Shown in pieces: positions 1-64,000 of a stretch of 64,000 bases of DNA; position 1 is the first letter of the stretch; every line of letters begins with the position of its first letter. Made by a program: the position numbers and the translations under genes. The DNA comes from Chishuiella changwenlii (lineage in GTDB: Bacteria; Bacteroidota; Bacteroidia; Flavobacteriales; Weeksellaceae): positions 1-64,000 of the forward strand of contig NZ_FRBH01000001.1 of the NCBI RefSeq assembly GCF_900142565.1, in the 5' to 3' direction. The notes below the pieces were generated by a model. That model was not told the DNA's origin and searched no databases. It saw only the letters and a program-made list of their open reading frames with translations.

Positions 1-131
1 TTTCCTATAGCTCCATTATTCAAGGATTGACTAATTTCGTATCGGCTTTATTTCTTCTGTCTATATTTTAAATTTCAAATGAACTTCTCGTTTCAATACT
101 TACTTCGTTTCTATGTTTCTGTAAGCGGTTG

Positions 132-161
132 CAAAGGTAATTAATATTTTTAAACCACAAA
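132..161 (-). promoter_or_regulatory. Bacteroidota-type promoter facing the left edge (P2)
   Basis: On the minus strand a TTTG (158-161) is followed after 18 bases by TACCTTTG (132-139), an exact match to the TAnnTTTG -7 element of the Bacteroidota housekeeping sigma factor. Transcription would begin near 126 and leave the window. The downstream 120 bases carry no open frame, which fits a long leader of a stable RNA. Confidence 0.65.
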
Positions 162-308
162 ATATTTTTTGAAATATTTTAAAACTTTTTTTCTTTTATC
201 AATCTCAGTCATTACAACCTCAACCATCAAAAAAAGCCCGTTAAAACTAACATTACTGCTTCACTATTTCAATTCCTACAATACTACTCTTCTTTCGTAT
301 TGGGAGTG

Positions 309-341
309 CAAATATACAACTCAATATTCCTCTTTTCCAAA
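309..341 (-). promoter_or_regulatory. Bacteroidota-type promoter facing the left edge (P1)
   Basis: Minus-strand TTTG (338-341) and TATATTTG (309-316) are separated by 21 bases. It lies about 180 bases upstream of a second promoter in the same direction with no gene between, the tandem P1-P2 layout typical of rRNA operons. The target gene lies beyond the window. Confidence 0.6.
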
Positions 342-574
342 TCAACTTTACAATTAATTTACATTTTTCGCCTAACTAACTGAATAACCGTAGAATATTT
401 TTTAAACTTTTTTGAAAATAGATACGAGAGATGAGATTTAAGATGGGAAATAGAGGAAGAATGGAGGAATTTGACATGTATAATAGGTAATGATGCTTCG
501 ACAATTATGGCAAAACAAGCCTTATATCTTATAGTCTTACATCTTAAAACTAAAATCTAACTTCTATATTAGTT

Positions 575-611
575 CAACCGCAAAGAGCATAAAGATTACG
601 CAGAGAACATA
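575..611 (+). repeat. Dispersed 'aaccgcaaagagc..acgcagagaac' repeat copy
   Basis: The text has the internally echoing form of a short dispersed repeat (cgcaaagagcataaag, then acgcagagaacataag). Similar echoing repeats are common in intergenic DNA of Flavobacteriia. No second copy was noticed in this window, so the call rests on recognition of the type. Confidence 0.3.
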
Positions 612-811
612 AGTGTACTATTCAAAACAAACCTTATTCCTTATAATCTTACATCTTATAACTAGCTTCAAGTTTCCAACTTCTAAGCTCGAGATAAAAG
701 GACATGATTATTTTGTGAAACCAACTTCCCAAAAAAGTTGGCTTCGCAAAATACTTTGAGGTTAACGATTCGGGAAGAAAGCAACACATAGTGTTGCGTA
801 TTTTCAAAAAT

Positions 812-844
812 AAAAAAAAACCTCATCTATATAATAGATAAGGT
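812..844 (-). terminator. Terminator after the methyltransferase gene
   Basis: Read on the minus strand, an 11-bp stem (ACCTTATCTAT / ATAGATGAGGT, one G-U pair) is followed by nine Ts. It ends the recQ-gpmI-HAD-map-methyltransferase run. Confidence 0.8.
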
Positions 845-871
845 CTTTATAATTTTATGCTTTTAGATAAA

Positions 872-1648
872 TTAAATATCTTGAGGTTTTCTTACGATTG
901 GTAAAATTTCTCCGTTTTCTAAACAATACTTTTTTACGTCCTCTATAGAAATCTTCTTCGTATAATCTACTTTTTCTACGATGAAACCTGCTTGTTCTAA
1001 TCTTTTGTAATAATCTAACCCGTAAACACGAACATGATCGTATTGACCAAATTTTTCTTTACGTTCTTCTTTAGATGTTACTGTTGGATCTTCGTAAGTT
1101 GTTTCTCGTTGATAAGAAATTGGTACTTGTAAAATTCCCCAACCACCAGGTTTCATTACTCTAAACAATTCTGTCATTGCTTTATGATCGTCTGGAATAT
1201 GTTCTAAAACGTGGTTACAAAAAATAATATCGAATGTATCATCTCCAAACGGTAAATCGCAAATATCTGCTTTTACATCTGCCAAAGGTGATTCTATATC
1301 ACTCGTTATATATTCTAGATTTGACATTGCTTTGAATCTTTTTATAAAAGATTGTTCTGGTGCAATGTGTAAAACTTTTGCTTTTTGATTAAAAAACGTT
1401 GTTTCGTTTTTTAAATACAACCACATTAAGCGGTGACGTTCTAATGAGAATGTTCCTGGAGAAAGTACGTTTTCGCGTTGTTTTCCATATCCGTAAGGTA
1501 GTAAACTGTAATACCCCTGCCCGTCTATAGGATCTACAAAACGATCTCCTTTCATGAACCAAACTAAAACTGGTCGAACTAAATAACTACCTTTTATCAA
1601 CAATGGACGTGGTAGTATATTCATTATTTTTTTTAAGAGCTTTTTCAC
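872..1648 (-). CDS. SAM-dependent methyltransferase (class I, type 11)
   Basis: A 258-residue protein with a class I methyltransferase fold. The core (about residues 90-190) shows VLHIAPEQSF as the SAM-binding strand and loop, ADICDLPFGDDTFDIIFCNH as motifs II-III, and a following VLEHIPDD segment. The acceptor is unknown; proteins of this type in Flavobacteriia are annotated only as methyltransferases. The start is a GTG at 1648; the first ATG (1624) would cut off the basic N-terminus KKLLKKIMN that precedes PRPLLIKG and that I remember from relatives. It follows map by 12 bases and is the last gene before a strong terminator, so it is probably expressed with map and the HAD gene. Confidence 0.8.
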   Translation of the reverse strand: MKKLLKKIMNILPRPLLIKGSYLVRPVLVWFMKGDRFVDPIDGQGYYSLLPYGYGKQRENVLSPGTFSLERHRLMWLYLKNETTFFNQKAKVLHIAPEQSFIKRFKAMSNLEYITSDIESPLADVKADICDLPFGDDTFDIIFCNHVLEHIPDDHKAMTELFRVMKPGGWGILQVPISYQRETTYEDPTVTSKEERKEKFGQYDHVRVYGLDYYKRLEQAGFIVEKVDYTKKISIEDVKKYCLENGEILPIVRKPQDI

Positions 1649-1660
1649 AAAAGTTTCTTG

Positions 1661-2470
1661 TTATGGTTTAAATAAATATGGCTTTTCTTCGTCGGACTCA
1701 ATTCCCAATGCATCGTAAATGTATTGGTATGTAGATAATAATTTTGGTTCTCCGTTTACAACACAAACATCGTGTTCGAAATGCGCAGAATATTTATCAT
1801 CTTGTGTTGTTACTGTCCAACCGTCTGAATGAAAATTAATTTTTTCAGTTCCCATATTAACCATAGGTTCTATTGCTAAAACTAATCCGTTTTCTATTTT
1901 TTTACCAGAACCACGACGTCCGTAATTTGGAACTTGAGGATCTTCGTGCATTTTTCTTCCAAGCCCATGCCCTACTAGTTCACGAACAACTCCGTAACCT
2001 TCTTTCTCGCAATGTTGCTGAATAGCAAAACTTATGTCACCAATACGATTTCCTTTTTTCATTTGCTCTATTCCTTTGAACAATGATTCTTTGGTAATAC
2101 GTAATAGCTTCTCTGTTTCTTCGTCTATTTGTCCTACTGCAAATGTATAGGCATGATCTCCGTAAAAATCATTCATATATACCCCACAATCTACAGAAAC
2201 GATATCTCCTTCTTGCAAAGGTTTATCGTTCGGAATTCCATGAACAACTTCTGTATTTGGAGAAATACAAAGATTTTTAGGAAAATCGTACATTCCTAAG
2301 AATGCAGGATATCCGCCATGATCTCTAATAAATTCTCCTCCTAATTGATCTATATGATTAGTGGTAACTCCTGGTTTTATTTCTTTAGCTAACATACCTA
2401 AGGTTTTTGAAACCAATTGGGCACTTAGGTACATTAACTCTAATTCTTCATTACTTTTTAAATGTATCAT
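1661..2470 (-). CDS. map: Methionine aminopeptidase, type I
   Basis: Removes the initiator methionine from new proteins in the cytoplasm. The 269 residues are close to the family length and cover the pita-bread fold. Visible metal ligands are D94 and D105 in VSVDCGVYMNDFYGDHAY, H168 in VGHGLG, E201 in AIEPMV and E232 in HFEHDV; H77 in VHGIP is the substrate-binding histidine. The N-terminal zinc-finger extension of eukaryotic type I enzymes is absent. The start overlaps the stop of the upstream HAD gene by four bases (ATGA), so the two are translationally coupled. In many bacteria map lies in the spc operon after secY; here it is elsewhere. Confidence 0.96.
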   Translation of the reverse strand: MIHLKSNEELELMYLSAQLVSKTLGMLAKEIKPGVTTNHIDQLGGEFIRDHGGYPAFLGMYDFPKNLCISPNTEVVHGIPNDKPLQEGDIVSVDCGVYMNDFYGDHAYTFAVGQIDEETEKLLRITKESLFKGIEQMKKGNRIGDISFAIQQHCEKEGYGVVRELVGHGLGRKMHEDPQVPNYGRRGSGKKIENGLVLAIEPMVNMGTEKINFHSDGWTVTTQDDKYSAHFEHDVCVVNGEPKLLSTYQYIYDALGIESDEEKPYLFKP

Positions 2471-2886
2471 AATCCGAAAAATCCTTTTTTCTTTTTCTTT
2501 GGAGCTTGCGTTCCATTTGTAGAAACACTTAATTCTATTTTTTTGGTAATAATTTGATAAACATCACTCCATCCTGGAAAACCTCCAAGATTTCTATCAT
2601 CTACAAAAATATCTGCGTTGATTTTTCTACTGTGTGTTGTTTTGTCATAATCTTCTCCTTCGAAACTATTGTTTATTGCGTAGAATTCGATACCATTTTT
2701 TCTACAAAACTCTACAGCTTCATTTAGTGTTTTACCACTTCTGTATGTCCATAAAGTAAGGCGATATCCATCATTTTGTAATTGACGCATTGTTTCGAAA
2801 GCAAAAATTTTTGCTTTTCCTATTTCTGGATATTTGTCATCTACGATAGTTCCGTCAAAATCGATTGCAATAATTTTATTAATCAT
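2467..2886 (-). CDS. Small HAD-superfamily phosphatase (BT0820-like)
   Basis: A 139-residue HAD hydrolase. The nucleophile motif I is IIAIDFDGTIVDD near the N-terminus (DxD), motif II is the threonine or serine in LTLWTYRSG, and motif IV is the acidic ADIFVDDRNLGG. There is no room for a large cap domain, so the enzyme probably acts on an exposed or polymeric phosphate. The C-terminus is a lysine-rich tail (PKKKKKGFFGL). It is coupled to map through an ATGA overlap and follows gpmI by 25 bases. The substrate cannot be told from sequence. Confidence 0.75.
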   Translation of the reverse strand: MINKIIAIDFDGTIVDDKYPEIGKAKIFAFETMRQLQNDGYRLTLWTYRSGKTLNEAVEFCRKNGIEFYAINNSFEGEDYDKTTHSRKINADIFVDDRNLGGFPGWSDVYQIITKKIELSVSTNGTQAPKKKKKGFFGL

Positions 2887-2911
2887 ATAAGTTTAATATC
2901 AGGTTTTTTGA

Positions 2912-4447
2912 TTATTTTTTTTCAATGATGATATCACCAGTCATTTCGTCTGGAATTTCAATTCCCATTAATGTTAAAATTGTAGGTGCAATGTCACCTA
3001 ATTTTCCATTTTTAACATTCCAAACATTATCTTTCTGAGCTAAGATAAATGGAACTGGATTTGTTGTGTGTTGTGTATTTGGTGATCCGTCCTCATTCAT
3101 CATAAAATCTGAATTTCCGTGATCGGCTAATATAACAACATTATAACCATGATCTAAAGCTGCTGTAACAATTTTTTCTGCACAACTATCTACAACTTCT
3201 GCTGCTTTAATTGCTGCACTCATTACTCCTGTATGTCCAACCATGTCTGTATTTGCAAAATTTAAACAAATAAAATCTGCAGATTCTTTTTCTATTTCTG
3301 GAACAATTGCATTTGTAATATCGTATGCAGCCATTTCTGGTTTTAAATCATAAGTTGCAACATCTCTTGGTGATGCACACATAATTCTACTTTCTCCTCC
3401 GAAAGGTTCTTCTTGACCTCCATTAAAGAAAAATGTAACATGTGGATATTTTTCTGTTTCTGCAATACGAATTTGTTTACGACCCGCTGCTGAAACTATT
3501 TCTCCTAATGTTTTTGTTATATTTTTATCGTCGAATATTACTTCTACATTTTTATAGGTAGCGTCATATTCTGTTAAAGTGATGTATTTAAGATCTAATT
3601 TCTTCATATCGAAATCTGGAAAATCTTGCTGTGTTAAAACTTCAGATATTTCTCGACCTCTGTCTGTACGGAAATTGAAACAGATTACAACATCTCCATT
3701 TTCTATTTTAGCTTTCGGAGAACCATCTTCGTTTGTAACAATAATTGGTTTGATAAACTCATCTGTTACATCTTCATTATAAGAATGAAGAATAGCTCCT
3801 AATGGATCACTTGTTGGAGTTCCTACTCCGTTAACCATTGCATCATAAGCTAATTTTACTCTTTCCCAACGTTTATCACGATCCATTGCATAGTAACGAC
3901 CAGTTAAAGAAGCTAATTCTCCTGTCGACTTTGCCATGTGTTGAAGCAATTCTGTAATGAATCCTTCTCCAGATTTTGGATCAGTATCACGACCATCTGT
4001 GAATGCATGTACAAAAACATTGTCATGTAATCCACATTTGTTAGCTGCGTCTAATAATCCTTTTAAATGATTGATATGAGAATGCACACCACCATCTGAA
4101 ACTAATCCTATGAAGTGAACTTTTTTATTATTTGTTGTTGCATATTGAAAAGCATCTTTTAAAATTGTTTCATTTTGTAAAGTTCCATTTTCAACTGCCA
4201 TATTAATACGAACAAGATTTTGAAATACTACACGTCCTGCACCTAAGTTCATGTGTCCTACTTCCGAATTCCCCATTTGTCCTTCTGGTAAACCTACTGC
4301 TAAACCAAAAGTATCTAAAGTAGCGTTTGGATAGTTTACTAAACAGCTATCAATAAAAGGAGTTTTTGCTTGTGCTATAGCGGAAACAGCTGGGTTATTT
4401 CCTATTCCCCAACCATCCAATATCATTAATATTGCTTTATTATTCAT
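2912..4447 (-). CDS. gpmI: 2,3-bisphosphoglycerate-independent phosphoglycerate mutase
   Basis: Interconverts 3- and 2-phosphoglycerate in glycolysis using two Mn ions. The 511-residue alkaline-phosphatase-fold protein has the metal aspartate in MILDGWG, the phosphorylated serine S61 in GNSEVGHMNLGAG, the motif HAFTDGRDTDPKSG and the C-terminal metal sites in NFANTDMVGHTG and LADHGNSDFM. The frame extends to 4474, but the family starts with MNNKAILMILDGWG, so the ATG at 4447 is chosen. It lies 70 bases downstream of recQ with a hairpin between them, and 25 bases upstream of the HAD gene. Confidence 0.96.
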   Translation of the reverse strand: MNNKAILMILDGWGIGNNPAVSAIAQAKTPFIDSCLVNYPNATLDTFGLAVGLPEGQMGNSEVGHMNLGAGRVVFQNLVRINMAVENGTLQNETILKDAFQYATTNNKKVHFIGLVSDGGVHSHINHLKGLLDAANKCGLHDNVFVHAFTDGRDTDPKSGEGFITELLQHMAKSTGELASLTGRYYAMDRDKRWERVKLAYDAMVNGVGTPTSDPLGAILHSYNEDVTDEFIKPIIVTNEDGSPKAKIENGDVVICFNFRTDRGREISEVLTQQDFPDFDMKKLDLKYITLTEYDATYKNVEVIFDDKNITKTLGEIVSAAGRKQIRIAETEKYPHVTFFFNGGQEEPFGGESRIMCASPRDVATYDLKPEMAAYDITNAIVPEIEKESADFICLNFANTDMVGHTGVMSAAIKAAEVVDSCAEKIVTAALDHGYNVVILADHGNSDFMMNEDGSPNTQHTTNPVPFILAQKDNVWNVKNGKLGDIAPTILTLMGIEIPDEMTGDIIIEKK

Positions 4448-4467
4448 TTTTAGTCTTGTAATAATTA

Positions 4468-4494
4468 AGCCCAAAGATACATAATCCTTGGGCT
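4468..4494 (-). terminator. Hairpin between recQ and gpmI
   Basis: A 7-bp GC-rich stem (AGCCCAA / TTGGGCT) lies between the recQ stop and the gpmI start. On the minus strand it is followed only by TAATTATT, so it is a weak terminator or a processing site; T-richness is greater on the plus-strand side. Confidence 0.45.
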
Positions 4495-4516
4495 ATTTTT
4501 GTTTTTTAATAAGATT

Positions 4517-6718
4517 TTAATTGGCTACTTCGCTAATGAACTTAATACGCATTAATCGTAATTCTTCTTCATCGTAATCATCACCAAATTCTTTTAATAA
4601 TGAAGACATCGAATCCGAGTCTGATTCCATTAAGAAATCATATATCTCTTCTTGTTGATCTTCATCTAAAACCTCATCTATATAATATGTAATATTTAAT
4701 TTTGTTCCTTGATAAACGATACTCTCCATTTCTGAAAGTAAATCGCTCATCGACATACTTTTTCTTTCAGCAACTTCTTCTAGATTTAATTTTCTGTCTG
4801 TTGACTGAATAATATAAACTTTATAGCTTGATTTATCTGCAACTTGTTTAATAACCATATCCTCTGGACGAATGATATCGTTATCTTTAACATACTGCGC
4901 AATTAACTCTACAAAGTCTTTACCAAATTTTTTAGCTTTACCTTCTCCTACTCCAAAAACATTTGCTAATTCCTTTACAGTTGTAGGATATTGCATTGTC
5001 ATATCATCTAAACTAGAATCTTGAAAAACTGCAAATGGTGGAATTTGATGTGCTTTTGCTATTCTTTTACGTAAATCTTTTAATTGTTTTAATAAAGCAT
5101 CATCAAAAGCAATTGGCGTAGTCGTTACTTCTTCTTTATCAAAACTACCTTCAGATAATAATTTTTTAAAATCGATATCTTCAGCTATTTCAAAAGAAGT
5201 TGGTTGACTAATAAAATCAATTCCTTCTTTTGTAATTTTTAAAATTCCGTAAGATTCTATTTCTTTCTCTAAAAAGTTACGAACAATTAATTGACGTAAA
5301 ATTGATTTCCAGTAATAGTCTTCTTTATCTTTTCCTGTACCAAATAAATCGTCAGATTTTAAATTGTACGATTTTGTAATAGATGTTTCTTTACCAACTA
5401 AAACATTTACAACATCATTTAATTTTAATTTCTGATTTGTTTTTTGCACAAGTTTTAAAGCAGTTACAGCGTCATCTTTTGCTTCAACCATTTTTTTAGG
5501 ATTGCGCATATTGTCGTCCATGTTTGCTCCTAAACCATTTTTCTCGTCAAACTCTTCTCCAAAATAGTGTAATAAGAATTTACGACGAGACATAGATGTT
5601 TCTGCATAAGCAACAACTTCTGATAATAATTGCATTCCCACTTCGCGTTCTGCAACTGGTTTACTTGCTAAGAATTTTTCTAACTTTTCAATATCCTTAT
5701 AATCATAAAAAGCAATACAAACACCTTCTCCTCCATCGCGACCTGCACGACCAGTTTCTTGGTAATAACTTTCTAATGATTTTGGCATATCGTAATGCAT
5801 TACAAAGCGAACATCTGGTTTATCTATTCCCATTCCGAAAGCAATTGTTGCAACTACAACACTTGCATCTTCCATAAGAAACATATCCTGATGTTTACTT
5901 CTTGTTTTTGCATCTAATCCTGCATGGTAAGGAATTGCATTAACTCCATTTACTTGTAAAAGTTGTGAAATTTCTTCTACTTTTTTACGGCTTAAACAGT
6001 AGATAACTCCAGATTTACCTTCGTTTTGTTTAATAAACTTAATAATCTGTTTATCTTGATCTACTTTTGGACGTACTTCGTAAAATAAATTATCACGATT
6101 AAAAGAGTCTTTAAAAACTTTTGCACTTTGCATGCCTAAAGTTTTCTGAATATCTTCTTGTACTTTCGGTGTTGCTGTTGCTGTTAAAGCAATAATTGGT
6201 GCATCACCGATTTTATTTATAATTGATTTTAAATTACGGTACTCTGGACGAAAATCATGTCCCCATTCAGAAATACAATGCGCTTCATCAATTCCAAAAA
6301 AAGAAATTTTAACCGATTTAAAAAATTCGACATATTCTTCCTTAGTTAAAGATTCTGGTGCAACATATAACATTTTAGTTATACCATCTTTAATATCAGT
6401 CATTACCGTTTTGGTTTCTGACTTATTTAAAGATGAATTTAATACATGGGCAATTCCGTTATTTTCGGAAATACCGCGTATTGCGTCTACTTGATTCTTC
6501 ATTAAGGCAATTAAAGGCGATACAATAATTGCTACTCCATCAGACATTAATGCCGGTAATTGATAACATAATGACTTTCCCCCACCAGTAGGCATTAAAA
6601 CAAATACGTCTTCTTTGTTTAATAAGCTTGTAATTATTTCATGCTGCTGACCTTTAAATTGGTCGAAACCAAAATATTTTTTTAGGGAAGATGTTAGGTT
6701 TTTCGATATGGCTTCCAT
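4517..6718 (-). CDS. recQ: ATP-dependent DNA helicase RecQ, zinc-site cysteines absent
   Basis: 3'-5' DNA helicase of recombination and repair. Of 733 residues, about 1-340 form the helicase core: Walker A TGGGKS (44-49), DEAH box IDEAHCISEWGHDFRPEY near 140, motif V VVATIAFGMGIDKPDV and motif VI YYQETGRAGRDG. The RecQ C-terminal region (about 345-530) keeps SRRKFLLHYFGEEF, but the cysteines that bind zinc in E. coli RecQ (the TCRR cysteine and the CGxCDxC cluster) are replaced, the latter by GANMDDNM. An HRDC domain follows at about 540-615 and an acidic tail to 733. It is divergent from kdsD across a 175-bp gap. Confidence 0.93.
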   Translation of the reverse strand: MEAISKNLTSSLKKYFGFDQFKGQQHEIITSLLNKEDVFVLMPTGGGKSLCYQLPALMSDGVAIIVSPLIALMKNQVDAIRGISENNGIAHVLNSSLNKSETKTVMTDIKDGITKMLYVAPESLTKEEYVEFFKSVKISFFGIDEAHCISEWGHDFRPEYRNLKSIINKIGDAPIIALTATATPKVQEDIQKTLGMQSAKVFKDSFNRDNLFYEVRPKVDQDKQIIKFIKQNEGKSGVIYCLSRKKVEEISQLLQVNGVNAIPYHAGLDAKTRSKHQDMFLMEDASVVVATIAFGMGIDKPDVRFVMHYDMPKSLESYYQETGRAGRDGGEGVCIAFYDYKDIEKLEKFLASKPVAEREVGMQLLSEVVAYAETSMSRRKFLLHYFGEEFDEKNGLGANMDDNMRNPKKMVEAKDDAVTALKLVQKTNQKLKLNDVVNVLVGKETSITKSYNLKSDDLFGTGKDKEDYYWKSILRQLIVRNFLEKEIESYGILKITKEGIDFISQPTSFEIAEDIDFKKLLSEGSFDKEEVTTTPIAFDDALLKQLKDLRKRIAKAHQIPPFAVFQDSSLDDMTMQYPTTVKELANVFGVGEGKAKKFGKDFVELIAQYVKDNDIIRPEDMVIKQVADKSSYKVYIIQSTDRKLNLEEVAERKSMSMSDLLSEMESIVYQGTKLNITYYIDEVLDEDQQEEIYDFLMESDSDSMSSLLKEFGDDYDEEELRLMRIKFISEVAN

Positions 6719-6893
6719 CTATACAAAAGACTAAAATTAATATTATAAGTTAAATAGTTCCTATATTTGATACCTCTTAAATATACATATTATTTTTATA
6801 TATTACAACAATATTATATATATAATTGATTGATAATAAAAAAGGGGAGTAAAAGTACGAATATTTTTAAAAATAGACAATAGAAATTTTATT

Positions 6894-7859
6894 GTGGAAA
6901 ATTCAGAATTAATACAAATAGCCCAAAACGTTTTTCGAGAAGAAATTCAGGCGCTTGAAGCTATATCATCTCGTATTAACGAATCTTTTGTTGATGCGGT
7001 GAATTCGATATACAATACAAAAGGAAAACTAGTTATTGTTGGTGTTGGCAAAAGTGCTCATATAGCAAATAAAATTGTTGCAACATTAAATTCAACAGGA
7101 ACTCCTAGTCAATTTTTACATGCAACAGAAGCTATACATGGAGATTTAGGAATGGTACAACCAGAAGATGTTGTATTATGTATTTCTAAAAGTGGAAATA
7201 CACCAGAAATTACTTATCTGGCTCCAATACTAAAACAATATGCTTCTGTATTGATAGGTTTAACTTCTAATCCGAAATCTGAATTAGCTAAAAGTTCAGA
7301 CATTGTATTAGAAATTACAATTGACAAAGAAGCATGTCCTGTTAATTTAGCTCCAACAACTTCTACAACCTCTCAGTTAGTAATGGGAGATGCAATTGCA
7401 ATTACATTAATGAAGATGAGAGCTTTTTCTCAAAACGACTTTGCAAAATTTCATCCAGGAGGAGCATTAGGTAAAAAATTATTATGGACAGTTGAGAATA
7501 TTGTAAATCCAGATAGAAAACCATTTGTTCATCCTAATTCTTCTATATCAGAAGTTATTAACTCTTTAACATCTGGTCGACATGGAATAACAGTTGTCTT
7601 AGAAGATAATAAAATTCTTGGTGTTATTACTGACGGTGATTTACGTAGAATGTTGTTAAACAATGAAACTTTTCATCATTTAAAAGCAAAAGACATTGCA
7701 TCTATGAATCCTAAGACAATTCAGAAATCGGAAAAAGCAAGAGAGGCTTTAGCTATTTTGAGACATAACAGTATAGGACAACTTGTGGTTGTAGATGAAG
7801 ACAATAATTATTATGGAATTTTAGATATCCATTCAATATTAAATGAGGGAATAGAATAA
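6894..7859 (+). CDS. kdsD: D-arabinose 5-phosphate isomerase (KpsF/GutQ family)
   Basis: Converts ribulose 5-phosphate to arabinose 5-phosphate, the first step towards Kdo of lipopolysaccharide. The 321 residues have the family layout: an SIS domain (about 35-185; VGVGKSAHIANKI, HATEAIHGDLGM, CISKSGNTPEI) and two CBS domains (about 205-260 and 270-321). CPVNLAPTTSTT is the family signature loop. The start is a GTG at 6894. A lone TATATTTG at 6762-6769 could be its -7 element but lacks a clear -33 partner. tatC follows after four bases, so the two form one unit. Confidence 0.92.
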   Translation: MENSELIQIAQNVFREEIQALEAISSRINESFVDAVNSIYNTKGKLVIVGVGKSAHIANKIVATLNSTGTPSQFLHATEAIHGDLGMVQPEDVVLCISKSGNTPEITYLAPILKQYASVLIGLTSNPKSELAKSSDIVLEITIDKEACPVNLAPTTSTTSQLVMGDAIAITLMKMRAFSQNDFAKFHPGGALGKKLLWTVENIVNPDRKPFVHPNSSISEVINSLTSGRHGITVVLEDNKILGVITDGDLRRMLLNNETFHHLKAKDIASMNPKTIQKSEKAREALAILRHNSIGQLVVVDEDNNYYGILDIHSILNEGIE

Positions 7860-7863
7860 TTTT

Positions 7864-8694
7864 ATGGCAAAAAATAAAACAAATATGTCTTTCTTATCTC
7901 ATATAGGAGAGCTTAGAGGACATTTAACTCGCTCTATTTTGGCGATTATAGTAACATCACTTATTGTGACATATTTTTGGGACGAATTGGTACAGGATGT
8001 TATTATGGCTCCTTTAAAATCTAATTTCCCAACATTTGGTGTATTTAACCGATTTGGAGAATTTACAGGTTTTGGAAAAATTTATACAGAATCTTTTGAT
8101 ATCTCTAAAGAGTTAACCAATCTTAATCCATCTGGACAGATTACTTCTCAATTCTTCTCAATTATTGTATGTGGAATTATTCTAGCAATTCCTTATATTA
8201 TATATGAATTATGGCGATTTGTTCAGCCTGCATTAAAGGAAACAGAAAGAAAATATGCTGGTTTTACAATTCTCTCTATCATATTCTTCTTTGTAATGGG
8301 TGTACTGTTTAGCTATTTTATGTTATTACCATTGTGTACACAGTTCTTATTTACTTATGATCCGTTTGGAGTTGGTAATACATGGACTTTACCTAGTTAT
8401 ATCGATTTATTTGTTCAACTTCTTTTATCGATGGGAGTTATGTTCTTAATGCCAATTTTTGTATATTTCTTGACTGTAATTGGAATTCTTACTCCTAAGT
8501 TCCTTAAGGATTACAGAAAGCATGCTTTTATTGTTGTTCTTGTTATTGCAGCCGCAATTACTCCGAATGATGTTTATAGTATGATTTTAGTCACAATTCC
8601 ATTATGGTTCTTGTACGAATTAAGCGTTGTCGTGTCTACTTCTGTTTACAAGAAACAACTAAAAAGAAAAAGTAGCGAGTTGACAAATAATTAA
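7864..8694 (+). CDS. tatC: Twin-arginine translocase subunit TatC
   Basis: Inner-membrane receptor of the Tat pathway, which exports folded proteins carrying RR signal peptides. The 276-residue protein begins MSFLSHIGELRGHLTRSI (the conserved N-terminal SFLxHLxELRxRL motif) and has about six membrane segments. The first periplasmic loop (about residues 45-100) is longer than in E. coli TatC, which I believe is usual in Bacteroidota. The conserved glutamate of the second cytoplasmic loop is in RFVQPALKETERKYA. No tatA or tatB gene lies in the window. Confidence 0.94.
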   Translation: MAKNKTNMSFLSHIGELRGHLTRSILAIIVTSLIVTYFWDELVQDVIMAPLKSNFPTFGVFNRFGEFTGFGKIYTESFDISKELTNLNPSGQITSQFFSIIVCGIILAIPYIIYELWRFVQPALKETERKYAGFTILSIIFFFVMGVLFSYFMLLPLCTQFLFTYDPFGVGNTWTLPSYIDLFVQLLLSMGVMFLMPIFVYFLTVIGILTPKFLKDYRKHAFIVVLVIAAAITPNDVYSMILVTIPLWFLYELSVVVSTSVYKKQLKRKSSELTNN

Positions 8695-8705
8695 CAATAT
8701 TATGC

Positions 8706-8735
8706 TTGCATAATAAAATAATTTATTTATTTTTA
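8706..8735 (+). promoter_or_regulatory. Promoter of etfB-etfA
   Basis: TTG (8706-8708), a 19-base spacer and TATTTTTA (8728-8735) match the Bacteroidota promoter except for the last base of the -7 box. The predicted start lies about 25 bases before the etfB ATG at 8766. Confidence 0.5.
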
Positions 8736-8765
8736 CATATATAAAAACGTAAACAACACAAAATT

Positions 8766-9512
8766 ATGAAGATATTAGTTTGTATTAGTAGTGTTCCAGA
8801 TACTACAGCAAAAATCAACTTCACAGCAGACGGAAAATCATTTGATAAAAATGGTGTACAATTCGTTATTAACCCTCACGATGAGTTTAGCTTAAATAAA
8901 GCCGTAGAATTACAAGAGAAATTGGGTGCTACGATTACAATATTAACTGTAGGAGATGCAAGTGTAGATCCTGTAATGAGAAAAGCTTTAGCAATTGGAG
9001 CAAATGATGGAATTAGAGTTGATGCAGATGCACGCGATGATTTCTTTGTGGCTACACAAATTGCAAAAGCTGCTAAAGATGGTGGATTTGATCTTGTTTT
9101 AACAGGAAGAGAATCTATCGATTATAATGGAGCATCTGTTCCAGGATTAGTATCAGCTATTTTAGATTACGGATTTATTAATGGATGTATTGGTTTAGAA
9201 GTAGACGGTTCTACTGCAAAAGCTGTTCGCGAAATTGATGGAGGAAAAGAAACTGTAGAAGTTACTTTACCAGCTGTAATTGCAGGACAAAAAGGTTTAG
9301 TAGAAGAATCTGCATTAAGAATCCCTAACATGAGAGGAATTATGCAAGCTCGTTCTAAACAAATTAATGTAGTTACTCCAGAATCAACAGAAAGTAAAGT
9401 TGAAGTTGTAGGATATGAAAAACCTGCTTCTAGAGGAAACGTAACATTGATTGATAAAGACAATGTGGCTGAATTAGTAAGATTATTACACGAAGAAGCT
9501 AAAGTAATCTAA
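8766..9512 (+). CDS. etfB: Electron transfer flavoprotein, beta subunit
   Basis: With EtfA it forms the heterodimeric flavoprotein that takes electrons from acyl-CoA dehydrogenases and passes them to the quinone pool. The 248 residues cover the whole family: N-terminal MKILVCISSVPDTTAKI, the nucleotide-binding region DLVLTGRESIDYNGASVPGL and the C-terminal segment LVRLLHEEAKVI. The etfA gene follows after 25 bases. An acyl-CoA dehydrogenase that could be a partner lies at 52954-54096. Confidence 0.96.
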   Translation: MKILVCISSVPDTTAKINFTADGKSFDKNGVQFVINPHDEFSLNKAVELQEKLGATITILTVGDASVDPVMRKALAIGANDGIRVDADARDDFFVATQIAKAAKDGGFDLVLTGRESIDYNGASVPGLVSAILDYGFINGCIGLEVDGSTAKAVREIDGGKETVEVTLPAVIAGQKGLVEESALRIPNMRGIMQARSKQINVVTPESTESKVEVVGYEKPASRGNVTLIDKDNVAELVRLLHEEAKVI

Positions 9513-9537
9513 TTTATTAACCTTAAAGAATTAAAAA

Positions 9538-10488
9538 ATGGCAATTTTTGTATACGCAGAGTCTCACGACGGAAAATATAAAAAAGCAGGATTAGAAGCT
9601 GTTTCTTATGCAAAATCTACAGCAGATGTTGCTGGAGATACAGTTACTGCAATTGTTTTTGGAAACACTCCAGCTGATGAATTATATCAATATGGAGCAT
9701 CTAAAGTTATTAAAGTAGAAAATGCAGCTTTAGCAAAATTTGATGCTAACGCTTACGCAAAAGCTTTAACAGAATTAGTACAAGGTGATATCGTAGTATT
9801 ACCTTCTACAAACGAAGGAAGTTCTATTGCACCAGTTTTAGCTTATAAAACAGGAGCATCTTTAATTACTAATGTAGAAAAAGCACCTACAGCAGTTGCT
9901 CCTTTTACAGTAGCACGTAAAGCTTTTTCTGGAAAAGGAATTGAAACTGTTGCAGCTTCTGGAAAAGTAGTTGTTACTGTTTTACAGAATGCTTTTGGAA
10001 CAAAAGAAAACGCAGTTTCAGGATCAGAAGAAACTTCTTCTGTATCTGTATCAGATGCTGATGTAAAAGTGAAAGTTATTTCGACAGAATTAGCTTCTAC
10101 TGATAAAATAGATTTAAAAGAAGCTGATATAGTTGTTTCTGCAGGACGTGGAATGAAAGGTCCAGAAAACTGGGGAATGATAGAAGATTTAGCAAAAGTT
10201 TTAGGCGCTGCTACAGCATCTTCTAAACCAGTTGCTGATATTGGTTGGAGACCACATGCAGAACACGTTGGACAAACAGGTAAAGCGATTGCTCCAAACT
10301 TATACATTGCAGTTGGTATTTCTGGTGCTATTCAGCATTTAGCTGGTGTTAACGGATCTAAGACGATTGTTGTAATAAACAATGACGCTGAAGCTCCTTT
10401 CTTTAAAGCAGCTGATTACGGAATCGTAGGAGATGCTTTCGAAATTGTACCAAAATTAACTGAAGAGTTAAAAAAATATAAAGGCTAA
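9538..10488 (+). CDS. etfA: Electron transfer flavoprotein, alpha subunit
   Basis: FAD-carrying partner of EtfB. The 316 residues include an N-terminal alpha/beta domain (1-185) and the C-terminal FAD-binding domain with SAGRGMKGPENW, the VADIGWRPHAEHVGQTGK loop, PNLYIAVGISGAIQHLAG and VINNDAEAPFFKAADYGIVG. All typical FAD contacts appear to be present. It is the last gene of the etfBA unit and is followed by a strong terminator. Confidence 0.96.
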   Translation: MAIFVYAESHDGKYKKAGLEAVSYAKSTADVAGDTVTAIVFGNTPADELYQYGASKVIKVENAALAKFDANAYAKALTELVQGDIVVLPSTNEGSSIAPVLAYKTGASLITNVEKAPTAVAPFTVARKAFSGKGIETVAASGKVVVTVLQNAFGTKENAVSGSEETSSVSVSDADVKVKVISTELASTDKIDLKEADIVVSAGRGMKGPENWGMIEDLAKVLGAATASSKPVADIGWRPHAEHVGQTGKAIAPNLYIAVGISGAIQHLAGVNGSKTIVVINNDAEAPFFKAADYGIVGDAFEIVPKLTEELKKYKG

Positions 10489-10516
10489 AAGTATAGCTTT
10501 AAGCGAAAATAAATTG

Positions 10517-10550
10517 AATCCGAATTATTTAGATAGTTCGGGTTTTTTTT
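10517..10550 (+). terminator. Terminator after etfA
   Basis: Stem AATCCGAA / TTCGGGTT (one G-U pair) followed by a run of eight Ts, 28 bases after the etfA stop. Confidence 0.85.
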
Positions 10551-10603
10551 ATTGATTAAAAAAAGATTAAATATTCATCAGTTTTTCATAGATTTACACC
10601 CAA

Positions 10604-11236
10604 ATGGACAATTTAATAAAATTAAATATCAAAGGCATTTCGTACAGTCAAACTCAAACTGGAGCGTATGCATTGATATTAGAAGAAAATATCGGAGGTA
10701 GAAAATTACCTATTATCATTGGAAGCTTCGAAGCTCAATCTATCGCATTAGCTTTAGAAAAAGATATTAATCCACCACGTCCACTTACGCACGATTTATT
10801 TATCGCTTTAGGAAAAGAGTTTAGTTTAAATGTTGATTCTATATATATCTATAAATTAGAAGATGGCGTTTTTTATTCTAACATTGTTTTTATAAATGAT
10901 GAAGGACTTCGTGCAGAAATAGATTCGAGAACGTCTGATGCTATTGCATTAGCTGTCCGTTTCAATGCTCCAATCTACGCCTACGATCATGTTGTAGAAA
11001 AAGCTGGAATTCATTTAGATGTTATTGAAGAAGAAGAAAATATTCGTCAAGCTGCAAATAATTTTGAGGATGATTTAGATATCCTTGCAGGTCTTGATTC
11101 GGATCCTTCTGAAATAAACGAATACGAAGGTTGGTCGAAAGATGAACTAGAAACAGAAATGAACAAAGCTGTACAAAATGAAGATTACGAATTAGCTGCA
11201 CGCTTACGTGATCAAATAGATAACATGGAAAACTAA
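10604..11236 (+). CDS. Bifunctional nuclease family protein (DUF151) with UVR motif
   Basis: A 210-residue cytoplasmic protein. Residues 1-135 are the DUF151/BFN domain (LPIIIGSFEAQSIALAL, RPLTHDLF, SRTSDAIALAVRFNAPIY). Residues 172-210 carry a UvrB/UvrC-type UVR helix pair (DELETEMNKAVQNEDYELAA, then RLRDQID). The combination is typical of Bacteroidota members. Members of the BFN group have been reported as DNase/RNase, but the role here is unknown. TAGATTTA at 10589-10596 resembles a -7 box; if used, transcription starts almost at the ATG and the mRNA is leaderless or nearly so. The transporter gene follows after 18 bases. Confidence 0.85.
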   Translation: MDNLIKLNIKGISYSQTQTGAYALILEENIGGRKLPIIIGSFEAQSIALALEKDINPPRPLTHDLFIALGKEFSLNVDSIYIYKLEDGVFYSNIVFINDEGLRAEIDSRTSDAIALAVRFNAPIYAYDHVVEKAGIHLDVIEEEENIRQAANNFEDDLDILAGLDSDPSEINEYEGWSKDELETEMNKAVQNEDYELAARLRDQIDNMEN

Positions 11237-11254
11237 TAACTATTTCATTATAAT

Positions 11255-12589
11255 ATGTCTGTAAAGTTTAGACTTACAATTATGAGTTTCCTAGAATTTG
11301 CGGTATGGGGAGCATACCTAACTTCTATGGGAAATTATCTAGGATCGGTTGGCTTAGGTCCAAAAATCGGTCTTTTCTATGCGATGCAAGGAATTGTATC
11401 CATTTTTATGCCCGCTATAATGGGTATTGTTGCAGATAGATGGATTCCTGTACAACGTTTGTTAGGATTAAATCACTTATTTGCGGCTATTTTTATGTTT
11501 GCCACAGGATATTATGGGTATACAGCTGGAAGTAATGTAGATTTTACTACAATATTTACATTGTATTCGTTTAGCGTTGCTTTCTTTATGCCTACAATTG
11601 CATTATCAAATTCTACGGCTTATACAATTTTAAAGCAAAATAATCTTGATACGATTAAAGCATTTCCACCTATTAGAACATTTGGTACTGTAGGGTTTAT
11701 ATTTGCGATGTTATTTGTAAATTTTTCAGGATTTACGAACGATGTTTTTACTTTTAATTTTACTGGAAGCAGTGATTTTATAAGTTTCCAATCTAATTAT
11801 TATCAATTTTTTGTATCGGGAATCTTAGGTATACTTTTATTTTTATATTGCCTAACATTACCTAATTGTCCAGTAAATGATCGTTCTGAGAAACAATCTA
11901 TTTCTGATGCTTTCGGATTAAAAGCTTTTTCTTTATTTAAAGATAAGAAAATGGCTGTTTTCTTCATCTTCTCTATGTTATTAGGTGTTTCTTTGCAAAT
12001 TACAAATGGATATGCTAATCCGTTTATTACAACGTTTAAAGATGCTCCTGAATATTCGAACTCTTGGGGAGCAAGTAATGCAAATGCATTAATCTCTCTT
12101 TCTCAAGTTTCTGAAACTTTATGTATTTTACTTATTCCATTTTTCTTAAAACGTTTCGGTATTAAAATCGTAATGTTAATGGCAATGATTGGATGGGTTT
12201 TACGCTTTGGTTTATTTGGATTAGGAAATCCTGGTTCTGGTGTTTGGATGTTCATCATATCAATGATTGCATATGGTATCGCATTCGACTTCTTTAATGT
12301 TTCTGGATCATTATATGTTGACAAAGAAACAAACAAAGAAATTCGTTCTTCTGCACAAGGAGTTTTTATGATGATGACAAACGGTTTTGGAGCTACAATA
12401 GGAATGTTGATAGCACAATATATTGTTAATCATTATGTATTTAGTCAGACTTATTTATCAGCACAATTAGACGGATGGAGACATTCTTGGTTTATATTTG
12501 CAGGATATGCTTTAGTGGTTACTATACTATTTGCAATTATATTTAAATACAAACATAATCCAAACGAAATTGATGAAATTAAACATTAA
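11255..12589 (+). CDS. MFS transporter, nucleoside:H+ symporter type (NupG-like)
   Basis: A 444-residue inner-membrane protein with about 12 hydrophobic segments. The N-terminus RLTIMSFLEFAVWGAYLTSM and the loop GIVADRWIPVQRLL match the nucleoside:H+ symporter group (NupG/XapB) of the major facilitator superfamily. The substrate is therefore probably a nucleoside, but this is by family only. It follows the DUF151 gene by 18 bases, probably in one transcript, and ends at a strong terminator. Confidence 0.85.
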   Translation: MSVKFRLTIMSFLEFAVWGAYLTSMGNYLGSVGLGPKIGLFYAMQGIVSIFMPAIMGIVADRWIPVQRLLGLNHLFAAIFMFATGYYGYTAGSNVDFTTIFTLYSFSVAFFMPTIALSNSTAYTILKQNNLDTIKAFPPIRTFGTVGFIFAMLFVNFSGFTNDVFTFNFTGSSDFISFQSNYYQFFVSGILGILLFLYCLTLPNCPVNDRSEKQSISDAFGLKAFSLFKDKKMAVFFIFSMLLGVSLQITNGYANPFITTFKDAPEYSNSWGASNANALISLSQVSETLCILLIPFFLKRFGIKIVMLMAMIGWVLRFGLFGLGNPGSGVWMFIISMIAYGIAFDFFNVSGSLYVDKETNKEIRSSAQGVFMMMTNGFGATIGMLIAQYIVNHYVFSQTYLSAQLDGWRHSWFIFAGYALVVTILFAIIFKYKHNPNEIDEIKH

Positions 12590-12607
12590 TTCTCGTTTTT
12601 AAATAAT

Positions 12608-12648
12608 AAAAAAATAGTCGTAAAAGTAACTTTTACGACTATTTTTTT
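12608..12648. terminator. Terminator after the MFS transporter, usable in both directions
   Basis: A nearly perfect 19-bp inverted repeat (AAAAAATAGTCGTAAAAGT and its complement) with a T run on either strand. It lies between a plus-strand and a minus-strand gene. Confidence 0.85.
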
Positions 12649-12720
12649 TGATATATACATTGCTATTTCGTAGCCTTAAACTTTATTCAGAAATTTACTA
12701 TGCTTTAAACGATGAAAACG

Positions 12721-12737
12721 CTTCGACAGGCTCAGCA
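12721..12737 (-). repeat. Dispersed 17-bp repeat CTTCGACAGGCTCAGCA
   Basis: The same 17 bases occur inverted at 30696-30712, also between genes, and a truncated CTTCGACA occurs at 496-503. Around it (12690-12815) the intergenic DNA shows decayed repeats like 'ctctaacttctagtttcta'. Confidence 0.6.
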
Positions 12738-12821
12738 CGACAAAATTTGACATACTGATTTTTAAATACTAAACTCTAACTTCTAGTTTCTAATTTCCAA
12801 TTCTCAGCTTAATCTCGAGTA

Positions 12822-13307
12822 TTACGCTCTTTTATACGTTACAAATGAATAAGCATATTGATGCTTTTCATCTTTCTTAAAATCTTCTCTTTCGATTTCT
12901 TCCCAATCATCTGCATCAATTTCTGGAAAATAAGTATCACCATCAAATTCATGATGCACTTCTGTTATATATAAAATATCAGTAAATTCTATTGCTTGTT
13001 TGTAGATATTTCCTCCTCCAATAATCGAAATTGTTTCATCTATCGTTTTTGCAAACTCTATAGCTTTCTCTAAAGAATTAAAAACTTCTATTCCTTCTGC
13101 ATTCCAATTTTTGTCTCTTGTAATAACAATATTTGTACGATTAGGTAAAGGGCGTCCTAGTGATTCGAAGGTTTTTCGCCCCATGATAATTGGATGTCCA
13201 GATGTAAGATTTTTAAAGTGTTTTAAATCGTTTGGTAAATGCCAAATTAAATCATTCTTAGCTCCAATTACATTATTACTCGCTTTTGCGACAACTATAT
13301 TTATCAT
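12822..13307 (-). CDS. folA: Dihydrofolate reductase
   Basis: NADPH-dependent reduction of dihydrofolate to tetrahydrofolate. The chosen protein of 161 residues has NNVIGAKNDLIWHLPNDLKHF (catalytic acid aspartate in the LPNDLK segment), the MGRKTFESLGRPLPNR NADPH motif and the IIGGGNIYKQAI motif. The frame extends upstream to 13355, but the family begins MINIVVAKASNNVIG, and the extension lies on the terminator of the upstream gene, so the ATG at 13307 is used. Confidence 0.95.
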   Translation of the reverse strand: MINIVVAKASNNVIGAKNDLIWHLPNDLKHFKNLTSGHPIIMGRKTFESLGRPLPNRTNIVITRDKNWNAEGIEVFNSLEKAIEFAKTIDETISIIGGGNIYKQAIEFTDILYITEVHHEFDGDTYFPEIDADDWEEIEREDFKKDEKHQYAYSFVTYKRA

Positions 13308-13317
13308 AAGTATAAAG

Positions 13318-13350
13318 GTAAAAAAAGCTATCCCTTTAAAAGGATAGCTT
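13318..13350 (-). terminator. Terminator after the M1 aminopeptidase
   Basis: Minus-strand stem AAGCTATCC / GGATAGCTT followed by seven Ts, between the aminopeptidase stop and the folA start. Confidence 0.85.
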
Positions 13351-13373
13351 AACAAATATAATCATTTTTTTGA

Positions 13374-15908
13374 TTATTTCATTTTATTAACAGCGTCTTG
13401 CAAATCCTTAATTTGTTTTGCAATTGTTACTGATTTTATTGTTTTAGCAGCATCTGTTTTTATTTGTAATGCTTTTTCTGCCATTTGTTTTATAGCCATT
13501 CCAGCTTGTGGATTTTGCTCTTTAAGATACGTATAATAACCAGAAAATGTTTTTGCTACTTGTGCAGTTGCATCTGGTGTATCATTTTTCATAATCCAAT
13601 TAAAAGCTTCTTCAGCTAATTTTCCTTTTTCTTGATCTTGGAATTTAATAAATTCATAAACTGCAGCAGATTCTGCAACCAATGGTGTTTTATCTAACTG
13701 ATTATTTTTAATCCAAGTTGGTAATAAAATCATTGCTAAATCCGAAGAACTTTTAATTACTTCATCATCAACATTCTTTATTAATTCATTTATTTTTGCT
13801 GGATTATTTTTTACAATTCCTGTTAATGCAGCTCCTTGTACACTATACGATGGGCTTTTTACAGCTTTTTCATAAATAGCAGCATCAAAAATATTTGCTT
13901 CATTTAATAAGCTTAATGCAGCTGCTTGTACCAATGTTTTAGGATCATTAGAAGCTAATTGTTTTAATTTAATCGATGCTTTATCCATTAATGGTTTAGA
14001 AGCCGGATCTAATTTATTTATAGTATAGATTCTTAATCCATCAAAAGGATCGTTTAAAGCTTCTAATAAAGCTTCTGTTGCTTTCGGATTTGTTGCTTGT
14101 GCATCTACCATAGCATCTATTGCTAATAGACGTGTAGCGTATTCTCCTTTTCCTGCCTTGTATTGAGCAATAAATTCTTCAACTGATTTTTTATCGTCTA
14201 TATCAGCTAATAAAACTTGATCTGCATTCGGAATTACTACATCTGGTTTTTTAGTTGCATCAAACTCAAATGAGTTTTCTGCTTGTTTAGCAACCCAAAC
14301 TTGTTTACGAACTGCTTTTCCGTTTTCTACAATATCTATTGCAAATGGGAATTCGAATAATTTAGAGGCATCTTGTCTTACTACAACTTTAACCTTTTTA
14401 GTGGTCGCATTATAATCTGAAACAACCGTTAACTTAGGATGTCCATTGTCGTAATACCATTGGTTGAAAAACCAGTTTAAATCACGTCCAGAAACTTCTT
14501 CTAATGCTAAACGTAATTGAACAGCTTCTGCTTTTCCGAATTCATTATCTTTTAAATATTTGCTTAACCCTTTAAAAAATGCATCATCTCCTAAAAAGTT
14601 TCTTAGCATATGTAAAATTAATCCTCCTTTGTTATATGAAACACCATCAAACATATCCTCTCTAGAATTGTAATGTATACGCACTAAATTCTTAGAAGGT
14701 CCATCTCCATGTTTATAACCAAAAGCTTCGTTATAACGGTGTTCATCTGCTTTCTCTTTACCATATTTATGCTCAAACCATAAATACTCTGAATAATTCG
14801 CAAAAGATTCATTTACCGTTAAATTACCCCAACTTTCTGCTGTTACTAAATCACCAAACCAATGGTGAAATAACTCGTGCGCAATTACATATTCTGCTGT
14901 ATTTTCATCAATTAACTGTCCAGCTTTTTGTTGTACACCATCATGAAATAAAGATGCCGTTGTGTTTTCCATTGCTCCAGAAACATATTCACGTGCTGTC
15001 ATTTGCGAATACTTTTCCCAAGGATATGCATAACCTAATTTATCGGAGAAAAACTGAATCATTTCTGGTGTGTTTCCAAAAATTTGTTTTGCAACATCCT
15101 TATAAGCTGGTTCTACATAATAATCAACATCTATGTTCTTCCATTTGTCTTTAATAATTGCATAATCTCCAATTCCGAAAAAGAATAAGTATGGCGCATG
15201 CTTTTTATCAAACTTCCAGTAATCTGTTTTTGTTCCGTCAGTATTTTTCTTAGTAGATTTTAATAATCCGTTAGACAACGAAACATACTTATCTGGATAA
15301 GTTAATGTAATCTCTTGTGATGTTTTTTGATTTGTTTTATCGATTGTTGGGAACCAACAAGAAGAAGATTCTGTTTCTCCTTGCGTCCAAACTTGAGTTG
15401 GATAATTTGCTCTTTCTCCTTTTGCGTTAATAAAGTATACACCTTTAGCATCATTAATTGCTTCGCTTCCTTTTTGCTTTACTTCATTTGGACGAGCAGT
15501 ATATTTAATGTATAATGTATATTCTTGGTCTTTTTTATATTCTTTATCTAAGTCAATTACCAATTGTAAATCATCATATTTATAATTTAATTTCTTCTTA
15601 GAATTTCCAGAAACCAAAGCAACTTCGTGAATTAGCATTGCTTTTGCATCTAACGTAACTTTAGAAGTTGAATAAAAGTGTGGTTTTAATGTTACCCACT
15701 CTTCTCCTAAAACCTGTTCTTTTTGATAATCAAACTTTAAATCTAGTTTTGTATGAACAAGATTATTAACTCGTTCTGCTTCTGAACGGTAAATATCTAA
15801 CGCATTTGTTTGATTCTCTGAATAACTTGGTGGAGAAGTCATTACTTGCGCCGTTGCAATACTTGATATAATAAAGGCTGATGAAAGCCAAAGAATTCTT
15901 TTTTTCAT
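13374..15908 (-). CDS. Secreted M1-family aminopeptidase
   Basis: An 844-residue zinc metallopeptidase with an N-terminal signal peptide (about residues 1-20, cleavage after IATA), so it acts outside the inner membrane, releasing N-terminal residues from peptides. Domains in order: beta-sandwich (25-230), catalytic domain with the exopeptidase motif GAMENTT near 310 and HELFHHWFGD near 343 with the third zinc ligand in NESFANYSEYLW, and a C-terminal helical repeat region (590-844) like that of ERAP/LTA4H-type relatives. It is monocistronic with its own terminator. The natural substrate is unknown. Confidence 0.9.
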   Translation of the reverse strand: MKKRILWLSSAFIISSIATAQVMTSPPSYSENQTNALDIYRSEAERVNNLVHTKLDLKFDYQKEQVLGEEWVTLKPHFYSTSKVTLDAKAMLIHEVALVSGNSKKKLNYKYDDLQLVIDLDKEYKKDQEYTLYIKYTARPNEVKQKGSEAINDAKGVYFINAKGERANYPTQVWTQGETESSSCWFPTIDKTNQKTSQEITLTYPDKYVSLSNGLLKSTKKNTDGTKTDYWKFDKKHAPYLFFFGIGDYAIIKDKWKNIDVDYYVEPAYKDVAKQIFGNTPEMIQFFSDKLGYAYPWEKYSQMTAREYVSGAMENTTASLFHDGVQQKAGQLIDENTAEYVIAHELFHHWFGDLVTAESWGNLTVNESFANYSEYLWFEHKYGKEKADEHRYNEAFGYKHGDGPSKNLVRIHYNSREDMFDGVSYNKGGLILHMLRNFLGDDAFFKGLSKYLKDNEFGKAEAVQLRLALEEVSGRDLNWFFNQWYYDNGHPKLTVVSDYNATTKKVKVVVRQDASKLFEFPFAIDIVENGKAVRKQVWVAKQAENSFEFDATKKPDVVIPNADQVLLADIDDKKSVEEFIAQYKAGKGEYATRLLAIDAMVDAQATNPKATEALLEALNDPFDGLRIYTINKLDPASKPLMDKASIKLKQLASNDPKTLVQAAALSLLNEANIFDAAIYEKAVKSPSYSVQGAALTGIVKNNPAKINELIKNVDDEVIKSSSDLAMILLPTWIKNNQLDKTPLVAESAAVYEFIKFQDQEKGKLAEEAFNWIMKNDTPDATAQVAKTFSGYYTYLKEQNPQAGMAIKQMAEKALQIKTDAAKTIKSVTIAKQIKDLQDAVNKMK

Positions 15909-16065
15909 CGTAAGTTATTTTTTACTATTGGTTGTATTAATTTCTGAAAAGTTACAAAAAAGTAGAGAAACAAAGAATAGAAAACACTTTAAAAACAATT
16001 AGAGATTTTAGAAACATGAAATTCTATAATTTACTAAACTTTATATCAGCTTTTAGTACGATATA

Positions 16066-16102
16066 AAAAACAAAAAAGCCGTTTCGAAATCGAAACGGCT
16101 TT
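16066..16102 (-). terminator. Terminator of the ribosomal spc/alpha operon
   Basis: Thirteen-bp perfect stem (AAAGCCGTTTCGA / TCGAAACGGCTTT) followed by a T-rich tail on the minus strand, 22 bases after rplQ. Confidence 0.92.
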
Positions 16103-16124
16103 TATTATGTAATCAACTAATGGA

Positions 16125-16613
16125 TTAAGCTTCTTCTGTACCTTCAGTTTCAGTTGCTGGAGCTTCTGCAGCTGGAGCAGCTTCTTCTGTTTTAGTACTT
16201 TTTCTACTACGACGTGTAGTTGCTTTCTTCTCAACTTTTGCGTTAGAGTAGATTTCGTTGAAATCAACTAACTCAATCATTGCCATCTCAGCACCATCTC
16301 CTAAACGGAAACCAGTTTTGATGATACGAGTGTATCCACCTGGACGGTTAGCAATTTTAGGAGCAACAGTTCTGAATAATTCAGTAACTGCTTCCTTGTT
16401 TTGCAAATAAGAAAATACAACACGACGATTGTGAGTATCGTCTGTTTTAGACTTTGTCAATAAAGGCTCAGCATATTTTTGTAATGCTTTAGCCTTTGCT
16501 ACTGTAGTGTTGATACGTTTGTGAGTAATCAACGATATAGCTAAATTAGATAATAAAGCTCTTCTGTGAGAAGCAGTTCTACCTAAATGGTTAAATTTTT
16601 TTCCGTGTCTCAT
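16125..16613 (-). CDS. rplQ: 50S ribosomal protein L17
   Basis: Large-subunit protein near the exit tunnel. The first 118 residues are the conserved family ([48 protein letters not shown]). A C-terminal extension from about 125 to 162 is rich in Ala, Glu and Thr and is low-complexity, as is common in Bacteroidota L17. It is the last gene of the operon, after rpoA. Confidence 0.97.
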
Positions 16614-16624
16614 TTTTAATAAAA

Positions 16625-17617
16625 TTATTCTACGTCTAACTTATATTTTGCGATGTCCATTCCAAAGTTAAGACCTTTGCTGTCCACCAATTCTTCTAAC
16701 TCTGTAAGAGATTTCTTACCAAAGTTTCTGAATTTCATTAAGTCAGACTTAGCGAAAGAAACTAATTCGCCTAATGTTTCAACTTCAGCTGCTTTTAAAC
16801 AGTTTAATGCTCTTACTGATAAATCCATGTCAACCAATTTCGTCTTAAGTAATTGGCGCATATGTAACGCTTCTTCATCGTAAGTTTCACCAGATGCAAC
16901 TTCTTCAGCTTCTAATGTAATTCTCTCATCTGAGAATAACATAAAGTGGTGAATTAAGATTTTTGCGGCTTCAGTTAAAGCATCTTGTGGTGTAATAGAA
17001 CCGTCAGTCGTAATTTCGAAAACTAATTTTTCGTAATCCGTTTTTTGTTCTACACGATAGTTCTCAATTGCGTATTTTACATTCTTAATAGGAGTGTAAA
17101 TAGAATCGATAGCTATAGTACCTATTGGCGCAGAAGCCTTTTTATTCTCTTCAGCTGGTACGTATCCTCTACCTTTTTCTATTGTAAACGTTAAAGTAAC
17201 ATTTACTTTAGAATCTAAGTTAGCGATAACTAATTCAGGGTTTAAAACTTGAAATCCAGAGATAAACTTACCTAAATCACCCGCTGTTAATTGATTTTGC
17301 CCTGAGATAGTAGCAGTTACAGTTTCAGCATCTGATTCATCAATTTGTTTCTTAAAACGAACCTTTTTCAGATTTAAAATGATCTCTGTAACATCTTCCA
17401 CTACTCCTGGAATAGTTGAAAATTCGTGCTCAACACCTTCAATCTTAATCGACGTGATAGCATATCCTTCTAATGAAGAAAGTAAAACTCTACGTAGAGC
17501 ATTTCCAACTGTAATCCCGTATCCTGGCTCTAATGGACGAAATTCGAATTGTCCGAATCTAGAATCAGATTCAACTAAGATTACTTTGTCAGGTTTGATG
17601 AAATTTAAAATAGTCAT
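16625..17617 (-). CDS. rpoA: DNA-directed RNA polymerase, alpha subunit
   Basis: Assembly platform of RNA polymerase. Of 330 residues, about 1-235 are the N-terminal dimerisation domain ([32 protein letters not shown]) and about 255-320 the C-terminal domain with the helix-hairpin-helix [18 protein letters not shown] and [14 protein letters not shown] that contacts upstream DNA and regulators. It lies between rpsD and rplQ in standard alpha-operon order. Confidence 0.98.
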
Positions 17618-17639
17618 TTTATTAGTCTGATTTTATGGT

Positions 17640-18242
17640 TTATTTAGAATATAACTCGACGATTAATTGCTCTTTGATATCTTCTGGGATTTGAACTCTT
17701 TCTGGAGCTTTAGTAAAAGTACCAGCTTTTTGTTCGTCATTCCAAACTAACCAATCGTACTCGCGACGTGCATGTAAAGAGTTAGTAATTGCAGCTAAAG
17801 ATTTAGATTTTTCTCTAACAGCGATAACATCTCCAGCTTTTAATTGGTAAGATGGGATATTTACAACCTCTCCATTCACAGTTACGTGTTTGTGAGATAC
17901 TAATTGACGAGCCCCGCTACGAGAATTTGAGATACCTAAACGGTAAACTACATTATCTAAACGAGATTCACATAATTGTAATAATACTTCACCTGTAATT
18001 CCTTTAGATGCATTTGCTTTCTTGTATAAGTTAGCAAATTGACGCTCTAAGATACCGTAAGTATATTTTGCTTTTTGTTTTTCAGATAACTGAATTGCGT
18101 ATTCTGATTTTTTAGCTCTTCTTTTGTTAGGTCCGTGTTGCCCTGGAGGATATTTCTTTTTTTCGAAAGATTTATCGTCACCGAAAATTGGTTGTCCAAA
18201 TTTTCTTGCAATTTTAGTTTTTGGTCCTGTATATCTTGCCAT
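17640..18242 (-). CDS. rpsD: 30S ribosomal protein S4
   Basis: Primary 16S rRNA-binding protein. The 200 residues begin [20 protein letters not shown] and contain the S4 RNA-binding domain (about 92-155; [39 protein letters not shown]). The N-terminal region lacks the cysteines of zinc-binding S4 proteins. In E. coli S4 represses the alpha operon; no leader structure of that kind was looked for in detail here. Confidence 0.98.
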
Positions 18243-18287
18243 GATTTATTACTATTAAATATTAAATAATTAAATTGAGAAAAATGA

Positions 18288-18677
18288 TTATACTCTTCTC
18301 TTTTTAGGTGGACGACATCCATTGTGTGGAAGTGGAGTAACATCAACGATTTCTGAAACTTCGATACCACCATTATGAATTGTTCTAATAGCAGACTCAC
18401 GACCTTGACCTGGTCCTTTAACAAATACTTTAACTCTTCTTAATCCAGCTTCGTATGCAACAGTTGCTGCATCTTGAGCGGCTACTTGAGCAGCGTAAGG
18501 CGTGTTCTTTTTAGATCCACGGAATCCCATTTTACCTGCTGAAGACCAAGAGATAACTTCACCGTTTTTGTTCGTTAATGTAACGATTACGTTATTAAAC
18601 GATGCTTGAATATGAGCTTGTCCAGTAGCTTCTACAACTACTTTTCTTTTCTTTACTACTTTCTGATTTTTTGCCAT
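18288..18677 (-). CDS. rpsK: 30S ribosomal protein S11
   Basis: Platform protein of the small subunit. The 129 residues contain [40 protein letters not shown] and the C-terminal [10 protein letters not shown] signature. It is 10 bases after rpsM and 45 before rpsD. Confidence 0.98.
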
Positions 18678-18687
18678 GATCTACTTA

Positions 18688-19065
18688 TTATTTAGTGGCT
18701 TTTTTCTTGTTAGCAACTGTTTTCTTTTTACCTTTTCTTGTACGTGAGTTATTCTTTGTTCTTTGACCACGTAATGGTAAACCTAATCTGTGACGAATAC
18801 CTCTTTGACATCCGATATCCATTAAACGTTTGATGTTTAATTGGATTTCTGATCTTAATTCTCCTTCTACTTTGAAAGATTCATTAATCGATGCACGGAT
18901 TGCATTGATTTCTTCATCACTCCATTCGCTAACTTTCTTATCTTCTGAGATGTTATTCTCAGCTAAGATTTTAGAAGCACTACTTCTACCTACCCCGTAA
19001 ATGTATGTAAGTCCGATTACCCCTCTTTTATTTTTAGGTAAATCTACACCTGAAATTCTTGCCAT
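18688..19065 (-). CDS. rpsM: 30S ribosomal protein S13
   Basis: Head protein of the small subunit contacting tRNA and the large subunit. The 125 residues begin [20 protein letters not shown] and contain the [20 protein letters not shown] motif and a lysine-rich C-terminus. It follows rpmJ by 12 bases. Confidence 0.98.
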
Positions 19066-19077
19066 AACTCTAAATAA

Positions 19078-19194
19078 TTAACCTTGTCTTTGTTTAAACT
19101 TAGGATTCTTTTTGTTGATCACATACAAACGTCCTTTACGACGTACAATCTTACAGTCAGCACTTCTCTTTTTAATGGATGCTCTAATTTTCAT
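19078..19194 (-). CDS. rpmJ: 50S ribosomal protein L36
   Basis: A 38-residue protein, too short for ordinary gene callers, read as [20 protein letters not shown] followed by [18 protein letters not shown]. Only one of the zinc-binding cysteines of classical L36 is left (the first pair is SADC instead of CRNC, and VINK replaces VIC), so it is a zinc-independent form. Position between infA and rpsM is the standard one. Confidence 0.95.
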
Positions 19195-19269
19195 CTTTGT
19201 AAATTTATTTATAATCCGATAGAGTTAACGCCGAAACATTAACTCTACCACCTGTCGTTAAATATTTTT

Positions 19270-19485
19270 TTAGTATCTATAAGATATTCTACCTTTTGTT
19301 AAATCATAAGGAGACATCTCTATTTTAACTCTATCACCTGGTAAAAGCTTAATATAATGCATACGCATTTTACCAGATATATTACATGTTACTACATGTC
19401 CATTTTCTAATTCGACACGGAACATTGCATTAGATAATGCTTCTGTAATCGTACCGTCTTGTTCAATATGTTTTTGTTTTGCCAT
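19270..19485 (-). CDS. infA: Translation initiation factor IF-1
   Basis: A 71-residue OB-fold factor that occupies the A site during initiation. [40 protein letters not shown] and the C-terminal [10 protein letters not shown] are characteristic. It lies 23 bases after secY and 75 before rpmJ. Confidence 0.97.
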
Positions 19486-19508
19486 AAATCTTTTTAATAA
19501 TAACCTTA

Positions 19509-20879
19509 TTAGATATCTCTTGATGTTCTACCAGAAGTCATTAATCCATCGTAACGATGATTTAATAAATACGTATTAATTTGCTGAACAGTATCTAAGA
19601 TAACTCCCACCATAATTAACATTGAAGTACCTCCAAAGAACATAGCTAAGCTTTGTTCAACACCTAATAATTTTACAATAGCTGGCAAAACAGCAAGCAA
19701 AGTTAGTAAAATTGCTCCAGGTAACGTAATTTTTGATAAAATTTCGTCTAAAAAATTTGCAGTTTCTTTTCCAGGACGTATTCCAGGGATGATTCCACCG
19801 TTACGTTTTAAGTCTTCAGCCATCTGATTTACTGGGATTGTAATCGCAGTATAGAAATAAGTGAAGATAATAATTAGTAAACCGAAGATCAAATTATATT
19901 CCCACGTAAATGGATCTGCCATTTTCGCAAAGAATTGTTTTACTGAACTTGTGTCGTCTAAGAAATAGTTTGCTAATGTTCCTGGTAAAAACATAATTGC
20001 TTGCGCGAAGATAATTGGCATTACACCAGCTGCATTTACTTTTAGAGGAATATAAGAACGTACAGAATCTGTAACCGATCTCATATAAGAACTACTAGAA
20101 GTTTGCGCTCTTCTTACATATTGCACTGGTACTTTACGCACTGCTGCAACAATCATAATACACATTGCAATAACTAGGATTAAACCTAGCATTTCTATCA
20201 AGAAGAAAATACCATTTGAAGGATCTACTTCAAATGCATTGAAAATTGCTTTTGGTAAATCAGCTAAGATACCAACCATAATTAAGATTGATATACCGTT
20301 ACCGATACCTTTGTCAGTAATTTTTTCTCCCATCCACATGGCAAAAATAGTTCCTGTAATCAGAATAACTGTTGAAGGGAACCAAAACCAAAAGTTGGTT
20401 GGAGGAATTACATAGATAGCATACGATGAAGCTGGATCATAAGGTAAAATCTGAGAAGTTACCAATGTTAAATATGCTGGTGCTTGCACTAAACATATAC
20501 CAATTGTTAACCATCTTGTAATTTGATTTACTTTGTTACGACCGCTTTCTCCTTCTTTCTGTAGTTTTTGGATATAAGGCACTGCCATTCCCATCAATTG
20601 TACAACAATCGAAGCTGAGATATAAGGCATAATTCCTAACGCAAATACGGAAGCTCTTTTAAAAGAACCTCCGGTAAAAGAGTTTAATAATCCTAAAATT
20701 CCTGAATTTGCATTTTCTTGGTCTGTTATAAAACGATTAACTTCGTTAATATCGACACCTGGAAGTGGAATATGAGAACCGAATCTATAAACCAATAATA
20801 GAAGGATAGTTACAAGTAACTTATCCTTCAATTCTTTTATGCTCCAGATATTTTTTATGGTCTGTATAAACCCTTTCAT
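19509..20879 (-). CDS. secY: Preprotein translocase subunit SecY
   Basis: Channel subunit of the Sec translocon with ten membrane helices in 456 residues. Recognisable parts are the N-terminal [12 protein letters not shown] segment, the plug-region [20 protein letters not shown], the loop [13 protein letters not shown] and the cytoplasmic loop [20 protein letters not shown]. Partner SecE is encoded at 49229-49417; SecG is not in the window. Confidence 0.97.
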
Positions 20880-20894
20880 CTATAAAATATATTC

Positions 20895-21350
20895 TTAAGC
20901 GTTAACTAATTCTACTTTACCTCCTGCTTTCTCAATAGCCTCTTGAGCTGATTGAGTGAATTTATCTGCAGTAACATTAACAGTAGCTTTTAACTCTCCA
21001 CGTCCTAAGATTTTCACTAAGTCGTTTTTGTGAGCTAAACCTAATTGTACTAATGTTTCTTTATTTAAAGTATCTGTGATTTTATTGTTATCAACTAATT
21101 GTTGAATAGTGTCTAAATTGATTCCTGTATACTCAACACGGTTGATGTTTTTGAAACCAAATTTAGGTAAACGTCTTTGTAAAGGCATTTGTCCTCCTTC
21201 GAATCCGATTTTTCTTGAATAACCAGAACGAGATTTAGCACCTTTGTGTCCACGACCTGCTGTTAAACCGTTTCCACTACCTTCACCTCTACCTTTACGG
21301 AATTTATTTTTTACTGAACCAGCTGCTGGTTTTAAATTACTTAAATTCAT
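20895..21350 (-). CDS. rplO: 50S ribosomal protein L15
   Basis: Late-assembly large-subunit protein of 151 residues. The basic glycine-rich N-terminus ([40 protein letters not shown]) and the C-terminal VELVNA end are typical. It is 15 bases before secY. Confidence 0.97.
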
Positions 21351-21379
21351 TTTAATAATCTTTTAAAGGTTAAAAGCGA

Positions 21380-21559
21380 TTAAGCTCTTTCTACTACTAC
21401 TAAGTGTTGAATTTTACGAATCATTCCTTCGATTTGAGGAGTTGATTCGTGCTCAACTACTTGATTCAACTTCTTTAATCCTAAAGCAACTAATGTAGCT
21501 TTTTGAGATTTATCACGGTTGATAGCACTACGTGTTTGTTTTACTCTTACTTTGCTCAT
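21380..21559 (-). CDS. rpmD: 50S ribosomal protein L30
   Basis: A 59-residue protein read directly from the sequence: MSKVRVKQTRSAINRDKSQK, then ATLVALGLKKLNQVVEHEST and PQIEGMIRKIQHLVVVERA. It fits between rpsE (11 bases upstream) and rplO, its standard position, and has the L30 fold signature KATLVALGLKKLN. Confidence 0.95.
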   Translation of the reverse strand: MSKVRVKQTRSAINRDKSQKATLVALGLKKLNQVVEHESTPQIEGMIRKIQHLVVVERA

Positions 21560-21570
21560 GATACTTTTTT

Positions 21571-22092
21571 TTAACCGTTGAACACTTTAGTTATAGAAAT
21601 ACCTCTTTGGCGTGCAATTGTTTCTACAGAACGTAAGCTTAATAAAGCGCGGAATGTAGCTTTTACTGCATTGTGAGGGTTAGATGATCCTTTAGATTTT
21701 GATAATACATCATGTACACCAACAGACTCTAATACTGCACGAACTGTTCCTCCTGCAATTACCCCTGTACCTTTTGCTGCTGGACGGATGAATACTTGCG
21801 CACCACCGAAACGAGCTTCTTGTTCGTGAGGAATTGTGTTGTTAAATAAAGGAACACGTACTAAGTTTTTCTTAGCATCTTCGATAGCTTTAGCAATAGC
21901 TGAAGCAACATCTTTAGATTTACCTAATCCGTAACCTACTACTCCATTTCCGTCTCCAACTACTACGATAGCAGAAAAACCAAATGCTCTACCTCCTTTT
22001 GTTACTTTTGTAACACGTTGTACTCCAACTAAACGATCTTTTAAATCCAATCCTGTTGGTTTTACTCTTTCTACGTTTTTAAATCCTAACAT
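21571..22092 (-). CDS. rpsE: 30S ribosomal protein S5
   Basis: Small-subunit protein involved in decoding fidelity. The 173 residues contain the double-stranded RNA-binding-like domain ([37 protein letters not shown]) and the C-terminal domain ([35 protein letters not shown]). Confidence 0.98.
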
Positions 22093-22108
22093 AATTTCTT
22101 TCTCTTTT

Positions 22109-22462
22109 TTAGAATTTTAATCCACCTTCTCTAGCACCATCTGCTAAAGCTTTGATTCTACCATGATACACGAAACCGTTACGATCAAAAACTACAGTTT
22201 CAATTCCTTTAGCTACAGCTTTTGCTGCTAAAGCTTTACCTACAGATGCAGATACTTCACTTTTTGTACCTTCTACATTAACACCTTTTTCACGAGATGA
22301 TGCAGAAGCTAAAGTAACTCCACTGTTATCGTCAATAATTTGAGCGTAAATTTCTTTATTAGAACGGTAAACTGATAAACGAGGTTTAGTTTCTGTTCCA
22401 AAAATATTTCGACGCACGCGTCTTTTTATTTTTTGTCTTTTTTCTACTTTAGATAATGCCAT
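22109..22462 (-). CDS. rplR: 50S ribosomal protein L18
   Basis: 5S rRNA-binding protein of 117 residues: [32 protein letters not shown] and the C-terminal [20 protein letters not shown]. It is 16 bases from rpsE and 13 from rplF. Confidence 0.98.
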
Positions 22463-22475
22463 TTTTCAATGATTT

Positions 22476-23021
22476 TTATGCAGATTTACCTGCTTTTCTT
22501 CTAATAATTTCTCCTACGAATTTAATTCCTTTTCCTTTGTAAGGCTCTGGCTTACGGTAAGAACGAATTTTCGCTACAATCATTCCTAATAATTGATTAT
22601 CATGAGATGATAATGTAATAATAGGATTTTTACCTTTTTCTGTTAAAGTTTCAACTTTAATTTCTTGAGGTAATTCGATTACGATATTGTGAGAGAAACC
22701 TAATGACAAATCTAATTTTTGTCCTTGGTTAGATGCTCTGTAACCAACACCAACTAATTCTAATTGTTTTTTGAAACCTTCTGTCACACCAACAATCATG
22801 TTGTTGATTAACGCACGGTATAAACCATGTAAAGCTCTGTTTGTTTTAGAATCATCTGGACGAACTACAGTTAAAACTCCGTCTTCGATTTTTACATCAA
22901 ATCCTTCGTTTAATTCTCTTGTCATTTCGATGTTATTACCTTTTACAGTAATTACGTTATCTTTAAATTCAACTGCTGCAGCTGAAGGGATATTGATTTG
23001 TGATTGTCCTATTCTTGACAT
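22476..23021 (-). CDS. rplF: 50S ribosomal protein L6
   Basis: Large-subunit protein near the factor-binding site, 181 residues in two similar domains. MSRIGQSQINIPSAAAVEFK begins the first; the second ends in the family signature RKPEPYKGKGIKFVGEIIRR KAGKSA. Confidence 0.98.
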   Translation of the reverse strand: MSRIGQSQINIPSAAAVEFKDNVITVKGNNIEMTRELNEGFDVKIEDGVLTVVRPDDSKTNRALHGLYRALINNMIVGVTEGFKKQLELVGVGYRASNQGQKLDLSLGFSHNIVIELPQEIKVETLTEKGKNPIITLSSHDNQLLGMIVAKIRSYRKPEPYKGKGIKFVGEIIRRKAGKSA

Positions 23022-23043
23022 AATTTCTTAATTTTTTAAATGA

Positions 23044-23445
23044 TTAATAAACTAAACATAAAACTTCACCACCAACATTCTCTTGACGTGCTTGCTTATC
23101 TGTCATAACTCCTCTAGAAGTAGAAATGATCGCGATACCTAAACCGTTTAATACACGAGGTAATTCTTTAGATCCTGCATATTGACGTAAACCTGGAGTA
23201 GAAGCTCTCTTAATTTTACGGATAGCTGGCTCTTTAGTAACTTTGTCGTACTTTAAAGCGATTTTAATTGTTCCTTGAGGTTTGTCTTGTCCTTCGAATT
23301 TGTAGTTCAAGATGTAACCTTGTTCAAAAAGGATTTTAGTAATTTCCTTTTTTAATTTAGACGCAGGGATTTCCACAACTTTGTGTCCTGCCATCATTGC
23401 ATTTCTAACACGAGTTAGAAAATCTGAAATTGGATCTGTATACAT
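23044..23445 (-). CDS. rpsH: 30S ribosomal protein S8
   Basis: 16S rRNA-binding assembly protein; in E. coli it is also the repressor of the spc operon. The 133 residues contain [20 protein letters not shown] and the C-terminal [20 protein letters not shown]. It is the first gene of the block here: the usual upstream neighbour rpsN is missing and a promoter with its own leader of about 75 bases stands in front. Confidence 0.98.
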
Positions 23446-23498
23446 AATATAATTCTATAGTATAGCGCGTTAACACTACTTTTAAAATTAAACTTTTA

Positions 23499-23520
23499 CC
23501 AAAATGCACTATGCATTTGG
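23499..23520. promoter_or_regulatory. Palindrome at the predicted rpsH transcription start
   Basis: CCAAAATGCA and TGCATTTGG form a near-perfect inverted repeat with a two- to three-base centre. It begins just after the -7 box of the rpsH promoter, so it is either an operator or a stem-loop at the very 5' end of the mRNA. Confidence 0.5.
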
Positions 23521-23524
23521 GTTG

Positions 23525-23554
23525 CAAATATATGGGATATTTTTTAATTACAAA
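23525..23554 (-). promoter_or_regulatory. Promoter of rpsH and the following ribosomal genes
   Basis: On the minus strand TTTG (23551-23554), 18 bases and TATATTTG (23525-23532). The -7 box is exact. Start of transcription is expected near 23520, about 75 bases before the rpsH ATG. Confidence 0.75.
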
Positions 23555-23659
23555 CTATACTGCAGAAAAATATTTTTTTAATTGAAGAAGTGAAAGGTTT
23601 TGAATATGATTTAAAATTGAAAAATGAAAGTTGAAAGTTGAAAGTTCGAGATTGGAAAT

Positions 23660-24156
23660 TCGAGATTGTTTTTTTTGTCTAATTTCTCGATACAATTTTT
23701 CTTCATTTTCATTTCGAAAAACCACTCGAAAAGACAGAAAACTACACCTTACAACTCTAATCTTTTCAAACGTTCAGCGTTCAGCCTTAACCCATTTATC
23801 GAAACTACACTTCGGCAAAACTTTTAAATTTGAAATTGAAAGTTCGAGATTGTTTTTTTTGTCTAATTTCTCGATACAATTTTTCTTCATTTTCATTTCG
23901 AAAAATCACTCGAAAAGACAGAAAACTACACCTTACAACTCTAATCTCTTCAAACGTTCAGCGTTTAGCCTTAACCCATTTATCGAAACTACACTTCGGC
24001 AAAACTTTTAAATTTGAAGTTGGAAGCTCGAGGTTGTTTTTTTTGTCTAATTTCTCGATACAATTTTTCTTCATTTTCATTTCGAAAAATCACTCGAAAA
24101 GACAGAAAACTACACCTTACAACTCTAATCTCTTCAAACGTTCAGCGTTTAGCCTT
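23660..24156. repeat. Tandem array, three copies of a 184-bp unit
   Basis: The anchor 'gtctaatttctcgatac' starts at 23677, 23861 and 24045, exactly 184 bases apart. Each unit contains an internal partial inverted pair (TGTCT..TCTCGA and TCGAAAAGACA), the run 'ttcattttcatttcgaaaaa' and 'aacgttcagcg'. Copies two and three differ from copy one by few substitutions. A related two-copy array is at 28515-28866. Confidence 0.9.
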
Positions 24157-24198
24157 CCAACACATCACTCAAAACTTCTAACTTCTAATTTCTACAAA

Positions 24199-24233
24199 TA
24201 AAAAAATGACTTGAGATTCCTCCCAAGCCATTT
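24199..24233 (-). terminator. Terminator after the first S74 gene
   Basis: Minus-strand stem AAATGGCTTGGGA / TCTCAAGTCATTT with G-U pairs, followed by Ts. It resembles the hairpin at 26179-26213, so the two were probably duplicated with the genes. Confidence 0.75.
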
Positions 24234-24270
24234 ATTACATGAAGACATAACCAACCCCCTTCATAAAAAC

Positions 24271-26007
24271 CTATTTCTTTCTCTCATCTCTTAGATAAGT
24301 ATTTTCTTTTTTTAAAGCATTTAATTCTGCTTCTATCACTTTTATTTTTTCATTTAATGCTTTTATAGACTCTACAAAAATAGCATCATAATCTCCGTAA
24401 GCCGTTTGCAAATAACCTTGTTTATCTGTTGTTACTTTTTCAGGAAATACTTGTTGTATATTTTGCGCTATAAAACCTATTTGTTTTTCTTTTGGTCTTT
24501 CTGTCCCAGTTTTATCATCGTTCCAATAATACGTTACACCTTCTAGCTTAGTTAATTTACTTAACGCATCCTCTCCAGAAATTGGTTGTATATCCTTTTT
24601 TAAACGTGAATCTGAATTTGCAAGAAATGCACCTGCTGTTGTTTTAGAAGCTTCTCCGTTTATCTCTAATCTATTTGTCTCAGCTGCTCTTCCCATCCCA
24701 ATTAAACCTTCAGAAGAAATGATCATTCTTGCTTGAGTAACTATAGTTCCTAAAGGAACAGTATGAAATCGTAAAGAACTTCCTTGTGCACTTGTTGTAA
24801 AAGTTTCTGCTGCTATTGATTGTATACTTGAATTTGATTGTATTGGATCTCCTTGGTAACCACTTCCTGTATTACCAACAAACGTAATCGCACCTAATAT
24901 ATCATTTGTTGTAACTGCACCATGTACATTTGTATCTGAAGATTTATTTCTTCTTAAAGAAATATAAGGAGGGTTAGTTGGGCCATTATTTGACCTTTCT
25001 GAAATAATTCCGTTCGCAGCTGTTGTATTAATATGGAATTGTCCAGCTGGTGTTCCTGTCCCTACTCCTATTCTACCTTGATCTGTAATTGTCATTCTAA
25101 GCGCATTAATCACAGATCCTCTAGGAACTGTCCTAAATTCCATAAGACTTCCTTTAGCCGTTTCTCTAAAATTTTCTACAGCTGATACTAATATTGACGA
25201 ATTAGAATTTCTTACATCTCCTGAATAACCATCGCCAGTATTTCCAGAAAAAACAAGTGCTCCTAAAGCATCATTCGCAGCTACTGCTCCATTCTCTCTA
25301 GCAGTAGAAGCTTTATTTTTCTTTAAAATTAAATAGGGTGGAGCATTATCAATCGACCATCTCTCTGATATAATTCCTTCAGGAGAGTTAGTAGAAATAT
25401 GTAATTGACCATTTGGAGTCTCTGTCCCTATTCCCACTCTACTTCTGTCAGTAATTGTCATTCCAACATTACTAGTAATAGTACCTGCTGCAACTGTAGT
25501 AAATTTTAATAAACTTCCTTGATTAGTTGTTGAAAAATTTTCAGCTGCTATTGACTGTATACTTGAATTGGTATGTATAGGATCTCCTTGATAACCATTC
25601 CCTGTATTTCCAGAAAAAGTTATAGCGCCTAATATATCATTCACAGCAGCTGCTTCATTTGTACTTAAGTCACTAGATCTATTTCTTCTAAAGTTAATAT
25701 AAGGTGGAGAATTAGGATTTGTATTCGCTCTTTCTGAAATAATTCCATTAGGTCCAGTTGTAGAAACATGAAGCTGACCAGCTGGAGCTGTTCTATTTAT
25801 TCCTACTCTACCTTGATCGGTTACTGTTACCGTCTCTGTATTATCGGAATTGCTTATTCTCATTGATTTTGTTGCAGCAGTACTACCTGTGCTTAAGATA
25901 TCTAATGTTGCCTGAGGTGTTGCGGTATTTATTCCTACTTGGGAAAAAACAATACCTGATAAGATCATATTAGACAACACAAAAAGTCTAAATGTAGATT
26001 TGTTCAT
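24271..26007 (-). CDS. Secreted S74-type tail-fibre-like protein, triplicated stalk
   Basis: A 578-residue protein with a signal peptide (about 1-22, cut before QVGINTATPQATLDI). The stalk has three similar modules of about 125 residues, beginning near RVGINRTAPAGQLHVST, RVGIGTETPNGQLHIST and RIGVGTGTPAGQFHINT, each with PPYI or APPYL and a VLGAITFSGNTGxGYQGD-like stretch. The C-terminal intramolecular chaperone domain (peptidase family S74, about 460-545) has the self-cleavage motif NSDSRLKKDI and the segment KQIGFIAQNIQQVFPEKV, then a coiled coil. By family it trimerises, cuts itself at that serine and leaves a beta-helical fibre. A phage-type domain, here without phage neighbours. Confidence 0.85.
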   Translation of the reverse strand: MNKSTFRLFVLSNMILSGIVFSQVGINTATPQATLDILSTGSTAATKSMRISNSDNTETVTVTDQGRVGINRTAPAGQLHVSTTGPNGIISERANTNPNSPPYINFRRNRSSDLSTNEAAAVNDILGAITFSGNTGNGYQGDPIHTNSSIQSIAAENFSTTNQGSLLKFTTVAAGTITSNVGMTITDRSRVGIGTETPNGQLHISTNSPEGIISERWSIDNAPPYLILKKNKASTARENGAVAANDALGALVFSGNTGDGYSGDVRNSNSSILVSAVENFRETAKGSLMEFRTVPRGSVINALRMTITDQGRIGVGTGTPAGQFHINTTAANGIISERSNNGPTNPPYISLRRNKSSDTNVHGAVTTNDILGAITFVGNTGSGYQGDPIQSNSSIQSIAAETFTTSAQGSSLRFHTVPLGTIVTQARMIISSEGLIGMGRAAETNRLEINGEASKTTAGAFLANSDSRLKKDIQPISGEDALSKLTKLEGVTYYWNDDKTGTERPKEKQIGFIAQNIQQVFPEKVTTDKQGYLQTAYGDYDAIFVESIKALNEKIKVIEAELNALKKENTYLRDERKK

Positions 26008-26034
26008 TAAATTAGTATTAGAGTTAAGATTTTG

Positions 26035-26065
26035 TAAATGTATATATTTTTATTTAAAAAAACAA
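26035..26065 (-). promoter_or_regulatory. Promoter of the first S74 gene
   Basis: TTG (26063-26065), 20 bases and TACATTTA (26035-26042) on the minus strand, one mismatch from the -7 consensus and similar to the better promoter at 28379-28409. Confidence 0.5.
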
Positions 26066-26178
26066 TAAATAACTAATGATTTTCAATACTTTACAACTTA
26101 TAAAGTATTTACTAAATGGTAATTACAGGTTATCAATTAAACGTGTGAGATGTAATCTATACATTCTACTCATAACTC

Positions 26179-26213
26179 ATAAAAAATGACTTAAGATTTC
26201 TCCTAAGTCATTT
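26179..26213 (-). terminator. Terminator after the second S74 gene
   Basis: Stem AAATGACTTAGGA / TCTTAAGTCATTT followed by Ts on the minus strand; a sister of the hairpin at 24199-24233. Confidence 0.75.
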
Positions 26214-26251
26214 ATGTTTCTACATATTTATAATCTTCAATAAAAAATAAC

Positions 26252-27268
26252 CTATTTCTTTTCTTTATTTTTCTTTTCTTTATTTTTTAGTTCAGTATTT
26301 TCTTTTTCCAGTTTTTCTATTAAACCAGTTAACAATGTAATTCTATCATTTATTTTTTTTAGAGATTCTACAAAAATCGCATCGTAGTCGCCATAAGCCG
26401 TTTGTAAATACCCTTCTTTATCTGTTGTTACTTTGTCTGGGAATACTTGTTGTATATTTTGCGCTATAAAACCAATTTGTTTTTCTTTTGGTCTATCTAT
26501 TCCTGTTTTATCATCGTTCCAATAATAGGTTACACCTTCTAATTTGGTTAATTTATTTAGAGCTTCTTCACCAGAAATTGTTTGTATATCCTTTTTTAAA
26601 CGTGCATCCGAATTCGCTATAAATGCTCCTGCTGTTGTTTTAGAAGCCTCTCCATTCACCTCTAATCTATTAGTTGTTGGCGTTCTTCCTATCCCCACCA
26701 AACCTTCAGAAGATATTCTCATTCTAACAACATTTGATGCAGATCCATTAGCAACGGTATAAAATAACATATTACTTCCTTGCGCAGTTGGTGTAAAGTT
26801 TTGTGCAGCAATAACTTGTATATTAGAGTTTGAACTTAACGCATCTCCGGCATAACCACTTCCTGTATTTCCTGCAAAGGTAATTACACCTAATACATCA
26901 TTCGCTACAACTGCTCCATCCACAGCCGGATCAGTAGATCTATTATTTCTTAAAGAAATATAAGAAGGAGCCGTAGCAACTGTATTTGCTCTCTCCGAAA
27001 TAATACCATTAGCAGCTGTTGTTGCAACATGAAATTGACCAGCAGGAGCTGTTCTTCCTATTCCCACTCTACCTTGGTCGGTTACGGTTACCGTCTCTGT
27101 ATTATCGGAATTGCTTATTCTCATTGATTTAGTTGCAGCAGTATTACCAGCACCAACAATATCTAATGTAGCCTGAGGTGTTGCAGTATTTATTCCAACC
27201 TGAGAATAAGTAAAACCTGATAATAATATACTGGATAAGGTAAAAAGTCTAATTATAGATTTTTTCAT
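26252..27268 (-). CDS. Secreted S74-type tail-fibre-like protein, short form
   Basis: A 338-residue paralog of its two neighbours with one stalk module. The signal peptide starts MKKSIIRLFTLSSILLSGF and ends before QVGINTATPQATLDI. The frame is open to 27340, but the sister proteins begin at MKKS, so the ATG at 27268 is used. The S74 domain begins at about residue 215 with NSDARLKKDIQTISGEEAL and keeps KQIGFIAQNIQQVFPDKV; the C-terminus is a lysine- and glutamate-rich coiled coil ending in KKNKEKK. It is 82 bases downstream of the third S74 gene with no terminator between, so the two probably share a transcript. Confidence 0.85.
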   Translation of the reverse strand: MKKSIIRLFTLSSILLSGFTYSQVGINTATPQATLDIVGAGNTAATKSMRISNSDNTETVTVTDQGRVGIGRTAPAGQFHVATTAANGIISERANTVATAPSYISLRNNRSTDPAVDGAVVANDVLGVITFAGNTGSGYAGDALSSNSNIQVIAAQNFTPTAQGSNMLFYTVANGSASNVVRMRISSEGLVGIGRTPTTNRLEVNGEASKTTAGAFIANSDARLKKDIQTISGEEALNKLTKLEGVTYYWNDDKTGIDRPKEKQIGFIAQNIQQVFPDKVTTDKEGYLQTAYGDYDAIFVESLKKINDRITLLTGLIEKLEKENTELKNKEKKNKEKK

Positions 27269-27349
27269 AATACATATTGGTTTTAGGTTTATTATTTTAG
27301 ATGTAAAAAAACAAGATAATATGATCTTCACATTTAACAAGTAAAGTAT

Positions 27350-28345
27350 CTATTCGTTTTTTTTCAGCTTTTTATTTTCTTTTTCTAAATTTTCTAATCT
27401 GCCAGTTAATTTGATCACTTTATTGTTTAATTCTTTTATAGATTCTACAAAAATCGCATCGTAATCGCCATAAGCCGTTTGTAAATACCCTTGTTTATCT
27501 GTTGTTACTTTATCTGGGAATACTTCTTGTATATTTTGCGCTATAAAACCAATTTGTTTTTCTTTTGGTCTATCTATTCCTGTTTTATCATCGTTCCAAT
27601 AATAGGTTACACCTTTTAATTTGGTTAATTTATTTAATGCTTCTTCACCAGAAATTGGTTGTATATCCTTTTTTAAACGTGCATCCGAATTCGCTATAAA
27701 TGCTCCTGCTGTTGTTTTTGAAGCCTCTCCATTTACCTCTAATCTATTGGTTGTTGGCGTTCTTCCTATCCCCACCAAACCTTCAGAAGAAATTGTCATT
27801 CTAACAGCACTTAATGCAGATCCATTAGCAACGGTATAAAATAACATACTACTTCCTTGTGTTGCAGCTGTAAAATCTTGTGCAGCAACAACTTGTATAC
27901 TTGAATTTGAACCTAATGCATCTCCGACATAGCCACTTCCTGTATTTCCTGCAAAGCTAATTACACCTAATATATCATTCGCTGCAACTGCTCCATTTAT
28001 AGCTGGATCTACAGATCTATTTTTTCTTAAAGAAATATAAGAAGGAGCCGTAGCACCTGTATTTGCTCTCTCCGAAATAATACCATTAGCCGCAGTTGTC
28101 ACAACATGCAATTGCCCAGCTGGAACTGTAGATCCTATCCCCACTCTACCTTGATCGGTTACTGTTACCGTTTCGGTAGCACTGGAATTATTTATCCTCA
28201 TGGATTTGGTTGCAGCAGTATTACCAGGACTATTAATATCTAACGTTGCTTGAGGTGTCTCTGTATTTATTCCGACTTGGGAAAAAGCTACACTAGATAA
28301 TAAGACATTAGACAATATAAAAAGTCTAATTGTAGATTTTTTCAT
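27350..28345 (-). CDS. Secreted S74-type tail-fibre-like protein, short form
   Basis: A 331-residue secreted protein, very similar over its whole length to the product of the downstream gene, so the pair is a recent tandem duplicate. Signal peptide MKKSTIRLFILSNVLLSSVA, then QVGINTETPQATLDI; one stalk module with RVGIGSTVPAGQLHVVT and VLGxISFAGNTGSGY-like text; S74 chaperone domain from about residue 218 (NSDARLKKDIQPISGEEALN) and a C-terminal heptad helix (ELNNKVIKLTGRLENLEKEN). It has the best promoter of the group. The function of the released fibre, adhesin or surface layer, is not known. Confidence 0.85.
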   Translation of the reverse strand: MKKSTIRLFILSNVLLSSVAFSQVGINTETPQATLDINSPGNTAATKSMRINNSSATETVTVTDQGRVGIGSTVPAGQLHVVTTAANGIISERANTGATAPSYISLRKNRSVDPAINGAVAANDILGVISFAGNTGSGYVGDALGSNSSIQVVAAQDFTAATQGSSMLFYTVANGSALSAVRMTISSEGLVGIGRTPTTNRLEVNGEASKTTAGAFIANSDARLKKDIQPISGEEALNKLTKLKGVTYYWNDDKTGIDRPKEKQIGFIAQNIQEVFPDKVTTDKQGYLQTAYGDYDAIFVESIKELNNKVIKLTGRLENLEKENKKLKKNE

Positions 28346-28378
28346 ATTATTTGGTTTTTAAGGTTAAGGTTTATTGAA

Positions 28379-28408
28379 CAAATGTAATCTATTTTTCACA
28401 TAAAACAA
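28379..28408 (-). promoter_or_regulatory. Promoter of the S74 gene pair
   Basis: Minus-strand TTG (28406-28408), a 19-base spacer and TACATTTG (28379-28386), an exact -7 box at an ideal spacing. The start lies about 28 bases before the ATG. Confidence 0.75.
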
Positions 28409-28514
28409 TAATTCGTTTAAGGAATTAAACATAAAGGTTAAGTGTTTAATTTTTTAAGGGTTAGAGGTTACACTGTAATTTTCTGTCTTTTCCACTCAAA
28501 ACTCATAACTTTAT

Positions 28515-28866
28515 AAACTTGAAATAGGGAGCTCGAGATTGGTATTTTTGTCTAATTTCTCTATACAATTTTTCTCCATTTTCATTTCGAAAAAACACTC
28601 GAAAAGACAGAAATTACATTATGATTTTTAACCTTACATCTTTATCCTTTAAGCGTTCAGCGTTTACCTTTACCCTTCCCCTTACAACTCATAACTCATA
28701 ACTTTATAAATTTGAAATTGGGAGCTCGAGATTGGTATTTTTGTCTAATTTCTCGATACAATTTTTCTCCATTTTCATTTCGAAAAAACACTCGAAAAGA
28801 CAGAAATTACATTATGATTTTTAACCTTACAGCTTTATCCTTTAAGCATTCAGCGTTTACCCTTCC
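28515..28866. repeat. Tandem array, two copies of a 193-bp unit
   Basis: The anchor 'gtctaatttct' starts at 28550 and 28743. The unit is clearly related to, and in the same orientation as, the 184-bp unit at 23660-24156 ('ttcattttcatttcgaaaaa', 'ctcgaaaagacagaaa', 'ttcagcgttta'). The two arrays therefore enclose the S74 genes as direct repeats. Confidence 0.88.
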
Positions 28867-28952
28867 CCTTAAACACTTAAACACCTAAACACTTACCTCC
28901 TTACAACTCATAACCCATAATTCATAAAACCTTTAATATGTTATTGTTTTTT

Positions 28953-28984
28953 TTTGTTTTATAACAAAAAACGTTATATTTTTA
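28953..28984 (+). promoter_or_regulatory. Promoter of the first fibrinogen-like gene
   Basis: TTTG (28953-28956), 20 bases and TATTTTTA (28977-28984), one mismatch in the last base of the -7 box; about 20 bases before the ATG at 29010. Confidence 0.5.
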
Positions 28985-29009
28985 CCAAACCAAACCTAAA
29001 ATACTAACT

Positions 29010-30548
29010 ATGAAAAAAATACTATTCTTTTTTTTCCTTTATCTTGCCTATCATTCATATAGCCAAGTCGGAATCGGTAATTCAACACCAAGAGGTGCAT
29101 TAGATATTAACCGACCTACAACAAACACATACGGATTAGTGTTACCTACAAATTCTTCTGTAACAAATATTGTTAATCCTCGTGGTGGAGCAATAGCTCC
29201 TGCTACAACTATCTATGAAAGCTCAAACGATTGTATAAGACATTACAGACAATCTGCATGGTCTAATTGTTTACTAACAGAAAACGGTAGTCTATTTAAC
29301 ATTAGCAAGGTAGAACAAGCAAGTACATTTACTGGTACATATAAAAGTAATGTTGCTATGACAACTGCTAATACTTATGTGGTAGGTATAAAAAATGAGT
29401 CGCCTACAGCTGTATCTATTACCTTATCTACCTTCGATCTTAAACTTTCTGGGGTGGAAGGCATATCTGTTGCATCTGTAGCCCCTGCTACTGTCACTAT
29501 ACAGCCAGGACAAACTGCTCTAGCAACATACAGATTAACAGGCACGCCTACAACTTGTGGAACACTTACGGGTACTTGGAATAAAATGAAACTAAACCAT
29601 ACTGCAACTGTAGATGTTCTTGCAAATCCTACTTACCAATGTAACTTAGGTTCTTGGAATAACACTGTAGCTCCTGAATATAGAATAAACGGATTAATAC
29701 CAGGCGTATCTTACACAGGTACTTATACCATACCTTATACGGGTAGTAGCGAATCTGATTGTGAATTACAATTACCTGCAGAAACCATTACACAAGACGG
29801 GTTAACATTAACCTACACTGGTGGTCCTGTTTCACCTACAGGGACTATTACCTATACATTATCGGGTACCTATACTGGTCCTAATAATGGGGCTATAACT
29901 TTTACTACAGCAAGTGGTTGCCAAATATACTTAGGTCCATGCCGTTCATGTAAAGAATTAATAAATTTATTTCCTGGCACACCAAGCGGTGTATATACTT
30001 TTAATTTATATAAAGGTGTATCTACTAGTTCTTACATTCATAACTTATATTGTGATATGACGACAAATGGTGGTGGTTGGACTTTAGTATCTCGTAATGG
30101 TTCAAGTTCTAGATTTGGACAATCAGGAAGAAACACTATCTCTGAACCTACTGACAATGGTTATATATTTCGTTCAATTCTTATTTTAATAGCAAATGCT
30201 GGTACTCAAGTACAATTAAGATCGGGTAGCTCTCCAACAAATTATGCACATAGAATAACTTCTCAACCAGAAGGTCCAGCTATACTTGCATTAAGAAGTT
30301 CAGACAATACAAATGCAGGCTCTGGAACTTGGCATAGAAGTGGAGTTATTCAAGATTTTATGAATAATACTACTATTAGCCCTACAGGTTCTTGGAGTTG
30401 GGCAGTATCCTGTCAGTCTACTGCTGCAGGTTGGCCTAGAATGTTTCATGCATGTGGAAATACTAACAGTGTACATTGGTATATGGATGTAATAACAGAG
30501 AATAGAACTTCTTCTGGTGATTCATGGGCTTCTACATGGATAAGATAA
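29010..30548 (+). CDS. Secreted fibrinogen-like GGGW-domain protein, copy 1
   Basis: A 512-residue secreted protein. Signal peptide about 1-18 (MKKILFFFFLYLAYHSYS), then QVGIGNSTPRGALDI; a short region with paired cysteines (DCIRHYRQSAWSNC, about 75-88); Ig-like beta-rich repeats (about 100-320) with Cys pairs and the stretch SYTGTYTIPYTG; and a C-terminal fibrinogen-related domain starting CKELINLFPGTPSGVYTF, with YCDMTTNGGGWTLVSR near 347-362 and the end ASTWIR. No type IX secretion tail is seen. Bacterial proteins of this type may bind glycans, but the ligand is not predictable. Copies 2 and 3 follow. Confidence 0.8.
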   Translation: MKKILFFFFLYLAYHSYSQVGIGNSTPRGALDINRPTTNTYGLVLPTNSSVTNIVNPRGGAIAPATTIYESSNDCIRHYRQSAWSNCLLTENGSLFNISKVEQASTFTGTYKSNVAMTTANTYVVGIKNESPTAVSITLSTFDLKLSGVEGISVASVAPATVTIQPGQTALATYRLTGTPTTCGTLTGTWNKMKLNHTATVDVLANPTYQCNLGSWNNTVAPEYRINGLIPGVSYTGTYTIPYTGSSESDCELQLPAETITQDGLTLTYTGGPVSPTGTITYTLSGTYTGPNNGAITFTTASGCQIYLGPCRSCKELINLFPGTPSGVYTFNLYKGVSTSSYIHNLYCDMTTNGGGWTLVSRNGSSSRFGQSGRNTISEPTDNGYIFRSILILIANAGTQVQLRSGSSPTNYAHRITSQPEGPAILALRSSDNTNAGSGTWHRSGVIQDFMNNTTISPTGSWSWAVSCQSTAAGWPRMFHACGNTNSVHWYMDVITENRTSSGDSWASTWIR

Positions 30549-30569
30549 TAACTATCAATTCATTTGGGA

Positions 30570-30605
30570 TGCAAAAGCTCTTTATCAATAAAAAGAGCTT
30601 TTGCA
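30570..30605 (+). terminator. Hairpin after fibrinogen-like copy 1
   Basis: Perfect 14-bp stem (TGCAAAAGCTCTTT and its complement) 21 bases after the stop, without a T run. A shorter, related hairpin follows copy 2. Confidence 0.6.
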
Positions 30606-30695
30606 CTTACCTAAGTAAAAACATTATTTAATATTCTTAAGAAACATAATCTTAATTCAATTTAGATAAATCAACAACAAATGTAAAAATTGTTA

Positions 30696-30712
30696 TGCTG
30701 AGCCTGTCGAAG
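30696..30712 (+). repeat. Dispersed 17-bp repeat TGCTGAGCCTGTCGAAG
   Basis: Exact inverted counterpart of 12721-12737. Both copies are intergenic and are followed or preceded by AT-rich text. Confidence 0.6.
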
Positions 30713-30845
30713 TATCATTAACTTCTCTTTGATTTTTAACTAAATGAGATCATGAAACGACATTTCTAATTGGCTAAATACAACACATTACAATAAAAAC
30801 AAGATTAACATTAAAAATTATTGTTTAATACCAACATAACCAACT

Positions 30846-32441
30846 ATGAAAAAAATATTATTCTTTTTAGTTCTCCATCTTAGCTATTTATCGTTTAGTC
30901 AGGTGGGTATAGGTACTACAACTCCTAGAGGAGATTTAGATATTAATACCCCACTTACTAATATCTATGGACTGGTATTACCTACTAATGCTTCTCCTAC
31001 AAACATACAAAATCCACAAGGAGAAAGTATCGCGTTTGGAACAATGATGTACGACAGTTCTGCTAATTGTATAAGATACTATGAGAAAAACATACAAAAT
31101 GATGTTTCTGAAGCGAGATGGTCAAATTGTTTACTTACAGACAGAGAAAACCCTCCGTCTATTGATTATATTGCTGTCCCCCCTGCTTTTACAGGTAATT
31201 ATACCCAAAATGTTGCTATGACATCGGCTAACACGTTTAGAGTTGCCATTACAAATATATCTTTTACTACTGTAACAATAAGCTTAGCACGAACAGATTT
31301 AATACTTGCTGGGATAGAAGGGATAGAAGTATCTGCTGTATCACCAACAACAGTTACATTAACCCCAGGACAAGTACAATTGTTAACCTATACATTAACT
31401 GGGACACCTACAAACTGTGGACCATTAATTGGTACATGGAAAAAACTAAATTTACAATACACAGCAAGTACGACTGTAAAACCAAACATAACTTATACTT
31501 GTGCATCTGGAACTTGGGGAAATACGGTATCACCAGAATATAGATTAAATGGTTTAGTACCAGGTGAATCCTATACAGGTACTTATACGATACCTTACAC
31601 AGGTAGCGATGCTTCTAGTTGTGATTTACCTGCAGAAACAATTACACGAGATGGCTTAACATTAAGCTATCCTGGTGGTCCTGTTTCATCTACAGGGACT
31701 ATTACCTATACATTAACGGGTACCTATACTGGTTCTGAAAGCCAAGCACAAGCAACATTTGTTACCGCAAGTGGTTGCCAAATTTATTTAGGTCCATCTA
31801 GTTCTTGTAAAGATATACTAACAAAATTACCTGGCACACCAGATGGGGTATATAGAATAGATGTTGATCAACAAGGGACTACTTACGGAACATTAAGCGC
31901 ACAATGCGATATGACAACAGATGGTGGGGGATGGACTATGGTCTTAAATTACTTACATTTGGGTGGTACTAATCCTGCTGTTTCTATTAGAACTACTTTA
32001 CCAGTTATAGGAAATTCTACATTAGGAGGTAATGAAGCTGGGAATGAAACTTTTTGGGGCCATGTAAACAGGGCTTTACAAACCGCTTTACGACCTTCAG
32101 AATATCGTTTCTACGGAATTACAAATGGACATAACAGGGTGATCCATTTTAAAACTGCTCATACTGGTAGTATAACTAAATTTACTACTGGAGTAGGAAA
32201 TGCAAGTGGTTTACAAAATTCATTTACACCACTTGATGGGCATACAGGTATTTTACCTGCAGCAGCAAATACATTTTTTAATTCTAGTGCTAATCTCGAA
32301 TTAACATTTCACCCTTTCTACTTCTCTCCGACACCTGTAGCAACTAACCTTTGGAGTATAAGTGCTAGTTCTAGATGGGAAGTAGATGATGCTCCTAGTA
32401 ATGCTTCTCGCAGTACACTCCATAGAGTATGGGTAAGATAA
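30846..32441 (+). CDS. Secreted fibrinogen-like GGGW-domain protein, copy 2
   Basis: A 531-residue paralog with the same layout: signal peptide MKKILFFLVLHLSYLSFS, QVGIGTTTPRGDLDI, NCIRYYEKNI..RWSNC, beta-rich repeats with NGLVPGESYTGTYTIPYTG, and a fibrinogen-related domain from about residue 320 (CKDILTKLPGTPDGVYRI) with QCDMTTDGGGWTMV. After that motif the sequence departs from copies 1 and 3: residues 365-531 (EAGNETFWGHVNRALQ, HNRVIHFKTAH, STLHRVWVR) have no counterpart in them. The N-terminal two thirds are therefore shared and the likely ligand-binding end is replaced. Confidence 0.8.
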   Translation: MKKILFFLVLHLSYLSFSQVGIGTTTPRGDLDINTPLTNIYGLVLPTNASPTNIQNPQGESIAFGTMMYDSSANCIRYYEKNIQNDVSEARWSNCLLTDRENPPSIDYIAVPPAFTGNYTQNVAMTSANTFRVAITNISFTTVTISLARTDLILAGIEGIEVSAVSPTTVTLTPGQVQLLTYTLTGTPTNCGPLIGTWKKLNLQYTASTTVKPNITYTCASGTWGNTVSPEYRLNGLVPGESYTGTYTIPYTGSDASSCDLPAETITRDGLTLSYPGGPVSSTGTITYTLTGTYTGSESQAQATFVTASGCQIYLGPSSSCKDILTKLPGTPDGVYRIDVDQQGTTYGTLSAQCDMTTDGGGWTMVLNYLHLGGTNPAVSIRTTLPVIGNSTLGGNEAGNETFWGHVNRALQTALRPSEYRFYGITNGHNRVIHFKTAHTGSITKFTTGVGNASGLQNSFTPLDGHTGILPAAANTFFNSSANLELTFHPFYFSPTPVATNLWSISASSRWEVDDAPSNASRSTLHRVWVR

Positions 32442-32461
32442 TAACGAACAATTTTTTTGGT

Positions 32462-32498
32462 ATGCAAAAGTTCTCTCAACCAACAAGAGCTTTTGCAT
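32462..32498 (+). terminator. Hairpin after fibrinogen-like copy 2
   Basis: Stem ATGCAAAAG / CTTTTGCAT, extended by TCTCT / AGAG, about 21 bases after the stop. Same text type as the hairpin after copy 1. Confidence 0.55.
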
Positions 32499-32550
32499 TT
32501 ACCAAATTAAAATTCTGAAGAAACATAATTTTAACTTAACACTACCAACT

Positions 32551-34110
32551 ATGAAAAAAATATTATTATTTTTAGTTCTCCATCTTAGCTATTTATCATT
32601 TAGCCAAGTGGGAATAGGCACTACAACTCCTAGAGGTGCTTTAGACATTAATAACCCAACTACTGCTATTTTCGGATTAGTATTACCAACAAATGATTCT
32701 CCTGATAACATGATAAATCCACAAGGGGGAAATATCGCATTTGGAACTATAATGTATGATAGTAAAGACGATTGTATAAGATATTACCAAACAAACACAG
32801 CAAATGATAGTATAGAAAAATGGTCTTCTTGTATTTTAAAAGCAACTGATAGAAATGCTTTTAAATTAAATTATATTCCTATAGGCAAATCTTTTACAAG
32901 CAATTATAAAAAAGGTGTTACGATGACAGCTGCCAATACATTTAGAATTGCTGTTACTAACGAAGGCTATTCTCCTGTAACTGTTAACTTTTCACCTAGT
33001 GATTTAGTACTTTCTGGTATAGAAGGAATTACAGCAACCTCTGTATCTCCTACATCGGCTACTTTAAATGCAGGTGCCACTGTAGAACTTACGTATAGAT
33101 TATCTGGTGCCCCTGCTGATTGTGGAATTTTAACAGGTACTTGGACAAAATTAGATTTACAATACTCAGCTCCTGTAAATGTAGCACCAAGTCCAATCTA
33201 CAATTGTACACAAGGATCTTGGAATGAATCTGTAATACCAGAAGAATATAAATTAAATGGTTTAATTTCTGGGCAATCATATACAGGTACCTATACTATT
33301 CCTTACACAGACGATACCGAATCTAATTGTGATATACCTGCAGAAACAATTACAAAAGATGGATTAACATTAACATACACTGGTGGTCCTGTTTCCGCTA
33401 CCGGGACTATTACCTATACATTATCTGGTACCTATACAGGTCGTAACAATGGATCTGTAACTTTTGTTACAAACACAGGATGTTGGATTTATTTAGGTCC
33501 ATTTGGAAGTTGTAAGGAATTATTAGAAAAGATACCTGATACACCAAGTGGTTTATATTATTTTGATTTACATAAAAACGTGAATACTTCTCCTTATATT
33601 AATAGACTATATTGTGATATGACGACTGATGGTGGAGGTTGGGCTTTAGTAGCTCGTAATGGATCTACCTCTAGAACAGGTCAAACTGCAAGAAATCTTA
33701 TTTCTGAACCAACTGATAATGGATATCTACCTCGTACAACTGTTACTTTAATTGCAAATACTGGTAGTCAAGTACAATTAAGATCGGGTAATTCTCCAAC
33801 AAATTATGCTCATAAAATAACTTCGCAACCAGGTGGTGCAGCTATACTTGCATTAAGAAGTGGAGGAAATGTAAACGGAGGCTCTGCAACTTGGCACAGA
33901 GCTGGGGCTGTTCAAGATTTTATGAATAATCCTACTATTCGACCAATTGGAACTTGGAATTGGGAAGTATCTTGTCAAACAAGTGCTGTTGGTTGGCCTA
34001 AGATGTATCATTCATGTGGAATTACTAATAATGTGCATTGGTTAATGGACTTTATAGAGGAAAATCGAACTTCAATAAGTGATCCATGGGCTTCTACATG
34101 GATAAGGTAA
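32551..34110 (+). CDS. Secreted fibrinogen-like GGGW-domain protein, copy 3
   Basis: A 519-residue paralog. The signal peptide MKKILLFLVLHLSYLSFS is almost that of copy 2, followed by QVGIGTTTPRGALDI. Middle: DCIRYYQTNTAND..KWSSC and beta repeats with SYTGTYTIPYTDD. The C-terminal fibrinogen-related domain (YCDMTTDGGGWALV near 353-366, NYAHKITSQPGGAAILALRS, WASTWIR at the end) matches copy 1, not copy 2. In the GGGW motif the usual T is replaced by A. It ends at a strong terminator. Thus the N-terminus resembles copy 2 and the C-terminus copy 1, as expected from recombination among paralogs. Confidence 0.8.
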   Translation: MKKILLFLVLHLSYLSFSQVGIGTTTPRGALDINNPTTAIFGLVLPTNDSPDNMINPQGGNIAFGTIMYDSKDDCIRYYQTNTANDSIEKWSSCILKATDRNAFKLNYIPIGKSFTSNYKKGVTMTAANTFRIAVTNEGYSPVTVNFSPSDLVLSGIEGITATSVSPTSATLNAGATVELTYRLSGAPADCGILTGTWTKLDLQYSAPVNVAPSPIYNCTQGSWNESVIPEEYKLNGLISGQSYTGTYTIPYTDDTESNCDIPAETITKDGLTLTYTGGPVSATGTITYTLSGTYTGRNNGSVTFVTNTGCWIYLGPFGSCKELLEKIPDTPSGLYYFDLHKNVNTSPYINRLYCDMTTDGGGWALVARNGSTSRTGQTARNLISEPTDNGYLPRTTVTLIANTGSQVQLRSGNSPTNYAHKITSQPGGAAILALRSGGNVNGGSATWHRAGAVQDFMNNPTIRPIGTWNWEVSCQTSAVGWPKMYHSCGITNNVHWLMDFIEENRTSISDPWASTWIR

Positions 34111-34143
34111 AAATTTTATCTTTGTAACTTTTAGTTTTTTAGA

Positions 34144-34179
34144 AATAATCGGAAGATCATTCTTCCGGTTATTTTTTTT
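34144..34179 (+). terminator. Terminator after fibrinogen-like copy 3
   Basis: Stem AATAATCGGAAGA / TCTTCCGGTTATT followed by a run of Ts. Confidence 0.88.
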
Positions 34180-34232
34180 GTAATATAGATTTGAGATTGT
34201 AAATACGAGATATTAGATTTTGATATTTCTAA

Positions 34233-34520
34233 TAATGTGTTGATGTGTTGATGTGGTAATTTGTTAATTTGTTAATGTGTTGATGTGGTAATTTGTTAAT
34301 TTGTTAATGTGTTGATGTGGTAATTTGTTAATGTGTTGATGTGGTAATTTGTTAATGTGTTAATGTGTTGATGTGGTAATTTGTTAATGTGGTAATGTGG
34401 TAATGTGGCAATGTGTTTAAGTGTTAATGTGGTAATGTGGTAATGTGGTAATGTGGTAATGTGGTAATGTGGTAATGTGGTAATGTGGTAATGTGGTAAT
34501 GTGGTAATGTGGTAATGTGT
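34233..34520. repeat. Octamer microsatellite, 36 units
   Basis: The stretch divides without phase slip into 36 units of eight bases. The left half mixes TAATGTGT, TGATGTGG and TAATTTGT in a higher-order pattern; the right half is nearly pure TAATGTGG. Confidence 0.93.
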
Positions 34521-34532
34521 TTAAGGCACAAC

Positions 34533-34616
34533 TTAATTCTTAATTCTTAATTCTTAATTCTTAATTCTTAATTCTTAATTCTTAATTCTTAATTCTTAAT
34601 TCTTAATTCTTAATTC
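34533..34616. repeat. Heptamer microsatellite, 12 perfect units of TTAATTC
   Basis: Twelve identical heptamers in a row, followed by TTAATT. Being perfect, the array is likely to change length by slippage. It ends 38 bases before the ATG at 34655. Confidence 0.95.
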
Positions 34617-34654
34617 TTAATTAATATTTATCTAAAATAGATTAATTTTACACC

Positions 34655-35137
34655 ATGAAAAAAATTATTGCATTATTCATTCTTCTATTTAGTTTTCAAG
34701 TTAAAGCTCAGAAAGAGTTAACGGAATACTTTACAATTAATTTAGGATATGAAACCTGGAATGGTAATTATGGGAAAGTTGGAACAGATTTATTTCTAGT
34801 TCAACAAAACAATAATATTTTGACATTTAGTGCAAATGCCAATTTAGGATATATGCAAGATAAGTTTAGAGTAATTCCAGAGATAGGTGCAGGTTATATG
34901 TTCAACTTCAGAAATAATACTGCCGATCCATATAGCTCTCATTTTAATTCTGCATTCTATGTAATTCGTGGCGAAGTTTCTCCATGGACAATTACACCAA
35001 AAGCTGGAATTGCAATTTTGAGTATTTTAGAATTTAATGCTGGATATTCTTTCGAATTTAGAGAAAACAAAGATTTCAAAAATATGAATGGTATTAGAGC
35101 TGGTTTAGTTATTCACCTCCCAACTCAGCTTTTTTAG
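34655..35137 (+). CDS. Small outer-membrane beta-barrel protein (unknown role)
   Basis: A 160-residue protein with a signal peptide (1-18, MKKIIALFILLFSFQVKA, cut before QKEL) and alternating hydrophobic strands (ITFSANANLGYM, VIPEIGAGYMFNF, GIAILSILEFNAGYSFEF), ending in phenylalanine, as outer-membrane barrels do. The family is not recognised. The repeats at 34233-34616 stand directly upstream. TAATTTTA at 34643-34650 resembles a -7 box and would give a nearly leaderless mRNA. Its last 29 bases overlap the end of the gene on the other strand. Confidence 0.65.
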   Translation: MKKIIALFILLFSFQVKAQKELTEYFTINLGYETWNGNYGKVGTDLFLVQQNNNILTFSANANLGYMQDKFRVIPEIGAGYMFNFRNNTADPYSSHFNSAFYVIRGEVSPWTITPKAGIAILSILEFNAGYSFEFRENKDFKNMNGIRAGLVIHLPTQLF

Positions 35138-35624
35138 CCGATCTTACTTTTTTACGTAATTCTTTTAAACGAAGATATAAATCAGATGTAGAAATATTTT
35201 CTTCTATCGCTTTAAAAACAAATCCACCTCTATCTATATAAAAGAATATAATCGCTTCGTGATCTGCAATTTTAAATGCGTTAGTAATTCCGTTTATTTT
35301 ATTTTCTACCCAAGACATTTTGCATGTTTGTAAATCGAACACATGATCCTCATTCCCCAAAATATCTTTAAAGTATACTTTTTCTCCTAAGACATATAAT
35401 ACACCACTTCCTTGGAAAGATTTCATTTTTAAAAATCTACCTTGTGGGCGACCAATATTATAACGAACAACAGATTTTATTGCAACATTATCTGGCAAAC
35501 TTTCCATAATATGCTGTCCATTTTTCTCTCTCACCTTAGCGTCTGATATGGCAATAATGAAAAATACCGATACGAAAAGCCCGAAAATCAATAAGATAAT
35601 TAAAATTGATAATAAAGTTGCCAT
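35109..35624 (-). CDS. Membrane-anchored protein of unknown function
   Basis: A 171-residue protein with one N-terminal membrane helix (about 3-27, LLSILIILLIFGLFVSVFFI) and a soluble remainder of mixed strands and a basic helix at the end (LRLKELRKKVRSAKKAELGGE). No known domain is recognised. The N-terminus without a cleavage site suggests an inner-membrane anchor. It is convergent with the barrel gene and overlaps it by 29 bases, and divergent from the next gene. Confidence 0.6.
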   Translation of the reverse strand: MATLLSILIILLIFGLFVSVFFIIAISDAKVREKNGQHIMESLPDNVAIKSVVRYNIGRPQGRFLKMKSFQGSGVLYVLGEKVYFKDILGNEDHVFDLQTCKMSWVENKINGITNAFKIADHEAIIFFYIDRGGFVFKAIEENISTSDLYLRLKELRKKVRSAKKAELGGE

Positions 35625-35724
35625 AATGTGATTTATATTAGGATAAAGTTATAAAAAACCTCGAACTATACTCTATTTTTAAACCATTTTTTTACCTTAG
35701 CCCAAAAATTACTAAATTCAACCA

Positions 35725-36288
35725 ATGAAAAAATTATTTTGGATATTACTTCCAACATTAATCTTCGCTCAAAGAAAAGATACACAAGTAAAAATAAACG
35801 CACTTACGGCTCCTATTGGAATTGCCAATTTTGGTATAGAACACGCATTTACAAATAATATTACAGTACAAGCAGATGCTTTAATCTCTCCTTGGAAATC
35901 TTTTGCAGATAATCATTTACAGATTTACATGGGATTTTTAGAAGGTAGATATTACTTTAGTTCTGCTATGAATAAATTTTATGTAGGACCTAATATTGGT
36001 TTAGGTTTTTATGACATACAGAAATGGAATTACTGGAATACAAATAAATATCAACGAGGTGTTGCTTTTGTAGCTGGTGCAACCGTAGGATATCAATTTC
36101 AAATTAACGAACATTGGGGAATTGATGCCTTTATAGGAGGAGGACATTCTGAAGGTAATTATAAAGGTTATAGAAAAGATGTACCTGAACGATATGATTC
36201 TGCACAAATATTTAATAAAAGTGGAGAATGGTTAATTTATCGTGGTGGAGTAATGCTTACGTATAAGTTTAAACGAAAAAATAAATAA
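35725..36288 (+). CDS. Outer-membrane beta-barrel protein, DUF3575-like
   Basis: A 187-residue protein with a short signal peptide (MKKLFWILLPTLIFA, cut before QRKD). NALTAPIGIANFGIEHAFTN, YVGPNIGLGFYDIQ and IDAFIGGGH with a C-terminal VMLTYKF strand resemble the DUF3575 family of Bacteroidota outer-membrane proteins. Members are often near surface structures, but no role can be assigned here. It is convergent with the E2 gene across a bidirectional terminator. Confidence 0.65.
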   Translation: MKKLFWILLPTLIFAQRKDTQVKINALTAPIGIANFGIEHAFTNNITVQADALISPWKSFADNHLQIYMGFLEGRYYFSSAMNKFYVGPNIGLGFYDIQKWNYWNTNKYQRGVAFVAGATVGYQFQINEHWGIDAFIGGGHSEGNYKGYRKDVPERYDSAQIFNKSGEWLIYRGGVMLTYKFKRKNK

Positions 36289-36300
36289 TCATATAAAAAC

Positions 36301-36330
36301 AAAAAATCGAACTTAATAGTTCGATTTTTT
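36301..36330. terminator. Bidirectional terminator
   Basis: Perfect 13-bp inverted repeat (AAAAAATCGAACT and complement, loop TAAT) with T runs on both strands, between two convergent genes. Confidence 0.93.
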
Positions 36331-36355
36331 ATTTTTATATAGATAGTGTTTTATC

Positions 36356-37666
36356 CTAAATTGGGGTATTCATATCAAAACCTTCTAAGTATTCTGCAAC
36401 ACGTTTTACAAACATACCTCCTAATGCTCCATCAACAACACGGTGATCGTATGCATGAGATAAATACATTTTATGACGAATTGCAATCATATCTCCTTGT
36501 GGAGTTTCAATAACTGCTGGTTTCTTTACAATTGCTCCAACAGCTAAAATTGCAACCTGTGGTTGTGGAATAATTGGTGTTCCTAAAATATTTCCAAAAG
36601 TACCAATATTTGTTATTGTATAAGTACCTCCTTGTATTTCGTCTGGTTTTAATTTATTTGCTCTAGAACGACTTGCTAAATCATTTACTTGTTTTGCTAA
36701 ACCTGCTAAATTATATTGATTTGCATTCTTTATAACTGGCACAATTAAATTTCCGCTTGGTAAAGCTGCTGCCATACCCACATTAATATTTTTCTTTTTG
36801 ATGATTTTATCTCCATCAACAGAAACATTAATCATTGGGAAATCTTGAATTGCTTTTGTAACTGCTTCTATAAAAATTGGCATAAAAGTAATTTTCTCTC
36901 CATACTTTTTAGCAAACTCATTCTTATTTTTATCTCTCCACAAAACAATATTTGTCATATCCACTTCAACAAAAGATGTTACGTGTGGTGCAGTTTGTTT
37001 TGCTTGAAGCATATTTTGCGCAATTAGTTTACGCATTCTATCCATCTCTATAATCTCATCACCATCATTTATTATAGTTGGTGTAGCAGGAGCTGGACTA
37101 GTTTTTGAAACATCAACAGGTTGTTTTACTGCTGCTGTAGTTGAAGCAGCTGTTTGTGTTCCTTTATTTTTTACAAAATTTAGAATGTCATCTTTTGTAA
37201 CACGACCTTCTTTACCAGAACCTACTATTTGATCTAGCTCACTTTGAGAAATTCCTTCTTCTTTTGCAATAGATTTTACTAAAGGTGAATAAAATTTATC
37301 ATCAGTAGAAACAACAGTTGTTTCTGATTTTATAGTTTCTACATCTTTTTCTATTGTTTGTGCAGCTACTATTACTTCTTCTTTATCTGTTTCTGTAGTT
37401 GTCGTTTCTTCCTCTTCAACAACTCCATCAATACTTACAATTGCAATTGGTTCTCCGACTTTAGCAATTCCATCAACAGGAATTAAAATTTCCTTTAAAA
37501 CTCCAGAAACTGGCGTTGGCACATCAGAATCAACTTTATCTGTAGCTATTTCTACAACAGATTCGTCTTCGGTGATTTTATCACCAATATTCTTTAACCA
37601 ATTAGTTACTGTAGCTTCCATCACACCTTCTCCCATAGAAGGTAGAATTAATTTATAGTCAGACAT
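36356..37666 (-). CDS. 2-oxoacid dehydrogenase E2 (dihydrolipoamide acyltransferase)
   Basis: Core of a 2-oxoacid dehydrogenase complex; it transfers the acyl group from lipoate to CoA. The 436 residues contain one lipoyl domain (1-80, lipoylated lysine K44 in EIATDKVDSD), an acidic linker, an E1/E3-binding domain (about 127-165, YSPLVKSIAKEEGI) and the catalytic domain (about 205-436) with the HxxxDG site in YDHRVVDGALGG near 408-412. The single lipoyl domain and sequence style fit branched-chain 2-oxoacid or a general acyl-CoA complex in Flavobacteriia. No E1 or E3 gene is adjacent. Confidence 0.9.
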   Translation of the reverse strand: MSDYKLILPSMGEGVMEATVTNWLKNIGDKITEDESVVEIATDKVDSDVPTPVSGVLKEILIPVDGIAKVGEPIAIVSIDGVVEEEETTTTETDKEEVIVAAQTIEKDVETIKSETTVVSTDDKFYSPLVKSIAKEEGISQSELDQIVGSGKEGRVTKDDILNFVKNKGTQTAASTTAAVKQPVDVSKTSPAPATPTIINDGDEIIEMDRMRKLIAQNMLQAKQTAPHVTSFVEVDMTNIVLWRDKNKNEFAKKYGEKITFMPIFIEAVTKAIQDFPMINVSVDGDKIIKKKNINVGMAAALPSGNLIVPVIKNANQYNLAGLAKQVNDLASRSRANKLKPDEIQGGTYTITNIGTFGNILGTPIIPQPQVAILAVGAIVKKPAVIETPQGDMIAIRHKMYLSHAYDHRVVDGALGGMFVKRVAEYLEGFDMNTPI

Positions 37667-37841
37667 ACTTGTGTTTATTTGCTTCAGACAAATTTAAACA
37701 TTTTTTTGATGCAAAAAAATAGTATAAAAATGTTTGATATTAATTTTATTAAACTATTCGTAAAAATTTTAGCTTATTTTATTAAAAAAGTAAAATACGT
37801 TAAATAAACACCTGAATATTTATCAGATTAATATTATTGCT

Positions 37842-37878
37842 AAAAAAAATCCCCCAATCTTATGATTGAGGGATTTTT
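37842..37878 (-). terminator. Terminator of the rpoBC-DUF3467 unit
   Basis: Minus-strand stem AAATCCCTCAATC / GATTGGGGGATTT (one G-U pair) followed by Ts, 20 bases after the DUF3467 stop. Confidence 0.93.
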
Positions 37879-37899
37879 GAAATATTAAGAAGTTTTTTC

Positions 37900-38193
37900 T
37901 TAAGCTTCGTAAGCAGCTGTACCGTTGTTTACTTGAGGTTCTTTGATTTCACCAAAGCTTTTCTCGAAGTTTACTACATTTTCAGCTAACGATTGAGATA
38001 ATTGTTTCGCTTGTAATGGAGATAAAATGATACGAGATTTTACACTTGGTCTAGCACCTGGTAAAAATTGTACGAAATCTACAACGAACTCAGATGGTGA
38101 GTGGTTGATGATTGCTCCTGTTGCGTAAACACCTTGAGCAACTAATTCGTTTAACTCAATGTTTAATCCTTCGTTTTGTTGATTTTCTGACAT
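37900..38193 (-). CDS. DUF3467 family protein
   Basis: A 97-residue protein with the DUF3467 core (GLNIELNELVAQGVYATGAI, SEFVVDFVQFLPG, ILSPLQAKQLSQSLAENV). Its ATG overlaps the rpoC stop by one base (TAATG), so translation is coupled to the RNA polymerase beta' subunit, and the unit ends at the following terminator. DUF3467 genes next to rpoC are known in Bacteroidota; the function is not established. The position suggests a link to RNA polymerase, but that is inference. Confidence 0.88.
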   Translation of the reverse strand: MSENQQNEGLNIELNELVAQGVYATGAIINHSPSEFVVDFVQFLPGARPSVKSRIILSPLQAKQLSQSLAENVVNFEKSFGEIKEPQVNNGTAAYEA

Positions 38194-41100
38194 TATAATT
38201 CTTGTTTTGCGTTTATTAATTCTTCGTATTCACGGTTAGATCCTACGATAATGTTTTGATATTCTTTAAGTCCAGTTCCTGCAGGAATTAAGTGTCCAAC
38301 GATTACGTTTTCTTTTAATCCTACTAAACCATCTACTTTACCAGCTACAGCTGCTTCGTTAAGAACTTTTGTAGTTTCCTGGAACGATGCCGCAGACATG
38401 AAAGATTTAGTTTGTAAAGACGCTCTTGTAATACCTTGTAAAACTGCTTCTGCTGTTGCAGGCATTGCTTCACGAGCTGTTACTAAGTTTTTATCTTCAC
38501 GTTTTAATTTAGAGTTTTCGTCACGTAATTCGCGAACTGAAATGATTTGTCCTGGTTTTAAATCAGTACTATCTCCAGCATCTTCAACTACTTTCATTCC
38601 AAAAAGAGCGTCATTCTCTCTCATGAAATCGTCTTTATGCTCTAAACTATCTTCTAAAAATCTTGAATCTCCTGAATCAACAATACGAACTTTACGTAAC
38701 ATTTGACGTACAATAATTTCGAAGTGTTTATCATCAATTTTTACACCTTGTAAACGATATACATCTTGAATTTCGTTTACTAAGTATTCTTGAACCGCTG
38801 TTGGTCCTAAGATTTTTAAAATATCTTCTGGCGTAATTGCTCCATCTGATAATGGTTCACCTGCACGAATAAAGTCATTTTCTTGTACTAATACTTGAGC
38901 AGATAATTTAACTAAGTAACGACGAACTTCACCATTTTTAGATTCAACGATGATTTCACGGTTACCACGTTTAATTTTACCAAATGTTACAACACCATCC
39001 ATTTCACAAACAACTGATGGGTTTGATGGATTACGAGCCTCTAATAACTCTGTAATACGAGGTAAACCTCCTGTAATATCTCCAGATTTTGCAGATTTAC
39101 GAGGAATCTTAACTAAGATCTTACCTGAGCTAATTTTCTCTCCATCATTTACCATTAAGTGTGCACCTACTGGTAAGTTGTAAGTTTTTTCTTCACCATC
39201 TACAGTGATTACTCTTAACGCTGGAACTAATTTTTTATTACGTGATTCAGAAATAACTTTTTCTTGGAATCCTGTTTGCTCATCAATTTCAATTTGGTAA
39301 GTAATACCTTGCTCTAATTGTTCATATTCGATTTTACCTGCAGTTTCTGCAATAATAACCCCATTATATGAATCCCAGCTTGCAATTTCTTGTCCTTTTT
39401 GAACTTTAGTTCCATTCTTAATAGATAAGATTGTACCGTAAGCGATGTTAGTTTGTTGACGAACGTTTCCTAATTCATCTATTAACTTCATCTCTGTAGA
39501 ACGAGAAACAACGATATCTACTTTGTTTCCTGATTCGTCTTCAGATTCTACTGTACGTAAATCATCAAATTCTACAGTACCATCAACTTTCGCTTGAACT
39601 GTATTTTGCTCAGATACGTTACCTGCTGTACCCCCAACGTGGAAAGTACGTAATGTTAACTGTGTACCAGGTTCACCAATAGATTGTGCAGCAACTACAC
39701 CTACAGATTCACCTTTCTGAACACCTTTACCTGTAGCTAAGTTACGTCCGTAACATTTAGCACAAATTCCAGTTTTCGCTTCACAAGTTAATGGAGAACG
39801 AACTTCAACATTTTCAATACCTGCAGCTTCAATAGCATCACCTACTTCTTCTGTTATGATACGTCCTGATTCGATGATTAACTCACCATTATCTGGATTA
39901 TAAATGTCATTTAATGAAGTACGACCTAAGATACGAGAAGATAAACTTTCGATAATATCCTCTTTTTTCTTAAGAGCTGTTACTTCTAAACCTCTTAATG
40001 TACCACAATCTTCGTGCATTACGATAACGTCTTGTGCAACGTCAACTAAACGACGAGTTAAGTATCCCGCATCGGCTGTTTTTAAGGCAGTATCGGCAAG
40101 ACCTTTACGTGCACCGTGCGAAGAAATAAAGTACTCTAAGATAGACAGACCTTCACGGAAGTTAGAGATAATTGGATTTTCGATGATATCCCCACCAGTA
40201 GAACCAGCTTTTTGAGGTTTAGCCATCAATCCACGCATACCTGATAACTGACGAATCTGCTCTTTAGATCCACGCGCTCCAGAATCAAGCATCATGAATA
40301 CAGAGTTAAATCCTTGTTGATCTTCTGTCATACGTTTCATTACAATTTCTGTTAATGTTGCGTTTGTTGTTGTCCAAACATCAATAACTTGGTTGTAACG
40401 TTCGTTATTTGTAATAAGACCCATGTTATAGTTCATCTTGATGTTCTCAACTTGGTTGATTGCACCAGAGATAAGGTCTTTCTTTTGTTCTGGAATTAAG
40501 ATATCTCCTAATGAGAAAGATAATCCTCCCTCAAAGGCATTACGATAACCTAATTGCTTCATATCATCAAGGAAAGCTGCTGTTGTAGGGAAATCAGTAA
40601 TTTTGATGATTTTGTTAATGATTGTTCTTAACGATTTTTTCGTTAAAACTTCATTCACATATCCTACTTGAGCTGGAACGATTTGATTAAATAATACACG
40701 TCCAACAGAAGTTTCAACTAATTGATTTTCTATTAACTCTTCTCCTTGACGGATAGTTGTTTTTACACGAATTGGTGCATTTAAATCAACTGCTCCTTCG
40801 TTGTAAGCAATTTGTACCTCTTCATCAGAATAGAATGTTAATCCTTCACCTTTTACAGTAAATTGCTCATCAGTTCTACGGATCTTAGTCATGTAATAAA
40901 GACCCAAGACCATATCCTGAGAAGGTACAGTAATTGGAGAACCATTTGCAGGATTTAAAATGTTTTGAGAAGCTAACATTAATAATTGTGCTTCTAAAAC
41001 AGCTTCTGGTCCTAATGGTAAGTGAACGGCCATCTGGTCACCATCGAAATCGGCATTGAAGGCAGTACACACTAATGGGTGTAAACGAATCGCTTTACCT

Positions 41101-42470
41101 TCGATTAATTTCGGTTGGAATGCTTGGATACCTAAACGGTGTAATGTAGGGGCACGGTTTAATAAAACTGGGTGACCTTTAATTACATTTTCTAAAATAT
41201 CCCAAACAACTGGCTCTTTTCTATCTATAATTTTCTTAGCCGATTTAACTGTTTTTACAATTCCACGCTCGATTAATTTACGAACAACAAATGGTTTGTA
41301 TAATTCAGCAGCCATATCTTTTGGTAAACCACATTCGTGTAATTTAAGTGTTGGTCCAACAACAATTACAGAACGAGCAGAATAATCCACACGTTTACCT
41401 AATAAATTTTGACGGAAACGACCTTGTTTACCTTTTAATGAATCAGATAATGATTTTAACGGACGGTTACCATCAGCTTTAACAGCAGATGCTTTACGTG
41501 TATTATCAAATAATGAATCTACCGCTTCTTGTAACATACGTTTTTCATTACGTAAGATTACTTCTGGCGCTTTAATTTCCATTAATCGTTTTAAACGATT
41601 GTTACGGATAATTACACGACGGTATAAATCATTTAAATCTGATGTTGCAAAACGACCTCCATCTAATGGAACTAATGGACGTAATTCTGGTGGAATAACC
41701 GGAATAACACGCATTACCATCCATTCTGGGCGGTTAACATGATGCATATTAGACTCACGTAACGCTTCAACAACTTGTAAACGTTTTAACGCTTCAGTAC
41801 GACGTTGTTTAGATGTTTCGTTATGAGCTTTATGTCTTAATTCGTAAGATAATTCATCTAAGTTAATACGAGATAATAAGTCTTCTAATGCTTCAGCACC
41901 CATTCTCGCAACAAACTTATTAGGATCTGTATCTTCAAGATATTGATTCTCGATTGGAAGAGTTTCTAGGATATCTAAATATTCTTCTTCTGATAAGAAA
42001 TCTAATCTGTTTAATTCTTCTCCTTCTGGTCCTTTTGCGATACCTGGTTGAATTACTACATATCTTTCGTAGTAAATTACCATATCTAATTTCTTAGATG
42101 GTAATCCTAAGATGTAACCAATTTTATTTGGTAAAGAACGGAAATACCAAATGTGTGCAATTGGAACAACTAAATTGATGTGTCCAATACGCTCACGACG
42201 AACTTTCTTTTCTGTAACTTCAACCCCACAACGGTCACAAACGATACCTTTATAACGGATTCTTTTATATTTTCCGCAGGCACATTCATAATCCTTTACA
42301 GGTCCAAAGATACGCTCACAGAATAACCCGTCACGCTCTGGTTTGTGCGTTCTATAGTTAATCGTTTCTGGCTTTAAAACTTCACCTTTAGATTCTTGTA
42401 GAATCGATTCTGGAGAAGCTAATCCAATACGAATTTTTGAGAATTGACTTGTTTTATTTTTTGTTGACAT
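38193..42470 (-). CDS. rpoC: DNA-directed RNA polymerase, beta' subunit
   Basis: Largest catalytic subunit, 1425 residues. The N-terminal zinc site ([20 protein letters not shown], about 64-86), the clamp, and the active-site motif NADFDGD near 470-477 that chelates the catalytic magnesium are all present. A second zinc cluster is in [16 protein letters not shown], and the trigger-loop region has [18 protein letters not shown]. It follows rpoB by 61 bases and is coupled to the DUF3467 gene. Confidence 0.99.
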
Positions 42471-42531
42471 ATAGAAATGTATCTAACAATTATATTATTA
42501 TAACGAAAAGGTAGAATAATAGGTTGCCCTA

Positions 42532-45500
42532 TTATTCTTCCAAGTTTATGTCTAATCCAAGACCTTGTAATTCATGTAACAATACGTTAAATGATTCTGG
42601 TATACCAGGTTCTGGCATTGGCTCTCCTTTTACGATTGCTTCATAAGTTTTCGCACGTCCAATTACGTCATCCGACTTAACTGTTAAGATTTCACGAAGG
42701 ATATTAGATGCACCGAATGCTTCTAATGCCCAAACCTCCATCTCTCCGAAACGTTGTCCACCAAATTGTGCTTTACCTCCTAATGGCTGTTGAGTAATTA
42801 AAGAGTATGGTCCGATAGAACGCGCGTGCATTTTATCATCTACCATGTGTCCTAATTTCAACATGTAAATTACACCTACAGTTGCTTTTTGAGCAAAACG
42901 TTCACCAGAGTTTCCGTCGTATAAGTACGTAGTACCAAAACGAGGTAATCCTGCTTCTTCAGTTAATTGATCAATTTGCTCTGCTGATGCACCATCAAAG
43001 ATAGGAGTTGCAAATTTGCGTCCTAACTTCATACCAGCCCATCCTAATACCGTTTCATAAATCTGACCGATATTCATACGAGAAGGTACCCCTAATGGGT
43101 TAAGTACGATGTTAACTGGAGTTCCGTCTTCTAAGAAAGGCATATCTTCGTCACGTACAATACGTGCTACAATACCTTTATTACCGTGACGTCCCGCCAT
43201 TTTATCACCAACTTTAAGTTTACGTTTCTTAGCGATATAGATTTTTGCTAACTTAACGATACCTGCAGGTAACTCATCTCCAACAGAAATTGTAAATCTT
43301 TCACGGTTAAGCGCTCCTTGTAAATCGTTATACTTAATTTTATAATTATGTATTAACTCTTTTACTAATTCGTTCTTATCCTCGTCTGTTGTCCAAAGAG
43401 AATCTGCTCCTGTTAAGTTTAAGAAATCTTCAACGTTAGATAAAATTTTCTGTGTGTATTTAACGCCTTTCTTGATAACTTCTTCATTTAAGTCGTTGTA
43501 AATACCTTGTGCAGTTTTTCCGTTTAATAAAACGTATAATTTATCTAATAAGATTTCTCTTAATTCGTTAAATTTAACGTCGTATTCTGCTTCAACACTG
43601 TCAATAACAGCTTTATCTTGAGAACGTTTACGTTTATCTTTAATACTACGTGAGAATAATTTCTTATCAATAACAACACCGCGTAATGATGGAGAAGCTT
43701 TTAATGAAGCATCTTTTACATCACCAGCTTTGTCACCAAAGATTGCACGTAATAATTTCTCTTCAGGTGTTGGATCTGATTCTCCTTTTGGAGTAATCTT
43801 ACCAATTAAGATATCACCAGGTTTTACTTCTGCTCCAATACGGATCATACCGTTTTCGTCTAAGTCTTTAGTAGCCTCTTCCGAAACGTTAGGAATATCA
43901 GAAGTTAATTCTTCCATACCTAATTTAGTATCACGTACATCTAATGAATACTCATCGATGTGGATAGATGTAAACCAATCTTCACGAACAGCTTTTTCAG
44001 AGATTACAATGGCATCCTCAAAGTTGTACCCTTGCCAAGGCATAAAGGCAACAACCATGTTACGACCAATTGCTAATTCTCCTCCTTCTGTTGCGTAACC
44101 TTCAGATAAAACTTGCCCTTTCTCTACACGATCTCCAACTTTTACAATTGGTTTTAACGTAATTGTAGTTCCTTGGTTAGTTTTTCTAAATTTAGTTAAA
44201 TTATATGTTTTCTCAGCAACGTCAAAACTTACAAGTTCTTCGTCTTCTGATCTGTCATATTTAATTGTTATGATGTCAGCATCAACATAAGTTACTGTAC
44301 CTTCACGTTCTGCATTAACTAAGATTCTAGAATCTTTTGCAACTTGTTTTTCTAGTCCAGTACCTACAATTGGTGCTTGAGGTTTTAATAATGGAACAGC
44401 CTGACGCATCATGTTCGATCCCATCAACGCACGGTTGGCATCATCATGCTCCAAGAAAGGAATTAATGATGCTGAGATAGAAGCAATCTGGTTAGGTGCA
44501 ACGTCGATTAAATCTACTTCTGATGGAGTTACAACTGGGAAATCTCCATCTTCACGAGCAGTTACACGTTCTGTAGCAATATTCCCCTCGTCAGTCATGT
44601 CGATATTGGCTTGAGCAATTACTTTTGATTCCTCCTCTTCCGCAGTTAAATAGATCGGTGCTGATTCGACATCCACTTTTCCTTCTTCTACTTTTCTGTA
44701 CGGTGTTTCGATGAACCCTAAGTTATTAACTTTAGCGAATACACATAATGACGAAATCAAACCAATGTTTGGTCCTTCAGGAGTTTCAATTGGACATAAA
44801 CGTCCGTAATGAGTGTGGTGTACGTCACGTACCTCGAATCCCGCTCTTTCTCTTGATAAACCTCCAGGTCCTAATGCTGATAAACGACGTTTGTGTGTGA
44901 TCTCTGATAATGGATTCGTTTGATCCATGAACTGAGATAACTGGTTCGTTCCGAAGAATGAGTTAATAACAGATGATAATGTTTTTGCATTGATCAAATC
45001 AATTGGCGTAAACACCTCATTGTCACGAACATTCATTCTTTCACGGATAGTTCTAGCCATACGAGCTAAACCTACTCCGAATTGGCTAGCCATTTGCTCA
45101 CCTACTGTTCTAACACGACGGTTAGATAAGTGGTCAATATCATCTACCTCTGCTTTTGAGTTAATTAACTCAATTAAGTATTTGATGATTGAAATGATAT
45201 CTTCACGTGTTAAAACTTGGATATCATCGCTAATGCTTAAACCTAATTTTTTATTTAATCTATAACGACCTACTTCACCTAAAGAGTAACGTTGATCAGA
45301 GAAGAATAATTTATCAATAATTCCTCTTGCTGTTTCCTCATCTGGTGGCTCGGCATTACGTAATTGTCTATAAATGTACTCTACTGCCTCTTTTTCAGTG
45401 TTAGTAGGGTCCTTTTGTAATGTATTATGGATAATTCCATAATCAGCAGAATTTATATCTTCTTTGTGTAATAAAATTGTTTTTACACCAGAATCTACGA

Positions 45501-46374
45501 TCTGATCAATATGATCTTTCTCTAAAATAGTTTCACGGTCTAAAATAATCTCATTACGCTCAATAGATACAACTTCTCCAGTATCTTCATCTACGAAATC
45601 CTCGTGCCATGTATTTAATACACGTGCAGCTAGTTTACGACCTACAACTTTCTTTAAGTTAGCTTTGTTAACTTTAACTTCTTCAGCTAAATCGAAAATT
45701 TCTAAGATATCTTTATCTCTTTCATAACCGATAGCACGTAATAAAGTAGTTAATGGTAACTTTTTCTTACGATCGATGTAAGCGTACATTACGCTGTTAA
45801 TGTCCGTTGCGAACTCAATCCATGATCCTTTGAAAGGAATAATACGAGATGAGTACAATTTTGTACCATTCGCGTGGAAAGATTGTCCGAAGAATACCCC
45901 AGGAGAACGGTGTAATTGAGATACAATAACACGCTCTGCACCATTAATAATAAATGATCCTGAAGGAGACATGTAAGGAATTGTTCCTAGATAAACGTCT
46001 TGTACAACTGTTTCAAAATCCTCGTGTTCTTCGTCAGTACAGTACAATTTAAGGCGAGCCTTTAATGGTACACTGTACGTTAATCCTCTTTCGATACACT
46101 CATCAATTGTGTAACGTGGTGGATCTACGAAATAATCTAAGAATTCTAAAACAAACTGATTGCGTGTATCCGTAATTGGAAAATTCTCAGCAAATGTTCG
46201 GTAAAGACCTTCATTTTTTCGTTGGTCAGGTCTTGTTTCCAACTGGAAAAAATCTTCAAACGATTTGATCTGAATGTCAAGGAAATCCGGGAACTGAGCG
46301 ACTGCTTTTGCAGAAGAAAAGTTCAATCTTTCGTTTTTCTCAGTCGAGTTGCTTAATGTTGCTTTAGTGGCCAA
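42532..46374 (-). CDS. rpoB: DNA-directed RNA polymerase, beta subunit
   Basis: Catalytic subunit of 1280 residues. The rifampicin-binding region reads [20 protein letters not shown] then [20 protein letters not shown], without the substitutions commonly tied to rifampicin resistance that I can recognise. Other landmarks are [36 protein letters not shown] and the C-terminal [21 protein letters not shown] strong hairpin separates it from rplL. Confidence 0.99.
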
Positions 46375-46417
46375 TTTCGAATGAATTTTGGTTTATATAA
46401 TGACTTTATGCGTAAAA

Positions 46418-46456
46418 AGGTTTAGACCTAACACGTCCCGTGTTAGGTCCAAACCT
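46418..46456 (-). terminator. Hairpin with T run between rplL and rpoB (attenuator)
   Basis: An 18-bp stem with one G-U pair (AGGTTTGGACCTAACACG / CGTGTTAGGTCTAAACCT) around a GGA loop, followed by TTTTTA on the minus strand. It has the form of an intrinsic terminator but lies inside the operon, where partial termination would lower rpoBC relative to the ribosomal proteins. Confidence 0.85.
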
Positions 46457-46476
46457 ATATTTTAGAGTAATAAAAA

Positions 46477-46845
46477 TTACTTTAATTCTACTACTGCTCC
46501 AGCTTCTTCTAGCTGTTTTTTAAGAGCTTCAGCTTCTTCTTTAGAAACTGCTTCTTTAACTACTGCAGGAGCTGAATCAACTAAATCTTTAGCTTCTTTT
46601 AATCCTTTACCAGTTAATTCTTTTACTAATTTAACTACTGCTAATTTAGATGCACCACCTTCTTTTAAGATAACGTCGAATTCTGATTGCTCTTCTGCAG
46701 CTTCTCCAGCTCCACCAGCAGCAACAACAACTGCAGCAGCAGCTGGTTCGATTCCGTACTCATCTTTTAAGATAGTAGATAATTCATTAACTTCTAATAC
46801 TGTTAAGTTTACTAACTCTTCAGCTAATTTTTTTAAATCTGCCAT
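46477..46845 (-). CDS. rplL: 50S ribosomal protein L7/L12
   Basis: Stalk protein that recruits GTPase factors. The 122 residues have the N-terminal dimerisation helices (1-35), an alanine- and glycine-rich hinge ([19 protein letters not shown]) and the C-terminal domain (55-122) with [20 protein letters not shown]. It follows rplJ by 46 bases. Confidence 0.98.
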
Positions 46846-46891
46846 TTTAATGCTTTTTTGTTTTTTAAACTTTATTTAATTTGAGTGTGTC

Positions 46892-47410
46892 TTATTCTTC
46901 AGAAGCTCCTTCTTCTTTAGCAGCGTTCTCTTTATTTTCTAATTGAGAAACAACTGTTTTGATTGGAGATTGAAGTAACATGATGATATCTGCGATTAAT
47001 TCTTCACGAGATTTCAATGCTACTAATTGTGGTAATTTGTCATCACCAACCCAAGTATTATCTTCAATCCAAGCTCCTTTTAAAATAGGTTTTTCAGATT
47101 TTTTTCTGAAAGTTTCGATCACTTTAGCTGGTGCATTACCAACTTCAGCAGTCATTAAAGCTGTATTACCTTTTAAAGATCCATAAAGTTCTTCGAAGTT
47201 TTTGTCTTCGATTTGCTCCATAGCTTTCTTTAATAAAGTGTTTTTTACTACGCGTAAAGTAACATTGCTTTTGTAGCAAGCTCTTCTTAATTCAGTAGTA
47301 TTAACAGCGTTTAATCCGTCGATATCTGCTAAGTAAATGATTTTTGAATCAGCTAATACAGCTTGCAATTCATCTATCATGTTTGCTTTATCTTGTTTTG
47401 TCATTGCCAT
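46892..47410 (-). CDS. rplJ: 50S ribosomal protein L10
   Basis: Base of the ribosomal stalk, binding L7/L12 dimers through its C-terminal helix. The 172 residues contain DKANMIDELQAVLADSKIIY, SNVTLRVVKNTLLKKAMEQI and a C-terminal helix with acidic tail (AAKEEGASEE). Only 12 bases separate it from rplA, so no long L10 leader fits between the genes. Confidence 0.97.
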   Translation of the reverse strand: MAMTKQDKANMIDELQAVLADSKIIYLADIDGLNAVNTTELRRACYKSNVTLRVVKNTLLKKAMEQIEDKNFEELYGSLKGNTALMTAEVGNAPAKVIETFRKKSEKPILKGAWIEDNTWVGDDKLPQLVALKSREELIADIIMLLQSPIKTVVSQLENKENAAKEEGASEE

Positions 47411-47422
47411 AATCTACTAATT

Positions 47423-48118
47423 TTAAGCGTTTACACTTTTTGGGTCTACTGATACACCTACAGATTGAGTTGTAGAAAGTGTAATACTTTTTACATACGT
47501 TCCTTTAGCAGCTGTTGGTTTTAACTTAATTAAAGTTTGAATTAATTCATTCGCATTTTCTTTAAGTTTATCAGCATCAAAAGATACTTTTCCAACTGCA
47601 GCGTGGATAATTCCGTAACGGTCTACTTTAAAGTCGATTTTACCTGCTTTTACTTCAGAAACTGCTTTACCAACTTCTAAAGTTACAGTACCTGATTTTG
47701 GGTTAGGCATTAATCCACGAGGTCCTAAAACACGTCCTAATGGTCCTAATTTACCCATTACAGCTGGCATAGTAACGATAACGTCTACATCTGTCCAACC
47801 TTCTTTAATTTTTTGTAAGTATTCGTCTAATCCTACATAATCAGCACCTGCTGCTTTAGCTTCTGCTTCTTTATCTGGAGTAACTAATGCTAATACTTTT
47901 ACATCTTTACCTGTTCCGTGTGGTAATGAAACTACCCCACGTACCATTTGGTTAGCTTTCTTAGGATCTACACCTAAACGAACTGCTATATCTACAGACG
48001 CATCAAACTTTGCGTAGTTAACTTCCTTTACTAATGATGATGCTTCATCGATTGAGTATAGTTTGTTCTTTTCTACTTTAGCTTGTGCTTCTTTTTGTCT
48101 TTTTGTTAACTTTGCCAT
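47423..48118 (-). CDS. rplA: 50S ribosomal protein L1
   Basis: Stalk protein and, in other bacteria, repressor of the rplKA mRNA. The 231 residues contain the signature [20 protein letters not shown] and the C-terminal [20 protein letters not shown]. It follows rplK by 17 bases. Confidence 0.98.
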
Positions 48119-48135
48119 TTCCTAAAATGTTTTAA

Positions 48136-48576
48136 TTATTCTGGAGCTTGCCCACCTTTTACAGTTATACCCATAGAACGTGCAGTTCCAGCAACCATTT
48201 TCATAGCAGATTCAACAGTGAAACAGTTCATGTCCGCTAACTTGTCTTCAGCAATAGCTCTAACTTGATCCCAAGTAACAGTACCAACTTTTTGACGGTT
48301 AGGTACACCTGATGCTTTTTTTAATTTCGCAGCTTCCATTAACTGAACAGCAGCTGGTGGAGTTTTAATTACGAAATCAAATGATTTGTCTTGATACACT
48401 GTAATAACAACTGGTAACACTGCACCTTGTTTCTCTTGTGTACGTCCATTAAATTGCTTACAAAACTCCATAATGTTAACACCTGCAGCACCTAAAGCCG
48501 GTCCTACTGGTGGCGAAGGATTTGCTTGTCCTCCTTTAACTTGAAGTTTTACAACTTTTTCAATTTTTTTTGCCAT
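48136..48576 (-). CDS. rplK: 50S ribosomal protein L11
   Basis: GTPase-centre protein, 146 residues. The N-terminal domain has [20 protein letters not shown] and [15 protein letters not shown]; the rRNA-binding domain ends in [17 protein letters not shown]. It follows nusG by 73 bases. Confidence 0.98.
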
Positions 48577-48649
48577 TTTTTTAATTCTTAAAATTAAGCG
48601 TTATGTGGAAGCAGCCTAAATTTTCTACTTTTAATTTGTTGAAATAAGA

Positions 48650-49198
48650 TTATGCAATCTTTTCAACTTGGTTAAAACTTAACTCTAGTGGTGTTTTTCT
48701 TCCGAAGATTAAAACCATCACTTCAAGTTTACGTTTGTCTTCAATGATTTTTTCAACTGTACCGTTAAATCCATTGAATGGTCCGTCGATAACTTTTACG
48801 TTTTCACCTACAATGTAAGTTACTCCTACAGAAGTTTCAACATTTTCTGCTAATTCGTCAACTTTACCTAACATACGGTTAACTTCCGATTGTCTCATTG
48901 GTACAGGATCACCTCCTTTCGTTGCACTTAAAAAGCTAATTACTCCAGAAGTGTTCTTAACCATGTGAGGAATTTCCCCTACTAGTTCAGCTTCTATCAT
49001 AATATAACCAGGAAAATGTACTTTTTCCTTTTGATATTTTTTACCGTTACGTATTTGAATCACTTTTTCCATAGGAACAACTATCTGTCCTACATAATCA
49101 TTCAAATTTTGGTACTGAATTTCTCTTTCAATATAATCTTTAACCTTTAGCTCTTGTCCAGCCACAGTTTTGATTACATACCATTTCTTTTCACTCAT
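48650..49198 (-). CDS. nusG: Transcription termination/antitermination factor NusG
   Basis: RNA polymerase elongation factor linking transcription with translation or Rho. The 182 residues comprise the NGN domain (KKWYVIKTVAGQELKVKDYI, FPGYIMIEAELV) and the C-terminal KOW domain (GENVKVIDGPFNGFNGTVEK, LSFNQVEKIA). It follows secE by 30 bases. Confidence 0.97.
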   Translation of the reverse strand: MSEKKWYVIKTVAGQELKVKDYIEREIQYQNLNDYVGQIVVPMEKVIQIRNGKKYQKEKVHFPGYIMIEAELVGEIPHMVKNTSGVISFLSATKGGDPVPMRQSEVNRMLGKVDELAENVETSVGVTYIVGENVKVIDGPFNGFNGTVEKIIEDKRKLEVMVLIFGRKTPLELSFNQVEKIA

Positions 49199-49228
49199 GA
49201 TTCTATAATTAAACGGGATGTTTATAAA

Positions 49229-49417
49229 CTAAAAAGCGCCGTAGATAGTATTCAGCATGTGTGTGAATATTGTATCTACAAAATATAAAAATATAGCTAA
49301 CAAAACTGTAGCTATAGCAACAATGATTGTATCTCTTTGTAAGTCTGAAAAAGATGGCCATGTTACATGATCTTTAAACTCTACAAAGGAATCTTTGAAA
49401 TATTGTACGACTTTCAT
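49229..49417 (-). CDS. secE: Preprotein translocase subunit SecE
   Basis: A 62-residue single-span subunit of the SecYEG translocon. MKVVQYFKDSFVEFKDHVTW, then PSFSDLQRDTIIVAIATVLL shows the amphipathic helix and the start of the transmembrane segment. It stands between tRNA-Trp and nusG, its usual position. Confidence 0.95.
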   Translation of the reverse strand: MKVVQYFKDSFVEFKDHVTWPSFSDLQRDTIIVAIATVLLAIFLYFVDTIFTHMLNTIYGAF

Positions 49418-49433
49418 ATCGTTTTTCTTTTAG

Positions 49434-49504
49434 CACGGGCACAAGGATTCGAACCCTGATCAACGGTTTTGGAGACCGCTATTCTACCATTGAACTATGC
49501 CCGT
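49434..49504 (-). tRNA. tRNA-Trp (anticodon CCA)
   Basis: A 71-base cloverleaf: acceptor ACGGGCA / TGCCCGT, anticodon loop CTCCAAA with CCA, T arm AGGGTTCGAATCCTT, discriminator G. The 3' CCA end is not encoded. It lies four bases after the tail of the tuf terminator and 16 bases before secE. Confidence 0.97.
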
Positions 49505-49508
49505 AGAT

Positions 49509-49541
49509 TAAAAAAGAGTGGTAATCAATGAAGATTACCAC
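49509..49541 (-). terminator. Terminator after tuf
   Basis: Minus-strand stem GTGGTAATC / GATTACCAC with a six-base loop, followed by TCTTTTTT; it abuts tRNA-Trp. Confidence 0.82.
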
Positions 49542-49569
49542 ATCTTCTTATTTTATATTTTGACTATAA

Positions 49570-50757
49570 TTAGTCTAAGATTTCAGTTACCTGACCAGCA
49601 CCAACTGTACGTCCACCTTCGCGGATAGCGAAACGTAAACCATCGTTTAATGCGATTGGTTGTAATAATTCAACTGTAATAGTTAAGTTATCTCCTGGTA
49701 AAACCATTTCTACACCTTCTGGTAAAGAAATTTCCCCTGTTACGTCAGTTGTACGTACGTAGAACTGTGGACGGTAACGGTTATGGAATGGAGTGTGACG
49801 ACCACCTTCTTCTTTAGTTAAGATATAAACCTCAGCTTTGAATTTTTTGTGTGGAGTTACAGATCCAGCTTTAGCGATAACCATACCACGACGGATATCA
49901 GCTTTATCAATACCACGTAATAAGATACCTACGTTATCTCCCGCTTCACCTCTATCTAAGATTTTACGGAACATCTCAACACCTGTTACAGTAGAAGTTA
50001 ATTTTTCTTCTCCCATACCTACGATATCAACTGCATCTCCTGTGTTAATAACACCAGCTTCGATACGTCCTGTAGCTACAGTACCACGTCCTGTAATAGA
50101 GAATACATCTTCGATTGGCATTAAGAATGGTTTGTCAGCATCACGAACTGGTTGCTCAATCCACTCATCAACAGAGTTCATTAAGTTTAATACAGTTTCT
50201 ACCCATTGAGGCTCACCGTTTAATGCACCTAAAGCAGATCCTTGGATAACAGGAGTGTTATCTCCGTCATATTCGTAAGAAGATAATAAATCTCTTACTT
50301 CCATTTCTACTAACTCTAATAACTCAGCATCGTCAACCATATCAACTTTGTTTAAGAAAACAACGATACGAGGAACGTTTACTTGGCGACATAATAAGAT
50401 GTGCTCACGAGTTTGAGGCATTGGACCATCAGTAGCAGCTACTACTAAGATACCACCATCCATTTGTGCAGCTCCTGTAACCATGTTCTTTACGTAATCC
50501 GCGTGACCTGGACAGTCAACGTGCGCATAGTGACGGTTAGCAGTTTCATACTCAACGTGAGATGTATTAATTGTAATACCACGCTCTTTCTCCTCTGGAG
50601 CATTATCGATTTGATCGAAAGCTTTTGCTTCTGAATAACCAGCATCAGCTAATACTTTAGTAATCGCTGCAGTCAAAGTTGTTTTACCGTGGTCAACGTG
50701 ACCAATAGTACCAATATTTAAGTGCGGCTTATTACGGTTGAAAGTTTCCTTTGCCAT
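49570..50757 (-). CDS. tuf: Translation elongation factor Tu
   Basis: GTPase that brings aminoacyl-tRNA to the ribosome. The 395 residues contain G1 GHVDHGKTT, the switch-I region [19 protein letters not shown]3 [13 protein letters not shown]4 NKVDMVD and the domain II-III motifs up to [10 protein letters not shown]. It follows the Gly tRNA gene, in the tRNA-Thr, -Tyr, -Gly, tuf order also known from E. coli tufB. It has an additional promoter of its own and a terminator. Confidence 0.99.
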
Positions 50758-50823
50758 TTTACTTTTATTAATTTCTATTGTTATACTTCAATTAAAAAAA
50801 TAACTTTAAATTATTTTTAAGTG

Positions 50824-50831
50824 CAAAAATA
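50824..50831 (-). promoter_or_regulatory. Putative tuf promoter (-7 element)
   Basis: TATTTTTG on the minus strand exactly fits TAnnTTTG. The -33 side is only TCTTTA about 17 bases upstream. Transcription would start near 50819, giving a leader of about 60 bases. Confidence 0.55.
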
Positions 50832-50940
50832 CACTTTTTGTTTTATATAAAGATATTTATTTTTTGACTCGCGTTAACCTTGATTAAAATGTGTTTCAAC
50901 AACTACATAAAAGATTAACTACTGGATAAACCAGATTTTG

Positions 50941-51013
50941 AGCGGGAAACGAGACTCGAACTCGCAACATTCAGCTTGGAAGGCTGACGCTCTACCAATT
51001 GAGCTATTCCCGC
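50941..51013 (-). tRNA. tRNA-Gly (anticodon TCC)
   Basis: A 73-base cloverleaf: acceptor GCGGGAA / TTCCCGC, anticodon loop CTTCCAA with TCC, T arm GAGTTCGAGTCTC, discriminator T. CCA not encoded. Confidence 0.97.
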
Positions 51014-51087
51014 ATTTGCTTTAAAAATTGCTTTGCAAACTTACTGATTAATTCGCAAAACACAAAACTTTTAAAACTAAGTTTTTG

Positions 51088-51169
51088 TGGGGAGAGCAGG
51101 ATTCGAACCTGCGAAGGTGAAACCAACGGATTTACAGTCCGTCCTCGTTGGCCGCTTGAGTATCTCCCC
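51088..51169 (-). tRNA. tRNA-Tyr (anticodon GTA)
   Basis: An 82-base class II tRNA with a long variable arm (about TGGTTTCACCTTC): acceptor GGGGAGA / TCTCCCC, anticodon loop CTGTAAA with GTA, discriminator A. CCA not encoded. Confidence 0.97.
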
Positions 51170-51200
51170 AACCTATAATTTTGATCTTTAATAAAAATTG

Positions 51201-51274
51201 AGCCGATAGAGGGACTCGAACCCACGACCTGCTGATTACAAATCAGCTGCTCTAGCCAGCTGAGCTACATCGGC
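51201..51274 (-). tRNA. tRNA-Thr (anticodon TGT)
   Basis: A 74-base cloverleaf: acceptor GCCGATG / TATCGGC (last pair G-U), anticodon loop TTTGTAA with TGT, T arm GGGTTCGAGTCCC, discriminator T. First gene of the tRNA-tuf transcript. Confidence 0.97.
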
Positions 51275-51308
51275 TTTTATTAATTTAAAAAATCTTTATT
51301 TAAAAGAA

Positions 51309-51340
51309 CAGTCCGTTAAATATCTTTGTTTAACGGACTG
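51309..51340. promoter_or_regulatory. 12-bp inverted repeat at the start of the tRNA-tuf transcript
   Basis: CAGTCCGTTAAA and TTTAACGGACTG around an 8-base loop, touching the last base of the -7 box. It could be an operator, a 5' processing hairpin or the hpf terminator (only TTCTTTT follows). Confidence 0.6.
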
Positions 51341-51371
51341 CAAATTTACGCTGTTTTTTGAATTAACCAAA
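51341..51371 (-). promoter_or_regulatory. Promoter of tRNA-Thr-Tyr-Gly-tuf
   Basis: Minus-strand TTTG (51368-51371), 19 bases and TAAATTTG (51341-51348): full match to the Bacteroidota consensus at ideal spacing. Confidence 0.85.
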
Positions 51372-51408
51372 TTTTTAATATTTTTTTTTAGCTAACTCTA
51401 TAATTTAT

Positions 51409-51708
51409 TTATTTATCCCCAATTTTTTCTTTTTTTCTGATAATTAATTTTTTCAATGTATCTACCGATAAATCAATACATTCCTCAAAAGACTGTCCTG
51501 TTTTACTTACTAAAATGTCCTCTCCAGGAACTTCTAATTTTACATCTACTGTTTTGTTACTTTTCTCAGAAGTATTTTCTAATTTGAATGAAACATGCGC
51601 TGCTATAATTTTATCTGACAACGTTTCTAACTTTTCTAATTTTTTTCCTAAATACTCTTCTAAACCTGGTTTAGCATTAAAGTTTACTGCTTGAAAATTA
51701 ACTGTCAT
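51409..51708 (-). CDS. hpf: Ribosome hibernation-promoting factor (HPF/YfiA family)
   Basis: A 99-residue factor of the short type that binds the 30S decoding region and silences ribosomes in starved cells. MTVNFQAVNFNAKPGLEEYL, KLEKLETLSDKIIAAHV and the basic C-terminus LKKLIIRKKEKIGDK fit the family. The long-form dimerisation domain is absent. It follows xerC by two bases and is presumably co-transcribed with it. Confidence 0.88.
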   Translation of the reverse strand: MTVNFQAVNFNAKPGLEEYLGKKLEKLETLSDKIIAAHVSFKLENTSEKSNKTVDVKLEVPGEDILVSKTGQSFEECIDLSVDTLKKLIIRKKEKIGDK

Positions 51709-51710
51709 AA

Positions 51711-52610
51711 TTACTCTTTTTTTTGCTCACGTGGGTGAGCCTTGTTAAACACTTTTTTTAAGTTTTCTATACTCCCATGTGTATAGATTTGAGTAGATGA
51801 CAAACTTGAATGCCCCAAAATATCTTTTACTGCATTCAGATCTGCTCCAGAATCTAACATATGGGTTGCAAAAGAATGTCTCAACATATGAGGACTCTTC
51901 TTATGCTTTACACTTATAAGACTAAGATAGTATTTTACTTTTGAATAAACAAGATTATCGTACAAAGGTTTTCCTTTTTCAGTTACAAAAACATTCGTAC
52001 ATTGTATTGTTATTTCGTTATTTTTTCTAGTATTGTAGCATCTAATATCTTCTAATAAGAAAGAGGAAATAGGAATTATTCTTTCCTTATTTCTTTTCCC
52101 CAAAACTTTAATGGATAATGTTTCAGCATCGATATCATTTTCTTTTAAACCTATTAATTCTGCTCTACGTATTCCTGTTTGATACATCATATCAATCATT
52201 AAACGATCTCGAGTTCCTTCAAAGGTATCAGGAAATAAATCATCATTATTCAGAAGATCATTTAACTCAGCCTCTGTAAAAGGTATTAAGACTTGTTTGG
52301 TTTGTTTTAAAGAATGAATTTGTTCTATAGGATTAACAGTTAAGTATTTTTCTCTTATAAGATATTTAAAGAAACTACGTAAGGCACTTAGTTTACGATT
52401 AACTGTTTTTTCAGATTTTTTAAGTTCTGTTAAGTGCATTATAAATGCACGTATATGATTTTTTGTTGCAGATTGTATTTCTAGTGAATTTTCTTCTCCT
52501 TGATAAAAAGCTATAAAATCATCCAAATCTCTTTTATAACTTGTAATTGTTAGCGTAGAATAGTTTTTCTCGAACGCTAGATAATCTAAAAATTGTTGAG
52601 TTAATTCCAT
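51711..52610 (-). CDS. xerC: Tyrosine recombinase XerC/XerD type
   Basis: Site-specific recombinase that resolves chromosome dimers at dif. The 299 residues have the N-terminal SAM-like core-binding domain (1-85) and the catalytic domain with the first arginine in YQTGIRRAELIGL near 148, HMLRHSFATHML near 242-253 (HxxR), ILGHSSLSSTQIYTH with the second histidine and the nucleophilic tyrosine near 275. The standing between rpsU and hpf and the house-keeping length speak for a chromosomal Xer protein and not a mobile-element integrase; XerC or XerD cannot be told apart here. Confidence 0.88.
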   Translation of the reverse strand: MELTQQFLDYLAFEKNYSTLTITSYKRDLDDFIAFYQGEENSLEIQSATKNHIRAFIMHLTELKKSEKTVNRKLSALRSFFKYLIREKYLTVNPIEQIHSLKQTKQVLIPFTEAELNDLLNNDDLFPDTFEGTRDRLMIDMMYQTGIRRAELIGLKENDIDAETLSIKVLGKRNKERIIPISSFLLEDIRCYNTRKNNEITIQCTNVFVTEKGKPLYDNLVYSKVKYYLSLISVKHKKSPHMLRHSFATHMLDSGADLNAVKDILGHSSLSSTQIYTHGSIENLKKVFNKAHPREQKKE

Positions 52611-52653
52611 AAAAAAACCTATTCATCAAAGTTACAACTTTAATAAATAGGTT
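52611..52653 (-). terminator. Terminator after rpsU
   Basis: Minus-strand stem AACCTATT..AAAGTT / AACTTT..AATAGGTT with a small internal mismatch, followed by seven Ts directly in front of the xerC start. Confidence 0.8.
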
Positions 52654-52690
52654 AATAGAAATTAATCTCTATATTGTTTAAAACAGCTAT

Positions 52691-52885
52691 CTAAGCTTCT
52701 TCTTGACTAACGATAGCTTGTTTGTAGATTGCTCTACTAATTTGCTGTCTTTTTGTTACAGAAGGCTTTGTAAATTGTTGACGTGCTCTTAATTGACGTA
52801 CAACACCTGTTTTATCAAATTTTCTTTTGTATTTCTTTAGAGCTCTTTCGATTGACTCTCCGTCTTTTACTGGTATAATCAACAT
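52691..52885 (-). CDS. rpsU: 30S ribosomal protein S21
   Basis: A 64-residue small-subunit protein: MLIIPVKDGESIERALKKYK, RKFDKTGVVRQLRARQQFTK, then PSVTKRQQISRAIYKQA. The frame is open to 52915, but that ATG lies within the -7 box of the promoter and cannot be on the mRNA; family members start at MLIIPVK, so 52885 is chosen. S21 contacts the anti-Shine-Dalgarno region of 16S rRNA, of interest in a lineage that rarely uses Shine-Dalgarno sites. Confidence 0.95.
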   Translation of the reverse strand: MLIIPVKDGESIERALKKYKRKFDKTGVVRQLRARQQFTKPSVTKRQQISRAIYKQAIVSQEEA

Positions 52886-52912
52886 AATTTTATCTATTTC
52901 TTTTTGAGAATG

Positions 52913-52943
52913 CAAATATACAACTCTTTAGTAATTAAACAAA
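52913..52943 (-). promoter_or_regulatory. Promoter of rpsU
   Basis: Minus-strand TTTG (52940-52943), exactly 19 bases and TATATTTG (52913-52920). One of the clearest consensus promoters in the window; the leader is about 20 bases. Confidence 0.9.
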
Positions 52944-52953
52944 TCGTTTTGAA

Positions 52954-54096
52954 TTAATCTTTCAAAATATTTCTTCCAATTACTAGTTTCTGAATCTCTG
53001 TAGTTCCTTCTCCAATAGTACATAGCTTAGAGTCTCTGTAGAATTTCTCTACTGGAAAATCTTTTGTATATCCATAACCACCAAATATTTGCACTGCTTC
53101 ATTTGATATTTTTACACATGCTTCTGATGCATAATATTTCGCCATTGCCCCCTCAGTAGTCATTGGCTTTTTATTATTTTTTAAATAAGATGCTTTGCGA
53201 ATTAATAATTCTGATGCCTCAATTTCTGTAACCATTTCAGCCAATTTAAAATTAATTGCTTGAAAATTTGCGATTGCAGTTCCAAATTGATGGCGCTCTT
53301 GTGCGTATTTTAATGACGCTTTATAAGCTCCTTTTGCAATCCCTAAAGATAATGCTGCAATAGAGATACGACCTCCATCTAAAACTTTTAAAGCTTGTTT
53401 AAAACCATCACCAACATTTCCTAATCTATTTGCATCTGGAATTCTTACATTATCAAATATTAGTTCAGCAGTTTCTGACGCACGCATTCCTAATTTATTT
53501 TCTTTTTTACCAGAAGAAAATCCTAATGTTCCTTTTTCAATTACGAAAGCAGTTGCATTATTCTTTGCTCCTTTTTCTCCAGTTCTTGTCATTACAACCG
53601 CTACATCTCCTGAGATTGCATGTGTAATAAAGTTTTTTGCTCCATTAATTACCCATTCATCACCATCTTTAACTGCAGTTGTAGACATTCCTCCAGCATC
53701 TGATCCTGTATTATGCTCTGTTAATCCCCAAGCTCCAATCCACTCAGCAGAAGCTAACTTAGGTAACCAGCGTTGTTTTTGTTCTTCGTTTCCGAATTCT
53801 AAAATATGATTTGTACAAAGCGAATTATGCGCTGCTACAGATAATCCAATTGAAGGATCTACTTGAGAAATTTCGTCAACAATCGTTACATATTCGTCAT
53901 AAGACAATCCACTTCCTCCGTATTCTTCAGGAACTACAATTCCCATAAATCCCATTTTACCTAATTCTTTGAAGACTTCAACAGGAAAAGTTTGCGCTTC
54001 ATCCCACTCCATTATATAAGGCTCAATGTATTGTTTTGCAAAATCTTTTGCTGATTGAGCAATTAAGGATAGATTTTCATTTTCTAAGAAATTCAT
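52954..54096 (-). CDS. Acyl-CoA dehydrogenase
   Basis: FAD enzyme of fatty-acid or branched-chain amino-acid oxidation that delivers electrons to EtfAB (8766-10488). The 380 residues show the family domains: N-terminal helices (1-120), beta domain with WGLTEHNTGSDAGGMST and WVINGAKNFITHA, and the C-terminal helical domain with GYTKDFPVEKFYRDSKLCTI and the catalytic glutamate in IGEGTTEIQKLVIGR. The glutamate position is that of short- and medium-chain enzymes. Chain-length preference is not predictable. Confidence 0.93.
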   Translation of the reverse strand: MNFLENENLSLIAQSAKDFAKQYIEPYIMEWDEAQTFPVEVFKELGKMGFMGIVVPEEYGGSGLSYDEYVTIVDEISQVDPSIGLSVAAHNSLCTNHILEFGNEEQKQRWLPKLASAEWIGAWGLTEHNTGSDAGGMSTTAVKDGDEWVINGAKNFITHAISGDVAVVMTRTGEKGAKNNATAFVIEKGTLGFSSGKKENKLGMRASETAELIFDNVRIPDANRLGNVGDGFKQALKVLDGGRISIAALSLGIAKGAYKASLKYAQERHQFGTAIANFQAINFKLAEMVTEIEASELLIRKASYLKNNKKPMTTEGAMAKYYASEACVKISNEAVQIFGGYGYTKDFPVEKFYRDSKLCTIGEGTTEIQKLVIGRNILKD

Positions 54097-54236
54097 TTTT
54101 TTGAGTTTTATTTTAGACTAATCATCAAAAGTAATAAAAATACTCTAAGCGCTAAATTTTTATTTTTCGATTATTTTTAATCATTAAAAACTACTGGCTA
54201 TCAGTGGCTTTAAGTTAAAAATAAATTCAAAATTTC

Positions 54237-54278
54237 AAAATGTTTAAAGTCATTTCTTCTTATGACTTTAAACATTTT
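54237..54278. promoter_or_regulatory. 17-bp inverted repeat in the ACAD-ompW divergent region
   Basis: AAAATGTTTAAAGTCAT and its exact complement around the loop TTCTTCTT. It covers the place of the -33 element for a TATATCTG box at 54291-54298 of the ompW gene, so it may be an operator; it could also be a hairpin of an unannotated transcript. Confidence 0.5.
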
Positions 54279-54329
54279 AATTCGGACTTATATATCTGAA
54301 TTTAGCCAAAGAATTATAAAACAAACATT

Positions 54330-54974
54330 ATGAAGAAAGGATTAATATTACTAGGGGCATTTTTTACATCAGTATTATCATTTGGGCAAGAAGCTGGTGA
54401 GTTACATATGCGTGTAAGAGCAACTGGAGTAGTACCTATGGAAGATGCAAAGATTGATGTTATAGGTGGTAATGTAGCTGTTACAAATAACCTTATTCCT
54501 GAAATAGATTTCACATATTATATTACTAAAAACATTGCTGCGGAATTAATTTTAGGAACTTCTAAACATGAGGTTGTTGCAGTAAATACTGCTTTAGGAA
54601 ATTTAGATTTGGGACGAGTAATGTTATTACCACCAACTGTAAATGTGCAATACCATTTCTATCCGACTAAAAATCTGAAACCTTATCTTGGTGCTGGTGT
54701 TAATTACACTATTTTCTACGATCAAGGGCAAGGTAAAGGAAGAAATGCAGCTGTAACTGATGTTAAATATGATAACAATATTGGTTTTGGATTCCAATTA
54801 GGATTTGATTATAAAATAAATGATAAACTATATTGGAATGTAGATGTTAAAAAATTATACTTAAATACTGATGTTACTGTTGGTGCTGCATTAGATCAAC
54901 AAGTTTACGTACCTGCAAAAGTAGATTTAAATCCATGGTTAATTAGTACTGGTATAGGATTTAAATTATTCTAA
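54330..54974 (+). CDS. Outer-membrane protein OmpW family
   Basis: A 214-residue eight-stranded barrel with a signal peptide (about 1-19, cut before QEAGE). ELHMRVRATGVVPMEDAKID, the middle ELILGTSKHEV, PPTVNVQYHFYPTKNLKPYL and GAGVNYTIFY are characteristic of OmpW, and the chain ends in IGFKLF. OmpW forms narrow hydrophobic channels; substrates here are unknown. It is divergent from the acyl-CoA dehydrogenase and ends at a convergent terminator. Confidence 0.9.
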   Translation: MKKGLILLGAFFTSVLSFGQEAGELHMRVRATGVVPMEDAKIDVIGGNVAVTNNLIPEIDFTYYITKNIAAELILGTSKHEVVAVNTALGNLDLGRVMLLPPTVNVQYHFYPTKNLKPYLGAGVNYTIFYDQGQGKGRNAAVTDVKYDNNIGFGFQLGFDYKINDKLYWNVDVKKLYLNTDVTVGAALDQQVYVPAKVDLNPWLISTGIGFKLF

Positions 54975-55017
54975 ATATACTCACCTAATCTTTTTATATA
55001 TTATTATTTTAATGACA

Positions 55018-55050
55018 AAAAAAGGAGAAACGTTTGTTTCTCCTTTTTTT
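55018..55050. terminator. Bidirectional terminator
   Basis: Perfect 14-bp inverted repeat (AAAAAAGGAGAAAC and complement, loop GTTT) with T runs on both sides, between ompW and the cation transporter. Confidence 0.92.
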
Positions 55051-55972
55051 ATTCTTCTTTATTATCTTCTATTTTATTATTCCTAAAATACTCTCTAACC
55101 GAAAGAAATGTTGGTTCTATATGCACTAAAACATCTTTTATCTGCGGCATTTGTTCTTGTACAGCATCTTTAAGATTATGACTTATCTTGTGACCTTCCA
55201 CAACAGAAATATCTCCGTCTACAATTGCATGTAAATCAACATAATAATTCATTCCGTTTTTACGAACATTACATTTTTCTGTCGCCATAACACCTGGAAC
55301 ATGACTTGCTATTTCTCTTATTTGTTCTATTTCTGCTTCATATAATTGCTCATCCATAATTTCTCCAAGAGCTGGACGAAGAATTTTATAAGCATTAAAC
55401 AAAATAATTCCAGAAGCAAAAAGCGCAGCAATATCATCTGCAGCTTCCCATCCATCTCCCATTACTAAAGAAATAGATATTCCGATAAAAGCCATTAACG
55501 ATGTAATTGCATCTGAACGGTGGTGCCAAGCATCTGCTTTTAATGAAGAACTATTCGTTTCACGACTTTTTCTCATTACATAATGAAAAGACGATTCTTT
55601 AAACAAAATAATTCCACCTAAGACCAATAAAGTAAATGGTGCTGGTTGATGATGTGGGGTAATAATATTATTGATACTTTCTTTGGCAATAATAATTGCA
55701 GAACCTACTAAGAAACTTACAACTAAAAATGTAATTAATGCCTCAGCTTTTCCATGTCCATAAGGGTGATTTTCGTCTGCAGGACGAGAGGAGTATCGTA
55801 ATCCAAAAAATACAAATATTGATGAAAAAACATCCGCAGAAGATTCTATTGCATCTGCAATAAGTGCATAAGAGTTACCAAAATAACCTGCTAAAAATTT
55901 AATCACAGCCATAAAAGTATTTCCTATAATACTAAATATAGAAGCTTTGATTGCTTTTTCTGAATTATCCAT
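55049..55972 (-). CDS. Cation diffusion facilitator (YiiP/FieF-like metal exporter)
   Basis: Inner-membrane proton-coupled exporter of divalent metals such as Zn or Fe. The 307 residues have about six membrane helices (1-215) and a C-terminal cytoplasmic metal-sensing domain (220-295). Transport-site residues are visible in ADAIESSADVFSS and DAWHHRSDAITS (HxxxD), together with the loop motif HPYGHGKAEAL. The metal cannot be told from sequence. It lies downstream of pruA, separated by a terminator. Confidence 0.9.
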   Translation of the reverse strand: MDNSEKAIKASIFSIIGNTFMAVIKFLAGYFGNSYALIADAIESSADVFSSIFVFFGLRYSSRPADENHPYGHGKAEALITFLVVSFLVGSAIIIAKESINNIITPHHQPAPFTLLVLGGIILFKESSFHYVMRKSRETNSSSLKADAWHHRSDAITSLMAFIGISISLVMGDGWEAADDIAALFASGIILFNAYKILRPALGEIMDEQLYEAEIEQIREIASHVPGVMATEKCNVRKNGMNYYVDLHAIVDGDISVVEGHKISHNLKDAVQEQMPQIKDVLVHIEPTFLSVREYFRNNKIEDNKEE

Positions 55973-55975
55973 TAT

Positions 55976-56010
55976 AAAAAAAATTAGCCCTACAAATGTA
56001 AGGCTAATTT
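55976..56010 (-). terminator. Terminator after pruA
   Basis: Minus-strand stem AAATTAGCC / GGCTAATTT with an inner TTACA / TGTAG pairing, followed by Ts, just before the cation transporter start. Confidence 0.82.
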
Positions 56011-56029
56011 TGATTGATATTTCTTAAAT

Positions 56030-57658
56030 TTATTTTTCTAAGAATGGATATTTGTAATCTTTAGCAGGTACAAATGTTTCTTTTATTGTCTGAACAGATG
56101 TCCAACGTAACAAGTTCATTGCAGAACCCGCTTTGTCATTCGTTCCTGAAGCACGAGCACCTCCGAATGGTTGTTGACCTACAACCGCACCAGTTGGTTT
56201 ATCGTTAATATAGAAATTTCCACAAGCATTTTTCAAAGCTTTAGATGCTACTTCAACAGCAGAACGCTCTTTAGAAAAGATAGAACCTGTTAAAGCATAA
56301 GCAGATGTTTCATCAACTAATTTTAATGTAGCTTCGAATTCATTTTCATCGTAAACATAAACAGATAATACAGGACCAAAGATTTCCTCTACCATAGATT
56401 CATATTTAGGATTTGTAGCTTTGATAACTGTAGGATGAACAAAGTAACCAACAGAATCATCATAAGTTCCTCCAATTACAACCTCAGCCTCATTTGATGC
56501 TTTCGCTCTATCAATATATGCTTTAGATTTTTCGAAAGAATTTTTATCAATTACAGCAGTAACAAAATTAGATAAATCTTCTGGAGAACCCAAAGTAACT
56601 GTAGCTAACATTTCTTTCATTTGTTTTTCTACTTCATTCCATAAGTTTGATGGAATATAAGCTCTAGAAGCAGCAGAACATTTTTGTCCTTGGTATTCAA
56701 AAGCACCACGAACTAAACCAACAGCAACCTCTGTAGCACATGCAGACTTGTGAACCATTACAAAATCTTTACCTCCTGTTTCTCCAACAATTCTAGGGTA
56801 AGTTCTGTATTGATCGATATTATCTCCGATTTGTTTCCATAAAGCATTAAATACTTTTGTAGAACCTGTAAAATGTAATCCAGCAAAATCTTTATGTTCT
56901 AAAACAGTTTTTGCAGTTTCAGCACCGTCAGTTAAAACTAAGTTGATAACACCATCTGGTAAACCAGCTTTTTTGAAAATCTCCATTGTAACATGAGCAG
57001 CTAAAAGTTGTTTATCAGAAGGTTTCCAAACTACAACATTCCCCATTAAAGCCATACAAGATGGTAAATTTCCTGCAATTGCAGTAAAGTTAAATGGTGT
57101 AATTGCAAATGTAAATCCTTCTAATGGGCGGTAATCTACACGATTCCAAATTCCAGGAGCTGAAATTGGTTGATCTGCATAAATTTCTGTCATGTATTGT
57201 ACATTGAAACGTAAAAAGTCTATAAACTCACATGCAGCATCAATTTCTGCTTGCATTGCATTTTTAGATTGACCAATCATTGTTGCAGCATTTAATTTTG
57301 CACGGTAAGGTCCCGCAATTAAATCTGCAGCTTTTAAGAAAATAGCAGCTCTATCTTCCCAAGGCATTGCAACCCAAGCATCTTTTGCAGCTAAAGCTGT
57401 ATCAATTGCTTTGTTAACATCATTTTGCGTTCCTTCGTGGTAGTAACCTACAACTTTTTGATGATCGTGTGGTGGACGAATTTCTTTTTTATTCCCACTA
57501 AAGATCTCTTCAGAACCAATGTATTGAGGAACTTCTGTTACCTCATTAAACATTTTTTTGTATGCGTCTAATAATTGCGCACGCTCTAGTGAACCTGGAG
57601 CATATGATTTTACCTCTTCATTAACTGCTTGAGGAATTTGAGCAAATGATTTTGACAT
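56030..57658 (-). CDS. pruA: L-glutamate gamma-semialdehyde dehydrogenase (P5C dehydrogenase)
   Basis: Oxidises glutamate semialdehyde (from proline) to glutamate with NAD. At 542 residues it has the length of the stand-alone bacterial and mitochondrial form, not the PutA fusion. Landmarks are ITPFNFTAIAGNLPSCMALM, the NAD-binding HFTGSTKVFNALW, the general base in GETGGKDFVMVH near 292 and the catalytic cysteine in FEYQGQKCSAASRAY near 327. A TAAATTTG at 57693-57700 may be its -7 box. No proline dehydrogenase gene is adjacent. Confidence 0.95.
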   Translation of the reverse strand: MSKSFAQIPQAVNEEVKSYAPGSLERAQLLDAYKKMFNEVTEVPQYIGSEEIFSGNKKEIRPPHDHQKVVGYYHEGTQNDVNKAIDTALAAKDAWVAMPWEDRAAIFLKAADLIAGPYRAKLNAATMIGQSKNAMQAEIDAACEFIDFLRFNVQYMTEIYADQPISAPGIWNRVDYRPLEGFTFAITPFNFTAIAGNLPSCMALMGNVVVWKPSDKQLLAAHVTMEIFKKAGLPDGVINLVLTDGAETAKTVLEHKDFAGLHFTGSTKVFNALWKQIGDNIDQYRTYPRIVGETGGKDFVMVHKSACATEVAVGLVRGAFEYQGQKCSAASRAYIPSNLWNEVEKQMKEMLATVTLGSPEDLSNFVTAVIDKNSFEKSKAYIDRAKASNEAEVVIGGTYDDSVGYFVHPTVIKATNPKYESMVEEIFGPVLSVYVYDENEFEATLKLVDETSAYALTGSIFSKERSAVEVASKALKNACGNFYINDKPTGAVVGQQPFGGARASGTNDKAGSAMNLLRWTSVQTIKETFVPAKDYKYPFLEK

Positions 57659-57795
57659 TTTTATTATTTTGTTTGTTATACTTATAGATGTTCAAATTTA
57701 CAAAAATTATATAGATGAATACTTAATAACAATAAATCTTACATCTTGTATTTTAAAATAACGTTAAACAAGCATATTTTGTTTATTTAAATTGA

Positions 57796-57831
57796 AAAAG
57801 CCAGATGAAGAAATTTCTTCATCTGGCTTTT
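57796..57831. terminator. Terminator after the porT-like gene
   Basis: Perfect 18-bp inverted repeat (AAAAGCCAGATGAAGAAA and complement) with T-rich flanks on both strands, 40 bases after the stop at 57872. Confidence 0.93.
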
Positions 57832-57871
57832 ATATTTTTTAAAGTAACTATTTTAAATAGTCATTTTTTTT

Positions 57872-58528
57872 TTAATCAAAAGTATAACTGATTCCCAGGC
57901 TGACAATTTGTTGAGATTTTCTTTTTAAAGCATCTGGATCACCACTAATTTCATAGTCTATATCTAACTTTGGATAAGCATTAGATAAACCAAATTCATA
58001 ACGAACACTAACTTCAAATTTTCTATTAAAACTATATCCTATTCCTCCTGCTAAAGCAAAATCGAAAGTAGCTGCTTTTCCTTCATCACCAGCATAATAC
58101 TCACGTCCCGGAGGTGGATTAACAACATTTTGATTAACTAAGAAACCAAAACGAGGTCCTCCATAACCATAAAAGCTACTTGCTGTTTTTGTTAAATATC
58201 CTTTTAAAAATATAGGAATACTTAAATAATCTGCATGGTATTTTCTTTTTTCATCGTACTTACTTCCGTTTTCTCCAGAAGCAACATATAATAATTCTGC
58301 CTGAATATATAGTTGATTATATTCGCATCGACATCTATAAAAATCTATTGGAACTTCTGCAAATGCACCTGCCATAAATGCAGTTCTACGTGAAGATGGA
58401 TTGTGCGCATTGGTTACTGCAGAAACATTAGGCCCAGCTATTATACCAAATCTAGTATTACTAAACTCTACTTGTGCATTTAAAATATTACACAAAAAGA
58501 TTGTAATAATAAAAATTATTTTCTTCAT
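57872..58528 (-). CDS. Outer-membrane beta-barrel protein, PorT-like
   Basis: A 218-residue protein with a signal peptide (about 1-18, MKKIIFIITIFLCNILNA, cut before QVEF). RFGIIAGPNVSAVTNAHN, YIQAELLYVASGENG, LSIPIFLKGYLT, YGYGGPRFGFLVNQ and a C-terminal IVSLGISYTFD place it in the PorT/OMP_b-brl_2 family, one of the commonest in Bacteroidota. True PorT belongs to type IX secretion; general sequence likeness does not prove that role. A cysteine pair (RCRC, near residue 48) is unusual. Confidence 0.75.
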   Translation of the reverse strand: MKKIIFIITIFLCNILNAQVEFSNTRFGIIAGPNVSAVTNAHNPSSRRTAFMAGAFAEVPIDFYRCRCEYNQLYIQAELLYVASGENGSKYDEKRKYHADYLSIPIFLKGYLTKTASSFYGYGGPRFGFLVNQNVVNPPPGREYYAGDEGKAATFDFALAGGIGYSFNRKFEVSVRYEFGLSNAYPKLDIDYEISGDPDALKRKSQQIVSLGISYTFD

Positions 58529-59008
58529 TTATCTAAATATTATTTATCTTATCTTTTTAAAATTTTAAAAAAAATCATTTTAAAAGTTCAACAGAAAATA
58601 CTCTATTTAACCTTAAAAAGTATAAACCAGTATCTACAACTATAAAAATCAAATAATATAGATTATTCTTAAAAATTATATAAACATTAAAACCTATTTG
58701 GTCATTTAGATTTGTATTTATAATTTCAAGAATTTAAAATTGTCTACTTTATCTTGGTTAAAAATAAAATTTGAAACAATTTAATTTCAGGTTTAGTTGG
58801 GTAGGTACATTTTTTTAAAATCTTAAATTATTTTACTTCTATACTATATAGAACTAAAAAAATGATATTTTATTTTAAATAATGTTTAGAGAGAGTCCAA
58901 TAACTTAATAGTCTTATCGACTTAGCTACTGTTGGTTGGCCAAAGATATATATCTTTAGTTAAAAAAATACTAAAAAAATAAATAAATTTATTTTAAATA
59001 GCAAAAAA
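58529..59008. other. Intergenic region, 480 bases, no gene seen
   Basis: Very AT-rich and without a credible gene on either strand. It must contain the promoter of the porT-like gene, but no clear TAnnTTTG with a -33 partner was found. A 16-bp perfect palindrome AAAGATATATATCTTT lies at 58942-58957. Confidence 0.55.
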
Positions 59009-59042
59009 ACAAAAAAGCGCTTTTAAAAAAAAGCGCTTTTTT
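59009..59042 (-). terminator. Terminator of the unknown two-gene unit
   Basis: Fourteen-bp inverted repeat (AAAAAAGCGCTTTT / AAAAGCGCTTTTTT) with T run, two bases after the stop at 59045. Confidence 0.92.
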
Positions 59043-59044
59043 GT

Positions 59045-61603
59045 TTAAAAATTATTGGTATAATAATCAAAATAATTACAGTTTGACTTTATCTCTTGAT
59101 ATGCTTTTGTATTAGAATATTTCTTTAATTCTTTAAAATTACTTCTAAAATTAGCTACCTTAAAAGCTAAGATTTTATCTGTATTGTCGTAGCTATTTTC
59201 GTATAAACGTTTCAGAATTGGATCTTCGGAATTGTAGAATTTCCCTTGTTCATTCTTTGATAATGCAAATAAAAGTTGAGCTTTCATTTCGTTATCTTTT
59301 GTTAAGTTGAATGCTCTTTTTAAATAACCTTCTGATGGAGTAAAGTTATCTGTGTAATTACTTCCCCAACCAAAGTCTTTGTAATAGAAATTATTTGTTT
59401 TAAAATAATCACCTCCATAATTATTGTATTTTGGTCCATTGGCATTGTTTCTATCAAATGTTAATAAATAGCGGTAATAACCTAAAGTTGTCGTATTGTA
59501 ATAAAAATTACCTAAAAGATAATTTGCTTTTGCCGCTTGTTCGTTTGATTTTTTTGCCAATTTCGCCAGTTCTATAAGAGAATTTGTTAACTCTAATTTT
59601 GACATATTTGGTTGAATAAATTTAAATTCGTTTAAATATGGAGTTGCTATTACAACATCTTCATCACAATTAAAACATTCGATTTTATTGTAACCAAAAA
59701 TCTTATTTGTAATATTATGATACCCATCAAACTGATTCTCTAATAAAGTCTTCGTTTGTTTATCTGTTGAATAATCATAATCGTATTCATAAAAAGTACT
59801 TGGTGAAATATGATACTTCTGGTTTATTTTTTCGAATTCCTTTTTCGCTAAATCAAATTTCATCTCTCCTAAATAAAGTGTTCCTCTATAGTCCGAAAGG
59901 TAATCTGAAAGATTAAATGTAATGTCGTTTAATTTTTCTGTCTTATAATCGTAAGCAAAAGATTTTACTTTATTTGCAATCAAATATTTTTCGAAAGCAG
60001 ATTTATTTGATTTTTTATCTAATTTATCTAAATCATTAATAATATCCCAAGACGGATTATTACCTAAATCTGTAATAGTATTATGAATTAGAAAAGCTTT
60101 TCCCTTATCTCCTTGCAAATAGAATCTGTTTGCTAAAACATCTAAAATAACATTTTTAAGATTCATTTGCTGATTAACTTCTGCCGAATACGTCCATTCA
60201 TCTTCAGGAAGTTTAGGGTATTCGAAATTTAAAATATTCCCATATTTTGTCATTAAATGATTCTCAAAATTATCTGTAATCTTTTTTTGTTCGAAGATTT
60301 CAGTTAAAATTTCAATCACCTTTTTTTGTTGCTCAAATTCTTTAGAGTTCGTATTAACTTTCGCTAAATAGTTTTTTGTTTCAGCAAAATTCTTGTTCAA
60401 TAAATTAAGATAGGAAACAGATAAGTTCCAAAAATCTTTATCTGTTGCATTTGTTGCTTGTTGTTTGGCAAAAGCTATTAAATCATTTAATTGTAAATCT
60501 TGCCCTTTTTCTTCAATATAATATCCTCCTTCTCCAGTTTTTATTGGTAGGTATAAATCAGAATATGTTTTTTGTTTTTTAGAAGAATCCCAATAATAAG
60601 ATTCTGGATTTTGTTGTAGATATTGTCTTTCTATTGTATTAATTGCACGTGCAAATAATACACGAGCTTGTAAAGCATTTATATCATTCGCAACAATTTT
60701 TCGCATTGGCGCCATTGGATTAGAAAAATCATTGTAACCAATTAATAAATACAAATCATTTTTTTCTTGACTTGTTTTTGCATTGGCTAACATTTTCTCG
60801 AAATTAAGATCTTGTGTAAATTTCATTGATTGGTAAGCGCTCAATTTTCTATCGTTAGAATGAGAGAAAACTTCAAAGAAATCATAATTTGCTTGGAGAT
60901 AATTTTCTAATGCTCTTTCTGCTCCTGCTTTTTGATCTAACGCATAATAATAAATAGGATTTTTAATCCCTTGAGACGCTACATACATATTAAAGTAATT
61001 AATAGCATCTTTATATTCGTGAAAATAATGAGCAAAACGAACTAACTGATAGCCATATCTTATTTTTAATTCTTTATCTGTTTCGGCATTCCAACTTTTT
61101 TTAAGAACATCAAGAACTTTTTTATAGTTTAAATTATTGACATTTTTCTCTGGACGAGAAACATATGACCATTCATCATTGTCTATATAATAAAATGCCA
61201 TGTAAGGTTCTAAATATTTTGCATAAGACAAATACAATAAGTTTTGTTTGTTCTTTTTTACAAAATCAACAGTTGCATAACTATAGTTAGAATTAGATGA
61301 TTTCCCATTCTTTATCATCAAATCAATATCAGATTTTGAAGCCTTAAAAACTAAATTATAAGCCTGTTCATAGCTTATGCCCATCGTTTTTTGCCACAAT
61401 AAAATATTCTCATTTTTTAATCCATCATTAGATTCAAAATAAGGATTATCTAATGTCATTAAAAATGGTTGATATTGTGGTGCTTCGCTTAATGTTTGCG
61501 AAAATAAATTGTAGTAGTAATAATCTTCTCCTCCGCCATCTGCACAAGCAAAAGATTTTGTTAATCCGAAAATTAAACTTAGTGTCAATACTATTTTTTT
61601 CAT
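59045..61603 (-). CDS. Large secreted protein of unknown function, TPR-like
   Basis: An 852-residue protein. The N-terminus (MKKIVLTLSLIFGLTKSFA then CADGGGEDYYYYN) is a signal peptide; a cysteine directly after it makes a lipoprotein possible although the lipobox is poor. The rest is a long helical solenoid rich in Tyr, Asn and Lys, with helix-pair text such as NYKKVLDVLKKSW, YKDAINYFNMYVAS and KANYLLGNFYYNT that resembles tetratricopeptide repeats. No enzyme motif was found. Its ATG overlaps the stop of the upstream lipoprotein gene by four bases, so both belong together. I do not recognise the family; distant relatives may exist in Flavobacteriia. Confidence 0.7.
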   Translation of the reverse strand: MKKIVLTLSLIFGLTKSFACADGGGEDYYYYNLFSQTLSEAPQYQPFLMTLDNPYFESNDGLKNENILLWQKTMGISYEQAYNLVFKASKSDIDLMIKNGKSSNSNYSYATVDFVKKNKQNLLYLSYAKYLEPYMAFYYIDNDEWSYVSRPEKNVNNLNYKKVLDVLKKSWNAETDKELKIRYGYQLVRFAHYFHEYKDAINYFNMYVASQGIKNPIYYYALDQKAGAERALENYLQANYDFFEVFSHSNDRKLSAYQSMKFTQDLNFEKMLANAKTSQEKNDLYLLIGYNDFSNPMAPMRKIVANDINALQARVLFARAINTIERQYLQQNPESYYWDSSKKQKTYSDLYLPIKTGEGGYYIEEKGQDLQLNDLIAFAKQQATNATDKDFWNLSVSYLNLLNKNFAETKNYLAKVNTNSKEFEQQKKVIEILTEIFEQKKITDNFENHLMTKYGNILNFEYPKLPEDEWTYSAEVNQQMNLKNVILDVLANRFYLQGDKGKAFLIHNTITDLGNNPSWDIINDLDKLDKKSNKSAFEKYLIANKVKSFAYDYKTEKLNDITFNLSDYLSDYRGTLYLGEMKFDLAKKEFEKINQKYHISPSTFYEYDYDYSTDKQTKTLLENQFDGYHNITNKIFGYNKIECFNCDEDVVIATPYLNEFKFIQPNMSKLELTNSLIELAKLAKKSNEQAAKANYLLGNFYYNTTTLGYYRYLLTFDRNNANGPKYNNYGGDYFKTNNFYYKDFGWGSNYTDNFTPSEGYLKRAFNLTKDNEMKAQLLFALSKNEQGKFYNSEDPILKRLYENSYDNTDKILAFKVANFRSNFKELKKYSNTKAYQEIKSNCNYFDYYTNNF

Positions 61604-62589
61604 AATTCTGTTGGAATAGTTTTCAAAAATTTTGAATCTAAATGATAATAAATCACATGATAATTATACGGTAGTTTTTGGTCGATAAAACGTTTTGTAT
61701 TAATTAATAATTCTGATGAAATATTTTCTATTTTAATTTTAAATCCTTTGCTTACATAAAAATTTTCCACAAAAAAATCGTCCTGAACTTCATAAAGTCC
61801 ATCTTTTATTTTTTTGACTGGTTTTCCATGTAAGTCTTTTTCTGAAAAAGAATTAATAAGCTTTATATCTCCTAGGTGGTTGGTTAAAATTGCCCATGAG
61901 TAAATAGGTAATGCTACGTCTAATTTTATGGGGTAATTGTTTAAGTTTTCTAAATAATCTTTTGCGATATCTAAATCTAAAATCGAATTTTTATCTGACT
62001 GATCAGTAGGATTCTCGGTTGCATAACACATTAAAACCATTTTATCTAAAGGCGGAACTCCTTCTCTATCTTTAAACTTTACTTGATGCAATCGTAAAGT
62101 TGCAGAAAGTTTTTTACGTGAAATGTATTTTAATTCTGATAAAAACGAAAAATAATTTTCTCTTGTAGATTTTGTCCAATCGCAATCTATTTGTATTTCA
62201 TCAAAAGATTCTAATTTTCCTCTTTCTGCTGTTTCACTCAAAAAGTTAAAAACATCTTTTGCCAAAATCTTAATCTGATCTGGTGTTGTATTGATAAATG
62301 TTCGGTTTGTTATAAAAACGGTTGGTATATAACGTACATTTAACTGTTCTGCATTAAAATTCTGAATTACACCAACTGGAGAAATCTTTCCTCCTTTTTT
62401 ATCCACATCAAAAAAACGAACATAGACGTTTTTTGATTTCAAAGAATCTACAACTTTTTTCTCTGCTGGGTTAATCGAATAATTACTTCGCCAATAATAA
62501 AAGTCTTTTGTAGTTTTTTTGACATCGGTATTACAACCAACTAAAAAAGTTAGTATAACAACACTAAAGATATTTTTAATCCATCGCAT
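61600..62589 (-). CDS. Lipoprotein with TIM-barrel-like features (DUF3142-like?)
   Basis: A 329-residue protein with a lipoprotein signal: MRWIKNIFSVVILTFLVGC, cysteine about 19, then NTDVKK. The body shows DFYYWRSNYSIN, EIQIDCDWTKSTRENYFSF, LSATLRLHQVK, VLMCYATEN and LDVALPIYSWAIL, an order of strands ending in acidic residues as in glycoside-hydrolase-like TIM barrels, and close in style to DUF3142; this is a weak assignment. The frame opens with a TTG at 62595, but that is inside TAAATTTG (62593-62600), a -7 box, so the ATG at 62589 is preferred and the mRNA is probably leaderless. Coupled by ATGA to the following gene. Confidence 0.65.
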   Translation of the reverse strand: MRWIKNIFSVVILTFLVGCNTDVKKTTKDFYYWRSNYSINPAEKKVVDSLKSKNVYVRFFDVDKKGGKISPVGVIQNFNAEQLNVRYIPTVFITNRTFINTTPDQIKILAKDVFNFLSETAERGKLESFDEIQIDCDWTKSTRENYFSFLSELKYISRKKLSATLRLHQVKFKDREGVPPLDKMVLMCYATENPTDQSDKNSILDLDIAKDYLENLNNYPIKLDVALPIYSWAILTNHLGDIKLINSFSEKDLHGKPVKKIKDGLYEVQDDFFVENFYVSKGFKIKIENISSELLINTKRFIDQKLPYNYHVIYYHLDSKFLKTIPTEL

Positions 62590-62592
62590 ATT

Positions 62593-62600
62593 CAAATTTA
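62593..62600 (-). promoter_or_regulatory. -7 element of the unknown two-gene unit
   Basis: TAAATTTG on the minus strand ends three bases before the ATG at 62589. A good -33 element was not found. If used, transcription begins at or within one or two bases of the start codon. Confidence 0.45.
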
Positions 62601-62655
62601 CACCTAAAATTAATAACTTAACTTGAGTGATGTCATTTTCTCAATAACTTATTTG

Positions 62656-62686
62656 CAAAAAAAATCTCCTTCGTTTGGAAGGAGAT
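62656..62686 (-). terminator. Terminator after the ABC transporter genes
   Basis: Minus-strand stem ATCTCCTTC / GAAGGAGAT with a five-base loop, followed by eight Ts, just after the ATPase stop. Confidence 0.9.
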
Positions 62687-62692
62687 CATCTA

Positions 62693-63388
62693 TTATATTG
62701 CAAAGAATTGTTCTAGCTCTTCTAATGTTTGGGTAGAAGTTTTAATATCTTTTACCAACTCTCCTTTATTAAGAGCAATTATTCGATCGGAAACCTCTAC
62801 TGTATGATTTAGATCGTGACTAGAAACTAAAATTGTTTTTTCTTTGTTTTGAGTCAAATCTTTAATTAAATTTTTTAATCTAATTTGTGTTGAAGGATCC
62901 AAATTAGCAAAAGGCTCATCGAGAATTATAATTTCTGGATCACCTATTAAAGCAGCTATAATACCTACTTTCTTCTGATTTCCTTTGGATAAATCTCTCA
63001 AATATTTCTTCTTTCCTAGAATTTCTCCATTAAAAAATTCTTCATATTGCGCTATAAAAGCATCTATACTCGCTTTATTTTGACCACGTAAATCTCCTAT
63101 GAAATAAAAATATTCTTCTGGAGTTAAGTAATTAATTAAAAAACTCTCATCTATAAAAGCTGTTGTAACTTTTTTCCACTCTTCGCTTTCGTTAACTTTT
63201 ATATCGTTTAATTTTATTTCACCAGTTGTTGGCTCAATTAAATCTAACATTAAACTAAAAAGTGTTGTTTTTCCTGCTCCATTGTTTCCAACTAAGCCAA
63301 TACTTTCTCCTTTATTAATGATTAGATTGTCTATATGAATAACTCTTACTCCGTTATATTCTTTTGATATATTATTAATTTGAATCAT
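62693..63388 (-). CDS. ABC transporter ATP-binding protein
   Basis: A 231-residue ATPase of an ABC-2-type exporter. Walker A is GLVGNNGAGKTTLFSLM (about 34-50), the Q loop is replaced in spacing by TAFIDESFLINYLTPEEY, the signature is DLSKGNQKKVG, Walker B IIILDEPFANLD and the H loop LVSSHDLNHT. The LSGGQ serine-glycine pair is SKG, a known variant among these exporters. It follows the DUF5687-type membrane protein by 17 bases, so the two form one transporter. The cargo is unknown. Confidence 0.9.
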   Translation of the reverse strand: MIQINNISKEYNGVRVIHIDNLIINKGESIGLVGNNGAGKTTLFSLMLDLIEPTTGEIKLNDIKVNESEEWKKVTTAFIDESFLINYLTPEEYFYFIGDLRGQNKASIDAFIAQYEEFFNGEILGKKKYLRDLSKGNQKKVGIIAALIGDPEIIILDEPFANLDPSTQIRLKNLIKDLTQNKEKTILVSSHDLNHTVEVSDRIIALNKGELVKDIKTSTQTLEELEQFFAI

Positions 63389-63405
63389 TTTAATTGTGTT
63401 TTTTA

Positions 63406-64000
63406 TTAAGCGTTTTGTTGTTTAAATCCTTGTAGTGACGAATATTTATTCTTCTTGTAAGCAATTTCTATTAAATTGAAAAAATATGATTTTAATGCAA
63501 ATCCAATTATTCCAACTCCTGCCAGAACGAGTGATGCTGTTAAGAAATTAAAAATATAATTAAATAGTAACCAAATTAAAACAGGGAAAACCATTACAGG
63601 AATCATAATTAACCATTGCGCAACACCTGTTCCTTGATAATTCATAAATTGACTTTTATCTAAATCTATTCTCTTTTTATTGTTTGCTCCTATTCGTAGG
63701 ATAAGTGGAACATTAATTCCAATATTATAAACAGCACAAGCCAAATTGAGAATTAAAATATGATAACCGAAATAAGCATAAAACGTTGTTATAATAGCCA
63801 TGACGATAATTGAAAAATACATTAAAGTAGCCTTAGATTTTAAGTACAATTTTAATGGAATATTTTGTGTCATCATCATTGAATAATATGTACTATCCCA
63901 CGCAGGAATAAACTGTCCGAAGTTAATCATGAACATTCCTGTCATAAAAATTCCAACAAAAGTTAGCATTGCCGAATTACTGTACACATCGTTCATATAG
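63406..64000 (-). CDS. ABC transporter membrane protein, DUF5687-like (5' end cut off)
   Basis: The C-terminal 196 residues or more of a polytopic membrane protein; the frame is still open at the right edge, so the start lies outside. At least five hydrophobic segments are visible (LTFVGIFMTGMFMINFGQ, FSIIVMAIITTFYAYFGYHI, VFPVLIWLLFNYIFNF, LVLAGVGIIGFALKSYFF). The style matches DUF5687 proteins of Bacteroidota that pair with ABC ATPases, and the ATPase gene follows directly. Confidence 0.7.
   Translation of the reverse strand, partial: YMNDVYSNSAMLTFVGIFMTGMFMINFGQFIPAWDSTYYSMMMTQNIPLKLYLKSKATLMYFSIIVMAIITTFYAYFGYHILILNLACAVYNIGINVPLILRIGANNKKRIDLDKSQFMNYQGTGVAQWLIMIPVMVFPVLIWLLFNYIFNFLTASLVLAGVGIIGFALKSYFFNLIEIAYKKNKYSSLQGFKQQNA

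Follow-up and report, generated by a model that had tools for sequence, protein, structure and literature searches.

A split between rpsN and rpsH in the ribosomal supercluster of Chishuiella changwenlii and a candidate S8 leader at the same junction

The closest described system to the locus reported here is the S8 autoregulatory site of the Escherichia coli spc operon, which lies at rplE and carries in mRNA the RNA core of 16S helix 21; the available portion of the source gives the S8 site of helix 21 as A595-(A596-U644), (G597-C643)-U641 and A642 (PMC4176348), and the available part of a 2024 review presumes that the spc operon of Vibrio cholerae is regulated as in E. coli. Structured leaders are also described from Flavobacteria, for S4, S15 and S16 (Eckert and Weinberg 2020, PMC7247131), and the text of that paper, as far as it was accessible, contains neither 'uS8' nor 'S8 leader' nor 'rpsH', with 'ribosomal protein S8' present in the reference list only. 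Another paper reports that parts of the conserved cluster can be lost, split off or interrupted by insertions; its main text, in its accessible portion, lacks 'Bacteroid' and mentions no S8 leader in connection with a break. In the accessible portions of the literature searched (including PMC4176348, PMC10931766, PMC7247131, PMC8046335, PMC9976891, PMC2704228 and PMC11109978), in which subscription papers are little covered and absence is therefore unproven, we found no S8 leader of Flavobacteriales.

We analysed a 64,000-nucleotide stretch of Chishuiella changwenlii (positions 1 to 64,000 of contig NZ_FRBH01000001.1, assembly GCF_900142565.1; hereafter the window), in which the S10-spc-alpha supercluster is cut directly before rpsH. 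The locus shares with the E. coli site the helix 21 core, here in an rpsH leader, with the Flavobacteria leaders a structured RNA immediately ahead of the gene for a ribosomal protein, and with the published cluster variants the separation of parts of a conserved cluster; it differs from E. coli in that the candidate S8 site stands before rpsH, with its own promoter-like site in Empedobacter, and not at rplE. We consider it probable that a real rearrangement cut the supercluster between rpsN and rpsH, and that the cut was tolerated because it fell on the boundary of two independently expressed units, the second with feedback through an S8 leader. A gene cluster that ranks among the best conserved in bacteria would then have parted where transcription seemingly already had a boundary and feedback a self-contained site, which would link a regulatory change to a change of gene order.

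Location and origin of the split

Gene names in the window and on contig C4 were assigned by reading translations, S8 also by Pfam, and the open-reading frame cut-off of 80 aa leaves shorter genes (e.g. rpmJ, infA, rpmD, rpmC) unlisted. The downstream part of the supercluster occupies 16125..23445 of the minus strand in the order rplQ-rpoA-rpsD-rpsK-rpsM-...-secY-rplO-...-rpsE-rplR-rplF-rpsH, with a 443 bp stretch between rpsM and secY that has room for rpmJ/infA and a 220 bp stretch between rplO and rpsE that has room for rpmD; positions 16056-23581 share 93% DNA identity with C1:467254-474762 of the related genome G004. The first gene of the separated half is rpsH (23044..23445, minus strand), which encodes ribosomal protein S8 of 133 aa (PF00410 match at C11:23047-23436). 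Beyond it, neither rpsN nor any earlier S10-spc gene is seen in the open-reading frame lists of the window, and in their place stand a tandem repeat found by repeat scan (23651..24156; 184-bp period, 2.8 copies), which adjoins the break, and three related surface-type genes on the minus strand (24271..28345; 24271-26007, 26252-27340 and 27350-28345), the first of which carries a Peptidase_S74 domain in a Pfam scan of that gene. Also part of the island that separates rpsH from the rpoC side are three neighbouring paralogues of 512-531 aa on the plus strand (29010..34110), the first of which gives a fibrinogen-C-like match that is weak and misses the Pfam cut-off. Compared with 320 kb of G004, this surface-gene island was unmatched except for the end of the rpsH leader and copies of the repeat.

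An earlier sequence-only reading had claimed that the supercluster is broken exactly in front of rpsH, with rpsN and the preceding genes missing beside it and repeats and surface-protein genes there instead, and had proposed a search for rpsN and rpsJ-rplE in the full genome; the observation is confirmed. S14 gave one match at E ≤ 0.001 in the genome, at C4:100664-100822, where rpsN ends an intact block of rpsL-rpsG-fusA-rpsJ-rplC-rplD-rplW-rplB-rpsS-rplV-rpsC-rplP-(rpmC)-rpsQ-rplN-rplX-rplE-rpsN. The supercluster is consequently discontinuous, rpsN lying on C4 and rpsH on C11, and the rpsJ-rpsN block is absent from the few kb around rpsH, where its presence had been named as the sign of an assembly error. 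Behind rpsN on C4, the opposite strand encodes a DUF3857 protein ca. 50 bp away, and the intervening junction is unique sequence with a terminator-like hairpin.

The draft assembly consists of 23 contigs and the 184-bp repeat that flanks the break on C11 belongs to a dispersed intergenic family with at least 48 matches in the genome (40 of 119 first-look candidates scored), many of which cover only a core of ca. 72 bp, so a misjoin at the tandem repeat, with rpsH truly following rpsN, had to be weighed. Both break sites, at ca. 100.8 kb of the 362,367 bp C4 and at ca. 23.4 kb of the 372,012 bp C11, lie well inside contigs of more than 360 kb, the 184-bp repeat is absent from the rpsN|DUF3857 junction (its only C4 matches are at ca. 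262 kb), two independent errors would be required, the neighbourhood is widely rearranged relative to G004, and the same junction is split or opened in further family genomes. A misjoin, which the sequence-only reading had offered as one cause, is therefore highly improbable; the break before rpsH is a genuine feature of the assembly and does not have the appearance of an artefact of repeats.

Gene order was then compared within the genus, taken as Empedobacter in the GTDB sense (13 other genomes, 14 with our own). All 13 of the other genomes have rpsN and rpsH together on a single contig, with gaps (all gap figures include the rpsN stop codon) of 213-4,068 bp: eight of 213-269 bp, one of 966 bp and four of 4,026-4,068 bp. 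The block that stands behind rpsN on C4 lies within ca. 10 kb of the window's rpoC-side block in all 13, its DUF3857 gene being matched only in G002, G004 and G012; in G004 the DUF3857-side and rpoC-side blocks are ca. 5.5 kb apart and ca. 105 kb from rpsN|rpsH. Because the relatives keep rpsN and rpsH together and the C4 block near the rpoC side, the split is the derived state, and by this comparison of gene order it arose in our genome's own lineage amid other rearrangements: C4 and 320 kb of G004 share 14 chains of matches in both orientations. A simple inversion was considered as a candidate and set aside; the orientations join the rpoC side to rpsH and rpsN to the DUF3857 block, and many more blocks are involved, so we name no single event. 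An exact reciprocal exchange was weakened on two counts: the 5.5 kb between the two blocks of G004 are unmatched in C4 and in the first 164 kb of C11, and the surface-gene island of the window has no counterpart in the compared 320 kb beyond the end of the leader and copies of the repeat.

The 184-bp repeat had also been suggested as the cause, through recombination between its copies. The repeat lies directly at the C11 break and its next best copy is close by (C11:28504-28866), but none is present at the partner junction on C4, and in G004, the sole relative compared for this purpose, the matches fall at ca. 293.5-296 kb of the 320 kb and at neither ancestral junction. With the partner junction unique and repeat-free and with many other rearrangements relative to G004, this suggestion finds no support and we regard it as distinctly unlikely.

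A candidate S8 leader before rpsH and its relatives

Directly before rpsH lies a leader hairpin (23450..23490, minus strand) that displays the S8-binding core of 16S helix 21 and is a candidate S8 autoregulatory site, identified by an alignment (A1), a search with model R1, 16S comparison and folding. Its core strands are AAGU at 23481-23478 and AUACU at 23463-23459, 4 nt separate the end of the hairpin from the rpsH start codon, and the R1 match spans 23443-23494. Both core strands are invariant in 20/20 rows of A1, in which 94.7% of cells are paired and covariation is 0.234, a value attained by none of 500 shuffles (mean 0.110) and by no slid control (highest 0.080). Changes on both sides of a pair occur in 3/16 pairs, a count which is equalled or exceeded by 111/500 shuffles and surpassed by the -1 slid control (4 two-sided changes), and nine pairs are invariant. 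The leader folds into the S8-type hairpin with z-scores of -2.40 (92 nt) and, modestly, -1.45 (58 nt, hairpin alone); the corresponding values are -2.83 for a Flavobacterium leader and -0.39, hardly better than shuffles, for an Apibacter leader. As the assembly gave no 16S match, 16S of relatives was used for the comparison: the S8 core of helix 21 is present in 5/6 of their 16S loci, and the sixth, G004, was unmatched on either strand. We take the U598-A640 pair to be part of the S8 site in 16S.

Like other ribosomal protein leaders, the element is a covarying structure that closely precedes the gene of a ribosomal protein, and it shares with the E. coli spc type the internal-loop core of helix 21 in mRNA. 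The position differs: the rplX-rplE junction of our genome is 2 nt long, and no S8 core was found in the 150 nt before or the 150 nt after the rplE start. The leader also falls outside the described Rfam families, since Rfam 15 at gathering threshold returned nothing in the window beyond four tRNAs, gave only sub-threshold matches to unrelated families at the leader, and left the leader of ten relatives unmatched. The same scan recovered the S4-Flavobacteria leader RF03141 in 4/10 of those relatives (L076:11124, L088:11186, L112:11024, L102:11453) and, at gathering threshold, not in our window. We read the element as a putative S8 autoregulatory leader located before rpsH and not at rplE as in E. 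coli.

The distribution of the leader was followed in a family set of 197 genomes from 33 genera, in which R1, trained on sequences from many of the genomes that it later found, matched 33 genomes of 5 genera once each, directly before rpsH in 33/33. In a strict scan, 52/80 named loci have the core and a stem of four or more pairs within 120 nt before rpsH, two of them spurious (L113 and L115, inside rpsN); 30 rounds of shuffling gave 0.97 on average and never more than 3. Seventeen of these motif loci are of Weeksellaceae type and the others mostly carry a Flavobacteriaceae form with AGGU + ANACC, in which (25 rows) 97.0% of cells are paired, covariation is 0.420 against 0.145 in shuffles (0/500) and at most 0.120 in slid controls, and 7/12 pairs change on both sides. 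A model of this form, R2, run on 68/80 loci (12 Weeksellaceae-type loci left out), matched 35 loci, ten of them outside its training set, all at or beside the rpsH start and nowhere else in 794 kb; the five Weeksellaceae-type loci in the run were unmatched. The strict scan found no motif in 28/80 named loci, of which L080 and L133 match R2. In many of the motif-less loci rpsN and rpsH are 14-36 bp apart, so that the leader is dispensable in them.

A third form is present in family genomes that R1 does not match. An alignment of it (A3) was rejected as poor, with the L201 row on wrong coordinates and distal stems too variable, and scoring was done arm by arm. In this scoring of core and helices 19/20 R1-negative family regions reach at least 8 of 10, compared with 7.25% of 400 shuffles, and the outer helix shows compensatory changes; the best placement in L198 is unlike the other 18, and L212 (G028) scores 3. 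The rpsN-rpsH gaps of these regions (L193-L212) combine the S8-type core (19/20) with highly variable distal stems containing short repeats, and several arms resemble 16S beyond the core (GACAAUUAAGU ... AUACUGAUUGUC compared with GACCAAUAAGU ... AUACUGUUGGUC in 16S).

The S8 reading rests on mimicry of sequence and structure, and a further hairpin of the leader stands ahead of this one at 23499..23520; a leader RNA with a structure but no affinity for S8, for instance a transcript stabiliser or the site of another protein, would fit both. We nonetheless think this unlikely, as three forms keep the S8 internal-loop core directly before rpsH, with the pair equivalent to 596-644 being A-U or G-C. 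The candidate S8 leader offers a concrete site, open to test, in many Flavobacteriales.

Terminator-like and promoter-like elements and repeated opening of the junction

In the relatives, rpsN is followed by a hairpin with a T run, then by a promoter-like site and last by the leader, all within the gap before rpsH; inserts, where present, sit between the hairpin and the promoter-like site. In our genome a pattern scan places the promoter-like site, TTTG-N18-TATATTTG, at 23525..23554 (minus strand), in the same place as in the relatives; it fits the consensus of the Bacteroidota type, and the predicted transcript start lies just downstream. The preceding hairpin mentioned above, CCAAATGCATAGTGCATTTTGG (23499..23520, minus strand), is the first of the leader, near-palindromic and conserved in most of the genus by comparison of relatives. 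A scan of 526 kb of this genome, made up of 362 kb of C4 and 164 kb of C11, found its 17-bp core at this one place. The strict promoter pattern precedes rpsH in 10/17 Weeksellaceae-type named loci and was absent from L069, L070, L071, L078, L081, L082 and L075, the last cut by a contig edge; it occurs also in L121, L122 and L139, but more than 250 bp upstream.

That rpsH has a good promoter and its own leader, as the sequence-only reading had proposed, holds for a promoter-like site and a candidate leader, but the adaptation to the break read from them does not: relatives with rpsN upstream of rpsH have both, which must therefore predate the break. The resemblance of the leader to the S8 site had gone unnoticed in that reading. 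A terminator-like stop, a promoter-like site and an S8-site hairpin already in place in relatives suggest that the rpsH half was a self-regulated module, separable without harm. The intrinsic-terminator-like hairpin behind rpsN would end the upstream unit, and the promoter-like site would start transcription of the rpsH half, which with a terminator upstream and a promoter of its own would be independent of rpsN. Free S8, in excess over 16S rRNA, would bind the leader hairpin near the rpsH start codon and lower translation initiation of rpsH and of the genes behind it, so that the rpsH-rplQ half would keep its own feedback with no need of rpsN upstream. The break would then be permitted, not selected.

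Among the junctions of the supercluster, breaks were counted at rpsN|rpsH, which was opened or split in 13/32 informative R1 genomes (the thirty-third, G096, being cut by a contig edge and giving no S14 match), although these are not independent counts, since members of a genus have a common past. Four are split (G000, G022, G079 and G088) and nine have gaps widened to 719-4,070 bp (G002, G003, G004, G006, G007, G050, G060, G066 and G070). G022, G079 and G088 (L214-L220) belong to the Moheibacter group; G079 and the 76%-complete G088 share a new upstream context with an Rrf2-like regulator, named from its translation, whilst that of G022 differs. The strict promoter pattern stands before the leader in 13/13 of the opened or split genomes and also in some closed ones, e.g. 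G074 with a 397-bp gap, and is absent from the short-gap, leader-bearing named loci L078, L081 and L082. In the Apibacter group (g17) 9/9 genomes are closed with short gaps, and of the 164 R1-negative genomes none of the 96 scored for the gap (68 were unscored) is opened, the distance between their S14 and S8 domains being 33-367 bp. In five R1-negative genomes of groups g9 and g21 (L196-L200) a gap of 341-355 bp holds stretches that resemble a terminator and a promoter, yet the junction is unopened.

These counts bear on a further explanation, that the split is a neutral accident in a plastic region to whose tolerance leader and promoter are incidental. The 14 two-orientation chains between C4 and G004 and the dispersed repeat adjoining the break are what such plasticity would leave behind, but openings of the junction are spread over four R1 genus groups and in every case accompanied by the promoter pattern, against 0/9 in the short-gap Apibacter group and 0/96 in the scored R1-negative genomes, and we find a purely neutral account doubtful. 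The preferred reading, tolerance of the break at a pre-existing boundary, may extend beyond our genome, and we lean slightly towards a wider version of it, in which Flavobacteriales have an S8 site before rpsH in at least three forms, a promoter added in some lineages made the second half separable, and the junction was then reopened repeatedly and became a docking slot for cassettes passed between genera.

The cassette concerned is a thiamine operon between rpsN and rpsH in 4/14 genomes of the genus (L051-L054) and in G060 (L213:297-3826) of another genus, in a genus group that includes Vaginella massiliensis. It comprises a HAD hydrolase, tenA, thiD, thiE and thiM (Pfam on the G060 copy), and a TPP riboswitch was found on the E. 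brevis copy L066 (Rfam). The G060 cassette is 91.5% identical to that of G002 and 92.8% to that of G003, far above the ca. 79-80% of rpsH, which points to horizontal exchange for these lineages only, and the operon has apparently moved between genera, between the lineages of G060 and of G002/G003. Its identities to the copies of G006 (80.0%) and G007 (77.3%) fit descent alone.
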